A stretch of DNA of 64,000 nucleotides from an uncultured Verrucomicrobiota bacterium. GTDB taxonomy: Bacteria > Verrucomicrobiota > Kiritimatiellia > Kiritimatiellales > Tichowtungiaceae. Within the stretch, counting starts at the first letter, position 1, and each line of letters opens with the position of its first letter. The stretch is from contig CAIKGD010000071.1 of the NCBI GenBank assembly GCA_903826865.1, forward strand, positions 1 to 64,000, given 5' to 3'. Shown here one piece after another: positions 1 through 64,000 of this stretch. Both the position numbers and the translations under genes were made by a program. Under the pieces are notes generated by a model, which saw only the letters and a program-made list of their open reading frames with translations, was not told where the DNA came from and ran no database searches.

Positions 1-120
1 AAATCTCCACATTTAGCCATTATATTTAATATAAAATACGGGATCGTTATTTTAGATAAAAAAGTATTACTTGAAATTTGTTTTTTTATGTGATCGCAAA
101 TTTGTCTGGGTATAATTCCA
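1..120. other. AT-rich leading segment, no gene
   Basis: This stretch is far richer in A and T than the rest of the window and carries no credible coding frame. It directly abuts the truncated CcdA reading frame, whose frame is closed by a TGA at 91-93. It may be the edge of an insertion or deletion that removed the 5' half of that gene. Confidence 0.4.
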
Positions 121-474
121 ATGCCCGGGAGCGGCCCCGGTCAGGTAAAAATGAAACAGCGCGGCGCGCTGGCGGCTTTCATCCTCGGGCTGGTTTTCGG
201 TATTGCGCTCGGCCCCTGCACCTTTGCCTTCATGGCTCCCCTGCTCGGCATCGTGTTTAAAGCCGGCGCTGAACATCCGGTTTATGCCGGTACGCTTCTG
301 CTGCTCTACGGCATCGGTCACTGCTCAGTCATCGTGCTGGCCGGGACCTTCACGGAAGTCGTCCAGCACTATCTGAACTGGAGCGAGAAATCAAAAGGCG
401 CGCTGATTCTGAAAAAAGTGTGCGGCCTGCTTGTTCTGCTCGGCGGGCTCTACATGATCTATACGGCCCCGTGA
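121..474 (+). pseudogene. Truncated CcdA-family membrane protein (C-terminal half)
   Basis: The 117-residue frame has three hydrophobic segments, at roughly residues 14-44, 52-75 and 97-114. The motif LGLVFGIALGPCTFAFMAPL is typical of the second half of CcdA/DsbD transmembrane electron-transfer proteins, which carry reducing equivalents from thioredoxin across the membrane. The family normally has six transmembrane helices and a first-half Cys-Pro motif, which is missing here. The frame is closed upstream by a stop at 91-93 in AT-rich DNA. CcdA-like genes often accompany arsenic operons, and one lies 1.8 kb away, so this may be a remnant of that group. A genuine three-helix half protein is an alternative. 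Confidence 0.6.
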
Positions 475-479
475 AACGC

Positions 480-2093
480 TCAGGCGTGCTTGATCGAGGC
501 CGGCAGAGCGAGCAGCCGGACGTCCGGGTTACGCTCGCAGAAAAATTTTAAAATCCATTCGGAATCAAACAGCACCACTTTGCGATTGGCAGAATCGAGT
601 GCCAGTTTGCAGCTGGGCGGCAGCATGGATTCCGTCACCACCGAAGCCGCTCCGCCGGACTCATCCACCCAGCGGAACATTTTGTAGGGTGCCGGTTCGA
701 GCCGCGCGACCGCACCGTATTCATGTTCCAGCCGGTATTTGAACACTTCAAATTGCAGTACGCCGACCGCGCCCAGCAGCGGCACGTTCTGCGACGGATC
801 GGGAAACCGGAACGACTGCAATGCGCCTTCCTGAAGCAGATGTTTTACGCCGGCCTGAAAGCGCTTGTATTGCGCAGGAACCGGGTTGTAGAGCATCGCG
901 AAACATTCCGGCGCAAACTGCGGCATTTCGTCGTACACGATCGACGGATCTTCCGTCAGCGTATCGCCGATGCCGAATCCGGCGTGCCCTACCAGTCCGA
1001 TGACATCGCCGGGATAAGCCGTATCCACCGTCTCGCGCTCACGCGCAAAAACCCGGTGCGAACTGGAAAGCCGCACCAGTTCGCCGGTCCGTGAATGAGT
1101 CACGCGCATGTCGCGGGTGAAGCATCCTGAACAGATTCGCAGAAAGGCAATCTGGTCGCGGTGCTTCGGATCCATGTTCGACTGGATTTTAAAGATAAAA
1201 CCTGAAAACTTCGGATTCTCCGGATGGATTTTTTCAGTGCAGGAAAAGCGCGGCTGCGGCGCGGGCGCATAATCTGCAATGGCATCCAGCATCAGCTGAA
1301 CGCCGAAATTATTAATGGCGCTGCCGAAAAACACCGGACTGAGTTCTCCGGCCTGCACCTCCTGCAGATTGAACACCTCGCCGGCGGTATCCAGCATTTC
1401 AAGCTCGTTGATCAGCTCTTCATAAACCTCTGCGGGCATCCGGTCGCGCACCTGCGAATCAGTCACTGAATGAAGCGCCACCGGCGCGCGGTAAGCGCCA
1501 TGTGCAGTGCGCTCAAAAAAGTGCGCCTGCTTCGTCTGCCGGTCATACACACCTTGGAAGTCGGGTCCGTTGCCCAGCGGCCAGTTCATCGCGCAGACCC
1601 GCAGTTGCAGCGTCTGTTCCAGTTCGTCCATCAGCGACAGTGCATTGCGCGACGGACGATCCAGCTTGTTCATAAAGGTGAAAATCGGGATGCCGCGCAT
1701 CCGGCAGATTTCAAACAGCTTGCGCGTCTGGCTTTCAATCCCCTTCGCCGCGTCGATCACCATCACCACCGAATCTACCGCCATCAGCACGCGGTACGTG
1801 TCTTCGGAAAAATCGCGGTGACCGGGCGTATCGAGCAGATTGACGCAAAATCCGCGGTATTCAAATTGAAGCACGGTGGAAGTGACGGAAATACCGCGCT
1901 GCCGTTCCAGCTCCATCCAGTCGGAGGTTGTCGCCCGCTGAGTTTTGCGCGCTGTTACCGAACCGGCCAGCTGAAGCGCGCCGCCGTACAGCAGCAGTTT
2001 TTCCGTCAGCGTTGTTTTTCCGGCGTCCGGGTGCGAAATAATCGCAATCGTCCGCCGTTTGGCAATTTCCTGTTCAAAACTCATAGCAGTCAT
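480..2093 (-). CDS. prfC: Peptide chain release factor 3
   Basis: The 537-residue protein is a translational GTPase that recycles RF1/RF2 from the ribosome after peptide release. The G1 motif SHPDAGKTT, the G2 region around RGISVTS, the G3 motif DTPGH and the G4 motif NKLD are all present in the first 145 residues. They are followed by the RF3-specific domains 2 and 3, and the length is normal for the family. Two starts nine bases apart are possible (MTAMSF or MSFEQE, the latter at 2084); neither has a strong Shine-Dalgarno sequence. It runs convergently against the CcdA fragment and divergently from arsR. Confidence 0.96.
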   Translation of the reverse strand: MTAMSFEQEIAKRRTIAIISHPDAGKTTLTEKLLLYGGALQLAGSVTARKTQRATTSDWMELERQRGISVTSTVLQFEYRGFCVNLLDTPGHRDFSEDTYRVLMAVDSVVMVIDAAKGIESQTRKLFEICRMRGIPIFTFMNKLDRPSRNALSLMDELEQTLQLRVCAMNWPLGNGPDFQGVYDRQTKQAHFFERTAHGAYRAPVALHSVTDSQVRDRMPAEVYEELINELEMLDTAGEVFNLQEVQAGELSPVFFGSAINNFGVQLMLDAIADYAPAPQPRFSCTEKIHPENPKFSGFIFKIQSNMDPKHRDQIAFLRICSGCFTRDMRVTHSRTGELVRLSSSHRVFARERETVDTAYPGDVIGLVGHAGFGIGDTLTEDPSIVYDEMPQFAPECFAMLYNPVPAQYKRFQAGVKHLLQEGALQSFRFPDPSQNVPLLGAVGVLQFEVFKYRLEHEYGAVARLEPAPYKMFRWVDESGGAASVVTESMLPPSCKLALDSANRKVVLFDSEWILKFFCERNPDVRLLALPASIKHA

Positions 2094-2209
2094 CCGGGAT
2101 AAAAAGAGCGGAGACTGTAGGCGGCGACCCGCTGTCAGCGCAATCCGATTCTGTCATTTTAAGCGCCGGAATATAACCGCGGTCACTGGAATTATCCAAA
2201 ACTAACAGT

Positions 2210-2239
2210 TTGACGTTTAGCTAAACGGCTAAGTATTAT
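2210..2239 (+). promoter_or_regulatory. arsR promoter with palindromic operator
   Basis: A TTGACG -35 element (2210-2215) and a TATTAT -10 element (2234-2239) are separated by 18 bases. The spacer starts inside a perfect 14-bp palindrome, CGTTTAGCTAAACG (2214-2227), a likely ArsR operator. Repressor bound there would cover the -35/spacer region. The -10 element ends only 6 bases before the arsR ATG. Confidence 0.7.
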
Positions 2240-2245
2240 GCCGGC

Positions 2246-2572
2246 ATGAATAAACCGCTGAATGCTATGAAAGCCCTCTCTGACCGCAACCGCCTCCGGG
2301 TTGTCGCGGCGCTGATGAATCAGGAAGAGCTGTGCGCCTGCCATATTATCGAACTGCTTCAAGTGACCGGGGCCACGGCATCGCGCCACATGGGTCTGCT
2401 GATCCGCGCCGGACTGGTTCAAAGCCGCAAAAACGGACGATGGGTTCATTACCGGCTTACGGACACCTTCCCTGCCCCGCTTCTCCAATGGCTGGAAACC
2501 GAATTGCAAGCCGATCCCGGAATCAAGGCCGACCGCCGGGCGTTAGCGAAAATCGCCGGATGTAAACTGTGA
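2246..2572 (+). CDS. arsR: ArsR-family arsenite-responsive repressor
   Basis: The 108-residue winged-helix protein has the metalloid-sensing motif ELCACHIIELL at the start of the DNA-recognition region (about residues 31-41). Its two cysteines bind As(III) and release the protein from DNA. The recognition helix ATASRHMGLLIRAGLV follows. It is the first gene of arsR-arsC-acr3. The -10 box ends six bases before this ATG, so the mRNA may begin at or next to the start codon (leaderless). An internal ATG at 2267 (MKALSD) is the alternative start and also lacks a clear Shine-Dalgarno sequence. Confidence 0.92.
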   Translation: MNKPLNAMKALSDRNRLRVVAALMNQEELCACHIIELLQVTGATASRHMGLLIRAGLVQSRKNGRWVHYRLTDTFPAPLLQWLETELQADPGIKADRRALAKIAGCKL

Positions 2573-3003
2573 GAAAAAAACTGAAAGTTTTATTCCTGTG
2601 CACCGGCAATTCCTGCCGAAGCCAAATGGCCGAGGGCTGGGCCCGTGCGCTGAAAAGCGACGTAATTAAAGCGTACTCGGCGGGCATAGAAACTCATGGG
2701 CTCAATCCAAATGCCGTCAGGGTGATGGCCGAGGCCGGCGTGGACATTTCACAGCATAAGTCCAAAAACGTCGCCGACCTGTCACATATTCCGTTCGACT
2801 GCGTCATCACGGTTTGCGGCCACGCCAATGAACATTGCCCTGTTTTTCCCGGCAAAGCGAAAATCGTCCACGTCGGATTCGATGATCCGCCGAAGCTCGC
2901 CGCGCAGATAACCGGCGACGAGGAAAAGCTCAACTGCTATCGCCGCGTGCGGGATGAAATCAAAGCGTTTATCGAAACCCTGCCGGGAGGACTGGAAAAA
3001 TGA
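2569..3003 (+). CDS. arsC: Arsenate reductase, thioredoxin-coupled (LMW phosphatase fold)
   Basis: The 144-residue protein reduces arsenate to arsenite. The P-loop [14 protein letters not shown] (from about residue 11) is the low-molecular-weight phosphatase signature. The downstream cysteines at [13 protein letters not shown] and the H-x-GFDDP segment fit the thioredoxin-dependent Cys triad class. It starts with GTG, overlapping the arsR stop as GTGA, which implies translational coupling. Its own stop overlaps the acr3 start as ATGA. Confidence 0.94.
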
Positions 3004-4058
3004 ATGCAGGTATCACCAAGAGACTGTCGTTCCTGGACCGGTTTTTAACGCTGTGGATTTTCCTGGCGATGGGCGTCGGTGTACTGCTCGGATATTTCGT
3101 ACCCGCCTTTGGAAACTGGATCGGTTCGTTGCGGCCGGCAGGAACGCAGACCAGCATACCGATTGCGGTCGGTCTCATCCTGATGATGTATCCTCCGCTG
3201 GCTAAAGTGAAATACGAGGAACTGGGCGATGTATTCCGGGATCGTAAAATTCTCGGGTTGAGTCTGCTCCAGAACTGGGTGATCGGACCGGTTCTTATGA
3301 CGGCGCTGGCCGTTATATTTCTGCGCGGTCAGCCGGAGTTCATGATCGGGCTGATCATGATCGGACTGGCGCGCTGCATCGCGATGGTGATTGTCTGGAA
3401 CGATCTGGCGAAAGGCGATACGGAATATTGCGCAGGACTGGTGGCGTTCAATTCGATTTTCCAGGTATTCTTCTACAGTCTCTATGCATGGCTGTTTGTC
3501 ACGAAACTGCCGCCTTTGCTCGGGCTTTCGGGTGCGGTGGTGAATGTCACGATCCGGCAGATTGCGGTGAGCGTGTTCATCTATCTGGGCATTCCCTTCA
3601 TCGCCGGAATGCTCACCCGTTTCTTTCTGGTGAGAGCGCGGGGGAAAGAGTGGTATCACACGCAATTTATCCCGCGAATATCGCCGATTACACTGATCGC
3701 CCTGCTGTTTACCATCGTCGTGATGTTCTCCATGCAGGGCCGGAAGATCATCGCCAGACCCGGTGATGTGTTTCTGATCGCCGTGCCGCTGCTGATCTAT
3801 TTCGTGGTGATGTTTCTGGTGAGTTTCTGGATGAGCGCCAGGGCCGGTGCCAACTACGCCAGGTCGGCAACCCTTTCCTTCACAGCGGCCAGCAATAACT
3901 TCGAACTGGCGATTGCTGTCGCGGTAGGCGTGTTCGGAATCAATCACGGCGCGGCGTTCGCGGCCGTGATCGGGCCGCTGGTGGAAGTGCCGGTCTTGAT
4001 CGGACTGGTAAACGTAGCGCTCTATTTTCGGAAAAAGTATTTTTCGAGACCCGTGTAG
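3000..4058 (+). CDS. acr3: Arsenite efflux permease, ACR3 family
   Basis: The 352-residue integral membrane protein has about ten hydrophobic segments, normal length for ACR3. It exports As(III) using the proton motive force. Family-typical stretches are visible: the N-terminal [20 protein letters not shown], a conserved cysteine in [15 protein letters not shown], and [11 protein letters not shown]. It is the last gene of the ars operon, coupled to arsC by a 4-base overlap. Confidence 0.94.
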
Positions 4059-4090
4059 GTCGTATACGCAATCAGTACACCCTGCGCAAA

Positions 4091-4951
4091 TTAAAAGGTT
4101 CTCAGTGCCGCAGTGATTTTTTCTTCAGCATCACCTTTGACAATCCAGGCCAGTTTTGGAACGGCACCGGTCTGCGGCGTCCGGCTGACCCCGGCGGTCG
4201 AGTAGTCGAAAAACTCATTTTCAAGTGTGCCTTTGACGCGATAGATGCAGTCGGCATGCGCGAGCACAAACGCCGCGAGCGCTGTTCCGTTGAAAGGCTG
4301 GCCGGTGACAAACGTCGCGTAGTTCGGGTCGCGGCATTTGGCATATTCGCCCTGCAATCCGCGCGGCGCATGTTCGGCAAAAAGATCAACTGACACTTCA
4401 CAGTGAACCGTTTGAATCCGTTCCGCTGCGGGATTGATTTGACGCACAAGCGCGTCCGTCTCCGCAATTTTTTCTGGCGGATTGCGGTCGGTTTTATTAA
4501 TCAGCACGACGTCGGAGGCCTCAATCTGCGCAATAATATTCGGCAGCGTATGACGTAATTTAAGAAAACTGTTGGGGTCTATCACACTGATGACCGTGGC
4601 CAACCGGTAAAGTTTATCAAGGCCGGTCTCGGCGAGCATCTGCTCCATCACTTTGGGATTGGCCATACCGCTGGCTTCAATGACGATGCCTTCTGCATCG
4701 GACCACTGCTCTGCTGTTTTAGTAAGCTGACTGATGAATTCGGTCACTAGGCACTTGCAAAAAATGCTTCCGCCGGGAATGGAAACCACGTTCGGGTTTT
4801 CTGCCGACACGACGGCGCCGTCCACATCGTGCGCGGAAAACTCATTGATCAAATAGACGATCTTCCGGTCACGGTTGCGGGCGACGACGTTTTTCAGAAA
4901 CGTCGTCTTCCCTGTACCGAGAAATCCCGTAACCAGACAGATCGGAAGCAT
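4091..4951 (-). CDS. CobW/COG0523-type G3E GTPase (first copy)
   Basis: The 286-residue protein has the Walker A motif GFLGTGKTT at the N-terminus, an EASGMANP segment matching the G3E Walker B region, and NKTD for base recognition. The usual metal-binding CxCC of COG0523 proteins is reduced to FCKCL (about residues 64-68), so two cysteines remain. G3E GTPases load metal (Ni, Zn, Co) or help cofactor assembly. It lies downstream of the UroD-thioredoxin gene, probably in the same transcript, so a role in Zn or corrinoid loading of that methyltransferase is a reasonable inference. The true metal is unknown. Confidence 0.85.
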   Translation of the reverse strand: MLPICLVTGFLGTGKTTFLKNVVARNRDRKIVYLINEFSAHDVDGAVVSAENPNVVSIPGGSIFCKCLVTEFISQLTKTAEQWSDAEGIVIEASGMANPKVMEQMLAETGLDKLYRLATVISVIDPNSFLKLRHTLPNIIAQIEASDVVLINKTDRNPPEKIAETDALVRQINPAAERIQTVHCEVSVDLFAEHAPRGLQGEYAKCRDPNYATFVTGQPFNGTALAAFVLAHADCIYRVKGTLENEFFDYSTAGVSRTPQTGAVPKLAWIVKGDAEEKITAALRTF

Positions 4952-4972
4952 AGACTCACCTTCGGTTCGCGG

Positions 4973-5038
4973 TCAAAAGTCATAAAGTCGAAAGTCTAAA
5001 ATATTATCCGACCTTTGACATTAAGACATTCGACTTTT
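4973..5038. repeat. Inverted repeat of short words (AAAGTC type)
   Basis: Each arm is a near-tandem series of the word AAAGTC spaced about 8 bases apart. Within them, 4984-5000 and 5021-5037 are almost perfect inverted copies. The element lies between the UroD-thioredoxin gene and the G3E GTPase gene and would form a hairpin in that transcript. Confidence 0.7.
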
Positions 5039-5039
5039 C

Positions 5040-6398
5040 TTATTTTCCTGCCGCTGCTTCAATGGCGGCGACCAGTGTTTTCTGGTCCGGAATGATCGAG
5101 GCAAATTTAACTTCGCCGTTGATGCAGATGGTTGGCAGGTTTTTCACGCCGAGTTTCACCATCATGCCGATACCGGTTCGCACTTTGATTTTATGCTCGT
5201 TGATATAACAAATCGGGCTGGCGGCATCGGCGGCTTTTTGCACCGCTTCCATCATGTACTGACAGGGAGCGCAAGACGTCGAGTCGAGGGTGATTACATC
5301 AATCAGTACCGTATTGGCCGATTTGTAATTGGGCAGCTTAATGTCGTCAAACGCATCGGCTTTTTTGGCCGTCAGTGTTTTAGCGGCTTCGCGCTTGTAC
5401 TCGTCATGCACCATATCGGCAACGGCCTGAAGATTTTTTGCCGGCACGGCATACGGCAGGTCGCAGCCCGGCGCCAGAATAAACCCTTGGGTGCCGCTCT
5501 TTGCCATGATGTCGAGCACTTCCATTTTTGCGTCGTCTTCATCGCCCAGCAGCAGCACAGCGGTCAGTTTAATATTTCCGCCGAACGATTTGTTTTCCGC
5601 AGCACAGAGTTCTCGCAGCCTAGCCATGTCGATCTGCTCGTCCACCGAGATGCAGTCCGCCGTGGTTTTCACCATCACTTCAAGATTGCGGGTTACATCG
5701 CCGCAGACAAAAATGGAGGACAGTCCGCCGCGGGCGCGGATGTGGTCATAGACCCGGTTCATCGCAGGCGTGACAAACTGCTGAAAGTGTTCCGGAGAAA
5801 TCTGACTGGTCATCGGATCAACCACCGCAATCACATCCGCACCATGCGTCAGATAGATATCCGCCGATTTGATGCAAACATCCGCGCAGTAATCAATCAC
5901 CGCCAGCACGGTTTTTTCGTCATCATACATGTCGAGGAAGATATCGTTACCGAGCAGGTGCAACGCCAGCGTGAACGGGCCGCAGATCAACCCGTAGAGT
6001 GCAGTATCGCTTCCGATATCTTTTTTCAGCGTTTCCAATGCTTGAACGACGATCGGAAAACGGCCTTTGGTTTCATCAAGCACAGGCAGGTCGGCAATTT
6101 TTTTGCCTTCGGCCAGCGGATGACTCACCACGGCAGGAGGAACTTGATCGGCCCAGTGCAGGCGGCAACCGAGAATTTCTGCTTCCACCTGTAAATCAAA
6201 CATCACCGGCAGACCGTCCGGTCTGTAAAGTTCCTTGGCTTTTTTGAGACCGGCAACCAGCAAGTCGGCGGACTGAAGATATTCCGTTGCGGTTTTTCCA
6301 ATAAGAAAGCCGCCGTGACAACCGACAAACGGCAGCCAGGCGGGACGTGAAGTTTTTTTGCCTTTCAGCGCATTCAGAAGCAATTCTTTGCCAGTCAT
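5040..6398 (-). CDS. UroD/MtaA-type corrinoid methyltransferase fused to a thioredoxin-like domain
   Basis: Residues 1 to about 345 match the uroporphyrinogen decarboxylase superfamily as used in methyltransferases such as MtaA/MtbA, which move methyl groups between a corrinoid protein and a thiol. Candidate zinc ligands are Cys in FVCGDV and Cys in APGCDLP; the His normally preceding the first is replaced by Phe. Residues about 365-452 form a second domain with the redox motif SCAPCQYMMEA and a thioredoxin-fold pattern ending in PTICINGEVKF. A methyltransferase joined to a CxxC domain suggests thiol-linked redox control or a thiol acceptor. A GATCTTGCCG site lies about 90 bases upstream. Confidence 0.85.
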   Translation of the reverse strand: MTGKELLLNALKGKKTSRPAWLPFVGCHGGFLIGKTATEYLQSADLLVAGLKKAKELYRPDGLPVMFDLQVEAEILGCRLHWADQVPPAVVSHPLAEGKKIADLPVLDETKGRFPIVVQALETLKKDIGSDTALYGLICGPFTLALHLLGNDIFLDMYDDEKTVLAVIDYCADVCIKSADIYLTHGADVIAVVDPMTSQISPEHFQQFVTPAMNRVYDHIRARGGLSSIFVCGDVTRNLEVMVKTTADCISVDEQIDMARLRELCAAENKSFGGNIKLTAVLLLGDEDDAKMEVLDIMAKSGTQGFILAPGCDLPYAVPAKNLQAVADMVHDEYKREAAKTLTAKKADAFDDIKLPNYKSANTVLIDVITLDSTSCAPCQYMMEAVQKAADAASPICYINEHKIKVRTGIGMMVKLGVKNLPTICINGEVKFASIIPDQKTLVAAIEAAAGK

Positions 6399-6482
6399 AA
6401 ATTCTCCCCGTGTTGGTTCGTTATCGATGGCTTGGAATATACACCAAGATACCCGTATGAAATAGAAGGCATTTTAAATAGT

Positions 6483-6498
6483 TATAACGATCTTGCCG
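6483..6498 (-). promoter_or_regulatory. Shared regulatory motif, site A
   Basis: TATAACGATCTTGCCG on the + strand, 85-100 bases upstream of the UroD-thioredoxin start. It is one of four intergenic copies of GAT(C/A)TTGCCG associated with the corrinoid and CODH/ACS genes. It is a candidate operator for the AraC-family regulator at 25765-26991. Confidence 0.5.
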
Positions 6499-6581
6499 GT
6501 AGACTCATTAAATAAGCGAAAACAGGCCAATAAATATGACTTTGTTGCTTCCAGACCGGGTGCCTTATTGCGATAAGGCGC

Positions 6582-6694
6582 AACCCACCCCGGCCTGCGG
6601 CCACCTCTCCCACGGAGGGGCTCGGGTAAAATCCAGAAACCGCCAGCAAAAAAATCCCCTCTTTTGGAGGGGTGCCGGAACGGCGGGGTGGGTT
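6582..6694. repeat. REP-like element, ACCCACCCCGGC type, full copy
   Basis: Outer arms ACCCACCCCGGC (6583-6594) and GCGGGGTGGGTT (6683-6694) enclose two inner blocks, CTCCCACGGAGGGG and CCCCTCTTTTGGAGGGG. A related full copy is at 20507-20596 and a half copy is inside the M16C peptidase gene at 58909-58948. Confidence 0.75.
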
Positions 6695-6818
6695 CCAAAC
6701 CAAACCGTTTCCCCTGTTGCCAACATGCGCGCTATTTCTTAGTCTGCTAGTGAAAAAATATGTTGGGTATAAACCAGAATTAAAGTTCATTTAACAACGC
6801 TGCTTGGCAGAATTAAAA

Positions 6819-7547
6819 ATGAATAAGAAGCAAATATTGGAAGAGATTCAACGCCTCACAAAAGCCGCTGGTGGTGTAGCGCCTGGCAAAAGAACATTTG
6901 AAACCAAAACTGGCGTTCGGGAAAGTGACTGGCTCGGCAAGTATTGGATTCGCTGGAACGATGCCGTCACGGAAGCTGGTTGTTTGCCCAATCAAAAACG
7001 GGTGGCTTACACGGAACTTTTCCTGATCGAAAGCCTCGCAAACTTCATCCGGGAACTTGGCCACTATCCTGTTAAAGCCGAATTTTTAATGAAGGCGCGT
7101 TCTGACGCCACATTTCCTGGGGAGTCAACATTCTGTCGATTTGGATCGAAGTGTCAGATCGTTGCCAAAGTTATAGAGTTTTGTGAAGCGAATAAGGATT
7201 ATGCCGATGTAGTGGCGATGTGCCCCTCTTTGTCCGCAAGACGAGACGCTGAACCAGATTTGGAGCGCTGCCATGAACAAGAACTTGGATTTGTTTATCT
7301 CATTAAGCACGGCTCTCGACGTGAGTATAAAATAGGTCGCACGAACAATACACTCCGTCGAGAGGGTGCGATAGGCCTTGAACTCCCAGAGCAGATCAAA
7401 CCAATCCACGTTATCCAGACTGATGATCCGGCAGGAGTCGAGGCATACTGGCATCGCCGGTTTTCAGATAAGCGACTTAAAGGTGAGTGGTTTGAACTAA
7501 CAGCAAACGACGTGAAGTCATTCAGACGTTGGCGACGAATTTCTTAG
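6819..7547 (+). CDS. Homing-endonuclease-like protein: HNH-associated repeats plus T5orf172/GIY-YIG-type domain
   Basis: The N-terminal part (to about residue 135) holds two repeats of the homing-endonuclease-associated type, each ending in a G..W or FGS segment and an A/C-rich helix. The C-terminal part (about 155-242) reads FVYLIKHG...YKIGRT...VEAYWHRRF...GEWFEL, the pattern of T5orf172/MUG113 domains related to GIY-YIG nucleases. The start is placed at ATG 6819; a TTG at 6804 would add five residues, and neither has a clear Shine-Dalgarno sequence. Codon use is more AT-rich than in the neighbours and a REP element lies upstream, so recent acquisition is likely. Function is unknown beyond probable DNA binding or cutting. 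Confidence 0.75.
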   Translation: MNKKQILEEIQRLTKAAGGVAPGKRTFETKTGVRESDWLGKYWIRWNDAVTEAGCLPNQKRVAYTELFLIESLANFIRELGHYPVKAEFLMKARSDATFPGESTFCRFGSKCQIVAKVIEFCEANKDYADVVAMCPSLSARRDAEPDLERCHEQELGFVYLIKHGSRREYKIGRTNNTLRREGAIGLELPEQIKPIHVIQTDDPAGVEAYWHRRFSDKRLKGEWFELTANDVKSFRRWRRIS

Positions 7548-7601
7548 CATTTGACTAACAGGCAATCGTCGCATCTCAAGTGCACAAATTCGGAAAGAAC
7601 T

Positions 7602-8261
7602 CTACTTTGCTTTTTTGCTGTGTTGCAGCGCATAGATCATTTTAGCGCCTGCGGTGGTCAGTCCGGCAGATTCAGGCTCCGCTTTGAAATCTGTCACGGT
7701 AAGGATCAGCGCATCGTTTACTACTGAAGCATCCAAGGTCTGCGGTTTTTCATGCGACAAAACCTGCGCGAGCAGCTGACAGACGGCTTCCTGTTCTGTT
7801 GCGGGAAGAATCGTGGACTGAAGCATCCGGCGCGCGGCGGCGATTGGTTTTTCTTCGTCTTGAAGCATCGCAACCAGCAGCGCACCGGTTTTTACATGGC
7901 AGGGATCTCCGCCTTCCGAGGTCAATAGCAGGTTGGCGATCCGGCAGATTTCCATGGCTGATTCATACCGCGCCGGCTGTGCTTCGGTTTTTGTTTTCAA
8001 CTGCGCCTTGAGTTTTTCGATAACCGGTGCGGCGGCCAGCTGTTCGTCGGCCGAGTGTCCCAGACACTGCGCACCGAATTTGCACCACTTAGCGCAGCCC
8101 AGATCGATGCGCGGGTTGCGCACCTCTTTCTGACAGACGCGGCAGAGGCGGAACGGTTCGTCTTTCCAGAATTCGATGGAGTTATCACAGTACGGACAGC
8201 TGACATCAAAAATATCTTTGGCCGTCCAGTAGCGCATATCCTGTCCGGGGCAGCGCGGCAT
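7602..8261 (-). CDS. Cys-rich Zn-ribbon protein of the CODH/ACS operon
   Basis: Starting at MPRCPGQDMRYW, the 219-residue protein has an N-terminal cysteine-rich module: CPYC, then CRVC, then CAKWCKFGAQCLG (residues about 22-65), giving at least seven cysteines suited to one or two metal sites. The rest is helical, with no motif I can assign. From memory of the family, proteins with a similar N-terminus occur in CODH/ACS clusters of other anaerobes. It is the last gene of the long leftward operon, 2 bases after the G3E GTPase. Metal delivery or cofactor maturation is an inference from context only. The longer frame (to 8312) overlaps the upstream gene and was not used. Confidence 0.72.
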   Translation of the reverse strand: MPRCPGQDMRYWTAKDIFDVSCPYCDNSIEFWKDEPFRLCRVCQKEVRNPRIDLGCAKWCKFGAQCLGHSADEQLAAAPVIEKLKAQLKTKTEAQPARYESAMEICRIANLLLTSEGGDPCHVKTGALLVAMLQDEEKPIAAARRMLQSTILPATEQEAVCQLLAQVLSHEKPQTLDASVVNDALILTVTDFKAEPESAGLTTAGAKMIYALQHSKKAK

Positions 8262-8263
8262 AG

Positions 8264-9262
8264 TTATTCTCCCCTCAGTTCTTTTTCCATAGGCCGGAAC
8301 TGTGCCAGACAAAGGCGCTTGAACGGGCCTTCGCTCATGCCATAGACAATAGCATTCACAGTCAATGTCAGCTTTTCGACGGGACCGGCGGGCAGACGAC
8401 CCTTCTGAACCGGCGGCTGATCGTGATCGGTTACGCTGAACACCGCATAGCCGACCGGTTCTGTTTTGATGATCGCTTTAAGGTGTCCAATCAGAATGCC
8501 GTCGGCGGGCTTCAACTGCTGGCTGAGCTTTTGCAGAAACTGCTCAACAAGCTGGATGGCGGCAGTATCCGGAGTATCCACCGTCACCGATGCCGCGAAA
8601 ATGGCGGCCTTCGGGAGATTGTTTTCATCGGACAGCTCAACGGCCGGTTTTTTTATTTCAGCCTGAGCGGACAGCGCCGTGATTTTTCCGATCAGCTGAT
8701 CAACATTGGTCCCTTGCTCTGCCGAGACGCAGAGTAATTCGGCGAACGGATTAACCTCCAGCAGGCGCTGCTGAAGTTCGTGAAGCTGTTCCGGCGAAAC
8801 AAGGTCGGTCTTATTGATCGCCACCAGATCGGCAATTTCAATTCCGTCATGGATCAGCGGAATGGAAAAATCACGGAAACGGGGCATCCGCTGAGCGTCG
8901 ACCACCGCAACCATTATTATTTTTTCAATCTCGCCGCTGTAACCGCAAAGACACTGCTGAATCTGTTTGGGTCCGGCGACGCCGGACGGTTCCAGAAAAA
9001 CAATATCCGGCTTCACTTCCCGTTCCAGTTCCAGCAGCGTCTGGATCAGATCGTACCGGAGACTGCAGCAGACACAGCCGGAATAGATTTCGCGGACGGA
9101 CAATCCTTCCGCTTTCAGCAGTTCGCCGTCTACGCCGGTTTTGCCGGCTTCGTTTTCGATAATGGCGACTTTAAGCCCCTGCCCGCTGAAGGTTTTGGCC
9201 AGTGCAAGCAGCAAGGTAGTCTTGCCGCTTCCCAGAAATCCGCTGATGACGATGAGTTTCAT
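8264..9262 (-). CDS. G3E GTPase with intact CxCC motif (second copy)
   Basis: The start MKLIVISGFLGSGKTT has a good Shine-Dalgarno sequence (AAGGGG) and gives 332 residues. Walker A GFLGSGKTT, the metal motif GCVCC (about residues 62-66), EPSGVAGP and NKTD are all present. COG0523/HypB-like GTPases deliver metals such as Ni or insert cofactors. Here it sits between DUF3786 and the Zn-ribbon gene, with gaps of 7 and 2 bases, inside the CODH/ACS operon. Since acetyl-CoA synthase and CODH both need nickel, nickel loading is the most natural role, but this is inference. Confidence 0.86.
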   Translation of the reverse strand: MKLIVISGFLGSGKTTLLLALAKTFSGQGLKVAIIENEAGKTGVDGELLKAEGLSVREIYSGCVCCSLRYDLIQTLLELEREVKPDIVFLEPSGVAGPKQIQQCLCGYSGEIEKIIMVAVVDAQRMPRFRDFSIPLIHDGIEIADLVAINKTDLVSPEQLHELQQRLLEVNPFAELLCVSAEQGTNVDQLIGKITALSAQAEIKKPAVELSDENNLPKAAIFAASVTVDTPDTAAIQLVEQFLQKLSQQLKPADGILIGHLKAIIKTEPVGYAVFSVTDHDQPPVQKGRLPAGPVEKLTLTVNAIVYGMSEGPFKRLCLAQFRPMEKELRGE

Positions 9263-9269
9263 TTTCCCC

Positions 9270-9869
9270 TTAGAAAAGACCGAAGCAGATGCGGCCTGCC
9301 AGCACGGCGGCATCTTCGGCGCAGAAGGCGCGTTTGACAGGCATATTAAAAAACAGCTCCGCTTCTGCCGGAAATTCATCGTCGCCGAGGCGGTAAATCA
9401 GGGTGACATAAAGGCAGCCGATGGCATGAATCCGGGCGCTGAAATCGCCGTGTTCCAAAGGTTGGAAATCGAAACGGCTCATGGCAACTTTCAGATCGTC
9501 CAGCCGGTTTCCGTAGCGTTTGACCAGCGGTTTAACCGTGCGGGAAAGAAAAGGTTCGAGATAGAAAGCGCCGCCGGGAAAATCGCGGAAGGTGATCAGC
9601 TCGTCCGAAGGAGTCAGCGGCAGGTCGCACAACAGCAGATGAAGAATCAGAATACGGTCGCCTTCTTTGGCGGGAGCGCCGGTTTTACTGTTCACCAGTT
9701 CGAAGGCATCGGTGGTCAGCTCAAAATCGGTACCGAACGCCCGCAGCTTCAAACGCCCGTCAACCGGCGCCGGAAGTTTTAAAGCCGCGCACCGTACCGC
9801 CAGATCAACCTGTTTCAGTTTGTTGACAGCCTGCCGGATCGCTTCTGCCTGTGCGTCCTGTTTTGACAT
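9270..9869 (-). CDS. DUF3786 protein of the CODH/ACS operon
   Basis: The 199-residue soluble protein carries the DUF3786 pattern: LLCDLPLTPSDELITFRDFPG, then FYLEPFLSRTVKPLVKRYG, then a late segment LGDDEFPAEAELFF. The family is found beside CODH/ACS and corrinoid genes, and its biochemical role is not established to my knowledge. It starts 2 bases after the RACo stop, so translation is probably coupled. Codons for D-F-Q-P-L-E-H coincide with a copy of the dispersed palindrome (9453-9467). Confidence 0.82.
   Translation of the reverse strand: MSKQDAQAEAIRQAVNKLKQVDLAVRCAALKLPAPVDGRLKLRAFGTDFELTTDAFELVNSKTGAPAKEGDRILILHLLLCDLPLTPSDELITFRDFPGGAFYLEPFLSRTVKPLVKRYGNRLDDLKVAMSRFDFQPLEHGDFSARIHAIGCLYVTLIYRLGDDEFPAEAELFFNMPVKRAFCAEDAAVLAGRICFGLF
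9453..9467. repeat. Dispersed palindrome copy in DUF3786 gene
   Basis: TTCCAAAGGTTGGAA, a perfect 6-bp-arm palindrome, read in frame as F-Q-P-L-E. It is the only copy found between 1 and 29 kb. Confidence 0.6.
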
Positions 9870-9871
9870 GG

Positions 9872-11776
9872 TTACTTCATTGCCGCGTGAACGGTGGGAA
9901 ACAGATAGGGATCCGTGTGCGGCAGGAACAGAGCGGCCGTGTACTGATCCATATAGGCCGGATCCGAACTCAATTCGATATACGTCATGCGGTTGGCCAG
10001 TTCGATCTGCCGCTGGTAATAGTCGCGGGAGACGAGCGTCATATACGAACCCATGAGCGAGGAGTTGCCGATATATTTGAATTTATCGCGCGGGAGGTCG
10101 GGGATCAGCCCAAGCACCGTTGCTTTATCGAGATCAAGAAAACGGCCGAACCCGCCTGCAATGTAGATGCACGTCAGGTCATTAAACGTCATTCCGACCT
10201 GTTTCAGCATCAGGGCGCAGGCGGAATAAATGGCAGCCTTGGTGCGAATGATGTTTTCGATATCGCTTTCGCTGATGCGAAGCGCCTTGCCGGTACCGCT
10301 CTCTTCCGCGGTAGCCACGATATAAAAAGCACTGCGCCCGGAAAATTCAATCGCCGGCGACGGTTTGTCCCGGTTCAGCTTTCCGGCGGAATCAATCCAG
10401 CCCGCCAGAAAAAGATCAGCCAGCAGCGCGATCATGCCGGATCCGCAAATGCCCAGCGGTTTTGTGTCGCCGACCGTCCATTTCCGGCAGACGCCCGTGG
10501 CGGGATCCACTTCAACGCGTTCGATGGCACCAAGAGCGGCGCGCATGCCGCAGTCAATGCCGCCGCCTTCAAAAGCCGGCCCGGCGGAGCAGGCGCAAGC
10601 CATCAGAAAGTCGCAATTACCGACGACAATTTCCCCGTTGGTGCCAATGTCAATAAAGAGGTTCACGTCAGGGCTGTCTGTCGCCAGATCCGTGCAAAGC
10701 AGCCCGGCGGTGATGTCCCCGCCTACATAACTGCCGACGCACGGGGAAAGGCAGACGCGCGAATCGGGATTGATTTCGATGCCGACTTCCGAGGCCGGAA
10801 GATAGAGCGACTTCATAATCGTCGGCGTATACGGATCAAGCCGGATATATTCGGGGTTCAGGCCGAGCAGCAGATGCAGCATGGTCGTATTGCCGGAAAT
10901 GACCGCATTGCAGATTTCCGACGGCAGCACATCGTGCGCTCCGGTCGCTTTTTTGATCAGCCCGTTGATTGTTTTCAGAACGCGGACGCGAAGTTCTTCA
11001 CGCCGTTCAGGCTGCCGCGCATAATTGATCCGGCTGATGACATCCAGACCGCAGGCTATCTGGCCGTTGTAGTCGGAGTGCGTGACGATGATTTTCCCCA
11101 CTTCGAGGGAAACCAGCTGCACCGCAACGGTGGTCGTGCCGATATCCACGGCGATGCCGTAATTGCGAACCGTGCCGTCACTCGGTTCAACGCGCAGGAC
11201 GTGAATCCGGCTGCCTTCGCGTACCAGCGAGACGGTTACCCGCCCATTATCTATCCGCAGCGTATCGGCCAGTCCGCGCAGTACGTTGATGGAACAGGCC
11301 ACGTCGTATTGACCCCAGTCGTGCTGAATAGCGCGCGTGAACCGGTCGAAATCTGAAAGCCCGTCCTCCAGTCCGGCCGGAGGAACTTCAATCATCCATT
11401 TCACCGCCAGCGGATCAAACTCCCACTTGTCCGGCAGCAGTTCGCGGCGGATCAGACATTCCTCTTCCAGCGATTCGACAAACTTCCCGCCGTCCCATCC
11501 GGTTCGCTGCGGAGTTTCAACGGTGACATCGTCATGGAGAATTTTTGTTTTGCAGGCCAGCACATAGCCGTCCGCAACCAGCTCCTGCGAAAGCGCGCCC
11601 AGACTCTGGGAATCAACGGAGCCGGCCAGAATGCGTACCATGCACTTGCCGCAGGTGCCCTTCCCGCCGCACGGTGCGTCAATGGATACATCGGCCAGCC
11701 GGGCGCATTCCAGCAGGCTGGAACCGGCTGCGGCCTCGATGCTCTTTTCCGACGGCTGGAAGGTTACAACGGGCAT
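9872..11776 (-). CDS. RACo: ATP-dependent reductive activator of the corrinoid iron-sulfur protein
   Basis: Starting at MPVVTFQPSEK, the protein has about 634 residues. An N-terminal 2Fe-2S ferredoxin domain shows APCGGKGTCGKC plus a later ACKT cysteine. An ASKHA-type ATPase follows, with DIGTTTVAVQL, ISGNTTMLHLLL, DIGTNGEIVVG and IYIAGGFGRF. RACo proteins use ATP to return inactive Co(II) corrinoid to Co(I). The gene follows acsC, so this copy most likely serves the CoFeSP. The longer frame reaching 11869 has an N-terminus encoded by a repeat and is not credible. Confidence 0.9.
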   Translation of the reverse strand: MPVVTFQPSEKSIEAAAGSSLLECARLADVSIDAPCGGKGTCGKCMVRILAGSVDSQSLGALSQELVADGYVLACKTKILHDDVTVETPQRTGWDGGKFVESLEEECLIRRELLPDKWEFDPLAVKWMIEVPPAGLEDGLSDFDRFTRAIQHDWGQYDVACSINVLRGLADTLRIDNGRVTVSLVREGSRIHVLRVEPSDGTVRNYGIAVDIGTTTVAVQLVSLEVGKIIVTHSDYNGQIACGLDVISRINYARQPERREELRVRVLKTINGLIKKATGAHDVLPSEICNAVISGNTTMLHLLLGLNPEYIRLDPYTPTIMKSLYLPASEVGIEINPDSRVCLSPCVGSYVGGDITAGLLCTDLATDSPDVNLFIDIGTNGEIVVGNCDFLMACACSAGPAFEGGGIDCGMRAALGAIERVEVDPATGVCRKWTVGDTKPLGICGSGMIALLADLFLAGWIDSAGKLNRDKPSPAIEFSGRSAFYIVATAEESGTGKALRISESDIENIIRTKAAIYSACALMLKQVGMTFNDLTCIYIAGGFGRFLDLDKATVLGLIPDLPRDKFKYIGNSSLMGSYMTLVSRDYYQRQIELANRMTYIELSSDPAYMDQYTAALFLPHTDPYLFPTVHAAMK

Positions 11777-11783
11777 AGGGATA

Positions 11784-11896
11784 ATTATGAAAGATGAACT
11801 ATGAGAGATGAAAACGGGTCTGCGACGCTGCTGACAAAAAGGCCAACGCCGTTTGAGTTCCGGTTTCACAGTTCATATTTCATCCTTCATCTTTCC
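11784..11896. repeat. Inverted repeat of short words (GATGAA type) inside the operon
   Basis: The left arm (11784-11813) repeats ATGAAAGATGAACTATGAG-like words and the right arm (11863-11896) carries the complementary TTCATATTTCATCCTTCATC series. It fills the gap between acsC and the RACo gene and could act as an mRNA hairpin or attenuator within the operon. Confidence 0.7.
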
Positions 11897-11897
11897 G

Positions 11898-13247
11898 TTA
11901 AAGATACTTTGAATACACGGCCTTGACCCAGCTTTCCATATCGCTGGCTTCCTGCGCTCCCACCACGACTTTCCATCCTGGCATGCACTCCTGCAGCTCG
12001 CCGCTGATCTGCGCCACGTAGCCCGGAATAACAATTTCACGGGTCGTGACTTTGTTATCGAGGTCGATGGATTTGCAGAACTTGGCAATCGCCGCGCCGG
12101 AGAATTTTCCGGCGGCCCAGGCCGTCAGCACGCTCATGCCTTCGCATTCCGGAATCACCAGCCAGGCATTCAAGCCGCTGTTTTCAATTTCGCCGGACAC
12201 AATGAAGTAGGTCAGCGAGAAATTGGTGGTGACAAATACCGGCGAGTCTTTGGTCGGCTCACCGATTTCATAGAGCTTCGGCTCAACCTGAATCGGCTTC
12301 TGCGGATCGGTGTACATGTTCTGCCGGAGGCTCATCATCGGAACCAGCTGTGCCGGATCAAAGGACGGCAGTACGCACACGCCGCCGTATTTTGAAATTT
12401 CATTAACCGCCACAACACTTTCTTCAAGCATGCTGGATTTGGGAACGATATGCAGTGTCGGATATCCCAGCGGCTTAAAGCTGTCTTTCAGCGCGGCGCG
12501 GCGGGCAATCGAGTTGGTCTGGAACAGTTCGGAGAGCGAACCGGTCTGATATTGAAGAATCAGATCGTTGAACCCGGCGTCCTTGATCTTCGCGGTCAGC
12601 GCAGTCAAGGCATTGAGATCCGGCGCGGTGACGGCCAGTGCATGGCCGTTGCCGGCGGCGACTTTCACGAGAGTCTCTGCGGTTTCAGGCGTGGCGGACG
12701 CCAGAATGCTGCGCGAACCTTTAACCGCTTCGGCGGCGGCGGTAAGCTGTGCAACATCCGTGCTGTTAATCACCAGCGGACGGCCGGTAACTTCGTACGC
12801 CTTTTTGCAAAGCGCCGCAAACGTCGCCGCATTGCCGGACTTGCAGGTAACGCACACCGCATCAATGGACAGCAGTTCGCCGACGCGATCCAGTTCATAC
12901 TCTTTGATGGACCGGAGCGTTTTGTCTATATCCGCCGCCGCATCGGTGTCATTGACGTTGATCGCCATCGCCGTCTGATTCACGAAGGTTTTTTCGTGGC
13001 GGTAGAGAACGGTTTCGTCGCCCAGCGAAAACGCCTTGTCCGTGCCGATCTGAATCTTTTTAACCGGCGGCTCGCTGGCGGCGCCCAGAATCTGTTTCGC
13101 TTCATCGGAAGCGTAAGGACATTCTGAGAGTTCCGCTTTCTGCGCAGCCAGTTTCATTGCGAACGCGAGACATGTATTCGAGCCGCACTCTTTACAGTTC
13201 GTTTTCGGCAGCAGTTTCTGTATTTGTAAGCCTGTCAGTTTTGCCAT
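11898..13247 (-). CDS. acsC: Corrinoid iron-sulfur protein, large subunit
   Basis: The 449-residue protein is the gamma subunit of CoFeSP, which carries the methyl group on cobalt to acetyl-CoA synthase. The N-terminal 4Fe-4S motif C-K-E-C-x4-C with a fourth Cys at SECPY lies within residues 18-43. The TIM-barrel and corrinoid-binding C-terminal domain follow, with normal overall length. It is 27 bases downstream of the AcsB-AcsD fusion gene, matching the two-subunit CoFeSP if the fused AcsD part is its partner. Confidence 0.95.
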   Translation of the reverse strand: MAKLTGLQIQKLLPKTNCKECGSNTCLAFAMKLAAQKAELSECPYASDEAKQILGAASEPPVKKIQIGTDKAFSLGDETVLYRHEKTFVNQTAMAINVNDTDAAADIDKTLRSIKEYELDRVGELLSIDAVCVTCKSGNAATFAALCKKAYEVTGRPLVINSTDVAQLTAAAEAVKGSRSILASATPETAETLVKVAAGNGHALAVTAPDLNALTALTAKIKDAGFNDLILQYQTGSLSELFQTNSIARRAALKDSFKPLGYPTLHIVPKSSMLEESVVAVNEISKYGGVCVLPSFDPAQLVPMMSLRQNMYTDPQKPIQVEPKLYEIGEPTKDSPVFVTTNFSLTYFIVSGEIENSGLNAWLVIPECEGMSVLTAWAAGKFSGAAIAKFCKSIDLDNKVTTREIVIPGYVAQISGELQECMPGWKVVVGAQEASDMESWVKAVYSKYL

Positions 13248-13274
13248 GATCTGAATCTCCGATCTTTCAATAAG

Positions 13275-16200
13275 TTAATTAGCCATCAGCTTGCTGATTG
13301 TACGTTTCGCTGCCATCGCCGCTTCCGGGTTATACATGATCAGCAGGTCGGCACCGGCATAAAGCAGGCTGACCGCTGTATTCAGTTCCCAGGCCGCAGC
13401 CCGCTTGGCAAGGTCGCCCCAGAGCGGGAAGTCCTTTTCTTCCGCTTTGCATTCCTTGATCTTTATGCACTCCTGGCCGGGCGAAACAATCAGCGGTGCA
13501 CACAGCAGCTTGTCGCCGCCGAGCGCCGTTTGACGGATGCGCTCCATCACCGAGTAGGTGTATTCGATACCGTAACCGATCGCGCCGGTCATCGGATCCA
13601 TCACGATCTGCTCCTTCTTCAGGTCCATATTGGTCAGCAGAATATTCAGCTGTTTGCCGATATTGACGTCAATCGGGCTTTGGGCGACGAGCGTGTGACC
13701 GTAGGCCATCGCCGCACCGGCAATCGTCCGGTAGTTATCCTGTTCCACCCAGTTCAGCAGCAGGTTTTCGCCGGCGCAGGCTTGCGCCACCGCTTTCAGC
13801 ACTTCGTTGTTTTTCTCGAAGTGACTGTGGCCGGTGATGATCAGCGGAACGCCGACCGCACTCAGCACCTGTTTGACCAGCTTGACGGAGTCTTCAACGC
13901 TCCGGTTGCCTTTTTCAGGATGGGTTCCTTCTAGGCGGACGCTGATTAGATCGGCGCCGTATTTATCAACCAGCACCCTGGCCATTTCCGCCGGATTATC
14001 AAGCAGACTGCCGTAGATGTTGCGCAGTACCGGCGGATATTTGGCGCTGACCAGATCGTAGACTTCCATCGCCACCAGCGGACGGTTCGGCATGGTGCCT
14101 TCCCAATGATGGAACGGCATGGCCGAAGCTCCGCCGATCTTGTGGGTTACTGTGCGGGTGCCACCTTCGGCTTTGGTCGCGCCCAGCTTGACTTCCCAGA
14201 GCGGTGTGTCGGCCGTCTCTTTCCTGATTTTAAAAGACGTCACTTTACTCAGGCGTTCGGCCGCCGATGATTTAACTTCAACCGTTTCGGTCGCGGCCGG
14301 TTCGGCCGATGAAACGGCCGGAGTTTCGCCAAGAAACTTCGAACTCAGCGTGCCGATGATGTCGCGCACAATCTGCTGAGTCAGTCCGGCTTTGACCTCC
14401 GCCAGAATTGACTTCTTAAGCGTTTCAATCGCGGCAACGTCAAGCACGGCACCGGAAACCGGAGCGGGTTCAGCCGCTTTCACAGCCGGAGCAGCAACCT
14501 CTGCTTTCTCGGGTTTGGCTTCCGTCTCCGCCGACTGGGCGTAGTTGGCCATGTCATCCATGGACACGGCCGGATGGCCTACTTTTTCCATGTGGGCGCG
14601 GATCGCGGCGGCATCCGTAGCGATCGTTTCGTCCGCGATCTGATCCATCAGATTCGGTGCGCCCTGTTCCGCAAAACGTTTGTTCAGATCGTCTTTCAAC
14701 AGCTCCTTGAGTTCTTTCGGCATCCAGACCAGGCGCTTGAAGCCGCCTTCCGCACCGAGGAATTTACGGGAAGTCAGGAAGACCTTTCCGCAACCCATGA
14801 AACCAGGAGTCTGCTGACCGCCGCCGACGTTTCCGGCCAGCGTAGAGAAAGTCATGCCGACCGGCGTGTCGCCCTGAAACTCGCGATTGACCACCATCAC
14901 GCCGTTCAGCTCGGGAACGTAGGCGCAGATCGCTTCAAAGCAGCCGCAGCTGGTCATCGGACGATCCATGATGGAGTAAGCGCAGAAGGTTTCGATATTC
15001 TTATGGCTGTTCGAATAAACGTATTCGTTGATTCCGCCCCAGATGCCTTTCACCGGATCAAGACATTCGCCTTTCTTGACCGGCTGGTTCGGGCCGGTTT
15101 CGTCAATTTCGTAAGCCGCTTTGCCGTCCAGCCAGTTGTAGGCGCCGCACAGGCCGAGACGCTCGGGCGTGATGATACACACATGATCCGGCGCAAAGGA
15201 CTGGCAGAGCAGACAGGAGTAGAAGGTCTCGACCGACTCGTCCGTCATCGCTTCAAGACGGCGGTTGCGTTCGTCATACACTTTGCGGGCGACCTTGACG
15301 CGGCGTTCCACTTCGTCGGGATCGGTAACCATCGTGACTTTGACTTTGTCCACAATTGCCGGATATTCCGAAAGCAGTTTGGCGTGCAGGATTTCCCCGT
15401 AATGTTTCAGGCGCAAACCTTTTTTGAAGCCTTCCTTGGAAACGCGGGTCCAGACGATATCGCGCTGGCCCATGTGCCAGATACCTTCCGCGCCGTTCAC
15501 CAGATGATGAATCTGGCGTTCCAGAATCGGCTCGAAATCGGACTGCATTTTGCGCCCGGCCACTTCGACCCAGATGGCAAGCGGCATGGCCGTTCCTGCC
15601 GGAACCGTATCAATATCCGGACCGATAAGTTCAATATCGCCGTCGTTGATCTGATCCATTTCAACGGAGGTCACGAATTCAAACGCGGTGGTCAGGTTGC
15701 CGCCGAATTCCGCATGGACATCCTGTTTACGGATGCGTTCGCCTTCGAACGCGGGGCCGTAGGCCACCGGTACCGGCACATGCGTGATCTTAATTTTGCA
15801 GCCGCGGATTTCGAGCGCACGATCCACCATCTCGTCGGGTTTGACGTTGGCTACCACGTGTTCGTAGGTACAGACACCGGTCGGCAGAATTTCAGGAATG
15901 TCGGTATCGGCGATAACCGGGAAGCCGTAGTTGATGGCTCCGGCGGCGGCGGCGTATTTGTCGCTGGTCACTTCGCCGAAGGCCAGCACGAACGCAAAGA
16001 TGCGGTCTTTGTTGTACTTCAGGTTCGCGGCGAAATCACCGGGCTTGACGCCGCCGAAGGCCAGCGCCGCGCGGTTGGCAAAACCAAGCGCATAAATCAG
16101 CGACGAGACATCCTTACCGAAAGGAACCAGACGGGTTTCCCATCCGAGTTGAACGCCCTCTTCGGCCAGCTGGTCGGCGAAGGTTTTCCCGCCGACGCCG

Positions 16201-16724
16201 CCGCCCATGAAAACATAGATGTTTTTTTGCTGAAGATCTTTGGCGATTTTCACCGCGATCGCGTTGGTCGGAGCCAGACCGGTGATCGCTGCAAAGCCCG
16301 GCGCGCTGCCGTCCACAAATTCGACACCGCGTTCGCGCATGATGACGTCGTTAGCCGCGCCGAGATAAATCCCGTCCACCGGATTCGGGCCGATGACATA
16401 TTTACAGGCTTCGATAATTTCGCAGGCGAACAGCGCGGCGGCGCCGGCATCCAGTGTGGCACCAAGATACGGTAGCCAGACTTTTTCGGTCGGCCGCGCC
16501 GGCAGATACTGCTTGGCCAGATTCAGCACCCGGCGCATGTCGGCCAGTGTTGAAACTTTTTCGCCGGTGAATGAATAGATCACCGGCAGGTAATAGGCCG
16601 TGTCCGGCAGGGCGACCGGAAAGTCAATTCCCTTGGCTTTAATCGCCTCATCCAGCTTGGATTCCGCCTTGGCGACCCACTCGATCGCCCCGTCAATGGC
16701 GCTGGTGCAAATAATTTTAGACAT
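13275..16724 (-). CDS. Fusion of acetyl-CoA synthase (AcsB) and CoFeSP small subunit (AcsD)
   Basis: The single 1149-residue frame has two enzymes. Residues 1 to about 725 are bacterial-type AcsB with its N-terminal CODH-binding domain. A-cluster cysteines appear as SCLLCQSFAPDHVC plus a Cys in GLCGAYNW (about 503-530), and CGCFE is at about 593. Residues about 835-1149 are AcsD, the TIM-barrel small subunit of the corrinoid iron-sulfur protein (from SFKIRKETADTPLWEVK to SLLYAGADLLIMYNPEAA). An Ala/Pro/Glu-rich linker of about 100 residues joins them. These are normally separate genes. The start overlaps the acsA stop by 8 bases and has a GGAGAG ribosome site. No internal stop or frame change is visible. 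Confidence 0.93.
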   Translation of the reverse strand: MSKIICTSAIDGAIEWVAKAESKLDEAIKAKGIDFPVALPDTAYYLPVIYSFTGEKVSTLADMRRVLNLAKQYLPARPTEKVWLPYLGATLDAGAAALFACEIIEACKYVIGPNPVDGIYLGAANDVIMRERGVEFVDGSAPGFAAITGLAPTNAIAVKIAKDLQQKNIYVFMGGGVGGKTFADQLAEEGVQLGWETRLVPFGKDVSSLIYALGFANRAALAFGGVKPGDFAANLKYNKDRIFAFVLAFGEVTSDKYAAAAGAINYGFPVIADTDIPEILPTGVCTYEHVVANVKPDEMVDRALEIRGCKIKITHVPVPVAYGPAFEGERIRKQDVHAEFGGNLTTAFEFVTSVEMDQINDGDIELIGPDIDTVPAGTAMPLAIWVEVAGRKMQSDFEPILERQIHHLVNGAEGIWHMGQRDIVWTRVSKEGFKKGLRLKHYGEILHAKLLSEYPAIVDKVKVTMVTDPDEVERRVKVARKVYDERNRRLEAMTDESVETFYSCLLCQSFAPDHVCIITPERLGLCGAYNWLDGKAAYEIDETGPNQPVKKGECLDPVKGIWGGINEYVYSNSHKNIETFCAYSIMDRPMTSCGCFEAICAYVPELNGVMVVNREFQGDTPVGMTFSTLAGNVGGGQQTPGFMGCGKVFLTSRKFLGAEGGFKRLVWMPKELKELLKDDLNKRFAEQGAPNLMDQIADETIATDAAAIRAHMEKVGHPAVSMDDMANYAQSAETEAKPEKAEVAAPAVKAAEPAPVSGAVLDVAAIETLKKSILAEVKAGLTQQIVRDIIGTLSSKFLGETPAVSSAEPAATETVEVKSSAAERLSKVTSFKIRKETADTPLWEVKLGATKAEGGTRTVTHKIGGASAMPFHHWEGTMPNRPLVAMEVYDLVSAKYPPVLRNIYGSLLDNPAEMARVLVDKYGADLISVRLEGTHPEKGNRSVEDSVKLVKQVLSAVGVPLIITGHSHFEKNNEVLKAVAQACAGENLLLNWVEQDNYRTIAGAAMAYGHTLVAQSPIDVNIGKQLNILLTNMDLKKEQIVMDPMTGAIGYGIEYTYSVMERIRQTALGGDKLLCAPLIVSPGQECIKIKECKAEEKDFPLWGDLAKRAAAWELNTAVSLLYAGADLLIMYNPEAAMAAKRTISKLMAN

Positions 16725-18666
16725 TGAGTGCTCTCCGATCTTTCATATCCAGAAGTTTACGTTCAGCTTTTTTGTTAATCCCGAGATTTTCGCGGGCCTG
16801 TTCAATGAGTTCACAAACTTTGTCCGCTGCCGCCAGCGGGTCGGCGATTTCGTAGAATGCCGCGCCGAAGAGTTCTTTGGACTCTTCCTGAAGGAACTTA
16901 TTGACGTTGGCTGAACCGGACGTATGGAAAGGCAGTCCCAGAATTACGTCGCAGCCCGATGCCACGAAATAGCAGCCGATCGTAATGGCTTTTTCGCTCA
17001 TCCATTCCGGCGCCACGCCGACGGCCGGCAGTTTGCTCAGGTCGTCGCCCAGTCCGCCTTCAAAACAGATTTCAGTCGCGGCCTCCAGAATGCGCCCGTT
17101 ATCCACGCAACTGCCCATGTGCAGAATCGGCGGAATACCGACGGTTTCGCAAACTTCGCGAAGACCGGCGCCCGCCAGTTCCAGTGCCGTCTCGGGCGTC
17201 ATGCAGCCGTTTTTGGCTGAGGCCTGCGCGGCGCAGCCGGTCTGGAGCAGCAGCACATTGCGCTTAACCAGTTCCCGGCTCAGCGCGTTGATATAGGAGT
17301 CGGCTTCGGTCTTTGGGTTGTTGCAGCCCACGATACCGCAAACGCCGCGAATGCGTCCGGAAATGATCGCGTCATTCAGCGGACGGAACGAAGGACGGAA
17401 CGAACCGCCCAGCATGTACTTGATAGCTTCGACGCTGAACCCGGCGACCAGCGGACTTTTATCCGCCGGAACCGCCACTTTGGCGGGATCGCGTTTTTTG
17501 AACAGATCCACCGCACGTTTCAGCATGACCTTTGCGGATTCGTAGGCTTTATCAGCCTCGAACGGCATATGTGTCGCGCCGATGGTTTTGGCGATGTTGG
17601 TGGTCGAAATGATTTCCGTGTGATAATGGCTCGCCACGGTCGGGAGGCTGGGCATTACGCACTGCACATCCACCACCATCATTTCCACCGCACCGGTGAT
17701 GATCGCCAGTTCCTGCTGATGGAAGTTGCCGGCTACCGGCACGCCTCGGCGCATCAGAATTTCATTGGCCGTACAGCAGAGTCCGGCCAGCTGAACGCCT
17801 TCCGCGCCGGCGGCCTTGGCATAAGCGACGATTTCAGGATCATTGGCGGCGGCGGCCAGCATATCGGACAGCGCCGGTTCATGACCGTGAACAATCACGT
17901 TCACCTTTTTGACATCCAGTACGCCGAGGTTGGCCTGACTGCGAATCGGCACCGGCGTACCGAACAGAATGTCGGACACCATGGTACCAATGCGCGAACC
18001 GCCCCAGCCGTCGGCCAGTGAAGTGCGGTACGCCTGTTTTAAAAGATTTCGGTAATCATGGTCCACACCCATGTGTGTGCGGTGCATGGACTCTACACAC
18101 ATGCGGTCAATTCCTTTCGGAGCGGTGCCGGTTTTCTCCCAGACGGCCTGCTGCTTCTGCGGAGCCAGCTTAAGACTCTTCAGCGTTTCCTCCTGTGAAG
18201 TGAATTCACCCAGAAAAAGCATGGCCAGATCCAGCGCAAGTTCCTGTGTCGTCCGGTTCTCGGTCGGAATTTCATGTTCTGTGCAGGATCGTTTGAGGGC
18301 TTTAACATCCTTCACTTCATAATCGCCGCCCTTGCCTTCGCCGATGGCTTTAAGACGCAGCACCAGATGACGGGCATGGTCGGAATGAGCCGCCGCGCCG
18401 CCGACCACTTCGCGCAGGAAGTTGCGCGCGACAATCGTATCGGCATTCGCGCCGCAGACTCCGAGCGGAGAACGCGGAGTGATTTTACACGGCCCCATGT
18501 GACAGATTTTACAGCAGACGCCTTCGACGCCGAATTTACACTGCTTGCCCTGCTGGTCAAACCGCGTGAAACAGGTGTCCACGCCCTCCGACATCGCTTT
18601 TGCAATCACCTCATGCGAGGCCTTGTCCGCCACGCGCTGATGAGGATTTTCAGGTGTTTTTATCAT
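16717..18666 (-). CDS. acsA: Carbon monoxide dehydrogenase, Ni-Fe catalytic subunit
   Basis: The 649-residue protein interconverts CO2 and CO at the Ni-Fe-S C-cluster and passes CO to acetyl-CoA synthase. The cysteine-rich N-terminus CKFGVEGVCCKICHMGPC supplies the B and D clusters (about residues 42-61). Downstream C-cluster ligand regions include GLCCTANE, GVCGIVGCNN, LLQTGCAAQ and HMGSCVDN. It lies directly upstream of and overlaps the AcsB-AcsD fusion gene, so the complex subunits are co-translated. Confidence 0.96.
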   Translation of the reverse strand: MIKTPENPHQRVADKASHEVIAKAMSEGVDTCFTRFDQQGKQCKFGVEGVCCKICHMGPCKITPRSPLGVCGANADTIVARNFLREVVGGAAAHSDHARHLVLRLKAIGEGKGGDYEVKDVKALKRSCTEHEIPTENRTTQELALDLAMLFLGEFTSQEETLKSLKLAPQKQQAVWEKTGTAPKGIDRMCVESMHRTHMGVDHDYRNLLKQAYRTSLADGWGGSRIGTMVSDILFGTPVPIRSQANLGVLDVKKVNVIVHGHEPALSDMLAAAANDPEIVAYAKAAGAEGVQLAGLCCTANEILMRRGVPVAGNFHQQELAIITGAVEMMVVDVQCVMPSLPTVASHYHTEIISTTNIAKTIGATHMPFEADKAYESAKVMLKRAVDLFKKRDPAKVAVPADKSPLVAGFSVEAIKYMLGGSFRPSFRPLNDAIISGRIRGVCGIVGCNNPKTEADSYINALSRELVKRNVLLLQTGCAAQASAKNGCMTPETALELAGAGLREVCETVGIPPILHMGSCVDNGRILEAATEICFEGGLGDDLSKLPAVGVAPEWMSEKAITIGCYFVASGCDVILGLPFHTSGSANVNKFLQEESKELFGAAFYEIADPLAAADKVCELIEQARENLGINKKAERKLLDMKDRRALNV

Positions 18667-18711
18667 AATTTTCTCCTGCCCGCCGTTATTGATTATTTAG
18701 AGTCCGTTGTT

Positions 18712-19473
18712 TCAAAGTCCTGCGTCCGCCAGCAATCCGTCGATGCGCTGAACGACCGGATTCTCCGGCGGAACATCCGCCATATTTTTTCCGTTTTCAC
18801 CGAATTCCGCCAGTTCCTGATTGTCCGGAATACCGATCAGAAAATCGGCGCCGGTTTCCTTTTTCAGCGCCAAGGCATAGTCCGGCAGTTCATCGCGGCG
18901 CATCCGGTTGATGACCAGCGCCAGCTTGCCGTAAGTGATTTCCATTTCACCCGTTACTTCGTGGAGCCGTTTCAGTGTATCCAGTCCGCGCCGTGACGGA
19001 TCGGCCACCATCACCAGCAGATCAACCTGTTGAACAATCCGGCGCGAAAGATTTTCCATGCCGGCTTCATTATCAAGCACCACATAGGGATACTCATTTG
19101 AAATCGTATGAATGGCCTGCTTAAGCACATTGTTCGCATAGCAATAGCAGCCGGGGCCTTCCGAACGGCCCATTGCAATCAGATCAAAATCAGGCGCCTC
19201 GACCAGGCTTTCGGCAATTTTCATTTCCAGCAGCTGCTGTTTAGAAATGCCGGCGCCGAGTCCTTTGGCCGCTTCGCGGCGCGCGCTCTCGCGGACCCGG
19301 CCGATCGTATTCTCCGCCCGGACGCCGAGATTGCTGTCCAGACAAGTGTTCGGATCGGCATCCACCGCCAAAACCGGTTTTTTGCCGCGGGCAATCAGCC
19401 GGCGGACAATCAGCGCGGAAAGAGTCGTCTTGCCGACCCCGCCTTTGCCGCTTATGCCGATTAAATAACTCAT
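18712..19473 (-). CDS. CooC/AcsF-type nickel-insertion ATPase (first of two)
   Basis: Starting at MSYLIGISGKGGVGKTT gives about 253 residues. The deviant Walker A GKGGVGKTT, the DADPN motif and a CYC pair in GPGCYCYANN match CooC/AcsF MinD-like ATPases that load nickel into CODH or ACS. The preceding residues of the longer frame (to 19527) overlap the upstream gene and look non-native. It sits 45 bases before acsA. Two CooC-type genes in one operon may split the CODH and ACS nickel-loading tasks. Confidence 0.9.
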   Translation of the reverse strand: MSYLIGISGKGGVGKTTLSALIVRRLIARGKKPVLAVDADPNTCLDSNLGVRAENTIGRVRESARREAAKGLGAGISKQQLLEMKIAESLVEAPDFDLIAMGRSEGPGCYCYANNVLKQAIHTISNEYPYVVLDNEAGMENLSRRIVQQVDLLVMVADPSRRGLDTLKRLHEVTGEMEITYGKLALVINRMRRDELPDYALALKKETGADFLIGIPDNQELAEFGENGKNMADVPPENPVVQRIDGLLADAGL

Positions 19474-19489
19474 ACAAATTCCATTAAAA

Positions 19490-19687
19490 TTAAGCGCCCG
19501 GTGTTTTTCCGGGACCGCAACCGTCACTTAGCCGCGTAAGTTTTTTGCGCGCTTCAGCAAGTTCTTCCATAACCAGTTTAAGCTTCGCCAGATCAGCTCC
19601 GGCGGTTTCCAGTTCACTCACCTGTTCTTCCAGTTCATCGACTTCGCGCATCACTCTGGCGAATTTTTCACGTTGGACGTCTGTCAT
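19490..19687 (-). CDS. Small coiled-coil protein between the two CooC genes
   Basis: The 65-residue acidic protein is almost entirely helical and heptad-like (VDELEEQVSELETAGADL...LVMEELAEARKKL), ending in a Gly/Pro-rich tail with one Cys (DGCGPGK). Its start overlaps the stop of the upstream CooC gene as ATGA, and the next CooC gene starts 16 bases later, so it is almost certainly translated. No function can be assigned; an adaptor for CODH/ACS maturation is a guess from position. Confidence 0.72.
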   Translation of the reverse strand: MTDVQREKFARVMREVDELEEQVSELETAGADLAKLKLVMEELAEARKKLTRLSDGCGPGKTPGA

Positions 19688-20466
19688 GATTTCACTCCTT
19701 CTTCGATGCGGGTTAATATTGAGGTAAAGGCGGCTTCCAGTTTCGGCGACAGCAGGTCAAGCGGCGAACAGCTTTTCCGGTCGGCTACGCCGAACGATTT
19801 GTCGAAAGGAATCACACCCAGCAAAGGCAGTTCAGGAAGCGCCTGGCGGATAAACGCCTCTTCGTCCGGCGAAGCGACTTTATTCGCCACCATCTGCAGA
19901 TTGCGCAGGCCGATCTCATGCGCCATGCGGATAATCCGTTTCGCGCAGTCCACCGAACGCTGACCGGGTTCCACCACAATCAGCATGCAATCAACGCCGC
20001 GGGCCGTGGCACGCCCTAGATGCTCGACACCGGCTTCCATGTCCATGATGAGTGCTTCGCTTTTGTTCAGCACCATGTCGGAAACCAGCGCCCGGATCAG
20101 TACGCCTTCCGGGCAGCCGCATCCGCCGCCGCCCTGATCGACCGCGCCCAGCACCAGCAGAGAATAGCCGTCTTTATTGAACGCATAGCTCCCCGCAATA
20201 TCATCCACGGTCGGGTTGAGCTTGAACATCTGCCCGTAGCGTTTGACTTTCGCGCCGGTCCGTTCTTCGATCAGCCGGGTCTGCTCCGCAATCGGAACAA
20301 TGGTTTTCTGCTCTTCCGGGGAAATGCCGAGCGACCCCGCCAGATTGGCATCCGGGTCCGCATCAAGCGCCAGCACCTTCACGCCCTTGCGCACAAGCAA
20401 GAGCGTCAGCACAGCGGCAAGGGTGGATTTCCCCACCCCGCCTTTCCCTGTAATCGCTAATTTCAT
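19684..20466 (-). CDS. CooC-type nickel-insertion ATPase (second of two)
   Basis: The 260-residue MinD-like ATPase has Walker A GKGGVGKST, a DADPDANL motif, and the CGC metal motif in GGGGCGCPEG (about residues 113-122), the pattern of CooC proteins that bind nickel at the dimer interface. The effector-region sequence differs from the copy at 18712-19473. It is followed by the coiled-coil gene with a 4-base overlap and preceded by a REP element. Confidence 0.9.
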   Translation of the reverse strand: MKLAITGKGGVGKSTLAAVLTLLLVRKGVKVLALDADPDANLAGSLGISPEEQKTIVPIAEQTRLIEERTGAKVKRYGQMFKLNPTVDDIAGSYAFNKDGYSLLVLGAVDQGGGGCGCPEGVLIRALVSDMVLNKSEALIMDMEAGVEHLGRATARGVDCMLIVVEPGQRSVDCAKRIIRMAHEIGLRNLQMVANKVASPDEEAFIRQALPELPLLGVIPFDKSFGVADRKSCSPLDLLSPKLEAAFTSILTRIEEGVKS

Positions 20467-20506
20467 TTTCTTTTAACCATAGCGCACTTCGCGGTTGCGA
20501 CATCCC

Positions 20507-20596
20507 AAACCCACCCCGGCTTTCAGCCACCCCTCCCATGGAGGGGAATCTATTAATCCCCTCCTCCGGAGGGGTGCCCGCAGGGCGGGGGTGGGT
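20507..20596. repeat. REP-like element, ACCCACCCCGGC type, inside the operon
   Basis: Outer arms CCCACCCCGGC and GCGGGGGTGGG surround CCTCCCATGGAGGGG and CCCCTCCTCCGGAGGGG. It fills most of the 133-base gap between the core MetE-like gene and the second CooC gene, so it is transcribed within the CODH/ACS operon. Confidence 0.75.
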
Positions 20597-20599
20597 ATA

Positions 20600-21670
20600 T
20601 TAGAAGCCGTATTTTTTCTTCATGGCCGTGGATACCTGCTTGACCATTTCAAACACTTTTTCGGCATCCGCCTCGGCCATGGAACCGGTTCCGCAGGACG
20701 GGGTGATAATCGCCTGCTCCGTGATGGTCTTTTTGCTGATGCCGGTGGCAGCCAGATTATCCATTACTTCTTCGAGCCGTTTGCAGAGGCTTTCACAGGT
20801 CTGCTCGCGAATCGCGGGCGAGGTCGGCACAACGCCCCAAGCCAGCAGACCGCCGCGACCAAGATGTTCCTTCATGGAATCGGCATACATTGCAACGGTT
20901 TCGCCGAATTCAAAGGCGTCGAAATTGACGATATCAACGCCGGCATCAATCAGAATGCTCCACTCGGTATTGCCGCAGCAGTGGGTACCGGCCAGTCCTC
21001 CGTCCATATGCACCGCTTCAACGCACTCGTTCAGCGCGGCGACAACTTCGTCACGGCTGACGGAAACGTAGGTCGAACTGCCGAAGGCCGAGAGAATAGG
21101 CTCGTCGATAAAGCAGATGATATTTTCGGCATACGGTTTGAACTTCTGAATCTGCCAGCGGCATTTCATCGCCATGGATTTGACGATCACATCGCGGAAT
21201 TCTTCGTTGTACCAGAGAGCGCGCTTGTTTTCGTCCACGATCGTCAGGGCAAAGCTGATCGGGCCGGTCGTCTGCACTTTGAGCCAGGGCAGTTTTTTGC
21301 CGTTCGCTTTAAGCCGTTTTTCCAGCGCGTAAATGCCGTGCGAGAATTCTTCGGAAATCGCCATCGCTGAACAGTCGCCGGTGCCGCTGTCCGGATCCAT
21401 CGCCGCCATGTACGCGTCGTAAAAACCGGCGAACGCATCGGAATAATCACCGGTGGTGTCGAACGACATGCGGCCTTTGACTTCGTCAATCACTGCGCGC
21501 GGAATGCCTTCCGAATATTGGATTTCCATCTGCTCTTTCAAACCGAAGAAAGAGAGCTGGGGCCAGATCGGACAGTCCAGCTTGGACAACGAAACGTCAA
21601 TTGCATGACCGACATCTGAAAACGGCATCGAGCCGATCGCCGAACCGAGGAATTTTGTTTTAATCGCCAT
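20600..21670 (-). CDS. Core MetE-like methyltransferase (possible corrinoid-dependent methionine synthase)
   Basis: The 356-residue protein belongs to the UroD/MetE superfamily and contains only the catalytic zinc domain, not the duplicated domain of full-length MetE. Candidate zinc ligands are the His and Cys residues of THCCGN (about residue 230) and Cys in ITPSCGTGS (about 322). Short 'core MetE' proteins are known that methylate homocysteine from methyl-CoFeSP or methylcobalamin instead of methyl-folate. Its place in the CODH/ACS operon fits such a role, giving methionine from the corrinoid methyl pool. Another methyl acceptor cannot be excluded. Confidence 0.75.
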   Translation of the reverse strand: MAIKTKFLGSAIGSMPFSDVGHAIDVSLSKLDCPIWPQLSFFGLKEQMEIQYSEGIPRAVIDEVKGRMSFDTTGDYSDAFAGFYDAYMAAMDPDSGTGDCSAMAISEEFSHGIYALEKRLKANGKKLPWLKVQTTGPISFALTIVDENKRALWYNEEFRDVIVKSMAMKCRWQIQKFKPYAENIICFIDEPILSAFGSSTYVSVSRDEVVAALNECVEAVHMDGGLAGTHCCGNTEWSILIDAGVDIVNFDAFEFGETVAMYADSMKEHLGRGGLLAWGVVPTSPAIREQTCESLCKRLEEVMDNLAATGISKKTITEQAIITPSCGTGSMAEADAEKVFEMVKQVSTAMKKKYGF

Positions 21671-21688
21671 AGTTGATTCTCCCTTAAG

Positions 21689-22585
21689 TTATGCCGTAAC
21701 CGCTTCTTTCATCGCTTTGATATGCGCCGGCGTCGTGCCGCAGCATCCGCCGATAATATTCGCGCCGGCCGCGACCAGTCCGTGAACCTGCGCCGCCATC
21801 ATTTCCGGAGTTTCCGGGAAGGTGTCCACGCCGTTTACATTTTTCGGCAGCCCGGCGTTGGCATGAACGAGAATCGGAGTTTTCGGAGCGACCTTGCGCA
21901 TCACCTTCACGATTTCAATCATGCGCTCAATGCCGTTGCCGCAGTTCGTGCCGATAATGTCCGCACCGGCTTCCAGCATGGCTTCTGCCGCCTGTTCGGG
22001 CGAAACACCCATCATCGTGCGATAGTCGCCGTTGACTGTGCGTTCAAAGGTGAACGTGACGATCGCTTCACAGGATGTGTTTTCCTTCACGGCTTTGACG
22101 GCCAGCGCGGCTTCTTCCACATCGCTCATGGTTTCAATACAAATAGCGTCTGCTCCGCCTTTTGCCAGCGCAACAACCTGTGTTTTGAAAGCATCGTACA
22201 GTTCTTCTTCGGTCACTTCTTCCGTCACCAGCATCTTGCCGGTCGGACCGACGGAGGCGATCACCCACTTGGTGCCGCCAGCCTCGGCGGCCGCTTCTGC
22301 GGAAAGTTTAGCCGCCGCTTTGTTGATTTCCGCCACGCGGTCTTTCAGACCGAAATGTTCCAGCTTGAACGAAGTGCCGCCGAACGTATCGCTCTCTACC
22401 ATATCGGCACCGGCCGCGAAATAGGCCTGGGCAATCGCTTTGACATCCGCCGGACGGTCAACCGCCCACAGTTCCGGACATTCACCGGGTTTGAGCCCTT
22501 TTTTCTGGAGGAAAGTTCCCCACGCGCCGTCCGAGATCAGCACTTTACCGCTTTTCACTGCATCAACAATTTTCTGCTTAGCCAT
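21689..22585 (-). CDS. Homocysteine S-methyltransferase-domain protein
   Basis: The 298-residue protein is a stand-alone Pfam S-methyl_trans barrel, like the first domain of MetH. The zinc ligands appear as TNCGNG (about residue 215) and GGCCGTTP (about 281). It would transfer a methyl group between a corrinoid protein and homocysteine or another thiol. It is the first gene of the CODH/ACS operon, with a GATCTTGCCG site about 165 bases upstream. The corrinoid protein at 24989-25612 is a candidate partner. Together with the core MetE-like gene just after it, this makes two thiol methyltransferases in tandem. Confidence 0.88.
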   Translation of the reverse strand: MAKQKIVDAVKSGKVLISDGAWGTFLQKKGLKPGECPELWAVDRPADVKAIAQAYFAAGADMVESDTFGGTSFKLEHFGLKDRVAEINKAAAKLSAEAAAEAGGTKWVIASVGPTGKMLVTEEVTEEELYDAFKTQVVALAKGGADAICIETMSDVEEAALAVKAVKENTSCEAIVTFTFERTVNGDYRTMMGVSPEQAAEAMLEAGADIIGTNCGNGIERMIEIVKVMRKVAPKTPILVHANAGLPKNVNGVDTFPETPEMMAAQVHGLVAAGANIIGGCCGTTPAHIKAMKEAVTA

Positions 22586-22745
22586 TGAGCCCCCTTATAT
22601 AATTTACCGGTTTACTGTATGCGACGGCCTGAACAACCGGTGTTATCTACGTAAAATTTGTAACACCAACCTGTTGCAACCCCGTTAAAGCGCGCTCATG
22701 GTATAGAGGTGAACCGCTTTGGAATAGTCGCATCACCCGGCTTAA

Positions 22746-22761
22746 TATGACGATCTTGCCG
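22746..22761 (-). promoter_or_regulatory. Shared regulatory motif, site B
   Basis: TATGACGATCTTGCCG on the + strand, upstream of the whole CODH/ACS operon. Its last 10 bases are identical to those of sites A and D. A second, weaker half TTGTGCCG follows at about 22775. Confidence 0.5.
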
Positions 22762-22820
22762 CAAACTGTCCGAATTGTGCCGTCTAACAGCCTTTAAATG
22801 GATGAATGTTGCTGGTTTAC

Positions 22821-22848
22821 AAAAACACACCGCCAGTTACGGCGGTGT
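22821..22848 (-). terminator. Rho-independent terminator after the His-rich gene
   Basis: ACACCGCC (22827-22834) pairs with GGCGGTGT (22841-22848) around a 6-base loop. Read on the minus strand, the stem is followed by a short T run (A tract 22821-22825). It separates the RACo/His-rich unit from the CODH/ACS operon. Confidence 0.75.
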
Positions 22849-22873
22849 TCATCTGAGCTCATGCAACACATTT

Positions 22874-23107
22874 TTAATGGTGATGATGGCCGTGGTCGTG
22901 TGAATGATCGTGACCATGGTGGTGATGGCTGTGCTGCATGCTGTGAACAATTTCCTGCATAAGTTCACGGGAACCGGCAATAGCGGCCAGTTCGTCCTTA
23001 TTCAGCGTCGCGGCCAGCCGGTTATTGATCGATTCCAGTCCGCGCAAGAACGCTTCGATTTCCTCTTTTTCAAACGGCAGATCAAGGGCACTCATTCCGT
23101 CACACAT
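22874..23107 (-). CDS. Small protein with a histidine-rich tail, CooJ-like
   Basis: The 77-residue protein has a helical body and a C-terminus in which 13 of the last 19 residues are His, interspersed with Gly, Asp and Ser. Such tails bind Ni or Zn. CooJ of Rhodospirillum rubrum, a nickel protein of the CODH system, has the same design (helical body, His-rich end), though I cannot claim homology. The start overlaps the end of the second RACo gene by 8 bases, and a terminator follows, so the pair forms a defined transcript. Nickel storage for CODH/ACS is the working guess. Confidence 0.75.
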   Translation of the reverse strand: MCDGMSALDLPFEKEEIEAFLRGLESINNRLAATLNKDELAAIAGSRELMQEIVHSMQHSHHHHGHDHSHDHGHHHH

Positions 23108-24776
23108 AGTTCACTCCTTCCATTACAGTTTTTGGAAATTCATCGGGATCAAGATTGGGCAGCGCCAGCGCATCAATGAAGCGGTTTTCAAATTCGTTGG
23201 TTTCAGCCAGATGACAGCTGTCCGGCAGTTTTGCGATCCGGTGCAGTTCCTCCCAGACTCCGCCCGCACCGAGCGCGGCATAAGCTCCAGCCAGCGAGCC
23301 GTTGCCGACGACATCATATTTTGTCAGCGGCATTTCTGGAAGCAGTCCGATGGTGATCGCGTTGGGAATTCTTAAATGCGCGGCGAATCCGCCTGCCAGT
23401 ACCAGCCGTTCGACATCGCCGGTGCTGTGTCCGCTACGTTCCAGCAAGGTGCGGATCCCGGCATACACGGCGGCTTTGGCTTTCAGAATCTGTGAAACAT
23501 CAAATTCGGTAATGAGTATGGACTCGTTCAGCCCCGACTGCTCCTGAGAAACAATCACGCAGGCATTGCCTTTTATGCCGTGATATTCGAGCTGTACCAG
23601 ACGGCCGGCCGCACGCAGGCGGTCGAGATTGAACCGGCCCATGCCGTTCAGCAAACCGGTGCGCCAGGCCGAGGCGATAAAATCAACCGCCGCACTGCCG
23701 CAGAGTCCGGTGGCCGGTTTCCCGCCGATCGTTTCAAATTCAATGGAGTCATCGGGCCGGCAGATGATTTTTTCAATCACTCCGATGTCAGCGCGGCAGC
23801 CGTGCAGAAGCCCTGCTCCTTCAAAGGCCGGACCGGCGGCAGTGGCCGTCGCCGTCAGTCTGCCGTGATCGTTTAAAATAATTTCTCCGTTGGTGCCGAT
23901 GTCCACAATCAGTTCGAGATGCGCCGGATCCGGCTCGGCGATATAGAGATCGGAAACGAGATCGCCGCCGACGTAACCGGCGATGGCCGGGACGGTACGG
24001 ACACGGGCGTTCGGGCAGTTGGTCAGGCCGATCTCCGGCGCGGCATGATCGCTGAATACTTTGGTGAGCGGTTCAAACGGAATCGTACCGATACTCAGCG
24101 CGGAAAGTCCGAGCGCCAGATGGCTCATAACCGTGTTGCCGGAAAGAACAATCTCTGTCACCTGTTCCAAACTCCGGGAACTCTGAACTGAAAGTTTTCC
24201 AAACATGGGAACCAGCGTCTCTTTGATAATCAGCTGCTGAAGTTTTTTCAGGTTTTTATCTTCACAGCAGAGTGCGATGCGCGACGCAATGTTGTCCGCC
24301 AGCTCAATCTGCCGGTTGTAAGCCGATTCACGCGCCAGAATTTTTCCGGTGGAGAGCTCAACGAGAATGGCCGCAACGGTCGTCGTTCCGATATCCGCCG
24401 CGATGCCCAGCTCACCATTCCGCGCATCCGTTGCGGGCTGAAAAAGATTTTTGCGCGTGGCGTAAAAGTCGGCAGAGGCGCACGAACCGATTTTCAGCAG
24501 CGACCGCGACGGAATTTCGATGTCGGCCCGGCTGCAAAGTACCACGGTTTTACAGGCACGCGCTTCGAGCGTTCCGCCGGCGGCAACCACTGTTTCTGTC
24601 TCGCTGATCCGGTAGCGGCCGGGCCCGAGTTTTACGAGGCAGCCTTTGCAGGCACCCTGCCCGCCGCATTGCATGTTGAGCGGAAATCCGGCTGCGGCCG
24701 CCAGTGTCGAAAGCGCAACGTCTGTGCGATTCACAGCCGTTCCCCGCTGTCCGTTTGATTTAAAAATGATGCTCAT
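23100..24776 (-). CDS. RACo/RamA-like corrinoid activation ATPase (second copy)
   Basis: Starting at MSIIFKSNGQRG gives 558 residues (an ATG at 24791 would add five). The N-terminal ferredoxin-like motif is QCGGQGACKGC with a later RACKT. The ASKHA ATPase has DIGTTTVAAILV, LSGNTVMSHLAL, DIGTNGEIIL and LVLAGGFAAH. It is shorter than the copy at 9872-11776 and lies next to the stand-alone corrinoid protein, so it probably reactivates that protein rather than the CoFeSP. A GATATTGCCG site is about 60 bases upstream. Confidence 0.88.
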   Translation of the reverse strand: MSIIFKSNGQRGTAVNRTDVALSTLAAAAGFPLNMQCGGQGACKGCLVKLGPGRYRISETETVVAAGGTLEARACKTVVLCSRADIEIPSRSLLKIGSCASADFYATRKNLFQPATDARNGELGIAADIGTTTVAAILVELSTGKILARESAYNRQIELADNIASRIALCCEDKNLKKLQQLIIKETLVPMFGKLSVQSSRSLEQVTEIVLSGNTVMSHLALGLSALSIGTIPFEPLTKVFSDHAAPEIGLTNCPNARVRTVPAIAGYVGGDLVSDLYIAEPDPAHLELIVDIGTNGEIILNDHGRLTATATAAGPAFEGAGLLHGCRADIGVIEKIICRPDDSIEFETIGGKPATGLCGSAAVDFIASAWRTGLLNGMGRFNLDRLRAAGRLVQLEYHGIKGNACVIVSQEQSGLNESILITEFDVSQILKAKAAVYAGIRTLLERSGHSTGDVERLVLAGGFAAHLRIPNAITIGLLPEMPLTKYDVVGNGSLAGAYAALGAGGVWEELHRIAKLPDSCHLAETNEFENRFIDALALPNLDPDEFPKTVMEGVNYV

Positions 24777-24833
24777 GCTGGCGGATACCATACGGGTTCA
24801 CATTTAAATCGGATAGAAAAATGCCGCACTTTT

Positions 24834-24849
24834 TAAAACGATATTGCCG
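24834..24849 (-). promoter_or_regulatory. Shared regulatory motif, site C
   Basis: AAAACGATATTGCCG-type site upstream of the second RACo gene. It differs from the 10-base core of sites A, B and D at one position (A for C). Confidence 0.45.
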
Positions 24850-24933
24850 GATAGCACGGTAATACACCCGATTTAAGAACATTTTTTATAACGTTTTTGC
24901 TTAGCCGTGGTTTGAGCAGAGCCGGGCTGAAAC

Positions 24934-24963
24934 AAAAAAGGCACCCCGGAATTCCGGGGTGCC
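24934..24963 (-). terminator. Rho-independent terminator after the corrinoid protein gene
   Basis: A perfect 24-base palindrome (24940-24963; arms GGCACCCCGGAA and TTCCGGGGTGCC) is followed on the minus strand by six T residues (24934-24939). It lies 26 bases after the stop. Confidence 0.92.
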
Positions 24964-24988
24964 CGATCACATTGATACCAATTGGGTG

Positions 24989-25612
24989 TTAGGCTAACAC
25001 TTTTTCAACTGAAGCAACTGCCTGGTTGGCGTCACTGGAATAGCCGTCCGCACCAATTTCGTCAGCGTACTCCTGAGTCACCGGAGCGCCGCCAATGAGG
25101 ATTTTTACTTTGGAACCTTTGGCTTTGAAGTGAGTAACCACTTCTTTCATGTAAGGCATCGTGGTGGTGAGCAGCGCGCTGAGCATAATGACCTGAGCGC
25201 CTTTATTGACCGCTTCTTCATATTTGGCAATATCGCAGTCCACGCCGATATCCATCACTTCGTAACCGGCACCTTTCACCATCATGGCAACCAGATTTTT
25301 GCCGATGTCGTGCAAATCGCCTTTGACCGTTCCAATAGCAACCTTGCCCAGCGGCTCGTGACCGCTCTTGGAAAGCAGCGGGTTGATGATGTCGAGACCG
25401 GCCTGCATGGCGCGGGCGGCAATCAGCATTTCGGGAACATATACTTCGTTACGGGTGAACCGTGATCCGATTTCGCGCATCGCCGGAATCATTGATTCCA
25501 TCAGGATCGAACCAACGTTTGCGCCGGCAGTAATTTCGGCCTGTACCAGAGCGGCAACGTCTTTCCGTTTGCCCTTCATAATCGCATTAAACAGTTCTTC
25601 ATTCCGTGCCAT
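24989..25612 (-). CDS. Stand-alone corrinoid (B12-binding) methyl carrier protein, MtbC/MttC type
   Basis: The 207-residue protein has a helical cap (residues 1 to about 85), then a B12-binding Rossmann-like domain with the lower-ligand motif GDLHDIGKNLV (D-x-H-x-x-G) and the downstream LSALLTTTM and GGAPV segments. Such proteins accept methyl groups from substrate-specific methyltransferases. No MtaB/MttB-type substrate methyltransferase is in the window, so the methyl donor must be encoded elsewhere. It is a single-gene unit with its own terminator, divergent from the AraC-family gene. Confidence 0.93.
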   Translation of the reverse strand: MARNEELFNAIMKGKRKDVAALVQAEITAGANVGSILMESMIPAMREIGSRFTRNEVYVPEMLIAARAMQAGLDIINPLLSKSGHEPLGKVAIGTVKGDLHDIGKNLVAMMVKGAGYEVMDIGVDCDIAKYEEAVNKGAQVIMLSALLTTTMPYMKEVVTHFKAKGSKVKILIGGAPVTQEYADEIGADGYSSDANQAVASVEKVLA

Positions 25613-25688
25613 AGGTCTCCTTTGGGTTCAGTTGAGTTATGCACGGTACTAAAAACGCGTAAATAAAATAGGTAATTTTTAATAAAAA

Positions 25689-25704
25689 TATAATGATCTT
25701 GCCG
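25689..25704 (-). promoter_or_regulatory. Shared regulatory motif, site D, in the divergent promoter region
   Basis: TATAATGATCTTGCCG lies between the corrinoid protein gene (start 25612) and the AraC-family gene (start 25765). A regulator bound here could control both, which is common for AraC-family genes. Confidence 0.55.
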
Positions 25705-25764
25705 TATGACGGATATTTCCGTACTTTATATCAACAAAATTGAGATTCATCGGAGTTTAAAAAT

Positions 25765-26991
25765 ATGGCTATCTTGCCTGCCGTTGCACTCAAACGGATT
25801 CAGAAAAGTTACCGCGGTTCTTATGGTCTGACCATTCATGAGATTACGCCGGACGGCCGTTGCCCTAACAAAAAAGACGCCGTGACCAATCTGCCGGTAC
25901 TGGTCAATGCACGGGCGTATGGACTTTCCGAAAGCGTGCGCTGGGGCGAGCCGTATATTTTTTTTCTGATTCCCAATGTGATCAGCTGGATCATTCCGCT
26001 GGCCAAAGATAACGAGGTCTTCGGCGGCCTGTCCGGCGGAGCTGTCATGACCGATCATGATCCTCATGACCAATTGGAATCGGTCAATCATCTGGCCACC
26101 GCCGGCTGTCCGCGCAAAACGGCAGAACAGTACATCAAAACCCTTCCTGTGTGGGGTCAGGATCAGCCACAGAAAGCCGCCGAATTTCTATTTGCATTGA
26201 CCTGCTGCGACCTGAACTGGGACATGCAGATGCTCAGCGAAAACCGGAAGAAAGCGCTGCGCCAACGGCAGATCGCTGAAGAAATCCACCGGCGCAAGCA
26301 AGGCTCACGCGACCGGACATTGATTGATGAAGAGCGCACCCTGCTGTCGCTGATGAAAGCCGGTGATCAGAAAGGCGCACGGCGGGAACTCAATAAAACC
26401 CTCGGCGCCCTCTTTTCGCACACCGCCGACATCCGTCTTATTAAAGCACACGTCATCGAAATGATGGGCTATCTGGTGCGCAGCGCGCTCGAGGACAGCC
26501 CGCATATGAGCACCCTGATTGAAAAAAATCATGCCTGGATGAGTGCCATTATTGATGCAGGAGATTTTGAGATGCTTTCCAATGTCGTCGCGGACGCCCT
26601 CGACGATTTTATGCGCAACATTTACATCTACGGGCACAGCCGCACGAATGACACCGTGGCACAAATCCTGAGCTGGCTCGGTGAAAATTTTCATGAAAAC
26701 ATCACGCTCGAAATGCTTTCCAAAGAAGCCGGACTCAGCACGTTCCGCATCGCCCATCTCGTCAAGGAAGTGACCGGCAAAACCGTACTGCAGCATGTTC
26801 ACCAGCTGCGGGTGCAGGAAGCACAGCGGCTGCTTGAGCAGAGCGACCTGAATTGCACCGACATTGCGTATGAAACCGGCTTCGGTGACCAGAGTTATTT
26901 CATCAAACAGTTCCGCAAGCAGATGGGTATAACCCCGGCCCGCTACCGCCGCCTTTACCACTCCGGCAAACCCAGCGGAAAAAAATCATGA
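25765..26991 (+). CDS. AraC-family regulator with PocR-like sensor domain
   Basis: The 408-residue protein has an N-terminal sensory region (to about residue 150, with AGCPRKTAEQY and a Cys-rich ALTCCDL segment) resembling PocR domains, which sense small one- to three-carbon compounds. A helical linker follows, then a C-terminal AraC double helix-turn-helix (about 300-400; LEMLSKEAGLSTFRIAHLVK, then the signature GFGDQSYFIKQFRKQMGITP). PocR-type regulators often control corrinoid methyltransferase or B12-dependent operons. Its divergent partner is the corrinoid protein gene, and shared sites precede the related units, so it is the likely activator of the whole module. Confidence 0.88.
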   Translation: MAILPAVALKRIQKSYRGSYGLTIHEITPDGRCPNKKDAVTNLPVLVNARAYGLSESVRWGEPYIFFLIPNVISWIIPLAKDNEVFGGLSGGAVMTDHDPHDQLESVNHLATAGCPRKTAEQYIKTLPVWGQDQPQKAAEFLFALTCCDLNWDMQMLSENRKKALRQRQIAEEIHRRKQGSRDRTLIDEERTLLSLMKAGDQKGARRELNKTLGALFSHTADIRLIKAHVIEMMGYLVRSALEDSPHMSTLIEKNHAWMSAIIDAGDFEMLSNVVADALDDFMRNIYIYGHSRTNDTVAQILSWLGENFHENITLEMLSKEAGLSTFRIAHLVKEVTGKTVLQHVHQLRVQEAQRLLEQSDLNCTDIAYETGFGDQSYFIKQFRKQMGITPARYRRLYHSGKPSGKKS

Positions 26992-27033
26992 CGCAATGGC
27001 TTGACCGCAAATACACTTCTGCTACCTTCCGCC

Positions 27034-27158
27034 CCTGATGCAGAAAGCGCAGGGAAAGTGCTGTGAGAATCAGCCGCTGTCGCGCAACCGTTAAAGCCGG
27101 AACACCGCCTTTCTGCCGAAACCCGAACCCGCCTCCGCGTAAGAGGCAGAAAGGCAAC
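27034..27158 (+). ncRNA. Cobalamin riboswitch upstream of btuB
   Basis: The conserved core is recognisable: AGGGAAAGTGCTGTGAGAAT, then CGCTGTCGCGCAACCG, then the B12-box-like GCCGGAACACCGCC (27096-27109). GCAGAAAG (27040-27047) can pair with CTTTCTGC (27109-27116) as a closing stem. The same 3' strand, GCCTTTCTGCC (27107-27117), is a perfect complement of GGCAGAAAGGC (27145-27155), which contains the ribosome-binding region, so two exclusive folds exist. A further hairpin, GCCTC/GAGGC with loop CGCGTAA (27131-27147), could kiss the CGCG of the core loop. It controls btuB and probably the whole uptake operon in response to B12. Confidence 0.85.
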
Positions 27159-29141
27159 ATGAAGAAATGTATCCTCGCCGCCGTACTGGGCGGCTGTCTG
27201 TCCACCGGCTTCTCCGCCGAAATCACCAACACCGTCGCGGACGCAGAACGTATTGTCGTCACCGCCACGCGCAGCCCCAGCGATGTGCGCACGGTACCCG
27301 GCAATCCGACCGTCGTCACGGCGCAGGATATTGCTGACGGACACTACACCACCGTCCCTGAAGCATTGCAGAAAAAAGCCGGACTCTTTTTCCGCAACTT
27401 TGCTGACAATCCTTCGCAGTCTGCCGTTGATATCCGCGGCTTCGGCGGCGACAACCCCCACGGCAAAGTGCTGGTGCTGGTCAACGGCCGCAAACTGAAC
27501 CGTCCGGATATGGCGGTCATCAACTGGGCGCAGATTCCGATGCAGGCTGTTGAACGCATCGAAGTCGTCCGCGGCCCCAACTCGGTTCTTTACGGCGATC
27601 ATGCCGTCGGAGGAGTCATCAATATCATCACCCGCGACGGATCCGACATTCCGCAAACCTCCCTGCAGGCTTCGGCCGGAAGTTATGATGCGTATGATCA
27701 GAATGCCGTCACCTCCGGGAAGCTGGCCGGACTCGGATATGCCGCGACACTGGGCCATCAGTCCGGTCAGGGTTACCGCGACCGGTCCAGCTATGACACG
27801 TTATCCGGCAGCCTGCGCCTGAGCGGCGATATCAGCGAGCGGCTTTCCGCCTATGCCGAAACTTCCTTTGTCAACGAACAGCACCAGCTTCCCGGCGCGC
27901 TCACACTGGCGCAGGTTCAGAAAAACCGGAGGCAGGCTGTCAATTCAAACGACTGCGCCCGCTCCGATTATTATACCTTCAACAGCGGTATCCAAGTGCT
28001 GCTGACCGATGAACTTATTTTCAATCTGGATGCCGGCATCGCCCATAAAGATCTGCAAGCGGACATGGCTTCATTCGGAAGCTATTACGATTATAAAATT
28101 GAAAGCTACACTCTTTCTCCGAAACTCACCCTTCTCTACCCCGTAGCCGGGCTGGAAAACGAACTTATCATCGGCAGTGATCTGGCTAAAGAAACGCTCA
28201 TTACTGACAGTTTTGCCGACAGCAACCGGACAGTGAAGGCTTCCAATACAAAAGTCACCAAGGCACTGGTCGGCGGTTATGTCTCCGACACGCTCAGCTT
28301 GACCGATCATCTTCTGCTGAATGCCGGTGCGCGCGCTGAAGCAAATCAGGTCAGCGCCCGCTACAAAGGATTTACACCGTATGACGAATTGGATAAGCAC
28401 CGCGCCAATGCCTGGCAGACGTCGCTCAACTGGCTGCCGACCGACACCGTAAAACTTTTCGCCGGAGTGGAGCGCACATATCGCTATCCCTTTGTCGACG
28501 AGCAGGCGATCTATTCCGGATGGGGCGACGCGTTTAATAAAGACCTCAAACCGGAAACCGGCATCAACACTGAAACCGGTTTTGAGTTCAAGCCGATTAC
28601 CAATCTGGTGCTGCAGGCGACCCTTTTCCACACCGATATGGAGAACGAAATCGCCTGGGGACTGGGCAAAAATGAAAACCTCGACAAAACCACCCATCGC
28701 GGTGCCGAACTGCACGCCGGTTACAAAAATACTTACTTCTCACTCGACGGTTTTTACACCTGGCTTCAGTCCGAATTCATTGCAGGAACAAACAAGTGCA
28801 AGGAAATTCCTTGGGTTCCGCAGAACAAGTTCGATGTCAACTTCGCACTCTTTCTGACCGACGGCCTGACCTTCAGCACGCACATGAATTACATCGGCAG
28901 CATGTACCCGCTGGGTGACAACGAGAACAATACGCTGGAAAAGCAGTCTGATTACATCACCGTCGACCTCCTGCTTGAATACGTTCTGCCCGTCAGAAAA
29001 TTTGAAGTCCGGATTTTCGGCGGAGTGGATAATGTCTTTGCAACCGAATACAACTTTCTCGTCACCGACTACGGCTTTGGAACCGGCTACTATCCCGCGC
29101 CGGAACGGACATACAAGGCCGGGCTCGGCGTGAAATTCTGA
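27159..29141 (+). CDS. btuB: TonB-dependent outer membrane cobalamin receptor
   Basis: Starting at MKKCILAAVLGG, right after the riboswitch, the protein has about 660 residues with a signal peptide, a TonB box (ERIVVTATRS) and a plug domain (DIRGFGGDNPHGKVLVLVNG, VERIEVVRGPNSVLYGDHAVGGVINI). A beta-barrel follows, ending in an aromatic C-terminal residue (KAGLGVKF). It imports corrinoids across the outer membrane, indicating a Gram-negative envelope. The stop overlaps the btuF start as TGATG, giving one operon btuB-btuF-btuD-btuC. Confidence 0.92.
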   Translation: MKKCILAAVLGGCLSTGFSAEITNTVADAERIVVTATRSPSDVRTVPGNPTVVTAQDIADGHYTTVPEALQKKAGLFFRNFADNPSQSAVDIRGFGGDNPHGKVLVLVNGRKLNRPDMAVINWAQIPMQAVERIEVVRGPNSVLYGDHAVGGVINIITRDGSDIPQTSLQASAGSYDAYDQNAVTSGKLAGLGYAATLGHQSGQGYRDRSSYDTLSGSLRLSGDISERLSAYAETSFVNEQHQLPGALTLAQVQKNRRQAVNSNDCARSDYYTFNSGIQVLLTDELIFNLDAGIAHKDLQADMASFGSYYDYKIESYTLSPKLTLLYPVAGLENELIIGSDLAKETLITDSFADSNRTVKASNTKVTKALVGGYVSDTLSLTDHLLLNAGARAEANQVSARYKGFTPYDELDKHRANAWQTSLNWLPTDTVKLFAGVERTYRYPFVDEQAIYSGWGDAFNKDLKPETGINTETGFEFKPITNLVLQATLFHTDMENEIAWGLGKNENLDKTTHRGAELHAGYKNTYFSLDGFYTWLQSEFIAGTNKCKEIPWVPQNKFDVNFALFLTDGLTFSTHMNYIGSMYPLGDNENNTLEKQSDYITVDLLLEYVLPVRKFEVRIFGGVDNVFATEYNFLVTDYGFGTGYYPAPERTYKAGLGVKF

Positions 29142-29950
29142 TGCGAAGAAAAAGTACAGCGCTGCTCGCCGTCATCCTGCTTTGTACAGGATGCGGAGAG
29201 CGGCGTGTGCAGACCCCGCATAAAGGATTGCGTATCGTGGCGATGGCGCCCAACACCGGTGAAATTCTTTATGCACTGGGTCTGAGCAATGCGGTCATCG
29301 GCGTAAGCCGCTACACGATTTATCCGCCGGAAGCGGCGCAGAAACCCTCCGTCGGCGGAACCTACGATCCGAACTTTGAAATGATCCTCGCCCTTCAGCC
29401 CGACCTCGTCGTCGGCCTTGAAACACAGGCGGATATCCGCGCCCAGCTCAAAGCGCTGGGCATTCCGTTTCTGGGCGTGGCGCACGAGCACATCAGTGAA
29501 ATCATGCAGTCCGTTCTTACCATCGGCAAAGCCTGCGGTGCACAGGCCGAGGCTCAGGCACTTTTCCAAACTCTGGAAAAACAACTTACTGATTTTTCTT
29601 CAACCCGGATAAACAGCGGAAAGCGCGTCCTCGTTTGCGTCGGACACGACGAAAGCCTGAGCCGGATGTATGTCGCCGGCAAAGGAACCTTTTTTGACGA
29701 ACTGATTGAGCGCGCGGGCGGCGTCAACGCCTGCGGAGAAACCGCTGCAAAATATCCTGAAATATCACCCGAAGGACTCACGGCCATGCGGCCCGATGTT
29801 GTCATCGACATTTTTCCAAACGCCGGAAAATTTTCCGCCGCAGCCTGGACTCCACGCCGGGCCGTCGTGATTACCAACGATTACGCCTCGATTCCGGGGC
29901 CGCGTTTTGTTCTGCTTCTTCAGGATTTCATAAAAGCAATTCATGAATAA
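29141..29950 (+). CDS. btuF: Cobalamin-binding periplasmic lipoprotein
   Basis: The 269-residue substrate-binding protein has a lipoprotein signal (LLCTGCGE; lipidated Cys about residue 18). The helical-backbone (class III) fold is marked by RIVAMAPNTGEILYALGLSN and a second lobe with GVNACGETAAKYPEISPEGL. It delivers B12 to BtuCD. The palindrome copy at 29562-29580 is read here as LFQTLEK. It overlaps btuD by 8 bases. Confidence 0.9.
   Translation: MRRKSTALLAVILLCTGCGERRVQTPHKGLRIVAMAPNTGEILYALGLSNAVIGVSRYTIYPPEAAQKPSVGGTYDPNFEMILALQPDLVVGLETQADIRAQLKALGIPFLGVAHEHISEIMQSVLTIGKACGAQAEAQALFQTLEKQLTDFSSTRINSGKRVLVCVGHDESLSRMYVAGKGTFFDELIERAGGVNACGETAAKYPEISPEGLTAMRPDVVIDIFPNAGKFSAAAWTPRRAVVITNDYASIPGPRFVLLLQDFIKAIHE
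29562..29580. repeat. Dispersed palindrome copy in btuF
   Basis: TTTTCCAAACTCTGGAAAA, 7-bp arms, in frame as F-Q-T-L-E-K. Confidence 0.6.
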
Positions 29951-30704
29951 TGCCATCCAGATTAACGACGTCGCGCTTGAACTGAACGGCACGCCGATTC
30001 TGCGCGGGGTTTCGTTTGATATCGGTCAGGGCGAATACGTCTCCATCATCGGCCCGAACGGCGCGGGCAAAACAACACTGCTGCGCTGCCTGCTCGGCAT
30101 GTATTCCTACAATGGTTCGGCCCGGATCAACGGAACCGAATGCCGCGGATATGACAGCCGTGCGCTTGCGCGGCAGGTCAGTTATGTGCCGCAGACGCAT
30201 GATATTGAATTTCCGCTCGCGGTTTATGATTTTGTCATGATGGGCCGCTACCCCTACCTGTCCGCCCTTTCTCCCGCACAAAAGCAGGATGAAGAAGCAG
30301 TCGAACGGGCACTGCAAATTACCGGTACGGGGCAGTTCCGGAACCGGACGCTCCGCACCCTCTCCGGCGGCGAGCGGCAGAAAGTTTACATTGCCGCCGC
30401 GCTGGCTCAGGAAACGCCGGTCATGCTGCTCGACGAACCGGCCACTTTTCTTGACTGGCGTCACCAGACAGAAGTCATGAAGCTGCTCAAAAAAATAAAT
30501 GCCGAATGCGGCGCAACCATTCTGGCCGTCAACCATGACCTTAACAGTGCGGCACACTGGAGCGACCGCATCATCGCCTTGAAAAACGGAAAGACGCTCT
30601 TTAGCGGCACACCGCAGGAACTGATTCAGCCCGCGCCGCTTGAAACGCTTTTTGAAACCGCCTTCGTCCGCAAAGAAACCCTCGCCCCGGCATCCGAGCA
30701 ATGA
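29943..30704 (+). CDS. btuD: Cobalamin ABC transporter, ATP-binding protein
   Basis: The 253-residue ATPase has Walker A GPNGAGKTT, Q-loop YVPQTH, signature LSGGERQKV, Walker B VMLLDEPA and the switch His in AVNHD. It is the FecE/BtuD class used for iron-siderophore and cobalamin importers. Its place after a B12 riboswitch and between btuF and btuC fixes the substrate. Confidence 0.93.
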   Translation: MNNAIQINDVALELNGTPILRGVSFDIGQGEYVSIIGPNGAGKTTLLRCLLGMYSYNGSARINGTECRGYDSRALARQVSYVPQTHDIEFPLAVYDFVMMGRYPYLSALSPAQKQDEEAVERALQITGTGQFRNRTLRTLSGGERQKVYIAAALAQETPVMLLDEPATFLDWRHQTEVMKLLKKINAECGATILAVNHDLNSAAHWSDRIIALKNGKTLFSGTPQELIQPAPLETLFETAFVRKETLAPASEQ

Positions 30705-31648
30705 AACTGAAATTCGCCATTCTGATTCTGCTGAGCCTAGCGGCGCTCATCGTATTTCCAATGCTCGGAAGCACCGACGTACTGCACGATCCGATGGGCC
30801 GTGAAATTCTGATGAAACTGCGGTTTCCGCGCGTCCTGACGGCGTTTCTGGCCGGCATCGCGCTGGCATCGAGCGGAATGATTTTCCAGGCGCTCTTCCG
30901 CAATCCGCTGGCGACACCGGACACACTCGGCGTTTCCGGCGGCGCAGCGCTCGGTGCCACCCTCTGGATGCGTTTCGGCGCGCCGCTTCTCTTGATTGGC
31001 GTTACCGGAGCTTCTATTGCCGGCTTTCTCGGTGCGCTGGGCACGGTACTGCTGGTCTATGGACTGGCGCGATTCAAAAGCGGTTTTTCGTCCGCAACAC
31101 TTCTGCTCGCCGGTGTGGCGGTGAATCTGTTTTTATCGAGCCTGATTCTGCTGATGCAGTATTTCAGCGATCCCGGCGAAACCTTCCGCATGATCCGCTG
31201 GCTGATGGGCGGATTTTCAGTAGTGGGTTTCGCCACACCGGTCAATCTGGCGGTCTTTACGGTCATCGGCCTCATGATCACGGCGCTGCTGACACGCGAA
31301 ATGAATCTGCTGCTGACCGGCGAAGAGCTGGCCGGAGCGCGCGGCGTAAATGTTGACCGCACGAAAAAAATGCTGTTCTTTTCCGCGTCGCTGATGACCG
31401 GTGCGGCCGTCGCCTTCTGCGGACCGATCGCCTTTGTCGGACTGATGGTTCCGCACATCTGCCGCCAATTCACAGGTTCCGACCACAGGAAACTTTTCCC
31501 GGCGGTCATTCTTCTCGGTGGCGCCTTTATGGTCATCTGCGACGGATTGGCGCGCACCCTGCTCGCGCCGGTCGAAATGCCGGCCGGCCTGATTACCTCA
31601 CTGCTCGGCGGACCGTTCTTCCTCTGGCTGCTGTTGAAAAAAAGCTGA
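30701..31648 (+). CDS. btuC: Cobalamin ABC transporter, permease
   Basis: The 315-residue FecCD-family permease has about ten transmembrane segments and the family motifs LRFPRVLTAFLAGIALASSG, FRNPLATPDTLGVSGGAALG and FVGLMVPHICRQFTGSDHR. It overlaps btuD by 4 bases (ATGA) and ends the operon. Confidence 0.93.
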   Translation: MKLKFAILILLSLAALIVFPMLGSTDVLHDPMGREILMKLRFPRVLTAFLAGIALASSGMIFQALFRNPLATPDTLGVSGGAALGATLWMRFGAPLLLIGVTGASIAGFLGALGTVLLVYGLARFKSGFSSATLLLAGVAVNLFLSSLILLMQYFSDPGETFRMIRWLMGGFSVVGFATPVNLAVFTVIGLMITALLTREMNLLLTGEELAGARGVNVDRTKKMLFFSASLMTGAAVAFCGPIAFVGLMVPHICRQFTGSDHRKLFPAVILLGGAFMVICDGLARTLLAPVEMPAGLITSLLGGPFFLWLLLKKS

Positions 31649-31705
31649 TGCAATTGCTGCCGCTCCCGCGTTGCCTAACGCCGTTCTGTTCTGTAGGCTC
31701 CCGCT

Positions 31706-32656
31706 ATGAAAAGGCTTCTGTTTGCCGCAATGGTATCGGCCGGTCTGACAGCAGGCGGCATTGAAAAAGGAACATCCCGCAGCGCTGTCCTTGCCGAACT
31801 GGGTGAGCCGAGCGGTTCGATGCAGCGTGACGGAAAAGAAATACTTCTGTTCAACACCGGCACTGTCACCTTGCAGAATGGTCTGGTGATTGAAACCGAT
31901 CTCTCGCAGGAATATGCACGCAAAGCCGAAGAACGCGCCGTGCAGGCTAAAGAGTTCCGGGCCGGAAAACAGGCGGAACTTGAAAAACAAAAAGTGCTCT
32001 ACCCCGAGGATCACATCATTCAGATCGGATGTGCGTACAGCAAAACCGAAAATTGGAATTACCTGCCCGAAACCATCCGCCCAGCCCCGGGAGAATACCG
32101 GTATGATGTGTATATTCCGCAGGGGTATCACGAATCGGACAACCGGTTTTACAAATGCCTGTTTCTTGAATCCTCCGCACTCTGGGACAGCGTGAAAGAA
32201 CGTGTACGCAAGGACAAATGGATCGCCGTGATTCTGCCTGATGCCGGGCAGCCGCAGATGGGAAAAATGCTGAATGGAAACTTTTTGGCCGCTTTCGATG
32301 ATGCCACCGAACGATTCCGCATTGCCGGCGAGTACCGCTTCATCGCCGGAAGAATTCCTGCGGCCATCTTTTCCACCATGCGCTCCGTCGCAGGCATCAT
32401 CCTGCAGGAACCCGATTTCAGCGGCTTTGCAAAGGTGAACTTTCAGCCCGATTTTCTCCGGAAAAATCAGAATCTGCGCGCCTATGTGCTGCTCGGCAAC
32501 AAGGAGCGTGACAATGTGATCTATCAGGGACGGTTCATTGTTGAGCGGATTCCGAAATACCACATTGAAGCCTATCAAGGGGAAACTGAAATTCTGCCTC
32601 AGCCATTGGCTGATAACGCGCTCGACTGGATGAAAAAAGAATATAATCTTCCATAA
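31706..32656 (+). CDS. Secreted protein of unknown function with BamE/SmpA-like N-terminus
   Basis: The 316-residue protein has a short signal peptide, then a segment IEKGTSRSAVLAELGEPS that resembles the start of BamE/SmpA-type domains. A basic/acidic helical stretch (about 70-100) follows. The C-terminal part (YDVYIPQGYHESDNRFYKCL...) vaguely recalls esterase-like alpha/beta proteins, but I see no serine nucleophile motif (G-x-S-x-G). It is not clearly in the btu operon (57-base gap) and precedes a lipoprotein gene by 21 bases. Function not recognised. Confidence 0.7.
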   Translation: MKRLLFAAMVSAGLTAGGIEKGTSRSAVLAELGEPSGSMQRDGKEILLFNTGTVTLQNGLVIETDLSQEYARKAEERAVQAKEFRAGKQAELEKQKVLYPEDHIIQIGCAYSKTENWNYLPETIRPAPGEYRYDVYIPQGYHESDNRFYKCLFLESSALWDSVKERVRKDKWIAVILPDAGQPQMGKMLNGNFLAAFDDATERFRIAGEYRFIAGRIPAAIFSTMRSVAGIILQEPDFSGFAKVNFQPDFLRKNQNLRAYVLLGNKERDNVIYQGRFIVERIPKYHIEAYQGETEILPQPLADNALDWMKKEYNLP

Positions 32657-32677
32657 AACCAACACCGGAGGTCAGAC

Positions 32678-33157
32678 ATTAAAAAAGCAATACTGCCTGT
32701 TATTCTGATGATTCTAGCCGGATGCGACTATGAGATCCCGCTGAGCCAAACCGCAGCTTCGCCCGCGAATCCGGCGCTGGCCGGAACATGGAGCGGACAG
32801 TCCGCTGAAGGAAAAACAGTTTCACTGGAAATCAAAACGGCCGGACCGGATTACAGCGTTGTTTATACAGAAGGCGGCGACGCCCTGACCTTTAAAGGAT
32901 TTGAGATTAAGGCGGCCGGGCTGAACCTGATTCAGATGGAACTGCAGGGTACCGACTCATCGGATTCAAAAAATAAATATCTGTTCGCGAAATGTGAACT
33001 GACTCCGGAAGGGCTGTCGGTCTACCGCCTCAATGTCGAGGTCGTATCCGCCCGATGCCAGACCACCGCCGAACTGCTCAACGACATTACCGTCCACCGG
33101 CAGAATCCGCGCCTGTTCAGCGAACCGCTGAAATTCACCAAATCAACTCAGCAGTGA
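32678..33157 (+). CDS. Small lipoprotein, probable ATT start codon
   Basis: The first in-frame ATG (32708) would leave only MILAGC before the mature protein, too short for export. Reading ten codons upstream to ATT (32678-32680) gives I-K-K-A-I-L-P-V-I-L-M-I-L-A-G-C, a complete lipoprotein signal with the lipobox LAGC. A GGAGG ribosome site (32667-32671) lies six bases before that ATT. The mature domain (about 140 residues) is a probable beta-rich fold around TWSGQSAEGKTVSLEIK. Function unknown. It overlaps the 3' end of the opposing flavoprotein gene by 15 bases. Confidence 0.65.
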   Translation: MKKAILPVILMILAGCDYEIPLSQTAASPANPALAGTWSGQSAEGKTVSLEIKTAGPDYSVVYTEGGDALTFKGFEIKAAGLNLIQMELQGTDSSDSKNKYLFAKCELTPEGLSVYRLNVEVVSARCQTTAELLNDITVHRQNPRLFSEPLKFTKSTQQ

Positions 33158-34336
33158 TTGCGCGGCGAGATATCCGGTTGTCCATGCAGCCTGCAGATTG
33201 AATCCGCCGGTCAGCGCGTCGATATCGAGCACTTCGCCGGCGAAATAAAGCCCCGGCTGAATGCGGCTTTCCATAGTCTTAAAATTCACTTCTTTCAGCC
33301 GGATACCGCCGCAGGTGACAAACTCCTCGCCGTGCGGATTTTTTCCAGTGATTGGAAGAATGAACCCGCTGACTTGCGCCGCGATATGCCGCAACACCTT
33401 GACCGGACATGCGCCCCACTCACGCGTTTCGTCTGCACCGGAGCGGGTCGCCAGCAATTTCCAAAGTCTGGAAGAAAGGCCGACCGGCGACCATGTTCCG
33501 ATCTGCTTGCGCGGCGAAGCGACGCGGAATTTTTCCAAGGTTTGGAAAATCTCTTCCTCGCTCTGCGCCGGAAGCCAGTTGATCTTCATAGCAAAGCGGT
33601 AAGCATTTTCCGCTAAACTGCGCGCACCGAATGAAGAAAGACGCAAAACGGCCGGGCCGCTGACGCCGCCATGCGTAATCAGCAGTGCGCCTTCGGCTTT
33701 CAGTCCCGGCGCACTGACACGGACATCCTCAACCACAATTCCGGCCAGCGCGGTGAAATCCTTGTCCGATGTCTTAAAGGTGAAAAGCGACGGCACACAC
33801 GGTTCAATCGTATGGCCCAGTCCTTCGACAAACGCACCGCCGCCGGTCGCCACCAGAAGTTTTTTGCAGGCGAGCTGATCTCCGTTCGCCAGTTTGACAT
33901 TGAACCCGCCGTCGAACTTCCAGACTCTGGACACTTCCGCATTGGTTCGAATATTGATGCCGGTATTGAGCAGCGCGTTAATCACGTCTTCGGATGTATC
34001 GGAACGCGGGAAAAGACAGCCGTCATCGAGCACGACCAGCGGTACGCCGTGAGCCTCAAACCATGCCGTCGTTTCCGCAGGACCGAAGCGATGGAGCGGT
34101 CCGATCAGCTCCGCGCCGCCGCGCGGATAGTTTTGAACAAAGGTGCGGATGTCAGAACATTCGTGCGTCAGATTGCATCGCCCGCCGCCGGAAACGCGGA
34201 CTTTTGCCAACGGTTTCGACCCTTTTTCGAGCACAAGGATTTTCAGTCCCGGCGCGGCTTCCGCACAGACTGCGGCGGCGAACATTCCCGCCGCACCGCC
34301 GCCAACAATGATTATGTCTGAAGAAATCATTTGCAT
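33143..34336 (-). CDS. HI0933/YhiN-family FAD-dependent oxidoreductase
   Basis: The 397-residue flavoprotein has an N-terminal dinucleotide fold IIIVGGGAAGMFAA, the family signature VRVSGGGRCNLTH, a central LLVATGGGAF and a C-terminal second FAD contact (GEVLDIDALTGGFNLQAAWTTG). The substrate of YhiN-type enzymes is not established. The start codon overlaps the stop of the upstream 55-residue membrane protein as TAATG. Two copies of the dispersed palindrome (33458-33474 and 33531-33549) lie in frame. Confidence 0.88.
   Translation of the reverse strand: MQMISSDIIIVGGGAAGMFAAAVCAEAAPGLKILVLEKGSKPLAKVRVSGGGRCNLTHECSDIRTFVQNYPRGGAELIGPLHRFGPAETTAWFEAHGVPLVVLDDGCLFPRSDTSEDVINALLNTGINIRTNAEVSRVWKFDGGFNVKLANGDQLACKKLLVATGGGAFVEGLGHTIEPCVPSLFTFKTSDKDFTALAGIVVEDVRVSAPGLKAEGALLITHGGVSGPAVLRLSSFGARSLAENAYRFAMKINWLPAQSEEEIFQTLEKFRVASPRKQIGTWSPVGLSSRLWKLLATRSGADETREWGACPVKVLRHIAAQVSGFILPITGKNPHGEEFVTCGGIRLKEVNFKTMESRIQPGLYFAGEVLDIDALTGGFNLQAAWTTGYLAAQSLLS
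33458..33474. repeat. Dispersed palindrome copy in the YhiN-like gene (1)
   Basis: TTTCCAAAGTCTGGAAG, in the alternative frame giving R-L-W-K. Confidence 0.5.
33531..33549. repeat. Dispersed palindrome copy in the YhiN-like gene (2)
   Basis: TTTTCCAAGGTTTGGAAAA, 8-bp arms with a 3-base spacer, in frame as F-Q-T-L-E-K. It is among the best-conserved copies. Confidence 0.65.
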
Positions 34337-34503
34337 TAACGGCCGTGAAACAGCCGGTCAGTGTAGTCCTTGAGCGTGTGGCCATGGCTCTCCGCGTGCC
34401 GTTCCGTGGACGGCAGAAAAATAAACTGCAACGCCACCCAGAGGACAACCGCCAGCAGTATCGCCGTCAGACAGCCCAGCGGAAGTTTTGAAAACCCTCT
34501 CAT
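34336..34503 (-). CDS. Single-span membrane mini-protein coupled to the YhiN-like gene
   Basis: A 55-residue frame starts MRGFSKLPLGCLTAILLA and contains one strong transmembrane helix (about residues 9-30) followed by a polar, His-rich tail (ERHAESHGHT). Its TAA stop shares a base with the ATG of the flavoprotein gene (TAATG), the usual sign of translational coupling, so it is probably real despite its size. No family is recognised. Confidence 0.55.
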   Translation of the reverse strand: MRGFSKLPLGCLTAILLAVVLWVALQFIFLPSTERHAESHGHTLKDYTDRLFHGR

Positions 34504-34604
34504 GGTTGAAGGCTATAGCACGAAAAGGACGCGGCGTAAAGTCGCGCACGCTCGGCAGCACAAGGCGGTGAACCAGCAAAACAGGCGTTGCAAAAATTTA
34601 CCGA

Positions 34605-35783
34605 TTAAAATGTCACCACTTTCCACGGAAGGCCGCATCGGTTGAGTTCGGCCATGAACGGATCGGGATCAAACTGCTCCATGTTGAATACGCCCTGTCC
34701 TTTCCAAACACCGGTCATCATGAGTTTGGCACCGATCATGGCGGGGACACCGGTGGTGTAGGAAATCGCCTGCGACTGAACTTCTTTATAGCACTCTTCG
34801 TGGTCGCAGATGTTGTAAACATAGACGTTTTTTTCTTTACCGTCTTTGATGCCTTTGACTTTGCATCCGATACAGGTTTTGCCTTTGGTAAGCGAGCCGA
34901 GGCTGGCCGGATCCGGCAGCAGTGCTTTTAGAAATTTAAGCGGAACAATTTTATGCCCGTTGTAGTCCACTTCATCAATGCGGGTCATGCCGACATTCCG
35001 CAGCACTTCAAGGTGCTTGAGGTAACTGTCGCCGAAGCTCATCCAGAAGCGGGCGCGTTTCAAGTGCGGGATGTGTTTGGCGATGGATTCGAGTTCTTCG
35101 TGGTACATCAGGTAGATGTTCAGCGAGCCGAGTCCTTCCGGCATGGTGAATTCCTGCTTCACAGAAAGCGACGCGGTTTCAATCCATTTGCCGTTTTCCC
35201 AGTAGCGGCCTTTAGCGGTGATTTCGCGGATGTTTATTTCCGGATTAAAATTGGTGGCAAAAGGCTGGCCGTGGCTGCCGGCGTTGCAATCAATGATGTC
35301 GATTTCGTGGATTTCGTCGAGACAGTGCTTCTGAATGTAGGTGCAGAAAACGCTGGTGACGCCGGGGTCGAAGCCGGAGCCGAGCAGCGCCATGATGCCC
35401 GCTTTTTTAAAGCGTTCATGGTAAGCCCACTGCCAGCTGTATTCGAACTTGGCAGTTTCCGGCGGCTCATAGTTGGCGGTATCAAGATAGTTGACGCCGG
35501 TTTCAAGACAGGCGTCCATAATGTGCAAATCCTGATACGGCAGGGCGACGTTAAGAACGAGACCGGGCTTTTCTTTTTTGATGAGCGCAACGAGTTCGGG
35601 CACGTTATCGGCGTCGACCTGCGCGGTTTTAACCGGACGTTTCAACTGCGCGGCAATGGCGTCGCATTTGGACTTGGTGCGACTGGCCAGTACAATTTCC
35701 TTAAACACGTCAGAGTTCTGCGCGCATTTGTGAACCGTCACACCACTGACGCCCCCTGCCCCGATGATCAGAACTTTTCCCAC
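34605..35783 (-). CDS. Carboxynorspermidine synthase-like dehydrogenase (saccharopine dehydrogenase family)
   Basis: The 392-residue protein has an N-terminal NADPH-binding motif VLIIGAGGVSGVTVHKCAQ, then LLGSGFDPGVTSVF and GSHGQPFATNFNPEINIRE, hallmarks of carboxy(nor)spermidine dehydrogenases. These condense L-aspartate semialdehyde with a diamine in the alternative polyamine pathway. The upstream neighbour is arginine decarboxylase, 19 bases away. Agmatine could therefore be the amine substrate, as in the carboxyaminopropylagmatine route. That substrate choice is inference; putrescine remains the default. Confidence 0.88.
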   Translation of the reverse strand: MGKVLIIGAGGVSGVTVHKCAQNSDVFKEIVLASRTKSKCDAIAAQLKRPVKTAQVDADNVPELVALIKKEKPGLVLNVALPYQDLHIMDACLETGVNYLDTANYEPPETAKFEYSWQWAYHERFKKAGIMALLGSGFDPGVTSVFCTYIQKHCLDEIHEIDIIDCNAGSHGQPFATNFNPEINIREITAKGRYWENGKWIETASLSVKQEFTMPEGLGSLNIYLMYHEELESIAKHIPHLKRARFWMSFGDSYLKHLEVLRNVGMTRIDEVDYNGHKIVPLKFLKALLPDPASLGSLTKGKTCIGCKVKGIKDGKEKNVYVYNICDHEECYKEVQSQAISYTTGVPAMIGAKLMMTGVWKGQGVFNMEQFDPDPFMAELNRCGLPWKVVTF

Positions 35784-35802
35784 CGTAAAACTCCTCGTCT
35801 AC

Positions 35803-37716
35803 CTAATTTTCTCTTTCGAAATAGGTGTAACCGCGCAGGCCGCTTTCATAGGCATCCATCACCGCGCGCCGGTCTTTGGCGGACATCCGCCCGACTTTGA
35901 CCGCATTTTCGGCCATCTCGCGCACACGCCGGACCATTTCCTTCGGCTCATACTCAACGTAAGTAAGCACATCGGCAACCGAGTCGCCTTCGATTTCGCG
36001 GGCATAATGCACCTGTCCGTCAGCATCAATGCGGACACTGACAACATTGGTGTCGCCCAGCAGATTGTGCAGGTCACCGAGAGTTTCCTGATAAGCGCCG
36101 ACGAGAAAAACGCCAAGCACATAGTCTTCATTATCTTTGAGCGCATGAAGCGGCAATGTGCGTCTGACATCGCGCAGATCGATGAACCGGTCAATCTTGC
36201 CGTCGCAGTCGCAGGTGATATCTGCCAGAATACCTTCCTGCGTCGGCTTTTCGTTGAGACGGTGGATCGGCAGGATCGGAAAAAGCTGATCAATGGCCCA
36301 CGAGTCGGGCAGCGACTGAAAGAGACTGAAGTTGCAGTAATACACATCCGCCAGCGCGCTGGCGAGGTGTTCAAATTCGTCGGGTACATAACGCATGCCC
36401 CGGATGAGCGAGGCGATACGGGTTAGAATGTGCCAGTAGATCTGCCCGGCCAGTGCGCGGTCACGCAAGGTAATGCCGCCGCGTTTAAAAAGTTCATGGA
36501 TTTCGTCACGGTAGTAGATGGCGTCGTGGTAGCACTCCTGAAGATTTTTTGCCGTGAGCGCTTTATAGGCTTCCATCAGATTGGTGAGCAGTTCGTGCGA
36601 ATCTTCCGGCATTTTTTCGGGCAGCGTGTGGGTTTCGAAACGGCTGATATCGAGCACATTGAAAAGCAGGATCGAATAATAGGCCACCGTGGCACGACCC
36701 GATTCAGTGATGATATCAGGATGCGGCACACCGGTTTCGTCGAGAATGCTCATCACCTCTTCGACCAGTGCAGAGCAATATTCGGCGGTGGTGTAGTTGC
36801 AACTGCTGGTGAAGTTGGTGTGTGAACCGTCATAATCCACGGCCAAACCGCCGCCGAGGTTGAGCACACCCATCGCCGCCCCTTCTTCGACCAGTCCGGT
36901 ATAAATGCGACAGCCCTCTTTGACCGCCTCGCGGATGTCCCGAATATTGGGAATCTGCGAGCCGAGGTGGTAATGCAGGAGTTTAAGACAATCGAGCATG
37001 TTCTCTTTGCGGAGACGATCAACCACATCAATCACCTGGGCTGTGTTGAGCCCGAAAACACTGCGTTCGCCGCCGGATTCCGTCCAGTGTCCGCTCGCCT
37101 GCGTGGAGAGTTTCATGCGGATACCGAGAATCGGTTTCACGCCGAGCACTCTGGAACGGTCGAGAACCAAATCAAGTTCGGAAGGCATTTCAATCACGAA
37201 CACGCACCGGATGCCCATCTTGAGTGCGTAAAGCCCCAGATCAATAAACTCTTCGTCCTTATAGCCGTTGCAGATCAGATACGCCTCGGGATCCTGCAGA
37301 AAGGACATGGCCGCGATCAGTTCAGCCTTGCTGCCCGCCTCCAGACCATGATGGTAATGCGCGCCGAAAACGCAGATTTCCTCAACCACCTGCTGCTGCT
37401 GGTTGACTTTGATCGGATAAACGCCGCGATAGCACCCGCGGTAATTATACTCGGTGATGGCTTTGGAAAAGCTCTCATGGAGCTGCTTGATGCGCGCGTC
37501 GAGAATGTCGCTCAGACGCACCAGCACCGGCAGGTCGAAACCGCGTTCCTGAATGCCGCGTGCAACGTCCATCAGGCTGACCGACGCTCCGCCGGGTCCG
37601 TCCGGATGAACCGCCACTTCGCCTTTTTCAGAAATACTGAAGTAACCGGCGCCCCAGCTGTCAACGCCGTAGAGCTCCGTCGCCTGGACGGACGACCATT
37701 TTCCGTTTTCTGTCAC
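35803..37716 (-). CDS. speA: Biosynthetic arginine decarboxylase
   Basis: The 637-residue PLP enzyme makes agmatine from arginine. The PLP lysine region GVYPIKVNQQQQVVEE is at about residues 97-112, with glycine-rich VLNLGGGLAVDYDGSHTNF and the C-terminal catalytic Cys region VSITCDCDG-like (here ADITCDCDGKIDRF). Length is normal for SpeA. It is paired with the dehydrogenase gene downstream in one polyamine unit. Confidence 0.95.
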   Translation of the reverse strand: MTENGKWSSVQATELYGVDSWGAGYFSISEKGEVAVHPDGPGGASVSLMDVARGIQERGFDLPVLVRLSDILDARIKQLHESFSKAITEYNYRGCYRGVYPIKVNQQQQVVEEICVFGAHYHHGLEAGSKAELIAAMSFLQDPEAYLICNGYKDEEFIDLGLYALKMGIRCVFVIEMPSELDLVLDRSRVLGVKPILGIRMKLSTQASGHWTESGGERSVFGLNTAQVIDVVDRLRKENMLDCLKLLHYHLGSQIPNIRDIREAVKEGCRIYTGLVEEGAAMGVLNLGGGLAVDYDGSHTNFTSSCNYTTAEYCSALVEEVMSILDETGVPHPDIITESGRATVAYYSILLFNVLDISRFETHTLPEKMPEDSHELLTNLMEAYKALTAKNLQECYHDAIYYRDEIHELFKRGGITLRDRALAGQIYWHILTRIASLIRGMRYVPDEFEHLASALADVYYCNFSLFQSLPDSWAIDQLFPILPIHRLNEKPTQEGILADITCDCDGKIDRFIDLRDVRRTLPLHALKDNEDYVLGVFLVGAYQETLGDLHNLLGDTNVVSVRIDADGQVHYAREIEGDSVADVLTYVEYEPKEMVRRVREMAENAVKVGRMSAKDRRAVMDAYESGLRGYTYFEREN

Positions 37717-37782
37717 TCGCGTTCTCCTCTGTTTTAAATGCGGGAACGGTTTTACGTCCTGTAACCCTCATTGAAAAGTGCA

Positions 37783-37803
37783 TTTTTCCAAACATCGGAA
37801 AAA
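37783..37803. repeat. Dispersed palindrome copy upstream of speA
   Basis: TTTTTCCAAACATCGGAAAA with near-perfect arms; one of the few intergenic copies, about 65 bases upstream of the speA start. Confidence 0.55.
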
Positions 37804-37860
37804 TTAATCCGGCAAGTTCCCTTCTGACCCGGCTCAGAGCCGGCAATTGTCGAAAACGGT

Positions 37861-39768
37861 TCACGCAAGAACGCGGGCAAGAATCCCGGCAACAGTCTCT
37901 TTTTTGACCGGTTTGGAGATATACTCATTCATCCCGGCTTCGATGCACTTTTCACGGTCGCCGGTCATGGCGTGGGCCGTCATGGCAATAATGGGAATTT
38001 TAGCAGCGGTGCCGCCGAGCTTGCGGATTTCGCGGGCGGTGGTGTAGCCGTCCATTACCGGCATCTGACAATCAAGCATAACCGCGTCAAAGGTTTCCTG
38101 CTTCAGTTTTTCAAGTGCAAGCATACCGTTCTCGACTACTACCACGTCCATGCCAAGGCTGGTCAGTATTTTGTGGGCAACAAGCTGGTTAACATGATTG
38201 TCTTCAGCCAGCAGCAAACGCGCTTTAATCTGCTGCGGCACCGGAACCGCTCCATCGTGTATCATACCGCCATCGCCAGAAAGAGGCAGAGTTACCACAA
38301 AAAAGAAAGTGGTGCCGGAACCGGGTTTGCTGCGAACACCAATCCGCCCATCCATCATTTCAATCAGCTGTTTGGAGATGGAAAGTCCGAGGCCTGTACC
38401 GCCGAACTTGCGGGTGGTGGAAAGGTCGGCCTGAGTGAATTTTTCGAAAATAATCTGCTGTTGCTCCGGCGCAACACCGATCCCCGTATCGCGCACACTG
38501 ACGCGCAATGTAACGCCCGTCGCCGACTGGGCAATATTTTCAACATCCACAAACACACCGCCTTGCTGCGTGAATTTGATGGCGTTGCCGACCAGATTCG
38601 TAATCACCTGCCGGATGCGAACTTCATCACCGACCAGACAGGCCGGCACATCAGGTGAACAGCGGAGTTCCAGTTTAAGCCCTTTCGAAAGTGCATCGGG
38701 CATGAAAATCTCCCGCACGGTCTCGACAACGCGCTGGAAATGAAACGTACGCTTTTCAAGCTCCAACCGGCCGGCTTCAATTTTCGAAAAGTCGAGAATG
38801 TCGTTCAGGATGGTCAGCAGTGAATAGGCGGAATACTGAATGGTCTCGGCCGCACGTTTTTGATCCTCCTTAAGCTCCGTCTCCAGCAGTATATCGGTCA
38901 TTCCAATCACACCATTCATCGGAGTGCGCAGCTCATGACTCATATTGGCCAGAAATTCACTCTTGGCCCGGTTGGCCACTTCAGCAGCTTCTTTGGCTTC
39001 CAGCAGGTCGTGCGTGCGTTCTTCAACGCGCTGTTCCAGCCGTGACTTGGCGCGGTCAAGGTCGCCGATCAGTTTTTTCAGCGACTGGCGCATGGCATCC
39101 ATCTGCTGAGCCAATCCGCCGATTTCATTCAGCCGGCTTACCGGCACCTCTTTTTCGAGGCGGCCTTGTGCAATCTCCTCAGCGGCCGCAGAAAGCTCCC
39201 GCACCGGTATAAAGATCAACCGGTGCGTCAGCAGGAAAGAGGCGATCGAAAGACTGACGACTACCAGCATAGTGATAACGATAATGACGAGCACCTGCTG
39301 CCCCAGCTCTTCCCAGACATTCCGGTTTGAAGCCACCAGCCGGATTTCCGCCTTTTTTCCGTCCGGGAGAGGAATCAGCGTGGAGCCTTGCATATAGCGG
39401 CTTTCCGCCACCTCATCGCGATGAACCACCCAGCCGAATCCGTAGATCACTTTATTGATCTGAAGGTCGGGGTTTTCCGGATCGCCCACGGTCAGCCCGG
39501 CAAAAACAATATCGCGGTCATTAAGCAGGGATTCCAGAAAATGACTGATCGCCGTTTCATCCCGTGCGGCAACCTCATCCCTCAGCGCAATTTTTGTGAG
39601 CGAAAGTTTCTGCTCCATATTGCGCTGAATTTCTTTTTCGACCGAGGTTTTCTCCTGCACGATCAGAACCCCGGCAACCGTAAAAAGAACGATACTCACC
39701 ACGATGGTCAGTACCGCCGGAAGCACGAAAGTGAGGCTCCGGAAAAAAGATGTCATGCGCAGTTTCAT
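37861..39768 (-). CDS. Membrane hybrid sensor histidine kinase with receiver domain
   Basis: Starting at [12 protein letters not shown] gives about 635 residues. The order is a transmembrane helix, a periplasmic sensor of about 130 residues, a second helix, a HAMP domain and a coiled coil. HisKA follows with phospho-acceptor His in [15 protein letters not shown], then HATPase (N box, [15 protein letters not shown]), then a receiver with phospho-Asp in [14 protein letters not shown]. No partner response regulator is adjacent. Two earlier ATGs (39810, 39792) exist; the chosen one fits a membrane start. The signal it senses is unknown. Confidence 0.9.
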
Positions 39769-39884
39769 ATTTCTTTGGCGAACAATAGCCATGCCGGGCT
39801 TAAAAAACAACTGGCTTGCCCCTTTTTCTATTGTCCGCCGCGCCCGCCGTGCTACATTGTGCGCCTCTTAAAACGGAGAAATAA

Positions 39885-40913
39885 ATGGCAAAAAAGAAAA
39901 GTGCGTATGCAGAGGCCGGCGTTGATATCGACGTCATGATGAACTCACTTCAACGGATTAAAAAGAACGTCAAATCCACCAATACCAAAGGTGTCATGAG
40001 TGAAATCGGCTCCTTCGGCGGACTCTTTCAGTCGCCCGGCAAAGAATTTCTGCTCGTCGCCAGCGCCGACGGGGTCGGCACCAAACTAAAAGTCGCCAAC
40101 ATGGCAGGGAAACACACCACAGTCGGGCAGGATCTGGTCAACCACTGCACCAACGATATCCTTGTGCAAGGCGCCGCCCCGCTCTTCTTCCTCGACTACC
40201 TCGGTGCCGCCGCCCTCAACAGCAAGGTTTTCGAAGACGTTATCGCCGGTTTCTGCAAAGCCTGCAAAGAAAACGGCTGCGCACTGCTCGGCGGAGAAAC
40301 GGCAGAAATGCCCGGACTCTACCCGAAGGGCGAATATGATCTGGTCGGCACTATCGTCGGACAGGTCGAAAAGAAAAAACTCATCACCGGTGAAACCATT
40401 CGCAAAGGCGACCTTATCATCGGCCTGCCCTCCAGCGGACTGCACACCAACGGCTACTCACTGGCCCGCAAAGTCATCTTTGAAACTGCCGGAAAAAAAC
40501 TGAACGACCTCGTCCCCGGCACCAAAGTCACCTTTGAAAAAACACTGCTTGCTGTCCATAAGAGCTACCTGAAGCCGGTCGCGGCGCTGATGAGCAAAAT
40601 CAAAGTGCACGGCATGGCTCACATCACTGGCGGCGGACTGGTGGATAACGTACCGCGCGTCCTGCCGAAAACGGTTGACGCCGTTTTCGACCGCTCGACC
40701 TGGAAAACACCTGCCATTTACGAATTTATCGAACGGGCCGGCCGGGTGGATCACGAAGAAATGTACCGTGTCTTCAACATGGGCATCGGCATGACCCTCT
40801 TCGTCCGTGCCAAAGACGCTGACGCCGCCATGGCCATCCTCAAAAAAGCAGGCGAAAAACCGATCCTGATCGGCTGTGTCGAAAAAGGCACCGGTATCTC
40901 GCGCCTGATCTAA
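39885..40913 (+). CDS. purM: Phosphoribosylformylglycinamidine cyclo-ligase (AIR synthase)
   Basis: The 342-residue ATP-dependent enzyme forms the imidazole ring in purine synthesis. YAEAGVDID at the N-terminus, the SADGVGTKLKVA loop, the VNHCTNDILVQGA metal site and GGETAEMPG are all typical. The start follows a GGAGAA ribosome site. It is divergent from the histidine kinase gene. Confidence 0.96.
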   Translation: MAKKKSAYAEAGVDIDVMMNSLQRIKKNVKSTNTKGVMSEIGSFGGLFQSPGKEFLLVASADGVGTKLKVANMAGKHTTVGQDLVNHCTNDILVQGAAPLFFLDYLGAAALNSKVFEDVIAGFCKACKENGCALLGGETAEMPGLYPKGEYDLVGTIVGQVEKKKLITGETIRKGDLIIGLPSSGLHTNGYSLARKVIFETAGKKLNDLVPGTKVTFEKTLLAVHKSYLKPVAALMSKIKVHGMAHITGGGLVDNVPRVLPKTVDAVFDRSTWKTPAIYEFIERAGRVDHEEMYRVFNMGIGMTLFVRAKDADAAMAILKKAGEKPILIGCVEKGTGISRLI

Positions 40914-41024
40914 AGCAGATTATAAGAAAATAAAGCGCCGTCCGTTTCACTATTTCCCCGGTTTTTTTTCGTGTATTTCCAGCCGTCCGGGAGTACATTC
41001 GCGCCCCTTTGGAGGAATTATCTG

Positions 41025-41378
41025 ATGGAACTCACCATGCTTAAATCGAAGATTCATATGGCCACCCTGACGGGTACCGAGCTCTATTACACGGGCAGTA
41101 TCTGCATTGACCGGAATCTGCTCGATGCCGCCGGTATTCTGGAAGGGGAACAGGTCCACGTGGTTAACGTGAACAACGGCTCACGCCTGGTCACCTATGC
41201 CATTTCAGGGAAACGCGGCACCGGCATTGTTGAACTCAACGGTCCCGCCGCCCGTCTCGGCATGACCGGTGATAAGGTGATCGTTCTGGCCTACGCCCAG
41301 ATGAGCGATACGGAAGCCCGCGCCTACAAGCCGAAAATCGTGCATGTGACCGAAAAGAACCGGTTGCGGAAGAAATAG
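41025..41378 (+). CDS. panD: Aspartate 1-decarboxylase
   Basis: The 117-residue proenzyme self-cleaves at Gly-Ser in YYTGSICID to give the pyruvoyl group and makes beta-alanine for CoA. The start MELTMLKSK follows GGAGG (41010-41014); MLKSKIH at 41037 is an alternative. NGSRLVTYAISG and KVIVLAYAQM are family-typical. A CoA precursor enzyme is fitting but ordinary next to an acetyl-CoA metabolism locus. Confidence 0.94.
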   Translation: MELTMLKSKIHMATLTGTELYYTGSICIDRNLLDAAGILEGEQVHVVNVNNGSRLVTYAISGKRGTGIVELNGPAARLGMTGDKVIVLAYAQMSDTEARAYKPKIVHVTEKNRLRKK

Positions 41379-41476
41379 AAGGCGTAAACTTCGCTTCGTA
41401 TCCTTTTGCGGCAACCTGTAAAATTTCAGGTTTCAGCGTTCACATTTCAGGGGTCATCCCGTAGAATCCGCCCCCT

Positions 41477-42328
41477 ATGAATCGTATAATCTTCAAAAAG
41501 CAGCTCTCGGATGAAGTGTTCCAGATGCGTATTGAGGCTCCGCTGATCGCCCGCGAGCGCCGTGCCGGACAGTTCGTCATCATCCAGATCAACAGCCACT
41601 TCGGTGAGCGCATCCCGCTGACGATTGCCGATGCCGATCCGGTCGAAGGCTCCATCACGATCATTTTTCAGGCCGTCGGCCGCACGACCCATCTGCTGGC
41701 GCTGAAAAATGCCGGTGACACCGTCGAGCATCTCGTCGGCCCGCTTGGTCAGCCGACCCATATTGAAAAATTCGGTCGCGTGATCTGCGTCGGCGGCGGT
41801 ATCGGTGTCGCCCCGCTCCATCCCATTGCACAGGCCATGAAAGCCGCCGGCAATGAAGTGATCATCATCATGGGTGCGCGCAACAAACAACTGCTGATTC
41901 TTGAAGATGAAATGCGCCAAATAGCCGACAAACTGATCATCTGCACGGATGACGGTTCCTACGGACGCAAAGCGCTCGTCACCGCGCCGCTCAAAGAACT
42001 CTGCGAGGCCGATCCGAAACCGGCTCTGGCGGTCGCCATCGGCCCTCCGGTGATGATGAAGTTCTGCGCAGAAACCACCCGCCCCTACGGTGTACACACC
42101 ATGGTTTCGCTTAACACCATCATGGTGGACGGAACCGGCATGTGCGGCGGATGCCGCGTAACGGTCGGCAAGGAAACCAAATTCGTTTGCGTGGACGGAC
42201 CGGAGTTTGACGGTCATCTGGTCGATTTCGACAACATGATCAGCCGCCTGAAAGCCTATAAACCCCGCGAAGATGCCGACCATCACCGCTGCCACCTTGA
42301 AGAAGTGATCGAAAAGAAAGCGGAATGA
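41477..42328 (+). CDS. nfnA: NADH-dependent reduced ferredoxin:NADP+ oxidoreductase, subunit A
   Basis: The 283-residue FNR-type protein has an FAD-binding region (RIPLTIADADP), an NAD-binding region (VGGGIGVAPLHPIAQ) and a 2Fe-2S site in GTGMCGGCRVTVG with a later FVCVDGPEF. With the following gene it forms the electron-bifurcating Nfn (also called SudAB) complex, which couples ferredoxin, NADH and NADP. That suits an organism running Wood-Ljungdahl chemistry. Stand-alone sulfide dehydrogenase activity has been proposed for close relatives. Confidence 0.9.
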   Translation: MNRIIFKKQLSDEVFQMRIEAPLIARERRAGQFVIIQINSHFGERIPLTIADADPVEGSITIIFQAVGRTTHLLALKNAGDTVEHLVGPLGQPTHIEKFGRVICVGGGIGVAPLHPIAQAMKAAGNEVIIIMGARNKQLLILEDEMRQIADKLIICTDDGSYGRKALVTAPLKELCEADPKPALAVAIGPPVMMKFCAETTRPYGVHTMVSLNTIMVDGTGMCGGCRVTVGKETKFVCVDGPEFDGHLVDFDNMISRLKAYKPREDADHHRCHLEEVIEKKAE

Positions 42329-42349
42329 CGAAACCCCGAACTTCGAACT

Positions 42350-43837
42350 ATGAACTCTGAACACAAAACTCCCGAACAGCTTGCCGAAGCGGCCCGCAAA
42401 GAACTGGCCGGACTGAAAAAACCGCTCTCGCCGAAACAGCGGATGGCCATCCCGGCGCAGGAAATGCCCGCACAGGATCCCGCCGTACGGCGCGGCAATA
42501 TGCAGGAAGTCGCACTGGGTTATTCCGAAGAACAGGCCAAACTCGAGGCCGAACGCTGCCTGCAATGCCCGACCAAGCCCTGTATCAAGGGCTGCCCCGT
42601 CAGCATTGATATCCCCGCGTTTATTCAAAAAATCGCGGAAGGCGACTACAAAGCCTCTATCGGTATCATCCGCGAAAGCAGTCTGCTCCCCTCCGTCTGC
42701 GGGCGGGTCTGTCCGCAGGAAAGCCAGTGCCAGGAGCCCTGCACCGTCGGCAAAGCGCTTAAATCAATCGACAAAGCGGTCTCCATCGGCCGGCTCGAAC
42801 GCTATGTGGCCGACTGGGAGCGCGAAAGCGGACTGATACAGCCGTCCGCCGTAAAACCGGCGACCGGGAAAAAGGTCGGTATTATCGGCAGCGGCCCTGC
42901 CAGTATCACTGTCGCCGCCGATGTCCGCCGCGAAGGCCACGAAGTGACCGTGTTTGAAGCGTTCCACCGCCCCGGCGGCGTGCTTCTCTACGGTATCCCC
43001 GAGTTCCGCCTGCCTAAGGCGATTGTGGATCAGGAAATCAGCAGCCTCAAATCCATGGGCGTTGAAATCAAAACCGACTTTGTCATCGGCCGCACCCGCC
43101 GCCTGACCGACCTGCTCGAAAAAGACGGCTATGACGCTCTCTTCATCGGTACCGGTGCCGGCCTGCCGAAGTTCATGAATATTGAGGGCGAAAACCTCGT
43201 CGGCGTATTTTCCGCCAACGAATACCTCACCCGCGCCAATTTAATGAAGGGTTACGACACCCGCGCCGCCACGCCGATCTTTCCGTCAAAAAAAGTCGCT
43301 GTACTTGGCGGCGGCAACGTCGCAATGGACGCCGCCCGCAGCGCCATCCGTCTCGGCGCGGAAGAGGTTCATCTTATTTATCGCCGCACGGAAGCCGAAA
43401 TGCCCGCCCGCATCGAAGAAGTAGCTCACGCCAAAGAAGAAGGCGTCATCTTCCACCTGCTGCAAAATCCGGTTAAAATCCGCTCCGACGAACGCGGCTG
43501 GGTTTCCGGCATGCAGGTGCTCCGCTATGAACTCGGCGAACCCGACAGCTCCGGCCGCCGCCGCCCGGTTGAAATCAAAGGCAGTGAATTTGAAATGGAT
43601 GTGGATACCGTTATCGTCGCCATCGGCAACGAATCCAATCCGCTCATCCGTCAAACCACACCCGGACTGGAAACCAGTAAATGGGGCACGCTGATTGTGG
43701 ATAATACCGGAAAAACCTCGCTCGACCGCGTGTTTGCGGGCGGCGATATCGTACTCGGCGCCGCCACCGTTATTCTTGCCATGGGTGAAGGCCGCCGCGC
43801 CGCCGCCGCCATCAACAAACTGCTGGCCGAAAAATGA
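42350..43837 (+). CDS. nfnB: Nfn subunit B (glutamate synthase small-chain-like)
   Basis: The 495-residue protein has an N-terminal 4Fe-4S pair (CLQCPTKPCIKGCPV, then CGRVCPQESQCQEPC at about 110-125), then FAD (GIIGSGPASITVAADV) and NADPH (VAVLGGGNVAMDAARSA) folds. It is 21 bases after nfnA. The first codons (MNSEHKT) lie in a word array (CCGAACTTCGAACTATGAAC). Without an adjacent GltB large subunit, the Nfn assignment is much more likely than glutamate synthase. The stop overlaps the pgl start as ATGA. Confidence 0.92.
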   Translation: MNSEHKTPEQLAEAARKELAGLKKPLSPKQRMAIPAQEMPAQDPAVRRGNMQEVALGYSEEQAKLEAERCLQCPTKPCIKGCPVSIDIPAFIQKIAEGDYKASIGIIRESSLLPSVCGRVCPQESQCQEPCTVGKALKSIDKAVSIGRLERYVADWERESGLIQPSAVKPATGKKVGIIGSGPASITVAADVRREGHEVTVFEAFHRPGGVLLYGIPEFRLPKAIVDQEISSLKSMGVEIKTDFVIGRTRRLTDLLEKDGYDALFIGTGAGLPKFMNIEGENLVGVFSANEYLTRANLMKGYDTRAATPIFPSKKVAVLGGGNVAMDAARSAIRLGAEEVHLIYRRTEAEMPARIEEVAHAKEEGVIFHLLQNPVKIRSDERGWVSGMQVLRYELGEPDSSGRRRPVEIKGSEFEMDVDTVIVAIGNESNPLIRQTTPGLETSKWGTLIVDNTGKTSLDRVFAGGDIVLGAATVILAMGEGRRAAAAINKLLAEK

Positions 43838-44466
43838 AATTGCGCACGTTCCAGACAGCGGAAGAGCTTATTTTCCAATGTCTGGAAACCTTGCGGCAAA
43901 TTCTTCCGTCCCTTGGAACCCGTGACGGTGTCATGCTCGCCGGAGGCCGCACACCGCTTGAAATTTACCGCCGCGCCGCCGCTGAAAGTTTTTCAACCAG
44001 CGGCGCGCTGTTTCTGAGCGACGAGCGTTATGTTCCTGTCACGGATACGCAAAGCAACTATGGCACCATTGCTCCGTTTTTCCCGACCCTTGAAAAAATA
44101 CAAACCGGACTGCCGATTGAACAGGCTGCGCAGATTTTCCACAACGATTTACACCTGCTTAAAAATATCCCGCTCGGACTGCTTGGCCTCGGCGCAGACG
44201 GTCATACCGCTTCGCTTTTCAACCTCACAGACGCGGCGTTACGCGACGAACGGCTCGTCATTCCGGTCATAAAAACAGAAAAGCCCGACCGCATCAGCGT
44301 GACGCCGGCCCTGCTCCGCCGGATTGAAAAAATCATCATCCTCGCCACCGGCGCGGAGAAAAAAGCGATGATTGAAACTCTGCTCGAAAAGCCGGAAACC
44401 ATTCCGGCCGGTGTCGCCCTTGCCGGTCACCCGAATGTTGAAGTCTGGACCGATCAGGCACTGTAG
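43834..44466 (+). CDS. pgl: 6-phosphogluconolactonase
   Basis: The 210-residue protein of the NagB/DevB fold hydrolyses 6-phosphogluconolactone. FLSDERYVP (about residues 65-73) and LGLGADGHTASLF (about 117-129) are the family motifs. It overlaps nfnB by 4 bases, linking an oxidative pentose-phosphate step to NADPH balancing. A palindrome copy at 43871-43888 is read as F-Q-C-L-E-T. Confidence 0.93.
   Translation: MKLRTFQTAEELIFQCLETLRQILPSLGTRDGVMLAGGRTPLEIYRRAAAESFSTSGALFLSDERYVPVTDTQSNYGTIAPFFPTLEKIQTGLPIEQAAQIFHNDLHLLKNIPLGLLGLGADGHTASLFNLTDAALRDERLVIPVIKTEKPDRISVTPALLRRIEKIIILATGAEKKAMIETLLEKPETIPAGVALAGHPNVEVWTDQAL
43871..43888. repeat. Dispersed palindrome copy in pgl
   Basis: TTTTCCAATGTCTGGAAA, in frame as F-Q-C-L-E-T. 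Confidence 0.6.
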
Positions 44467-44510
44467 AAGAGGCTTCCAGCCTCTGGCCAGCGGCAGGATG
44501 TCGCTTCTAC
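44464..44510. repeat. Double-hairpin repeat, copy 1, between pgl and queH
   Basis: Two small hairpins, GAGGCTTCCAGCCTC and AGCGGCAGGATGTCGCT, sit inside outer arms TAGAAG/CTTCTA. The element joins the 3' ends of convergent genes, so a two-way terminator role is possible. It is nearly the reverse complement of 63525-63574. Confidence 0.75.
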
Positions 44511-45064
44511 CGTTTCGAAAACTCACACCCGCAGTAACTTTGGCGGTAAAGGTCGTATTCTTCGCTCAGTTCAATGCTGCGCAGAAATCCGCCTTTCTTT
44601 TTAAAGTCGATCGGGAGAAAGCGAGGGAACTGTGCGCCAATCTCAAAAATGGTGCGCGATACTTTGTGCGGACTGATCGTGAGCGTCGTGGCAAAGGCCG
44701 GGATATCCAGCCGCTCGGCCATTTGACTGGTGCGCATCAGGCTGAACTCGAAGCATTTACGGCAGCGCGCGCCCTGCTCAGGTTCATTTTCCAATCCCTG
44801 GATATGCCGCAACCATTCGTCATGATCATACTGGTCTTCTTCGATCACCAGATTCATTTTCTCGGCCAGCTTGCGTGCATGCTTGAGGCGCTTCAAATAT
44901 TCGACCGCGGGATGAATGTTGAAATTGCTGAAATAGAGCACCACCTTATACCCGTCAAGCACCAGCCGCTCGGCGGACGGTGCGGCGCACGGAGCGCAGC
45001 AGGTGTGGAGGAGAATGCGATCCGTTATCAGTTCACGGTTATCTGTTAACAGTTTTCCACTCAT
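44507..45064 (-). CDS. queH: Epoxyqueuosine reductase, QueH type
   Basis: The protein (about 185 residues from MSGKLL; a TTG at 45079 is also open) reduces epoxyqueuosine to queuosine in tRNA. The CC motif in LLHTCCAPC, the CRKC pair in GARCRKCFEF and a late YCGC give the conserved cysteines of QueH. The N-terminal stretch KLLTDNRELITDR is encoded by a word array and may not be structurally important. A palindrome copy (44787-44802) lies in the middle of the gene. Confidence 0.9.
   Translation of the reverse strand: MSGKLLTDNRELITDRILLHTCCAPCAAPSAERLVLDGYKVVLYFSNFNIHPAVEYLKRLKHARKLAEKMNLVIEEDQYDHDEWLRHIQGLENEPEQGARCRKCFEFSLMRTSQMAERLDIPAFATTLTISPHKVSRTIFEIGAQFPRFLPIDFKKKGGFLRSIELSEEYDLYRQSYCGCEFSKR
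44787..44802. repeat. Dispersed palindrome copy in queH
   Basis: TTTTCCAATCCCTGGA, a partial copy with 5-bp core arms, read I-Q-G-L-E-N. Confidence 0.5.
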
Positions 45065-45094
45065 CGGCCTAAAGTCCAAAGTCTAAAGCCTTAC
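45003..45094. repeat. Word arrays overlapping the queH 5' end
   Basis: Two adjacent arrays: GTTATC/GTTCAC-type words (45006-45040) that encode the first residues of QueH, and AAAGTC-type words (45068-45092) in the gap to tgt. The second resembles the element at 4973-5038. No second arm is evident for either. Confidence 0.5.
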
Positions 45095-45095
45095 T

Positions 45096-47272
<2,177 letters not shown>

Positions 47273-47274
47273 AA

Positions 47275-47372
47275 GAGTGGAATGATGGAATACTGGAATA
47301 TTGGAATATTGAAAAGATAAACATCCGCCGTCCTTCCTTTCCAACATTCCACCATTCCATTATTCCTTTCCA
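47275..47372. repeat. Inverted repeat of short words (TGGAAT type)
   Basis: The left arm (47278-47314) is GGAATGATGGAATACTGG-type words at 8-base spacing. The right arm (47337-47370) carries the complementary TTCCAACATTCCACCATTCC series. It fills the divergent gap between queA and queE, so it sits in both 5' regions. Confidence 0.75.
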
Positions 47373-47416
47373 GCCTCACCTGTTGCTATGCTTCCGTCCG
47401 AAACTTGAAACAACCT

Positions 47417-48190
47417 ATGACTACGACAAAACAGCTTTCCGCTTTTGTGAGCGAGATATTCAGCTCTGCGCAGGGCGAAGGGGTCAATATCGGCCGCCGT
47501 CAGCTTTTTGTGCGTTTCTGCGAATGCCACCGCAACTGCCTCTACTGCGATACACCGGTGGAACGGACGGAATCCGTCGCCATTGAACAGGAGCCGGGCA
47601 GCGGTAAGTTTGAGACCGTCCCTAACCCGCTGACGGTAAGACAGCTGCTTGACCTGCTGGCCGGGCTGAACCGCCCCGAATTCGCCCACGACGACCTGTT
47701 TATCACCGGCGGCGAACCGCTGCTGCAGGCGGACTTTGTGGCCGTTTTTCTGCCGGAAGCCCGCAAACAGCTCGATCTGCCGGTTCATCTTGAAACCAGC
47801 GGCGACCTGCCGGAAGAATTCGCCAAAACGGTCGAATGGATAGACCACGTTCTGATGGACATCAAACTCCCCAGCGTCACCGGCGAACCGGAAGCGTGGG
47901 CAATGCACCGCGATTTTCTCGATATAATCGAAGGCGAAGGCACCGGTGCAACTATTAAACTGGTGGTCGGCGCGGATACCTCCGATGCGGATCTCACGCA
48001 GGCGGCGGAAATCATTCGTACCTCGGGTTCGCAGGCCGCCGTAGTTCTGCAGCCGATGACCGCCGCTTCGAAAACCAGCCGTGTGCCGTCAGCCGGACAG
48101 GTACTGGCGTGGCAGTCGCAGATGGCCGTCGCACTCGGGCGCAGTGTGCGGGTTATTCCCCAATGCCATAAGATGATGGGACTTTTGTGA
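47417..48190 (+). CDS. queE: 7-carboxy-7-deazaguanine synthase (radical SAM)
   Basis: Starting at MTTTKQLSAFVSEIFSS gives 257 residues (an ATG at 47405 adds four). SSAQGEGVNIGR and the radical-SAM motif C-x3-C-x2-C in CHRNCLYC (about residues 41-48) identify QueE, which forms the deazapurine ring from carboxytetrahydropterin. FITGGEPLLQ and IDHVLMDIKLPS follow the family pattern. It starts the rightward queE-queC-queD group. Confidence 0.92.
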   Translation: MTTTKQLSAFVSEIFSSAQGEGVNIGRRQLFVRFCECHRNCLYCDTPVERTESVAIEQEPGSGKFETVPNPLTVRQLLDLLAGLNRPEFAHDDLFITGGEPLLQADFVAVFLPEARKQLDLPVHLETSGDLPEEFAKTVEWIDHVLMDIKLPSVTGEPEAWAMHRDFLDIIEGEGTGATIKLVVGADTSDADLTQAAEIIRTSGSQAAVVLQPMTAASKTSRVPSAGQVLAWQSQMAVALGRSVRVIPQCHKMMGLL

Positions 48191-48224
48191 ATGGGATGGT
48201 GGAATAAAGGATTGATGGATCACT

Positions 48225-48303
48225 GGTAGGGACGGATCGCCGAGCCGTCCGCCCTTCGATCAGACTCAAGGCAGGCGGCGCTCTCGGCGATAGCGCCCTA
48301 CCT
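48225..48303. repeat. Compound hairpin repeat between queE and queC
   Basis: Outer arms GGTAGGG and CCCTACC enclose GGACGG...CCGTCC and GGCGCTCTCGGCGATAGCGCC hairpins. Word-like DNA (GGATGGTGGAATAAAGGATT) precedes it at 48192-48220. It looks like a third REP-type family. Confidence 0.65.
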
Positions 48304-48315
48304 AAAACGGTACGT

Positions 48316-49002
48316 ATGATGAAAAAGAAAGCAGTTGTATTATTGAGCGGCGGGCTGGATTCGGCAACCGCGCTGGCAATGGCCAAGGCGCAAGGTTTTG
48401 ACTGCTACGCCCTCTCCTTCCGCTACGGACAGCGCCACGCCGTTGAACTGGAATGCGCGGCGCGGATTGCAAAAAAACACGGCGTCACGGAACACCGCAC
48501 GGTCACCATTGATCTCGGTACATTCGGCGGCTCTGCGCTGACCGACCTGAGCATTCCCGTACCGCACAAACCGGGTGCGGCGGACGAAATTCCGGTCACC
48601 TATGTTCCGGCGCGCAACACGGTTTTCCTTTCCTATGCGCTGGCGTGGGCGGAAGTGCTCGGCAGTTTCGACATTTTCATCGGCGTCAACGCACTCGACT
48701 ACAGCGGCTATCCCGACTGCCGTCCAGAATTTATCGCCGCCTACGAGAAGATGGCCAATCTCGCCACCAAGGCCGCCGTCCACGGCGGCCGGAAACTGAC
48801 CATCCACACGCCGCTCATTCATCTGACCAAAGCGCAGATTATTCAAAAGGGGCTGGAGCTGGGCGTGGACTACGGCGTAACGTCCAGCTGTTACGACCCG
48901 GCACCCGATGGCGCGGCCTGCGGCACCTGCGATTCCTGCCGTCTGCGCCTCAAAGGATTCAAGGATGCCGGCGCAAAAGACCCCAGAAACTATAAGGGAT
49001 GA
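48316..49002 (+). CDS. queC: 7-cyano-7-deazaguanine synthase
   Basis: The 228-residue ATP-dependent enzyme makes preQ0. The PP-loop [12 protein letters not shown], the [12 protein letters not shown] segment and the C-terminal zinc site [20 protein letters not shown] are present. It follows queE after the compound hairpin repeat and precedes queD. Confidence 0.96.
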
Positions 49003-49068
49003 ACGATAAACTATGAATTCGGAATTCAACCTGCGTTCATCGTTCATAATTTATCAATCATCGTTATA
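48996..49068. repeat. Inverted repeat of short words (GATGAAC type)
   Basis: The left arm GGATGAACGATAAACTATGA (48996-49015) and the right arm TTCATCGTTCATAATTTATC (49036-49055) plus CAATCATCG are near-complementary. It overlaps the queC stop region and ends just before the queD ribosome site. Confidence 0.7.
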
Positions 49069-49081
49069 AAAAGGAGCTGTT

Positions 49082-49444
49082 ATGGCTGAAATGGAAATTT
49101 ATAAAACCCTGCGATTCGATGCCGCCCACCGCCTGACCGGCGTACCGCCGACTCACAAATGTTCGGCGATGCACGGCCACGGCTTCGAAATTGAAGTGTA
49201 CCTGCGCGGCCCGGTTGACCCGAAGACCGGTTTTGTCATGGACTTCGGCGATCTCGCCAAGGTGTGTGAACCCGTCGTTAAACAGCTCGACCACGCCATC
49301 CTGAACGATATTGAAGGGCTTGAAAATCCGACCAGCGAGAATATGAGCGTCTGGGTCTGGAAAAAACTGAAACCGCAGCTCCCCCTGCTCTCCAAAATTG
49401 TCATCAAAGAAACCGAAACCTCCGGATGTATCTATCGCGGATAG
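49082..49444 (+). CDS. queD: 6-carboxy-5,6,7,8-tetrahydropterin synthase
   Basis: The 120-residue protein makes the pterin precursor of queuosine. Zinc histidines are in FDAAHRL and in GHGFEIEV (about residues 15 and 31), with the catalytic Cys in THKCSAMHGHG. LDHAILND and SVWVWKKL fit the family. A strong AAGGAG ribosome site precedes it. Confidence 0.94.
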   Translation: MAEMEIYKTLRFDAAHRLTGVPPTHKCSAMHGHGFEIEVYLRGPVDPKTGFVMDFGDLAKVCEPVVKQLDHAILNDIEGLENPTSENMSVWVWKKLKPQLPLLSKIVIKETETSGCIYRG

Positions 49445-49459
49445 ACCGTAAGGGCCTTT

Positions 49460-50122
49460 ATGCTGAAGCAGTTTCTCGAAAAGCTGTCTGCTCTGTGCGC
49501 CAAAAAAGCTCCGTTTGATCCGGCTGTGCTGAACGATCCGGTGGCGCTCCGGACAGCCTGGACGCCCGTCCGCAATGGCGGTGCCAGCTTCCAGACCCAT
49601 CGGCTGGTAACCGTTCACCCGTACCGGATGGAATTCCGCCCGACAGCCGGATTGCTGATGTTCGGCGCCTTTTTCATGGCGATGGGAGGTTGTGCTGTCG
49701 GTGCCCCGATGAGCCTTCTGTTTAAAACCGGCGCCCCGTCCACCGCCCTGATCGCCATCCTGCCGATGCTGATCGGGCTGGTCTTTATGCTGGTCGGGGT
49801 CGTGCTCATCCGTAGCGGAATCGTTCCAATCGTAATCGATAAAGAAGAAAAGGCTGTCTGGAAGGGCCGGAAATCGCCGCGCGAGGTTTTCAACGTCAGC
49901 GAACTTAAAAATTTTGCGGAAATAAAAAACATCCATGCGCTGCAGTTGATTTCAGAACACTGCACCGGAAGCAAAAGTTCATACACCAGTTACGAGCTGA
50001 ATCTGGTTCTCACAGACGGACAGCGCATCAACCTCGTTGATCACGGCAACCGGAAAAAACTGATCGCCGACGCTCAGACATTGGCAGAATTTCTGGAAGT
50101 CCCGCTGTGGGACGCGCTGTAA
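49460..50122 (+). CDS. Two-span membrane protein of unknown function
   Basis: The 220-residue protein has two adjacent transmembrane helices (about residues 65-88 and 96-118: MFGAFFMAMGGCAVGA..., ALIAILPMLIGLVFMLVGVV) and a C-terminal soluble part with beta-strand character (IVIDKEEKAVWKG...YELNLVLTDGQRINLVDHG), reminiscent of small PH-like membrane proteins. It follows queD by 15 bases and may be co-transcribed, but no link to queuosine is known to me. Confidence 0.65.
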   Translation: MLKQFLEKLSALCAKKAPFDPAVLNDPVALRTAWTPVRNGGASFQTHRLVTVHPYRMEFRPTAGLLMFGAFFMAMGGCAVGAPMSLLFKTGAPSTALIAILPMLIGLVFMLVGVVLIRSGIVPIVIDKEEKAVWKGRKSPREVFNVSELKNFAEIKNIHALQLISEHCTGSKSSYTSYELNLVLTDGQRINLVDHGNRKKLIADAQTLAEFLEVPLWDAL

Positions 50123-50136
50123 GGGAATCTGGGTGC

Positions 50137-50236
50137 GCTTAACGACAGAACTGAGCGACGCGGGCGGCCCTGCGGCGCGTCCGCATTGGCAACTGACGTA
50201 GCCCGCCCGCGTTCTGCTCCAGTGATCTTGTTCGGC
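50137..50236 (-). repeat. attC-like imperfect palindrome (possible integron cassette site)
   Basis: Read on the minus strand it runs from GCCGAAC (8 bases after the stop of the ankyrin gene) to GTTAAGC about 100 bases later. The outer boxes have the arrangement RYYYAAC...GTTRRRY: the distal crossover box fits exactly and the proximal box has one mismatch. Inside are imperfect arms GAGCAGAACGCGGGCGG and CCGCCCGCGTCGCTC with unpaired extra bases, as in attC sites. The size and its place after a stop codon are those of a gene cassette. Confidence 0.5.
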
Positions 50237-50245
50237 ATATGTTGC

Positions 50246-51466
50246 TCACCATTGTCTAACGACAAAGTCGCGCACTGCACCTCTACTTGAAAGATACTCT
50301 TCAACATCATTTTTTCCGTGCAGTGCGGCCATTGATAATGCAGTTGTTCCACGCATTGACTTAACGTTTACGTCTGCGCTTTCCTCAATCAGTATTTTGA
50401 CAATAGCAAGATTGCCTTCCTTCCCTGATGCCTTCATTAAAGGGGTAAAGCCCTCTTCATCTCCCATATTGACAAGACCGTTCCTGCTTAAGAGTCGGAT
50501 CTCATTCAGATCAGCATTGGAGCAAATTGCCAAGTGTAGGTCAGTGGAATTGCAGTAGTGTCGCCTAACTAGTCCGCAATGGGAACATTTGCCGTGTTTC
50601 CAGCTATGTGAAGTAGTTCCACACGCGGAGCATTTACAGGAAGAGTCCGATACGTGAGTTTCATTGCGCGACTTGCACCACAAAAGAACCTCGTCACCGA
50701 TCATCTTTTGCAGTGCCCTTTTCGCCCACATTCTAGCGCGCGGCTCACCGGACCCCCCTTCGAGATGTCTTACTGGCAAATATATTCTCTCAAGAGCTTC
50801 GGCCGCGCGAGCATCACCCAATTCGCATAGCGCGTGGGCAGCTTCTTCGCGAACGCTCCATGATTTGTCTTCCAACGCTGCGATCAGTGCGGGCACTGCT
50901 TCTATGCCTGCAAGCGTCTTTAGGGCACCAATAGCGGTTGATCGCCCTCCCCCAGGAAATGAATAGTATGATATTGATTCGTCTTCGTATGGCTTCCGTA
51001 TGAAGTCAGTCAATGGGATCACTGCTCGCTTGTCACCCAAGACGCCTAATGCATGAGCGGCATGGGACCGCACGCGGCAAGAATCGCTTGCCAGAAGTTC
51101 AATCACGGCGGCTAAGATATCCCCTGAAAGCAGAGGCTTGAGCTGCTTGGCGGTGTTTTCATTCTTGCCCCAGTCGTCTTGATTTGGATTCCCGATGAGG
51201 TCGACAAGTAGACGTTCTGGGTTCGAAGCTCCGCAGGATTTGCATGGTCCGAGCCGATCACCCCAGTCGTGGCCCTCGTTGCGGGTCTTGGCGCATTTCG
51301 AGCATTTGCAGCCCGACCAAATGTGCTCCCCGCTTCGGGTTTTACTGCACTTGGCGCACTTCTCACAGTCCGCCGCCCAGTCGTGGCTCTCGTCGCGGGT
51401 CTTTCCGCATTTCGAGCATTTGCAGCTCGACCACTCGTGAATTCCAAGCAAACATTTCAGGTTCAT
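50246..51466 (-). CDS. Zn-ribbon repeat / HEAT / ankyrin protein, probable cassette-borne gene
   Basis: The 406-residue protein begins with three to four tandem units of the form C-x-C-x2-C-x3-R-x4-H-x-W (residues about 12-80), each a likely zinc site. HEAT/PBS-lyase-type repeats follow (RSHAAHALGVLGDKRAVIPL and VREEAAHALCELGDARAAEAL, about 130-240). A fifth zinc-ribbon unit is near 285 and two ankyrin repeats end the protein (EGFTPLMKASGKEGN, GTTALSMAALHGK). It has no catalytic motif, so scaffold or binding roles are likely. Base composition and codon use are more AT-rich than in the que genes it interrupts, and the attC-like site follows. Confidence 0.75.
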   Translation of the reverse strand: MNLKCLLGIHEWSSCKCSKCGKTRDESHDWAADCEKCAKCSKTRSGEHIWSGCKCSKCAKTRNEGHDWGDRLGPCKSCGASNPERLLVDLIGNPNQDDWGKNENTAKQLKPLLSGDILAAVIELLASDSCRVRSHAAHALGVLGDKRAVIPLTDFIRKPYEDESISYYSFPGGGRSTAIGALKTLAGIEAVPALIAALEDKSWSVREEAAHALCELGDARAAEALERIYLPVRHLEGGSGEPRARMWAKRALQKMIGDEVLLWCKSRNETHVSDSSCKCSACGTTSHSWKHGKCSHCGLVRRHYCNSTDLHLAICSNADLNEIRLLSRNGLVNMGDEEGFTPLMKASGKEGNLAIVKILIEESADVNVKSMRGTTALSMAALHGKNDVEEYLSSRGAVRDFVVRQW

Positions 51467-51756
51467 AGGGTCTTCCTCATTGCGATGTGGTGTATAATGC
51501 CGAAAAGTGTTATTGAACGAACTTTAACCTCGGTTTATGCAGTCGCTCACTTCTACATATGGTTGTAAAAGTATGGTTTAAAAGTGTGACGGTCAAGAAT
51601 GGAACCATTTTGCATAGCAAACGGTTATGAATGTGGATCGCTCTTTTAATTCACCGGTGAAGTTGTCTTTATGCAGGGCATATCAGTTCGGCACAAAGAC
51701 AATTTGTATAAAGACAACCTTGGTGTCTGTTTCGCCGGTAATTCGATGCATCCAGG
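51467..51756. other. AT-rich intergenic stretch with a perfect inverted repeat
   Basis: This 290-base gap carries no credible gene. GTTGTCTTTAT (51662-51672) and ATAAAGACAAC (51708-51718) form a perfect 11-base inverted repeat with a 35-base loop. The loop contains GTTCGGC, the same heptamer as the proximal box of the attC-like site on the other side of the ankyrin gene. It may be the other edge of the acquired segment. Confidence 0.4.
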
Positions 51757-52164
51757 TTACTGATCCAGAGAATCCACGCGGACGCTGGAGCGGATGCCGC
51801 CGCGGGCGGTGAAGTCACCGGTAACGATCAGGCGGCGCGGTTTGCAGACGGCCGTCAGGTCGGTGAAGATGCGGTTGGTGACGTCTTCGTAGAACGAGCC
51901 TTCGTTGCGAAACGCGAAGAGGAACAGCTTGAGCGATTTGCTCTCCACGCAGAGCTTGTTGGGAATGTATTCAATCTTGATGGTCGCGAAGTCGGGCTGG
52001 CCGGTGATCGGGCAGAGCGAAGTGAATTCGGACGTTTCAAAGGTGATCCAGTAGTCGCGCTGCGGGTTGGAGTTTTTGAAGGTTTCCAGAATCGAAGCAT
52101 CCGGCTTCTTCGGATAGTTCTTTTCGCCCTTCTTCAGCAGTTTCAGTCCGTCTGTGTTACTCAT
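51757..52164 (-). CDS. queF: NADPH-dependent 7-cyano-7-deazaguanine reductase
   Basis: Starting at [14 protein letters not shown] gives 135 residues, the short (unimodular) QueF class that reduces preQ0 to preQ1. The catalytic Cys is in [12 protein letters not shown], and [24 protein letters not shown] is the family signature. It is separated from the other que genes by the membrane protein and the foreign ankyrin gene, and it points the other way. Confidence 0.95.
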
Positions 52165-52240
52165 GGTGTCCTCTTCTTCCAAGAAATCTTCAGTCGGCCT
52201 GTATTAAACGGATAATCGACGTGCCAGCCAAGTCCAGAGT

Positions 52241-52323
52241 GATACGAGATACGGGATACGAGATGATATTCAATCTGTTCAGCGATGGATTATCCCTCAT
52301 CACGAATCCCGTATCATGTATCT
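52241..52323. repeat. Inverted repeat of short words (GATAC type)
   Basis: The left arm GATACGAGATACGGGATACG (52241-52260) continues GAGATGATA. The right arm (52288-52323) carries the complement ending CCCGTATCATGTATC and overlaps the stop codon of the HAD gene that follows. It lies between queF and the HAD gene. Confidence 0.75.
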
Positions 52324-52955
52324 GTAAAAAACCCAACCAGTTCCCCGAAACCGTTCCAGACCTGATCGGCGGTAAATTTTCCGGTGTTGCCGATGCCGTA
52401 CGTCACAAAGCCGCTTTTGACGCCGGCGTTGTGAGCAACTTCCAGATCGGTATGGTGGTCGCCAAGCATCCAGGTGTTTTCCGGCTGCACGCCGGATTCT
52501 TCCATCAGCGCAAAGATGCCGTCCGGCGCAGGTTTCAGGTTCGGCAGGTCGCCGCCGCCCAGAATTCGGAAAAAAAGCGCATCCACGCCGAGATGTTTTA
52601 AAATCGCCCGCGACGGATCGCCCGGCTTGTTGCTGAGTACGGCCAGTGCATGACCGGCCGCGGCCAGTTTTTTCAAGCCGTCGGTAACGCCCGGATAAAG
52701 CGCCGTTTCATCCAGCATGTGTTCGGCATAGAGCTTTCGATTGAGCGCGATGGCCTCATCTACATTCAAATCCACCTCTTGCAGTGCCCGCTCGACCAGC
52801 TTGCGAACGCCGTCGCCGATATAACTTTCAACCGCTTCCATACTGAGCGGCGGCAGGCCGTAATGCGCGCGCATCAGGTTAATGCCGGTTACCAGATCAG
52901 CCCGCGTATCCGCCAGCGTTCCGTCCAGATCGAAAATCAAAAGCTGTTTTTTCAT
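52314..52955 (-). CDS. HAD phosphatase, phosphoglycolate phosphatase-like
   Basis: The 213-residue HAD-IA hydrolase has motif I FDLDGTLADT, motif II LAVLSNKP, motif III Lys in NLKPAPDG and motif IV WMLGDHHTDLEVAHNAG. The sequence is closest in style to Gph. The last codons are made by the word repeat. It overlaps the next HAD gene's stop by 4 bases (ATGA). Confidence 0.85.
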   Translation of the reverse strand: MKKQLLIFDLDGTLADTRADLVTGINLMRAHYGLPPLSMEAVESYIGDGVRKLVERALQEVDLNVDEAIALNRKLYAEHMLDETALYPGVTDGLKKLAAAGHALAVLSNKPGDPSRAILKHLGVDALFFRILGGGDLPNLKPAPDGIFALMEESGVQPENTWMLGDHHTDLEVAHNAGVKSGFVTYGIGNTGKFTADQVWNGFGELVGFFTDT

Positions 52956-53611
52956 AAGGCGGCTATTTTCTTAAATTCCGGCGGAAGTAAATTAAAATCC
53001 GGCGCTGTCCAGTCGGCGCCGTTTGCCAGAAGAACTTCAGCAGAAAAACTGGAGGTGATTCCAACACAGCGCATTCCGGCGGCTTTGGCCGCCTGAACGC
53101 CGTTCACGGCATCTTCAAAGACAATACAGTCATCCGGAGAAAATCCGAGAAGCTGTGCAGCTTTCAGAAAAATGTCCGGTGCCGGTTTCTTATGGATAAC
53201 CTGATCACCGGTCACCCGGGCAGTAAACAGCTCTTTTTCAACGCCGATGGCCGCAAGGTTGACATCCATTTTGAACTCATCCGCACTGGTTGCCACAGCC
53301 AGAAGAATTCCTGCAGAGGCCGCAGTCCGCAAAAATTTCACCACACCGCCGATCGGTTTCAAATCTCTGCGAGCGATGTCAGCATAGAGGCGGTAAAGCG
53401 TTTCTTTATCATCCGGCATAGTCAGCACAACACCGGATTTTTCGGCGACACCCAGCAGATAGCGCTCCTCACCGGTTCCGATAAACGGCTCAAAATCCTT
53501 CGGCGTAACCGTCACACCGCGCTCCTGAAACAGCCGGCAGGCGGCAGCGGCAATTACGGATTCGGAGTCGCACAGCACACCGTCCATATCAAAAATACAG
53601 GCTTTAACCAC
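52952..53611 (-). CDS. HAD phosphatase, beta-phosphoglucomutase-like (first)
   Basis: A GTG start (53611) with an AAGGAA ribosome site gives about 219 residues beginning VVKACIFDMDGVLCDSE. An ATG at 53644 lies deeper inside gcvT and is less likely. Motif I FDMDGVLCDSE, AVATSADEF (motif II), KKPAPDIF (motif III) and VFEDAVNGVQAAKAAG (motif IV) mark a sugar-phosphate-type HAD. The substrate is unknown. The GTG overlaps the gcvT stop by 8 bases. Confidence 0.82.
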   Translation of the reverse strand: MVKACIFDMDGVLCDSESVIAAAACRLFQERGVTVTPKDFEPFIGTGEERYLLGVAEKSGVVLTMPDDKETLYRLYADIARRDLKPIGGVVKFLRTAASAGILLAVATSADEFKMDVNLAAIGVEKELFTARVTGDQVIHKKPAPDIFLKAAQLLGFSPDDCIVFEDAVNGVQAAKAAGMRCVGITSSFSAEVLLANGADWTAPDFNLLPPEFKKIAAL

Positions 53612-54683
53612 GAGCAGTTCCTTTCTTATAAAACGGCAGTTCAACTATTTTGGCGGAAAACATTTTCCCGCGGATTTCGACATCGAGAACCGTGCCGACG
53701 ACGGCGTGACCGGCTTTAACGAAGGCGAGCGCAACGGCTTTTCCAAGGCTTGGCGAAACCGATCCACTGGTGACCATACCGGTTTCCACACCCTGAAAAA
53801 ATACTTTGTCGTGAGAACGGGCGGCGCGTTTGCTGTCGAATTCCAGCGCGACCAGAAATTCCTGCGGATTTTCCAGATCGTGCCGAACCGCCGCTTCACC
53901 GATGAACCCTCCCTCTTTGCGGATGAAACCACCGCGACTGGTAGCGACTGGTGTGCGGTCAGTCGACAGTTCGTGACCGTAAAGCGAATAGCCCATTTCG
54001 AGACGAAGTGTGTCACGCGCGCCAAGGCCGACCGGTTTGATATTTTCATTGGCAAGCAGTGCGCGCCAGATGCGGACGGCCTCGCTCGCCGGGAAATAAA
54101 GTTCATAGCCCCAGTCGCCGGTATAGCCGGTGCGGCTGACAAACATTTCTGTTCCCAGGCATTGGAAAGGTTCGGCCTTGAAATATCCAAGGTCCTGAAG
54201 TTTTTTGCCGAAAACCTTTTCGAGTTCGGCGCGCGCCGTCGGCCCCTGCACGTCGAGTTTGGCGATGCCATCCGAAAGGTCAGTAAACGTCGTTCCGGAT
54301 GAAAGGTGCCGGCTAATCCATGCCGAATCACCGTCAAGGGTGGCGGCGTTGACGACAAGCATGTAGCGTTCTTCGCCGAGCCGGTAGCAGGTGAGATCGT
54401 CAATCACTCCGCCCTGCTCATTAAGCATGAAGCCGTAGCGGCACTGACCGATCGCCAGCGTGGAGACCTTCATCGTCAGCAGCCGTTCGAGGTCGGCGAC
54501 CGCGGACGGGCCGGTCAGTTCGAACTCGCCCATGTGGCAAATGTCGAACAGTCCGGTTTTGGTGCGGGTATGTTCGTGCTCGGCCAGGATACCTTCGTAC
54601 TGAATCGGCATGTCCCAGCCGCCGAATTCGGCCATTCTGGCTCCAAGAGCCACGTGTTCTGCATGAAGCGGTGTCGTTTTCAA
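53604..54683 (-). CDS. gcvT: Aminomethyltransferase (glycine cleavage T protein)
   Basis: The 359-residue folate-dependent protein transfers the aminomethyl carbon of glycine to tetrahydrofolate. MPIQYEGILAEHEHTRTKTGLFDICHMGE, the VQGP motif in KLDVQGPTARA, TGYTGDWGYELYFP and ARDTLRLEMGYSLYGHEL are classical. No gcvH or gcvP is in the window. It could feed one-carbon units into the folate pool. It overlaps both flanking HAD genes, forming a four-gene leftward unit. A partial palindrome (54152-54167) gives F-Q-C-L-G. Confidence 0.93.
   Translation of the reverse strand: MKTTPLHAEHVALGARMAEFGGWDMPIQYEGILAEHEHTRTKTGLFDICHMGEFELTGPSAVADLERLLTMKVSTLAIGQCRYGFMLNEQGGVIDDLTCYRLGEERYMLVVNAATLDGDSAWISRHLSSGTTFTDLSDGIAKLDVQGPTARAELEKVFGKKLQDLGYFKAEPFQCLGTEMFVSRTGYTGDWGYELYFPASEAVRIWRALLANENIKPVGLGARDTLRLEMGYSLYGHELSTDRTPVATSRGGFIRKEGGFIGEAAVRHDLENPQEFLVALEFDSKRAARSHDKVFFQGVETGMVTSGSVSPSLGKAVALAFVKAGHAVVGTVLDVEIRGKMFSAKIVELPFYKKGTARG
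54152..54167. repeat. Dispersed palindrome copy in gcvT (degenerate)
   Basis: TTCCCAGGCATTGGAA, with one arm mismatch, in frame as F-Q-C-L-G. Confidence 0.4.
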
Positions 54684-55312
54684 AACTGCTTAAGTTCCTT
54701 CCAGGTATATTGCCGAATGCCCTCAACGGCGCGCCCCGCGCCGTTTTCAATCATCACCACCGGACAGCCGGCCGCCTGCGCGGCGGCCGCACCGGCCGGG
54801 CTGTCTTCAAATACCATAACGTCTTCCGGTGCCAGATTCAGGCTTTTCAGTGCTAATTCGTACATTTCGGGATCCGGCTTGCGCCAGGTTACATCGTCGG
54901 CAGTGATAACCGTCTCAAACACATCAATTAACTGCGCATCAACCAGCGCCCGTTTTACAAAATGACGCGACGAATTGCTGGCTAGCGCCAACCGCATGGA
55001 ATCCCGCCATTTCTCGATGAACGCCGCCGCACCGGGCAGAACTTCCGCTTTGAAGTTCCGGTCAATATGCCCGCGTTTATGGGCGAGCACTGCATCCGAA
55101 TCGATATTCAGTCCATGCCGCGCCGCAAGAACCGGCGTAAATGCCCGCGTGTGCGTTTCGAAAAACTCGCGCCGTTCGGCCGGAGTCAGCCGGTAGCCGC
55201 TTAACGCCTCGATGGCCTGCGCAAAGCCGTCAGCGTGATATTTCTCGGAATTGATCAGCGTTCCGTCCAGATCAAAAATAAATGCTTTATATTCGTCTAA
55301 ATAGGTTTTCAT
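54680..55312 (-). CDS. HAD phosphatase, beta-phosphoglucomutase-like (second)
   Basis: The 210-residue HAD-IA hydrolase has motif I FDLDGTLINSE, motif II ALASNSSRH, motif III WRKPDPEMYE and motif IV VFEDSPAGAAAAQAAG. It is the first gene of the HAD-gcvT-HAD-HAD unit and ends with an ATGA overlap on gcvT. The substrate is unknown. Confidence 0.86.
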   Translation of the reverse strand: MKTYLDEYKAFIFDLDGTLINSEKYHADGFAQAIEALSGYRLTPAERREFFETHTRAFTPVLAARHGLNIDSDAVLAHKRGHIDRNFKAEVLPGAAAFIEKWRDSMRLALASNSSRHFVKRALVDAQLIDVFETVITADDVTWRKPDPEMYELALKSLNLAPEDVMVFEDSPAGAAAAQAAGCPVVMIENGAGRAVEGIRQYTWKELKQF

Positions 55313-55376
55313 TCAGGTGCTGAATTTCCTGTATAAAACTTCCTCTGGAAAGAAACTTTTGAGAGATTGTTGCCCA

Positions 55377-56576
55377 ATGTTTGAAAAACGACCCAGCCGC
55401 AACCTGTTTGCAACCGTTTTCGCCGTTCTGACAGTCGGTGTCATGGCTCTTTTTTACAACCTCTACGAGCCGTGGTATCCGATCGGCCCGGAACTGATTC
55501 CGGACGGCAGCTTCAGTTCGCCGGCCGCTACCAATGCATGGAGCGGCTGGAATGAATGGACCCGGCTGGTTCCGGACGGCGGGTTTAACTGTTCGCCGGG
55601 CGTCGTGCTGACCACTTCTTCGAACCAGAACGGCATACTGCGCTTTACCGTGTACGATCTGACCAATATACCGGCTTTCCGCGTGTCACTGCACGCAACC
55701 GCCCACGGAATTGTGAAAGGCACCGAAGGATATAAAATCCCGCGTGCGGTTTTCTTTTTTCACGATGCAAAGGCCAAAAGCCTTTTTAAACTGCACCATG
55801 GCATTATGGATATCTCCAAAGATGCCGGCTGGCGGTATTACAAGGATTTCTTTCCCGCTCCGAAAGGCGCGGTCGATGCCCGTCTGCACATTCAAAATCT
55901 TGGCATTGCAGGGATTATGCAGATTGACAATGTCTCGATCATTCCGGTTTGCGAACGCCGCTTTGCGCCTTGGTGGAAGCTGTTTTTCGGCACCCTCTGG
56001 ATGACCGCATTCGGCGTCTGCCTGTTCGCCTTGCGACCTTGGTCCCGCCGGCATGGATTCCCGATCATGATTATTTTATTCCTGATCATGATCGGCATTG
56101 TTCTGCCCGGAAAATTCCTCGATGGCGCAATTGAAAAAACGGTACATACCATAAAAGGACTGGCTCCAAAAACCGTCACCCCCGCGCCGCGCCCGCCTGT
56201 TCAAGCTGTAAAAACAGCACCCGTTCAACCCGCGCCAGTCATGCTGAAAGAAAAACCTCCGGCAATTGTCCTGCCCGGCACCGTCGTTGATAACGTACAC
56301 CTGGTCGGCCATTTCATAATGTTCAGTCTGCTGGCCTTTCTGTCGGCTCTATCATGGATCGCCGCGCCGCCCGCGTTGCGTCTTGCCGTTGCGGTATTCG
56401 CCGGACTCGTACTTTTCGCTGCCGCCACCGAAGTACTGCAATTCATCACCGCCGACCGCGCCGCCGCGCTGAGCGACCTGCGCGTTGATGCCACCGGCAT
56501 GGCCGGCGCCGTCGTTATTGTACTCGTCCTGCGCAGTATCCAGCGCCTCATACAAAAAACACGAACCGGTTCGTGA
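55377..56576 (+). CDS. Membrane protein with C-terminal VanZ-like domain
   Basis: Starting at MFEKRPSRNLFATVF gives about 399 residues (an in-frame ATG at 55317 is possible). A first transmembrane helix is followed by an extracytoplasmic beta-rich region (ELIPDGSFSSPAATNAWSGW...) resembling carbohydrate-binding folds. Two more helices, a Pro/Lys-rich linker and a VanZ-like domain follow (VHLVGHFIMFSLLAFLSAL...EVLQFITADRAAALSDLRVDATG, about 310-399). The VanZ domain's His and Asp-rich end are conserved. The role is unknown; envelope or sugar sensing is a guess. Confidence 0.7.
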   Translation: MFEKRPSRNLFATVFAVLTVGVMALFYNLYEPWYPIGPELIPDGSFSSPAATNAWSGWNEWTRLVPDGGFNCSPGVVLTTSSNQNGILRFTVYDLTNIPAFRVSLHATAHGIVKGTEGYKIPRAVFFFHDAKAKSLFKLHHGIMDISKDAGWRYYKDFFPAPKGAVDARLHIQNLGIAGIMQIDNVSIIPVCERRFAPWWKLFFGTLWMTAFGVCLFALRPWSRRHGFPIMIILFLIMIGIVLPGKFLDGAIEKTVHTIKGLAPKTVTPAPRPPVQAVKTAPVQPAPVMLKEKPPAIVLPGTVVDNVHLVGHFIMFSLLAFLSALSWIAAPPALRLAVAVFAGLVLFAAATEVLQFITADRAAALSDLRVDATGMAGAVVIVLVLRSIQRLIQKTRTGS

Positions 56577-56635
56577 TTACCCGTGATTAGCGTTGATTGA
56601 GGGCCGCCGTCTCTCTATCCTGTCCCGCTTTAATC

Positions 56636-59593
56636 ATGAATAATTTTAAACTCATCCGCGAACAGTTCGTCAGAGAGTTCAACGGCACGGTCAAAGAGTA
56701 CCGCCATGAACCGACCGGGGCGGAATATATTTCTGTCGAAAACGGCGACGACAACAAGGTTTTCGGCATCACCTTCCGCACCCCGCCCGCCGATTCCACC
56801 GGTGTCGCGCATATTCTCGAACATACCGTTCTGTGCGGTTCGCGCAAATATCCGCTCAAAGATCCCTTTGTCCAGTTGCTGAAAGGATCACTGCAGACCT
56901 TCCTCAACGCCATGACCTATCCCGACAAGACAGTCTATCCGGTCGCCAGCCAGAACGAGCAGGATTTCTACAACCTCGTTGACGTCTACCTCGACGCCGT
57001 CTTTTTCCCGCGCATCACTCCCGCCTTTTTCCGGCAGGAAGGCTGGCACTACGAACTCGAAAGCCCCGATGCCCCGCTCACCTGCAAAGGCGTCGTCTAT
57101 AACGAAATGAAGGGGGCCTACTCCTCGCCCGACAATATTCTGCTCGAACGCTCCCAGCAGGCACTCTTCCCCGATACCACCTACGGCCTCGACTCCGGCG
57201 GCAACCCGGCAAAAATCCCGACACTCACTTATCCGGATTTCCGCAAATTCCACGAGACCCATTACCATCCTTCCAACGCCCGTCTTTTCTTTTACGGCAA
57301 CGACAACCCCGAACACCGCCTGAAAATCCTCAGCGAATATCTCGACGGTTTTAAATACCTGACCAATCCGCCCGATTCCTCCATTCATCTCCAGAAGCCC
57401 TTCGACAAACCCGTTTTCATTGAAGAACCTTACGCCGTCAGCGAAGGCGACATCCACGCCTTCATTACCGTTAACTGGGCCATTCCCGACGGTATTCTCC
57501 ACTTTGCCCTGATCGTGCTCGACCAGATCCTTACCGGGACTTCCGGCTCGCCGCTGCGCAAAGCACTGATTGAATCAGACCTCGGCGAAGACCTGGCCGG
57601 CTTCGGTCTCGAAACCAGCCTGCGCCAGCCCGCGTGGTCTATAGGCATGAAAGGCGTTGAAGTTCAAAACCTTGAAAAAGTTGAGGCTCTGATCTTCCAG
57701 ACGTTGGAAAAACTGGCAAAAAACGGCATAGACCGCGGCGATATTGAAGCCTCGCTCAACTCTTTTGAGTTCGACCTGCGCGAAAACAATCAGGGCAGTT
57801 TCCCGCAGGGACTCTCCGTTATGCTTAACATGATGGAAACCTGGCTCTACGGCTGGGATCCCATCGGCCTCGCCGCCTACGAATTTCCGCTGGCCGAACT
57901 CAAAGAAAAAATCGCCGCGAACCCGCGCTATTTCGAAGAACTCATCGAAAACATACTGCTGAAAAATCCCCACCGTGCCACCGTCCGACTCATCCCCGAT
58001 GCCGGTAAAGCCGCCCGCGACGAAGCGGAAGAAAAAGCCCGGCTGCAGGCCGTCCGCGACGCCATGCATCCCGATGAACTCGCCCGTACCGTTGACGCCG
58101 CCGCCCGTCTGCTTGACATGCAGAAAACACCGGACACGCCCGAAGCGGTAAAAACTCTGCCCCTGCTCAAGCGCGACGACCTCGTGACAAAAATCCGCAC
58201 CATTCCGCGTGAGGTCGAACAGCGTGATAACGCCAGCGTCCTGTTCCACGATCTCTTCACCGGCGGCATTGTCTATGTGGATATCGGCTTCGACCTTCAC
58301 GTTCTCGACGCCGAAGATCTGCCGTGGGTTTCGCTCCTCGGCAGCATGCTTCTCGAAATGGGCACACAGAAAGAGGACTTCGCCTCGCTCTCGCAACGTA
58401 TCGCCCGGAAAACCGGCGGACTCTATGCAGCCCCGTTCCTCGCCGCCCTCGAAGACGCCCCGGGGAGCGCCGCCCATCTCTTTCTGCGAGGAAAGTGTAT
58501 GAGCGGACAGACCGGCGACCTCTTTGACATCCTGCGTGACATTCTCTTTGCGCCCGCCTTCAACAACCGTAAACGCTTCCGCGAAGTGCTTCTCGAGCAG
58601 AAAGCTGAAATGGAAGGTTCGCTTGTACCCAGCGGCCACTCCGCCATTCTTTCGCGCCTCAAAGCGCATTACCATGAAGCCCATCGCGCTGCTGAAACGC
58701 TGAGCGGAATCGACGCGCTCTTCTTCCACCGGACCATGCAGAAAAAAATGAAAGAAGACTGGCCCGGCACCGTCGCTCGGCTCGAAACCATCTTAAAGAA
58801 ACTCATTGCAGGCGGGCTCACCGTCAACATCACCGCCGACGGAAAAGATCGTGCACCGGTTTTCCAGACGCTGGAAGAATTCCTCTCGAACTTTCCAATG
58901 TCTGGAAAACCCACCCCGGCCTCCGGCCACCCCTCCTCAGGAGGGGATTCCATTCGCGTTCATTCGCGTTCATTCGCGGTTAAATCTTCCAATATTTGGA
59001 AATTTCAGGAAACACAACCGGTATCAGAAGCCCTGCTGATCCCGTCGCGTGTCAACTATGTCGGCCGCGCTATTAATCTGTTTGATAACGGCTATAAAAT
59101 GGACGGCTCCTCACTCGTTATCACCAAATACCTGCGCACCGCATGGCTGTGGGAGAAAATCCGTGTGCAGGGCGGTGCCTACGGTGCCATTTGCGGATTC
59201 GACCCGAACTGCGGCATCCTTGCTTTTGCCTCCTACCGCGACCCGAATCTAGCCGAAACTCTTGAAGCCTACGGACAAACCGCTGACTTTTTAAAAAATC
59301 TTCAACTCGACGAAGACGAACTCACCCGCGCCCTAATCGGTACCATCGGCGGAGTTGACGCCTATCTGCTGCCCGACGCCAGAGGCTACAGCGATATGAT
59401 CCGCTGGCTGACCGGCCAGACTGATGAAAAGCGTCAACAGCGCCGCGACGAAGTACTTTCCACCACCGCTGATGATTTCAAGAAATTCGCCGGTTTCCTC
59501 AGCATGGAGAAAGCTGTCACCTGCGTTCTCAGCTCGCCTGCGGCCATTAAAGGAAGCGGCATCGCATTTCAAAGCACACTCAAAGTGCTTTGA
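56636..59593 (+). CDS. M16C zinc metallopeptidase, presequence-protease family
   Basis: Starting at MNNFKLIREQFVREF gives 985 residues. The inverted zinc motif H-x-x-E-H appears in HILEHTVLCGS (about residues 61-71), followed by the M16C segments KGSLQTFLNAMTYPDKTVYPVASQNEQDF and VVYNEMKGAYS. Four M16 domains are expected and the C-terminal part (KYLRTAWLWEKIRVQGGAYG) carries the substrate-binding R/Y region. These proteases degrade peptides in a closed chamber. Uniquely, about residues 741-790 are encoded by DNA from three repeat families, yet the frame stays open. Confidence 0.93.
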   Translation: MNNFKLIREQFVREFNGTVKEYRHEPTGAEYISVENGDDNKVFGITFRTPPADSTGVAHILEHTVLCGSRKYPLKDPFVQLLKGSLQTFLNAMTYPDKTVYPVASQNEQDFYNLVDVYLDAVFFPRITPAFFRQEGWHYELESPDAPLTCKGVVYNEMKGAYSSPDNILLERSQQALFPDTTYGLDSGGNPAKIPTLTYPDFRKFHETHYHPSNARLFFYGNDNPEHRLKILSEYLDGFKYLTNPPDSSIHLQKPFDKPVFIEEPYAVSEGDIHAFITVNWAIPDGILHFALIVLDQILTGTSGSPLRKALIESDLGEDLAGFGLETSLRQPAWSIGMKGVEVQNLEKVEALIFQTLEKLAKNGIDRGDIEASLNSFEFDLRENNQGSFPQGLSVMLNMMETWLYGWDPIGLAAYEFPLAELKEKIAANPRYFEELIENILLKNPHRATVRLIPDAGKAARDEAEEKARLQAVRDAMHPDELARTVDAAARLLDMQKTPDTPEAVKTLPLLKRDDLVTKIRTIPREVEQRDNASVLFHDLFTGGIVYVDIGFDLHVLDAEDLPWVSLLGSMLLEMGTQKEDFASLSQRIARKTGGLYAAPFLAALEDAPGSAAHLFLRGKCMSGQTGDLFDILRDILFAPAFNNRKRFREVLLEQKAEMEGSLVPSGHSAILSRLKAHYHEAHRAAETLSGIDALFFHRTMQKKMKEDWPGTVARLETILKKLIAGGLTVNITADGKDRAPVFQTLEEFLSNFPMSGKPTPASGHPSSGGDSIRVHSRSFAVKSSNIWKFQETQPVSEALLIPSRVNYVGRAINLFDNGYKMDGSSLVITKYLRTAWLWEKIRVQGGAYGAICGFDPNCGILAFASYRDPNLAETLEAYGQTADFLKNLQLDEDELTRALIGTIGGVDAYLLPDARGYSDMIRWLTGQTDEKRQQRRDEVLSTTADDFKKFAGFLSMEKAVTCVLSSPAAIKGSGIAFQSTLKVL
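57695..57709. repeat. Dispersed palindrome copy in the M16C gene
   Basis: TTCCAGACGTTGGAA, in frame as F-Q-T-L-E, about 1.1 kb upstream of the repeat nest in the same gene. Confidence 0.6.
58859..59001. repeat. Nest of repeats inside the M16C peptidase gene
   Basis: In 143 bases the gene holds palindrome copies at 58859-58876, 58892-58909 and 58987-59001, a half REP element (CCCACCCCGGCC...AGGAGGGG, 58909-58948) and an exact tandem word CATTCGCGTT (58951-58980). All are translated, giving linker residues such as FQTLEE, FPMSGKPTPASGHPSSGG and SNIWKF. Confidence 0.8.
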
Positions 59594-59681
59594 AAAATGA
59601 TGCGTGATGAATGCTAAGTGATAATTTTGGAGAGCGAGTCTTCTGACATTTATCATTCAGAATTTATAATTCATCATTCTT
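59594..59681. repeat. Inverted repeat of short words (ATGAAT/GTGATA type) between convergent genes
   Basis: The left arm (59595-59628) repeats AATGATGCGTGATGAATGC-like words and the right arm (59647-59681) is the complement TTTATCATTCAGAATTTATA...TCATCATTC. It separates the convergent M16C and rluB genes and could serve as a two-way terminator. Confidence 0.7.
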
Positions 59682-60401
59682 TTAGAGCCCGACGGCCTTT
59701 TTCAGCTTCTCCACTTCCCACGGTTCCAGATTACGGTGCTCGCCGGTGCGGAGTTTTTCGAGACGCAGCGGGCCGACGGAAACACGCACGAGGCGGACGA
59801 CTTTGCAATCGAGCACTTCCATCATGCGGCGGATGTGGCGGTTGCGCCCTTCTCCGAGCGTGAGTGTATAGCCGGGCTGGCTGGCAATCATGCGGCGAAG
59901 CGGTTCAACTCTGAGTGCACGCAGCTTTTCACCGCGGCAGTTCAATCCTTTAAGCATCCGGTCAATTTCATCGGCCGTAAGTTCGCGGTCGATCCAGACC
60001 TGATATTTTTTCTCAATGCTGTGACGCGGGTGCATCAGGCGGTGCGCGAGATCGCCGTCATTGGTGACAAGCAGCAGCCCTTCGCTCATGACATCGAGAC
60101 GGCCGACTGTGTAAAAGCGGCCCGGCACATCGGGCAGCAGGTCAAGCGCCCGCTCGCGCCCTTCGGGATCGTCGGAGGTGCAAATGACACCAACCGGCTT
60201 GTTGAGCATGATCCAGACTTTTTGATCCAGCCGAACGGGTTTGCCGTCGCAGGTGACTTTCTGAACGGCGGGATCAACCTTGGTGCCGAGTTCAGTGACG
60301 ATCATGCCGTCAATAGTTACCAACCCGTCAGTGATGAGCTTTTCGCAGGCACGACGGCTCGCCACCCCGCACTCCGCCAGATATTTCTGAAGTCTGATCA
60401 T
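59682..60401 (-). CDS. rRNA pseudouridine synthase, RluB/RsuA family
   Basis: The 239-residue enzyme has an N-terminal S4 RNA-binding domain (IRLQKYLAECGVASRRACEKLI) and the catalytic Asp region GRLDVMSEGLLLVTNDG, followed by YQVWIDREL and EGRNRHIRRMMEVL. RluB acts on 23S rRNA and RsuA on 16S; length and motifs favour RluB but do not prove it. Confidence 0.92.
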   Translation of the reverse strand: MIRLQKYLAECGVASRRACEKLITDGLVTIDGMIVTELGTKVDPAVQKVTCDGKPVRLDQKVWIMLNKPVGVICTSDDPEGRERALDLLPDVPGRFYTVGRLDVMSEGLLLVTNDGDLAHRLMHPRHSIEKKYQVWIDRELTADEIDRMLKGLNCRGEKLRALRVEPLRRMIASQPGYTLTLGEGRNRHIRRMMEVLDCKVVRLVRVSVGPLRLEKLRTGEHRNLEPWEVEKLKKAVGL

Positions 60402-60413
60402 TTTCGTTTTTCA

Positions 60414-60440
60414 CAAAAAAAGCCCCGGCAGTACCGGGGC
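60414..60440 (-). terminator. Rho-independent terminator after the small basic protein gene
   Basis: GCCCCGG (60422-60428) and CCGGGGC (60434-60440) form a stem with a 5-base loop. On the minus strand the stem is followed by a run of T (A tract 60414-60421). It lies 23 bases after the small basic protein stop. Confidence 0.85.
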
Positions 60441-60463
60441 CTTACAAAATAAGGTCAACTGGC

Positions 60464-60619
60464 TTATTCCGCCGGTTTGGTTTTTACCAGACCGAAACCG
60501 CGGTCGCCGTCTTTCCACCGGCCTTCGGCTTTAAGCAGATCTACGCGCTCAAAACGCTTCAGAACATTGCGGCGGACTTGGATTTGCGCGGCATTTTTCA
60601 AACTGGAATGCATTGTCAT
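60464..60619 (-). CDS. Small basic protein of the Chlamydiae/Verrucomicrobia type
   Basis: A 51-residue frame begins MTMHSSLKNAAQIQVRRNVL and continues KRFERVDLLKAEGRWKDGD, then GFGLVKTK. The pattern HSSLK...RNVLKR.ER...L...GRWKDGD..GLPK is that of a small basic protein family restricted to PVC bacteria as far as I recall; its function is unproven, with a ribosome link suggested. An AGGAGA ribosome site lies six bases upstream, and a strong terminator follows, so it is a stand-alone gene. An ATG six bases later (MHSSLK) is an alternative start. Confidence 0.82.
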   Translation of the reverse strand: MTMHSSLKNAAQIQVRRNVLKRFERVDLLKAEGRWKDGDRGFGLVKTKPAE

Positions 60620-60691
60620 GGTTCTTCTCCTGAAAAATATTTTTCTAAATGAGCGGCACAGGATACCGTTTTTGACCGGGTTGTCAAACCC

Positions 60692-62746
60692 TCATCCGCC
60701 TTGTTTCCGCCCCCGCATTTTCCGGCCCGCATAGAGCACTTTCCCCGGTTTTCCGGAAGGCAGGGCGGCAATCGGCTCCACCGCGGCTTTCAGTTCATAA
60801 AGCTGGTCGCGGAGAATCGCGGCGCGCTCAAATTCAAGCGCTTCGGAGGCTTCGATCATTTCCTGCTCCATTTCGCGGATGGTACGGTTCACATCATAGG
60901 TCTCGCCGGTTTCGCGCACGATGCTTTCTTCCAGTTCCTCCGCATCCTTCTTGAGATGACCGAGGCTTTCCTGAATTTCTTTCTGAATGGACTGTGGGGT
61001 GATGCCGTATTCCGTGTTGTAGGCCATCTGCTTTTTGCGGCGATGATCGGTAATATCCATCATCCGGCGCATGGAGCCGGTGATCTTGTCGGCATACATG
61101 ATCACCTTGCCGGCCGTATGGCGGGCGGCGCGGCCCGCCGTCTGGATAAGCGCGGTTTCCGAACGCAGGAATCCTTCCTTGTCGGCGTCCAGAATCGCTA
61201 CCAGCGACACCTCCGGCAGGTCTAGCCCTTCACGGAGAAGGTTGATACCGATCAGGCAGTCGAACTCCGCCTTGCGCAGTCCGCGCAGAATTTCGACGCG
61301 CTCAATGGCATCGACTTCTGAATGAAGGTATTCCACCCGCAAGCCGACTTTTTTCAAGTAATCAGTCAAATCTTCGGAGGTGCGCTTGGTAAGCGTCGTT
61401 ACCAGTGTCCGCTCCCCGCGCTCGGCGCGGGAACGGATTTCTTCCATAACGTCGTCGATCTGCCCTGCGAGCGGACGCACTTCGACCGGCGGATCGATAA
61501 TACCGGTCGGCCGGATAACCTGTTCGACCGTTTTGCCGCTGTGTTCCAGCTCGAATGGACCGGGCGTGGCCGTGGCGAAAAGCATCGGGCCGGTGATGTC
61601 GAGAAATTCATTGAATTCAAGCGGGCGGTTATCAAGCGCCGACGGCAGACGGAAGCCGTGCTCGACCAGCGTCGTTTTACGGGCGCGGTCACCGTTAAAC
61701 ATCCCGCGAATCTGCGGCAGTGTCACATGAGACTCGTCAATGACCGTCAGGAAGTCCTTCGGAAAATAGTCGATCAGACAGGCGGGCCGGTCGCCGGCAG
61801 CGCGGCCTGCCAGGTGACGGGAATAGTTTTCAATGCCGCCGCAGTAGCCGATTTCCTTGAACATTTCGATGTCGTACATCGTCCGCATGCGGATACGCTG
61901 CGCCTCGATCAGCTTATCGTGATCTTCAAACCACTTCACCCGCTCCTCAAGTTCGGCTCTGATCCGCGCCAGCGCCGGTTCGAGTTTTTCGGCCGCCATC
62001 ACAAAATGTTTCGCAGGCGAAATGGTGATCCGTTCGAGTTCTTCCTCCACGGCGGCGGTCAGCGGATCAATCCGCCGGATGCTTTCAATTTCGTTACCGA
62101 AAAAGGCGACGCGGATGCCGTGCTGGGCATAGGACGGGAAAATATCCACCGTATCGCCGCGCACGCGGAAGGTGCCGGGCAGCTGTTCGTAATCATTGCG
62201 CTCGTACTGAATAGCGACCAGTTTTTTGAGCACCTCGTCGCGCCCGCAAGCGTCGCCGAGGTGGGCGGACAGCACCATGTCGCGGTAATCCTCCGGCGAA
62301 CCGAGGCCGTAAATACAGGAGACCGAGGCAACAATGATCACATCCTCGCGGTTGAGCAGACTGTCGGTCGCCGCCAGCCGCAACCGTTCGATCTCTTTGT
62401 TGATCGAAGCGTCTTTTTCGATGAATGTGTCCGTTTGCGGAAGGTAGGCTTCGGGCTGGTAGTAGTCGTAATAGCTGATGAAAAACTCGACCGCGTTGTG
62501 CGGGAAAAAGCTCTTCAGCTCGGCGTAGAGCTGCGCGGCCAGCGTTTTGTTGTGGGAAATCACCAGCGCGGGCCGGCCCTGCCGCGCAATGACGTTAGCC
62601 ATGGTAAAGGTCTTACCCGAACCGGTCACGCCTTCCAGACATTGGAACCGCTTCTCTTCCGCCAGCCCGCGGCAAAGCGACTCAATCGCCTCCGGCTGGT
62701 CGCCGGTCGGCGAATAATTCGAAACAAGCTGGAATGCAGATTTCAT
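60692..62746 (-). CDS. uvrB: Excinuclease ABC subunit B
   Basis: The 684-residue helicase-like protein verifies DNA damage and recruits UvrC. Walker [10 protein letters not shown] (about residue 39), the beta-hairpin region [16 protein letters not shown]-type motif [10 protein letters not shown], motif [11 protein letters not shown] and a C-terminal UvrB/C-interacting helix are present. The normally conserved segment before Walker A reads FQCLEG, where a palindrome copy (62633-62647) lies. The stop is at 60692, and birA overlaps its start by 4 bases. Confidence 0.96.
62633..62647. repeat. Dispersed palindrome copy in uvrB, next to Walker A
   Basis: TTCCAGACATTGGAA on the + strand; in uvrB it encodes F-Q-C-L-E immediately before GVTGSGKT. 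Confidence 0.55.
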
Positions 62747-63456
62747 ACGGCTAAATCGCCCGCCCAGATTGCGCTAACCGCGCCGGTTTCGTCGCGCAAA
62801 AGAAGTTCACCGTCATTGCCGAACCCTTCAAGAATACCGGTACGCATCGCACCGCCATCGCGCACCGTGACGGACTTCCCGATGCTGGGAACTTTTGATT
62901 CCCAGTTTTTCCGGACTTTGGAAAAACCGCCGTGCGCCCACTCGTCGAGCCGGACAGAGAGATGTTTCAGCAGTTTTCCGAGCAGCTCATCCACGTCGCG
63001 GCGCTTTCCGGTTTCGATCAGAATTGACGTCGCGGGCTGGTCGATGTGATCCGCGCGCTGCATGTTAATGTTCAGGCCGATGCCGATGATGACGCCGCAG
63101 GATATCTTTTCGGAGAGAATGCCGCAGATTTTCTTCCCGTTCACCAGCACATCGTTCGGCCATTTCAGCGCCGGGGTCAACCCTTGCGCTTCGAGCAGTT
63201 CGGCAACGGCGACCGCCGCAGCCATAGAGGCGGACGGCAGATAGCGGGGCTCGTATTTGCCGCGCAGGAGAATTGAAAAAGTGAGATTTTCGCCGGTCGC
63301 AGAAACCCATTCACGGTCCCGCCGTCCCCGGCCCTGCGTCTGTTCGCGCGCCGCAACCGCCGTACCCGACGGCAGCCCGCGCTCCACCGCCAGCCGTTCC
63401 TTAAGAAACGTATTGGTGGATGGAAGCCGCGCGTACCACTGGAGATAAAATTTCAT
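62743..63456 (-). CDS. birA: Biotin--[acetyl-CoA-carboxylase] ligase, without HTH domain
   Basis: The 237-residue class I biotin ligase attaches biotin to carboxylase carrier proteins. The biotinyl-AMP loop GRGRRDREW, the catalytic Lys in [18 protein letters not shown] and GIGLNIN are present. There is no N-terminal DNA-binding domain, so it is not a repressor. Its stop overlaps the uvrB start as ATGA. A palindrome (62906-62926) gives F-S-K-V-R-K-N-W. Confidence 0.93.
62906..62926. repeat. Dispersed palindrome copy in birA
   Basis: TTTTTCC-N7-GGAAAAA, 7-bp arms with a longer spacer than usual; alternative reading frame. Confidence 0.45.
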
Positions 63457-63524
63457 CAGTGGTTTTATTACTGAAAATCAAACCGGTTTCACAGCTTTTC
63501 TTGGCAACAGTCCTTAAACAGCAA

Positions 63525-63574
63525 TGTGAAAGCGGCATCCTGCCGCTGGGCCAGAGGCTGGAAGCCTCTTCCAC
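63525..63574. repeat. Double-hairpin repeat, copy 2
   Basis: AGCGGCATCCTGCCGCT and GAGGCTGGAAGCCTC hairpins in outer arms TGTGAAAG/CTTCCACA. It is almost the reverse complement of 44464-44510. It lies in the gap between birA and the final partial gene, which holds nothing else recognisable. Confidence 0.75.
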
Positions 63575-63679
63575 ACTTTACTTTGACACTCTCGTTATCC
63601 GGCGTTACCTTCACACCGAACAAAGACTCACTCGGAAAATTTCCTAAGCAAGACTAATAATACTGTCAGGTGTCAGGCC

Positions 63680-64000
63680 ATGAATAGTTTATGCGTTTCC
63701 GATAAGCATCAGTCAGGAATAGCGCGAGCCTATATCACATTTGCTCTGTGTGCTGTGATGAGCACCTTTTGTAGTTTAAGTTACGCAGATGGGCTGAGGG
63801 TTGGGAGTCGGTACAAAATTATCCGTCCTGTGTATGTAATGGCGATATATGACAACGTTAACAACAAACAACTAAGCAGAGATACAGCGCGTGCATATTT
63901 GGAATCACAGAAGTTAGCCAATAGATATTTCACAGCATTTCAATCCGAAGTACCGGCAGGTACTATCATGACCATCATTGGTCCGGCACCCAAAGTCTGG
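63680..64000 (+). CDS. Partial secreted protein of unknown function, runs off the window
   Basis: The frame opens at ATG 63680 and is still open at the window end (107 codons). A hydrophobic stretch YITFALCAVMSTFCSLSYA (about residues 18-36) reads as a signal peptide with cleavage after SYA. The visible mature part (GLRVGSRYKIIRPVYVMAIYDN...) has no motif I recognise; the repeated strand pattern suggests a small beta domain. The DNA is more AT-rich than uvrB-birA, like the other accessory genes. Confidence 0.5.
   Translation, partial: MNSLCVSDKHQSGIARAYITFALCAVMSTFCSLSYADGLRVGSRYKIIRPVYVMAIYDNVNNKQLSRDTARAYLESQKLANRYFTAFQSEVPAGTIMTIIGPAPKVW

Follow-up and report, generated by a model that had tools for sequence, protein, structure and literature searches.

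Acetyl-CoA synthase fused to the small subunit of CoFeSP: a widespread variant of a known enzyme system

Acetyl-CoA synthase (ACS, AcsB) and the small subunit of the corrinoid iron-sulfur protein CoFeSP (AcsD), which anaerobic microbes usually produce as two proteins, are encoded as a single polypeptide in the window, by which we mean the whole stretch of DNA analysed here, 64,000 nucleotides of a contig from an uncultured Verrucomicrobiota bacterium. The fusion is genuine, and it is a widespread and apparently undescribed form of an enzyme system that is itself well known. We consider it likely that it acts as a tether, the C-terminus of ACS being joined to AcsD through a long flexible linker that would keep CoFeSP by the A-cluster.

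The fusion gene and its two halves

The acsB-acsD gene is a single uninterrupted open reading frame at 13275..16724 on the minus strand, with its ATG at 16724 and 1149 codons without an internal stop. The first-pass annotation of this DNA had given exactly these coordinates, leaving the strand unstated, and had recognised both proteins in one 1149-codon frame; the ORF proved intact and the profile matches to both proteins complete. The AcsB part (residues 1-725, 14550..16724, minus strand) comprises a CODH-binding N-domain, a middle domain and an A-cluster C-domain. The full-length model NF040764 matched residues 10-725 with 1048.8 bits, above its curated cut-off of 800, and PF18537, PF03598 and PF19436 were matched as well. 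Using Foldseek on the AF2 model, the N-domain was found to resemble 6yua_A (TM 0.91), and the C-domain 3s2x_A (TM 0.95). The A-cluster requires four cluster cysteines plus a Cys-Gly-Cys for the distal Ni, and all are there: C504, C507, C516, C526, C593, G594 and C595 (C504 to C595, 14940..15215, minus strand) are identical in 102 of 102 aligned AcsB domains. The A-cluster cysteines, first placed at about residues 503-530 and 593, are intact.

The AcsD part (residues 832-1149, 13278..14231, minus strand) corresponds to the TIM barrel of the CoFeSP small subunit. NF003376 matched residues 832-1147, the full barrel, with 371 bits (cut-off 280), and PF03599 matched residues 845-1083 with 132 bits (cut-off 24.8); the scores for the narrower models NF040759 and TIGR00381 were under their cut-offs. 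The model of this part resembles 4djd_D (TM 0.93, rmsd 2.3 A), so that the solved small-subunit fold is present. From its profile matches and predicted fold, the fusion protein can be assigned both to AcsB and to AcsD. In the AF2 model of the whole protein (pTM 0.40), the placement of AcsD relative to AcsB is undefined. GC content is even over AcsB, linker and AcsD (0.57-0.58), and the genome of the window holds one CdhC-type domain only.

The linker and its helical island

The two halves are separated by a linker of 106 aa (residues 726-831, 14232..14549, minus strand), rich in Ala, Glu, Pro, Ser and Thr, in agreement with the Ala/Pro/Glu linker of about 100 residues initially described. Over 48 aligned fused proteins its length varied between 66 and 217 aa, and conservation was poor outside a segment of about 39 residues. 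This helical island (residues 762-800 in the window, DVAAIETLKK...IVRDIIGTLSSKFLGE, 14325..14441, minus strand) could be aligned in 39 fused proteins, with a consensus of about TPELIEQIKQQV ... LTxEIVRDIIGTLSxKFLGE. AF2 predicts a helix at 764-797, with low confidence, between linker arms of pLDDT about 30-50. The island is missing in one fused locus (L053), and the Acidobacteriota have another helix-like segment instead; together with the threefold range of linker lengths, this indicates that the island is not essential everywhere.

When a profile of the island was run against the fetched loci, it recovered fused proteins only, and no unfused match was better than E=0.97. A derivation of the island from a remnant of cooC, or from the N-terminus of an unfused AcsD, was discarded for the same reason, no profile match below E=0.97 having been obtained outside fused proteins. 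The unfused AcsD of L117, an Aminicenantes locus, starts without linker or island.

Distribution of the fusion

Searches of genomes of the phylum and of GTDB representatives gave full-length fused homologues from about 50 other genomes, named from about 16 phyla. These proteins are 58-77% identical overall, and 74-77% within the phylum Verrucomicrobiota. The presence of the same joint ORF in some 50 independent genomes excludes chance, frameshift and misassembly. The fused records are named Lentisphaerae, Verrucomicrobia, Planctomycetes, Clostridia/Oscillospiraceae, Treponema and other Spirochaetota, Chitinivibrionales, Synergistaceae, Syntrophaceae, Oligoflexia, 'Deltaproteobacteria', Acidobacteria, Aminicenantes, Latescibacterota, Hydrogenedentota, Sumerlaeota, Ignavibacteriae and Bacteroidota. 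All fused genomes are MAGs and these names are given as deposited, some of them being doubtful (e.g. 'Akkermansia muciniphila', L074). The bacteria bearing the fusion come from termite gut, sediment and soil. The first-pass annotation had named the same fusion in many described organisms as a refutation: the organisms are indeed many, but no description of the fusion was found in the open full-text literature.

Within the phylum, AcsB was found in 25 of 388 genomes, 10 of them unfused and 15 of the fused kind, the genome of the window included (12 were seen whole, and 3 were broken by contig ends or runs of N). Among GTDB representatives, a scan yielded 80 loci, and the better half of these were fused. 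Searches for carriage on mobile elements gave one distant, unfused match among plasmids, and no match among viruses.

The treponemes were read at the DNA level. Those resembling T. primitia and other divergent treponemes have acsB and acsD as adjacent separate ORFs, followed by acsE, and six other genomes of the treponeme family group do carry the fusion. Two of the unfused genomes, large and in a single contig, are presumably those of T. primitia ZAS-2 and T. azotonutricium. Successive genes for ACS, the small subunit and the large subunit have been reported in termite treponemes (Matson et al. 2011, PMC3082573). The length of the open frame had hinted that the divergent treponemes possess another, independent fusion, an idea rejected once the separate ORFs were seen. 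Three candidate splits of the fused gene in Hydrogenedentota were also set aside: L076 and L035 have stretches of N at the junction or close to it, and the frame change in the linker of L075, a member of the fused clade, is indistinguishable from an assembly error.

A probable tether between ACS and CoFeSP

The anatomy of the protein and its locus (intact ORF, complete domains, conservation in a single clade, a linker with a conserved helix, conserved gene order) supports the tether. We propose that the chain would stay whole in the cell, and that AcsC would dock in trans on the AcsD part, yielding a CoFeSP heterodimer leashed to ACS. The leash would concentrate methyl-CoFeSP locally around the open A-cluster, making methyl transfer quasi-intramolecular, and would leave CoFeSP free to swing to the methyl donor and to AcsV, the enzyme of reactivation, a behaviour that may be likened to that of the flexible linkers of pyruvate dehydrogenase E2. 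The linker helix could serve as a docking or dimerising element. The undefined placement of AcsD in the AF2 model, the variability of linker and island, and the frame change in L075 weigh against this reading.

The corrinoid lies mainly on AcsC, carried by its C-terminal domain, and AcsC could be held to the fusion only through the AcsC-AcsD heterodimer, AcsD being the only covalent part. A model built from AlphaFold3 and cryo-EM has the C-domain of ACS meeting the corrinoid domain of AcsC, and the N-domain of ACS touching the beta-subunit of CoFeSP, that is AcsD (PMC12289521). The latter contact makes an intramolecular approach sterically reasonable, and by our own estimate a leash of about 100 residues from the C-terminus of ACS to AcsD is long enough for the contacts of that model. 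The tethering foreseen by the first-pass annotation is therefore plausible; its view of a permanent encounter goes too far, as a flexible linker raises local concentration and AcsC is not covalently attached.

Gene neighbourhood and methyl source

All neighbouring genes described here are on the minus strand. The end of acsA/cooS, encoding a Ni-CODH of 649 aa (16717..18666; TIGR01702, 622 bits), overlaps the start of the fusion gene by 8 bases. On the other side, acsC, for the CoFeSP large subunit of 449 aa (11898..13247; NF003195, 520 bits, PF03599 and the 4Fe-4S domain PF04060), follows after 27 bases, directly downstream as had been annotated. Next comes an acsV-like gene for a reductive activator of corrinoid protein of the RACo type (9872..11869; RACo domains, and NF040756 with 678 bits, under its cut-off of 800). 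This order, acsA, acsB-D, acsC, acsV, is conserved: in most loci AcsC and AcsV are encoded by genes of their own, placed as they are in the window. Two cooC-like ATPase genes precede acsA: the first (18712..19527, CbiA/MinD-type NTPase domains) keeps its place upstream of acsA in fused clusters, and the second (19684..20466, CbiA domain) is a conserved neighbour. Further on lie p356 (20600..21670), another conserved neighbour of the fusion, a homocysteine S-methyltransferase-domain protein that is likewise a conserved neighbour in fused clusters (21689..22585; PF02574, 249 bits), a second RACo-type corrinoid activator (23100..24791; RACo_C_ter, 235 bits) and a stand-alone corrinoid protein of the MtgC/MtbC type (24989..25612; B12-binding domains, and NF047996 with 179 bits and TIGR02370 with 169 bits, both under cut-offs).

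No Pfam or NCBIfam model matched p356. Its AF2 model (pLDDT 92.9) predicts a zinc methyltransferase of the MetE-C/UroD fold, the Foldseek matches being MetE and a Methanosarcina mazei methyltransferase; its conserved motifs are DEP, HxC and SCG. The methionine synthase model NF002119 was matched by 20 of the 27 members of the p356 family.

The genome of the window, 98% complete, gave no match to Fhs in a PF01268 search, and a PF00809 search for a stand-alone AcsE found only a FolP-like ORF of 327 aa and a MetH; MetF is present together with MetH. Judged by Fhs and AcsE, the gene content does not appear to make up a complete Wood-Ljungdahl pathway. The lack of both makes cleavage of acetyl-CoA, or another methyl source, possible; CoFeSP could for instance be loaded by another corrinoid methyltransferase, involving the MtgC-like protein and the second RACo at 23-25.6 kb. 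Among the fused genomes of the phylum, certain families have Fhs and others lack it, and no stand-alone AcsE accompanies the fused genes. A pterin protein of about 260-280 aa lies beside acsD in 8 of the 10 unfused genomes of the phylum. Outside the phylum, most fused genomes show pterin matches of FolP and MetH size only, the exception being L065, with one of AcsE size; ORFs of 320-360 aa with a pterin match occur in a few. Many unfused loci of Actinomycetota and Brocadiales likewise have no AcsE in their flanks, so its absence is wider than the fusion.

It may be, although we lean somewhat against it, that the cluster mainly cleaves acetyl-CoA or supplies methyl groups, handing them from methyl-CoFeSP to homocysteine via p356 or the PF02574 protein, rather than standing at the end of a full Wood-Ljungdahl pathway. 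The absence of Fhs and of a stand-alone pterin-binding protein of AcsE size from a nearly complete genome speaks for this, as does the fold and zinc motif that p356 shares with core methionine synthases. Transfer of the methyl group from CoFeSP to homocysteine by the core methionine synthases MesB/MesC has been proposed, as in Dehalococcoides, an organism devoid of AcsE (PMC7857596). However, complete genes for Ni-CODH and CooC are present, Fhs is found in several fused genomes, the family libraries give p356 no match, and with MetF and MetH at hand methionine could be made by the usual route. Such a role would be compatible with the tether. A more elaborate version of the tether, which we regard as unlikely, is a swinging-arm CODH/ACS in which the helix of the leash docks on CODH, AcsC or the methyl donor, and which is loaded via p356, the PF02574 protein or the MtgC-like protein instead of AcsE, acetyl-CoA being made or cleaved without the folate branch.

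Origin of the fusion and remaining alternatives

In a maximum-likelihood tree of AcsB, all the fused proteins fall into a single clade (SH-aLRT 100), from which we conclude that the fusion probably arose once and was then disseminated together with its cluster. In the AcsD tree they share a clade (support 100) with two unfused proteins, those of L117 and L032, whose clusters have the order acsB-cooC-acsD-acsC. The simplest account is a single fusion in an ancestor with a similar order, the move of cooC upstream, and horizontal spread of the cluster afterwards; as the AcsB and AcsD trees disagree on the closest unfused relatives of the two halves, this is an account that we infer.

A single origin followed by horizontal spread also means that conservation of the fusion need not reflect repeated selection. 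The fusion could then be kinetically neutral, fixing a 1:1 ratio of AcsB to AcsD and co-translational assembly, and kept because the cluster travels whole. That no second independent fusion was found, and that the T. primitia-like and divergent treponemes do with adjacent separate genes, fits this idea. We nevertheless hold it to be rather improbable, since the approximately 54 members of the fused clade have diverged for long without any secure secondary split, and the linker has kept a conserved island instead of decaying freely.

Another reading is that one chain is translated and then cut in the linker, releasing ordinary AcsB and AcsD; such post-translational cleavage may count against the tether. 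The length of the linker and its predicted lack of structure would suit it, but no conserved cleavage motif was seen there and the island is kept in most fused members, which makes this very unlikely.

Only 1 of the 14 genomes of the window's genus has AcsB, 13 lacking it. UvrB and PrfC, which flank the cluster on its contig, are 78-92% and 77-93% identical, respectively, to those of same-genus genomes, the gene order at 51.7-62.7 kb is shared with genome G026, and the tetranucleotide make-up of the cluster fits both the remaining contig and G026, base composition being uniform. With native flanks and matching composition, the cluster was probably gained by the species of the window, or lost by the other members of the genus. 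The absence of AcsB from the thirteen relatives could also hint at an assembly or binning artefact, but given these flanks, this synteny and the same joint ORF in about 50 other assemblies, we dismiss it.

Significance of the fusion

Within the Wood-Ljungdahl pathway, the passage of the methyl group from CoFeSP to the A-cluster is difficult to trap. A natural 1:1 fusion of ACS and AcsD would ease its trapping, offering biochemists a ready tethered complex, and would be a natural model on which to base synthetic tethered enzymes for CO2 fixation. In a recent study, added CH3-CoFeSP crowded the micrographs too much for single-particle analysis (PMC12289521). Surveys of gene presence that count separate acsB and acsD genes (and AcsE) can miscount the fused lineage.

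Comparison with known systems

The predicted methyltransferase p356, likened to MesB/MesC (PMC7857596) by its MetE C-terminal-type fold and zinc motifs, adjoins the acs genes and, having no Pfam or NCBIfam match, may be a separate family. Of the unfused loci in hand, L117 and L032 (a genome of the same class) have the AcsD closest to that of the fusion (57% identity), in the same clade of the AcsD tree; unlike in the fusion, cooC sits between their acsB and acsD.

In the ACDS of methanogens (CdhA-E), CoFeSP (CdhD and CdhE) joins ACS and CODH in a single large complex. CdhC and CdhD are nevertheless separate genes, and archaeal CdhC lacks the CODH-binding N-domain and is accompanied by CdhB. 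The window differs in that the N-domain of bacterial AcsB is present (PF18537), and no CdhB was seen among the neighbouring genes scanned with Pfam/NCBIfam.

There is also a close resemblance to bacterial CODH/ACS in which CoFeSP is separate. Compared with the enzymes of Moorella thermoacetica, Carboxydothermus and Clostridium autoethanogenum (PDB 1oao, 7zkj, 9fzy, 4djd), the AcsB architecture and A-cluster ligands are the same, with about 44-47% identity between the solved ACS and the AcsB part of the fusion; AcsD is like 4djd_D, and AcsC and AcsA are separate genes. In those enzymes, however, AcsB and AcsD are two distinct chains, CoFeSP being a free partner, whereas in the window AcsD is covalently carried on the C-terminus of ACS.

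Methyltransferase-like neighbours of the fused ACS

The zinc methyltransferase-like protein p356 (356 aa, 20600-21670), for which no Pfam match was found, is kept beside the fused ACS, the single acsB-acsD ORF, in most loci, and its relatives in Actinomycetota stand at 36-40%. It probably represents an unnamed family with a link to CoFeSP. A second gene, on the border of the acs cluster (5040-6398), encodes a UroD/MtaA-type methyltransferase that carries a thioredoxin-like domain at its C-terminus (PF01208 and PF13192).

Flanking genes and B12 uptake

Two CobW-family GTPases (8264-9379 and 4094-4951), which might be metal or corrinoid chaperones, flank the cluster. Two small conserved neighbours (9273-9869 and 7605-8312), whose products matched no NCBIfam family, were found again downstream of acsV in fused loci. 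A small ORF of 77 aa (22877-23107), ending in a His-rich tail, HSHHHHGHDHSHDHGHHHH, adjoins the second RACo gene; its product is perhaps a nickel or zinc store.

An AdoCbl-II riboswitch (27042-27114, + strand; Rfam RF01689, 43.7 bits) precedes genes for a TonB receptor, a periplasmic binding protein and a FecCD permease, and these genes are a B12-uptake operon adjoining the corrinoid cluster. The called GTG start at 27063 falls within the riboswitch; the true start therefore lies further downstream.

Unusual members among the relatives

In the fused clade, the linker of a Hydrogenedentota member (L075:4983-8989) contains a frame change and no run of N, reflecting either an assembly error or a real split. 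Record L074 bears the name 'Akkermansia muciniphila', and its fused ACS cluster closely resembles the one in G342, a genome of the window's class. That label is probably wrong.

G342, which carries the fused ACS, also encodes an 814-aa ORF (L167:368-2809) with MTHFR (MetF), DUF5981 (MetV-like) and pterin-binding (AcsE/MetH-like) domains, the pterin-binding match being weak, and FolD-like and Fhs-like genes adjoin it. This ORF is possibly a MetF-MetV-AcsE triple fusion. The pterin matches of the 825-aa and 980-aa ORFs in genomes G415 and G417 are about as weak, and these ORFs may be of the same kind.
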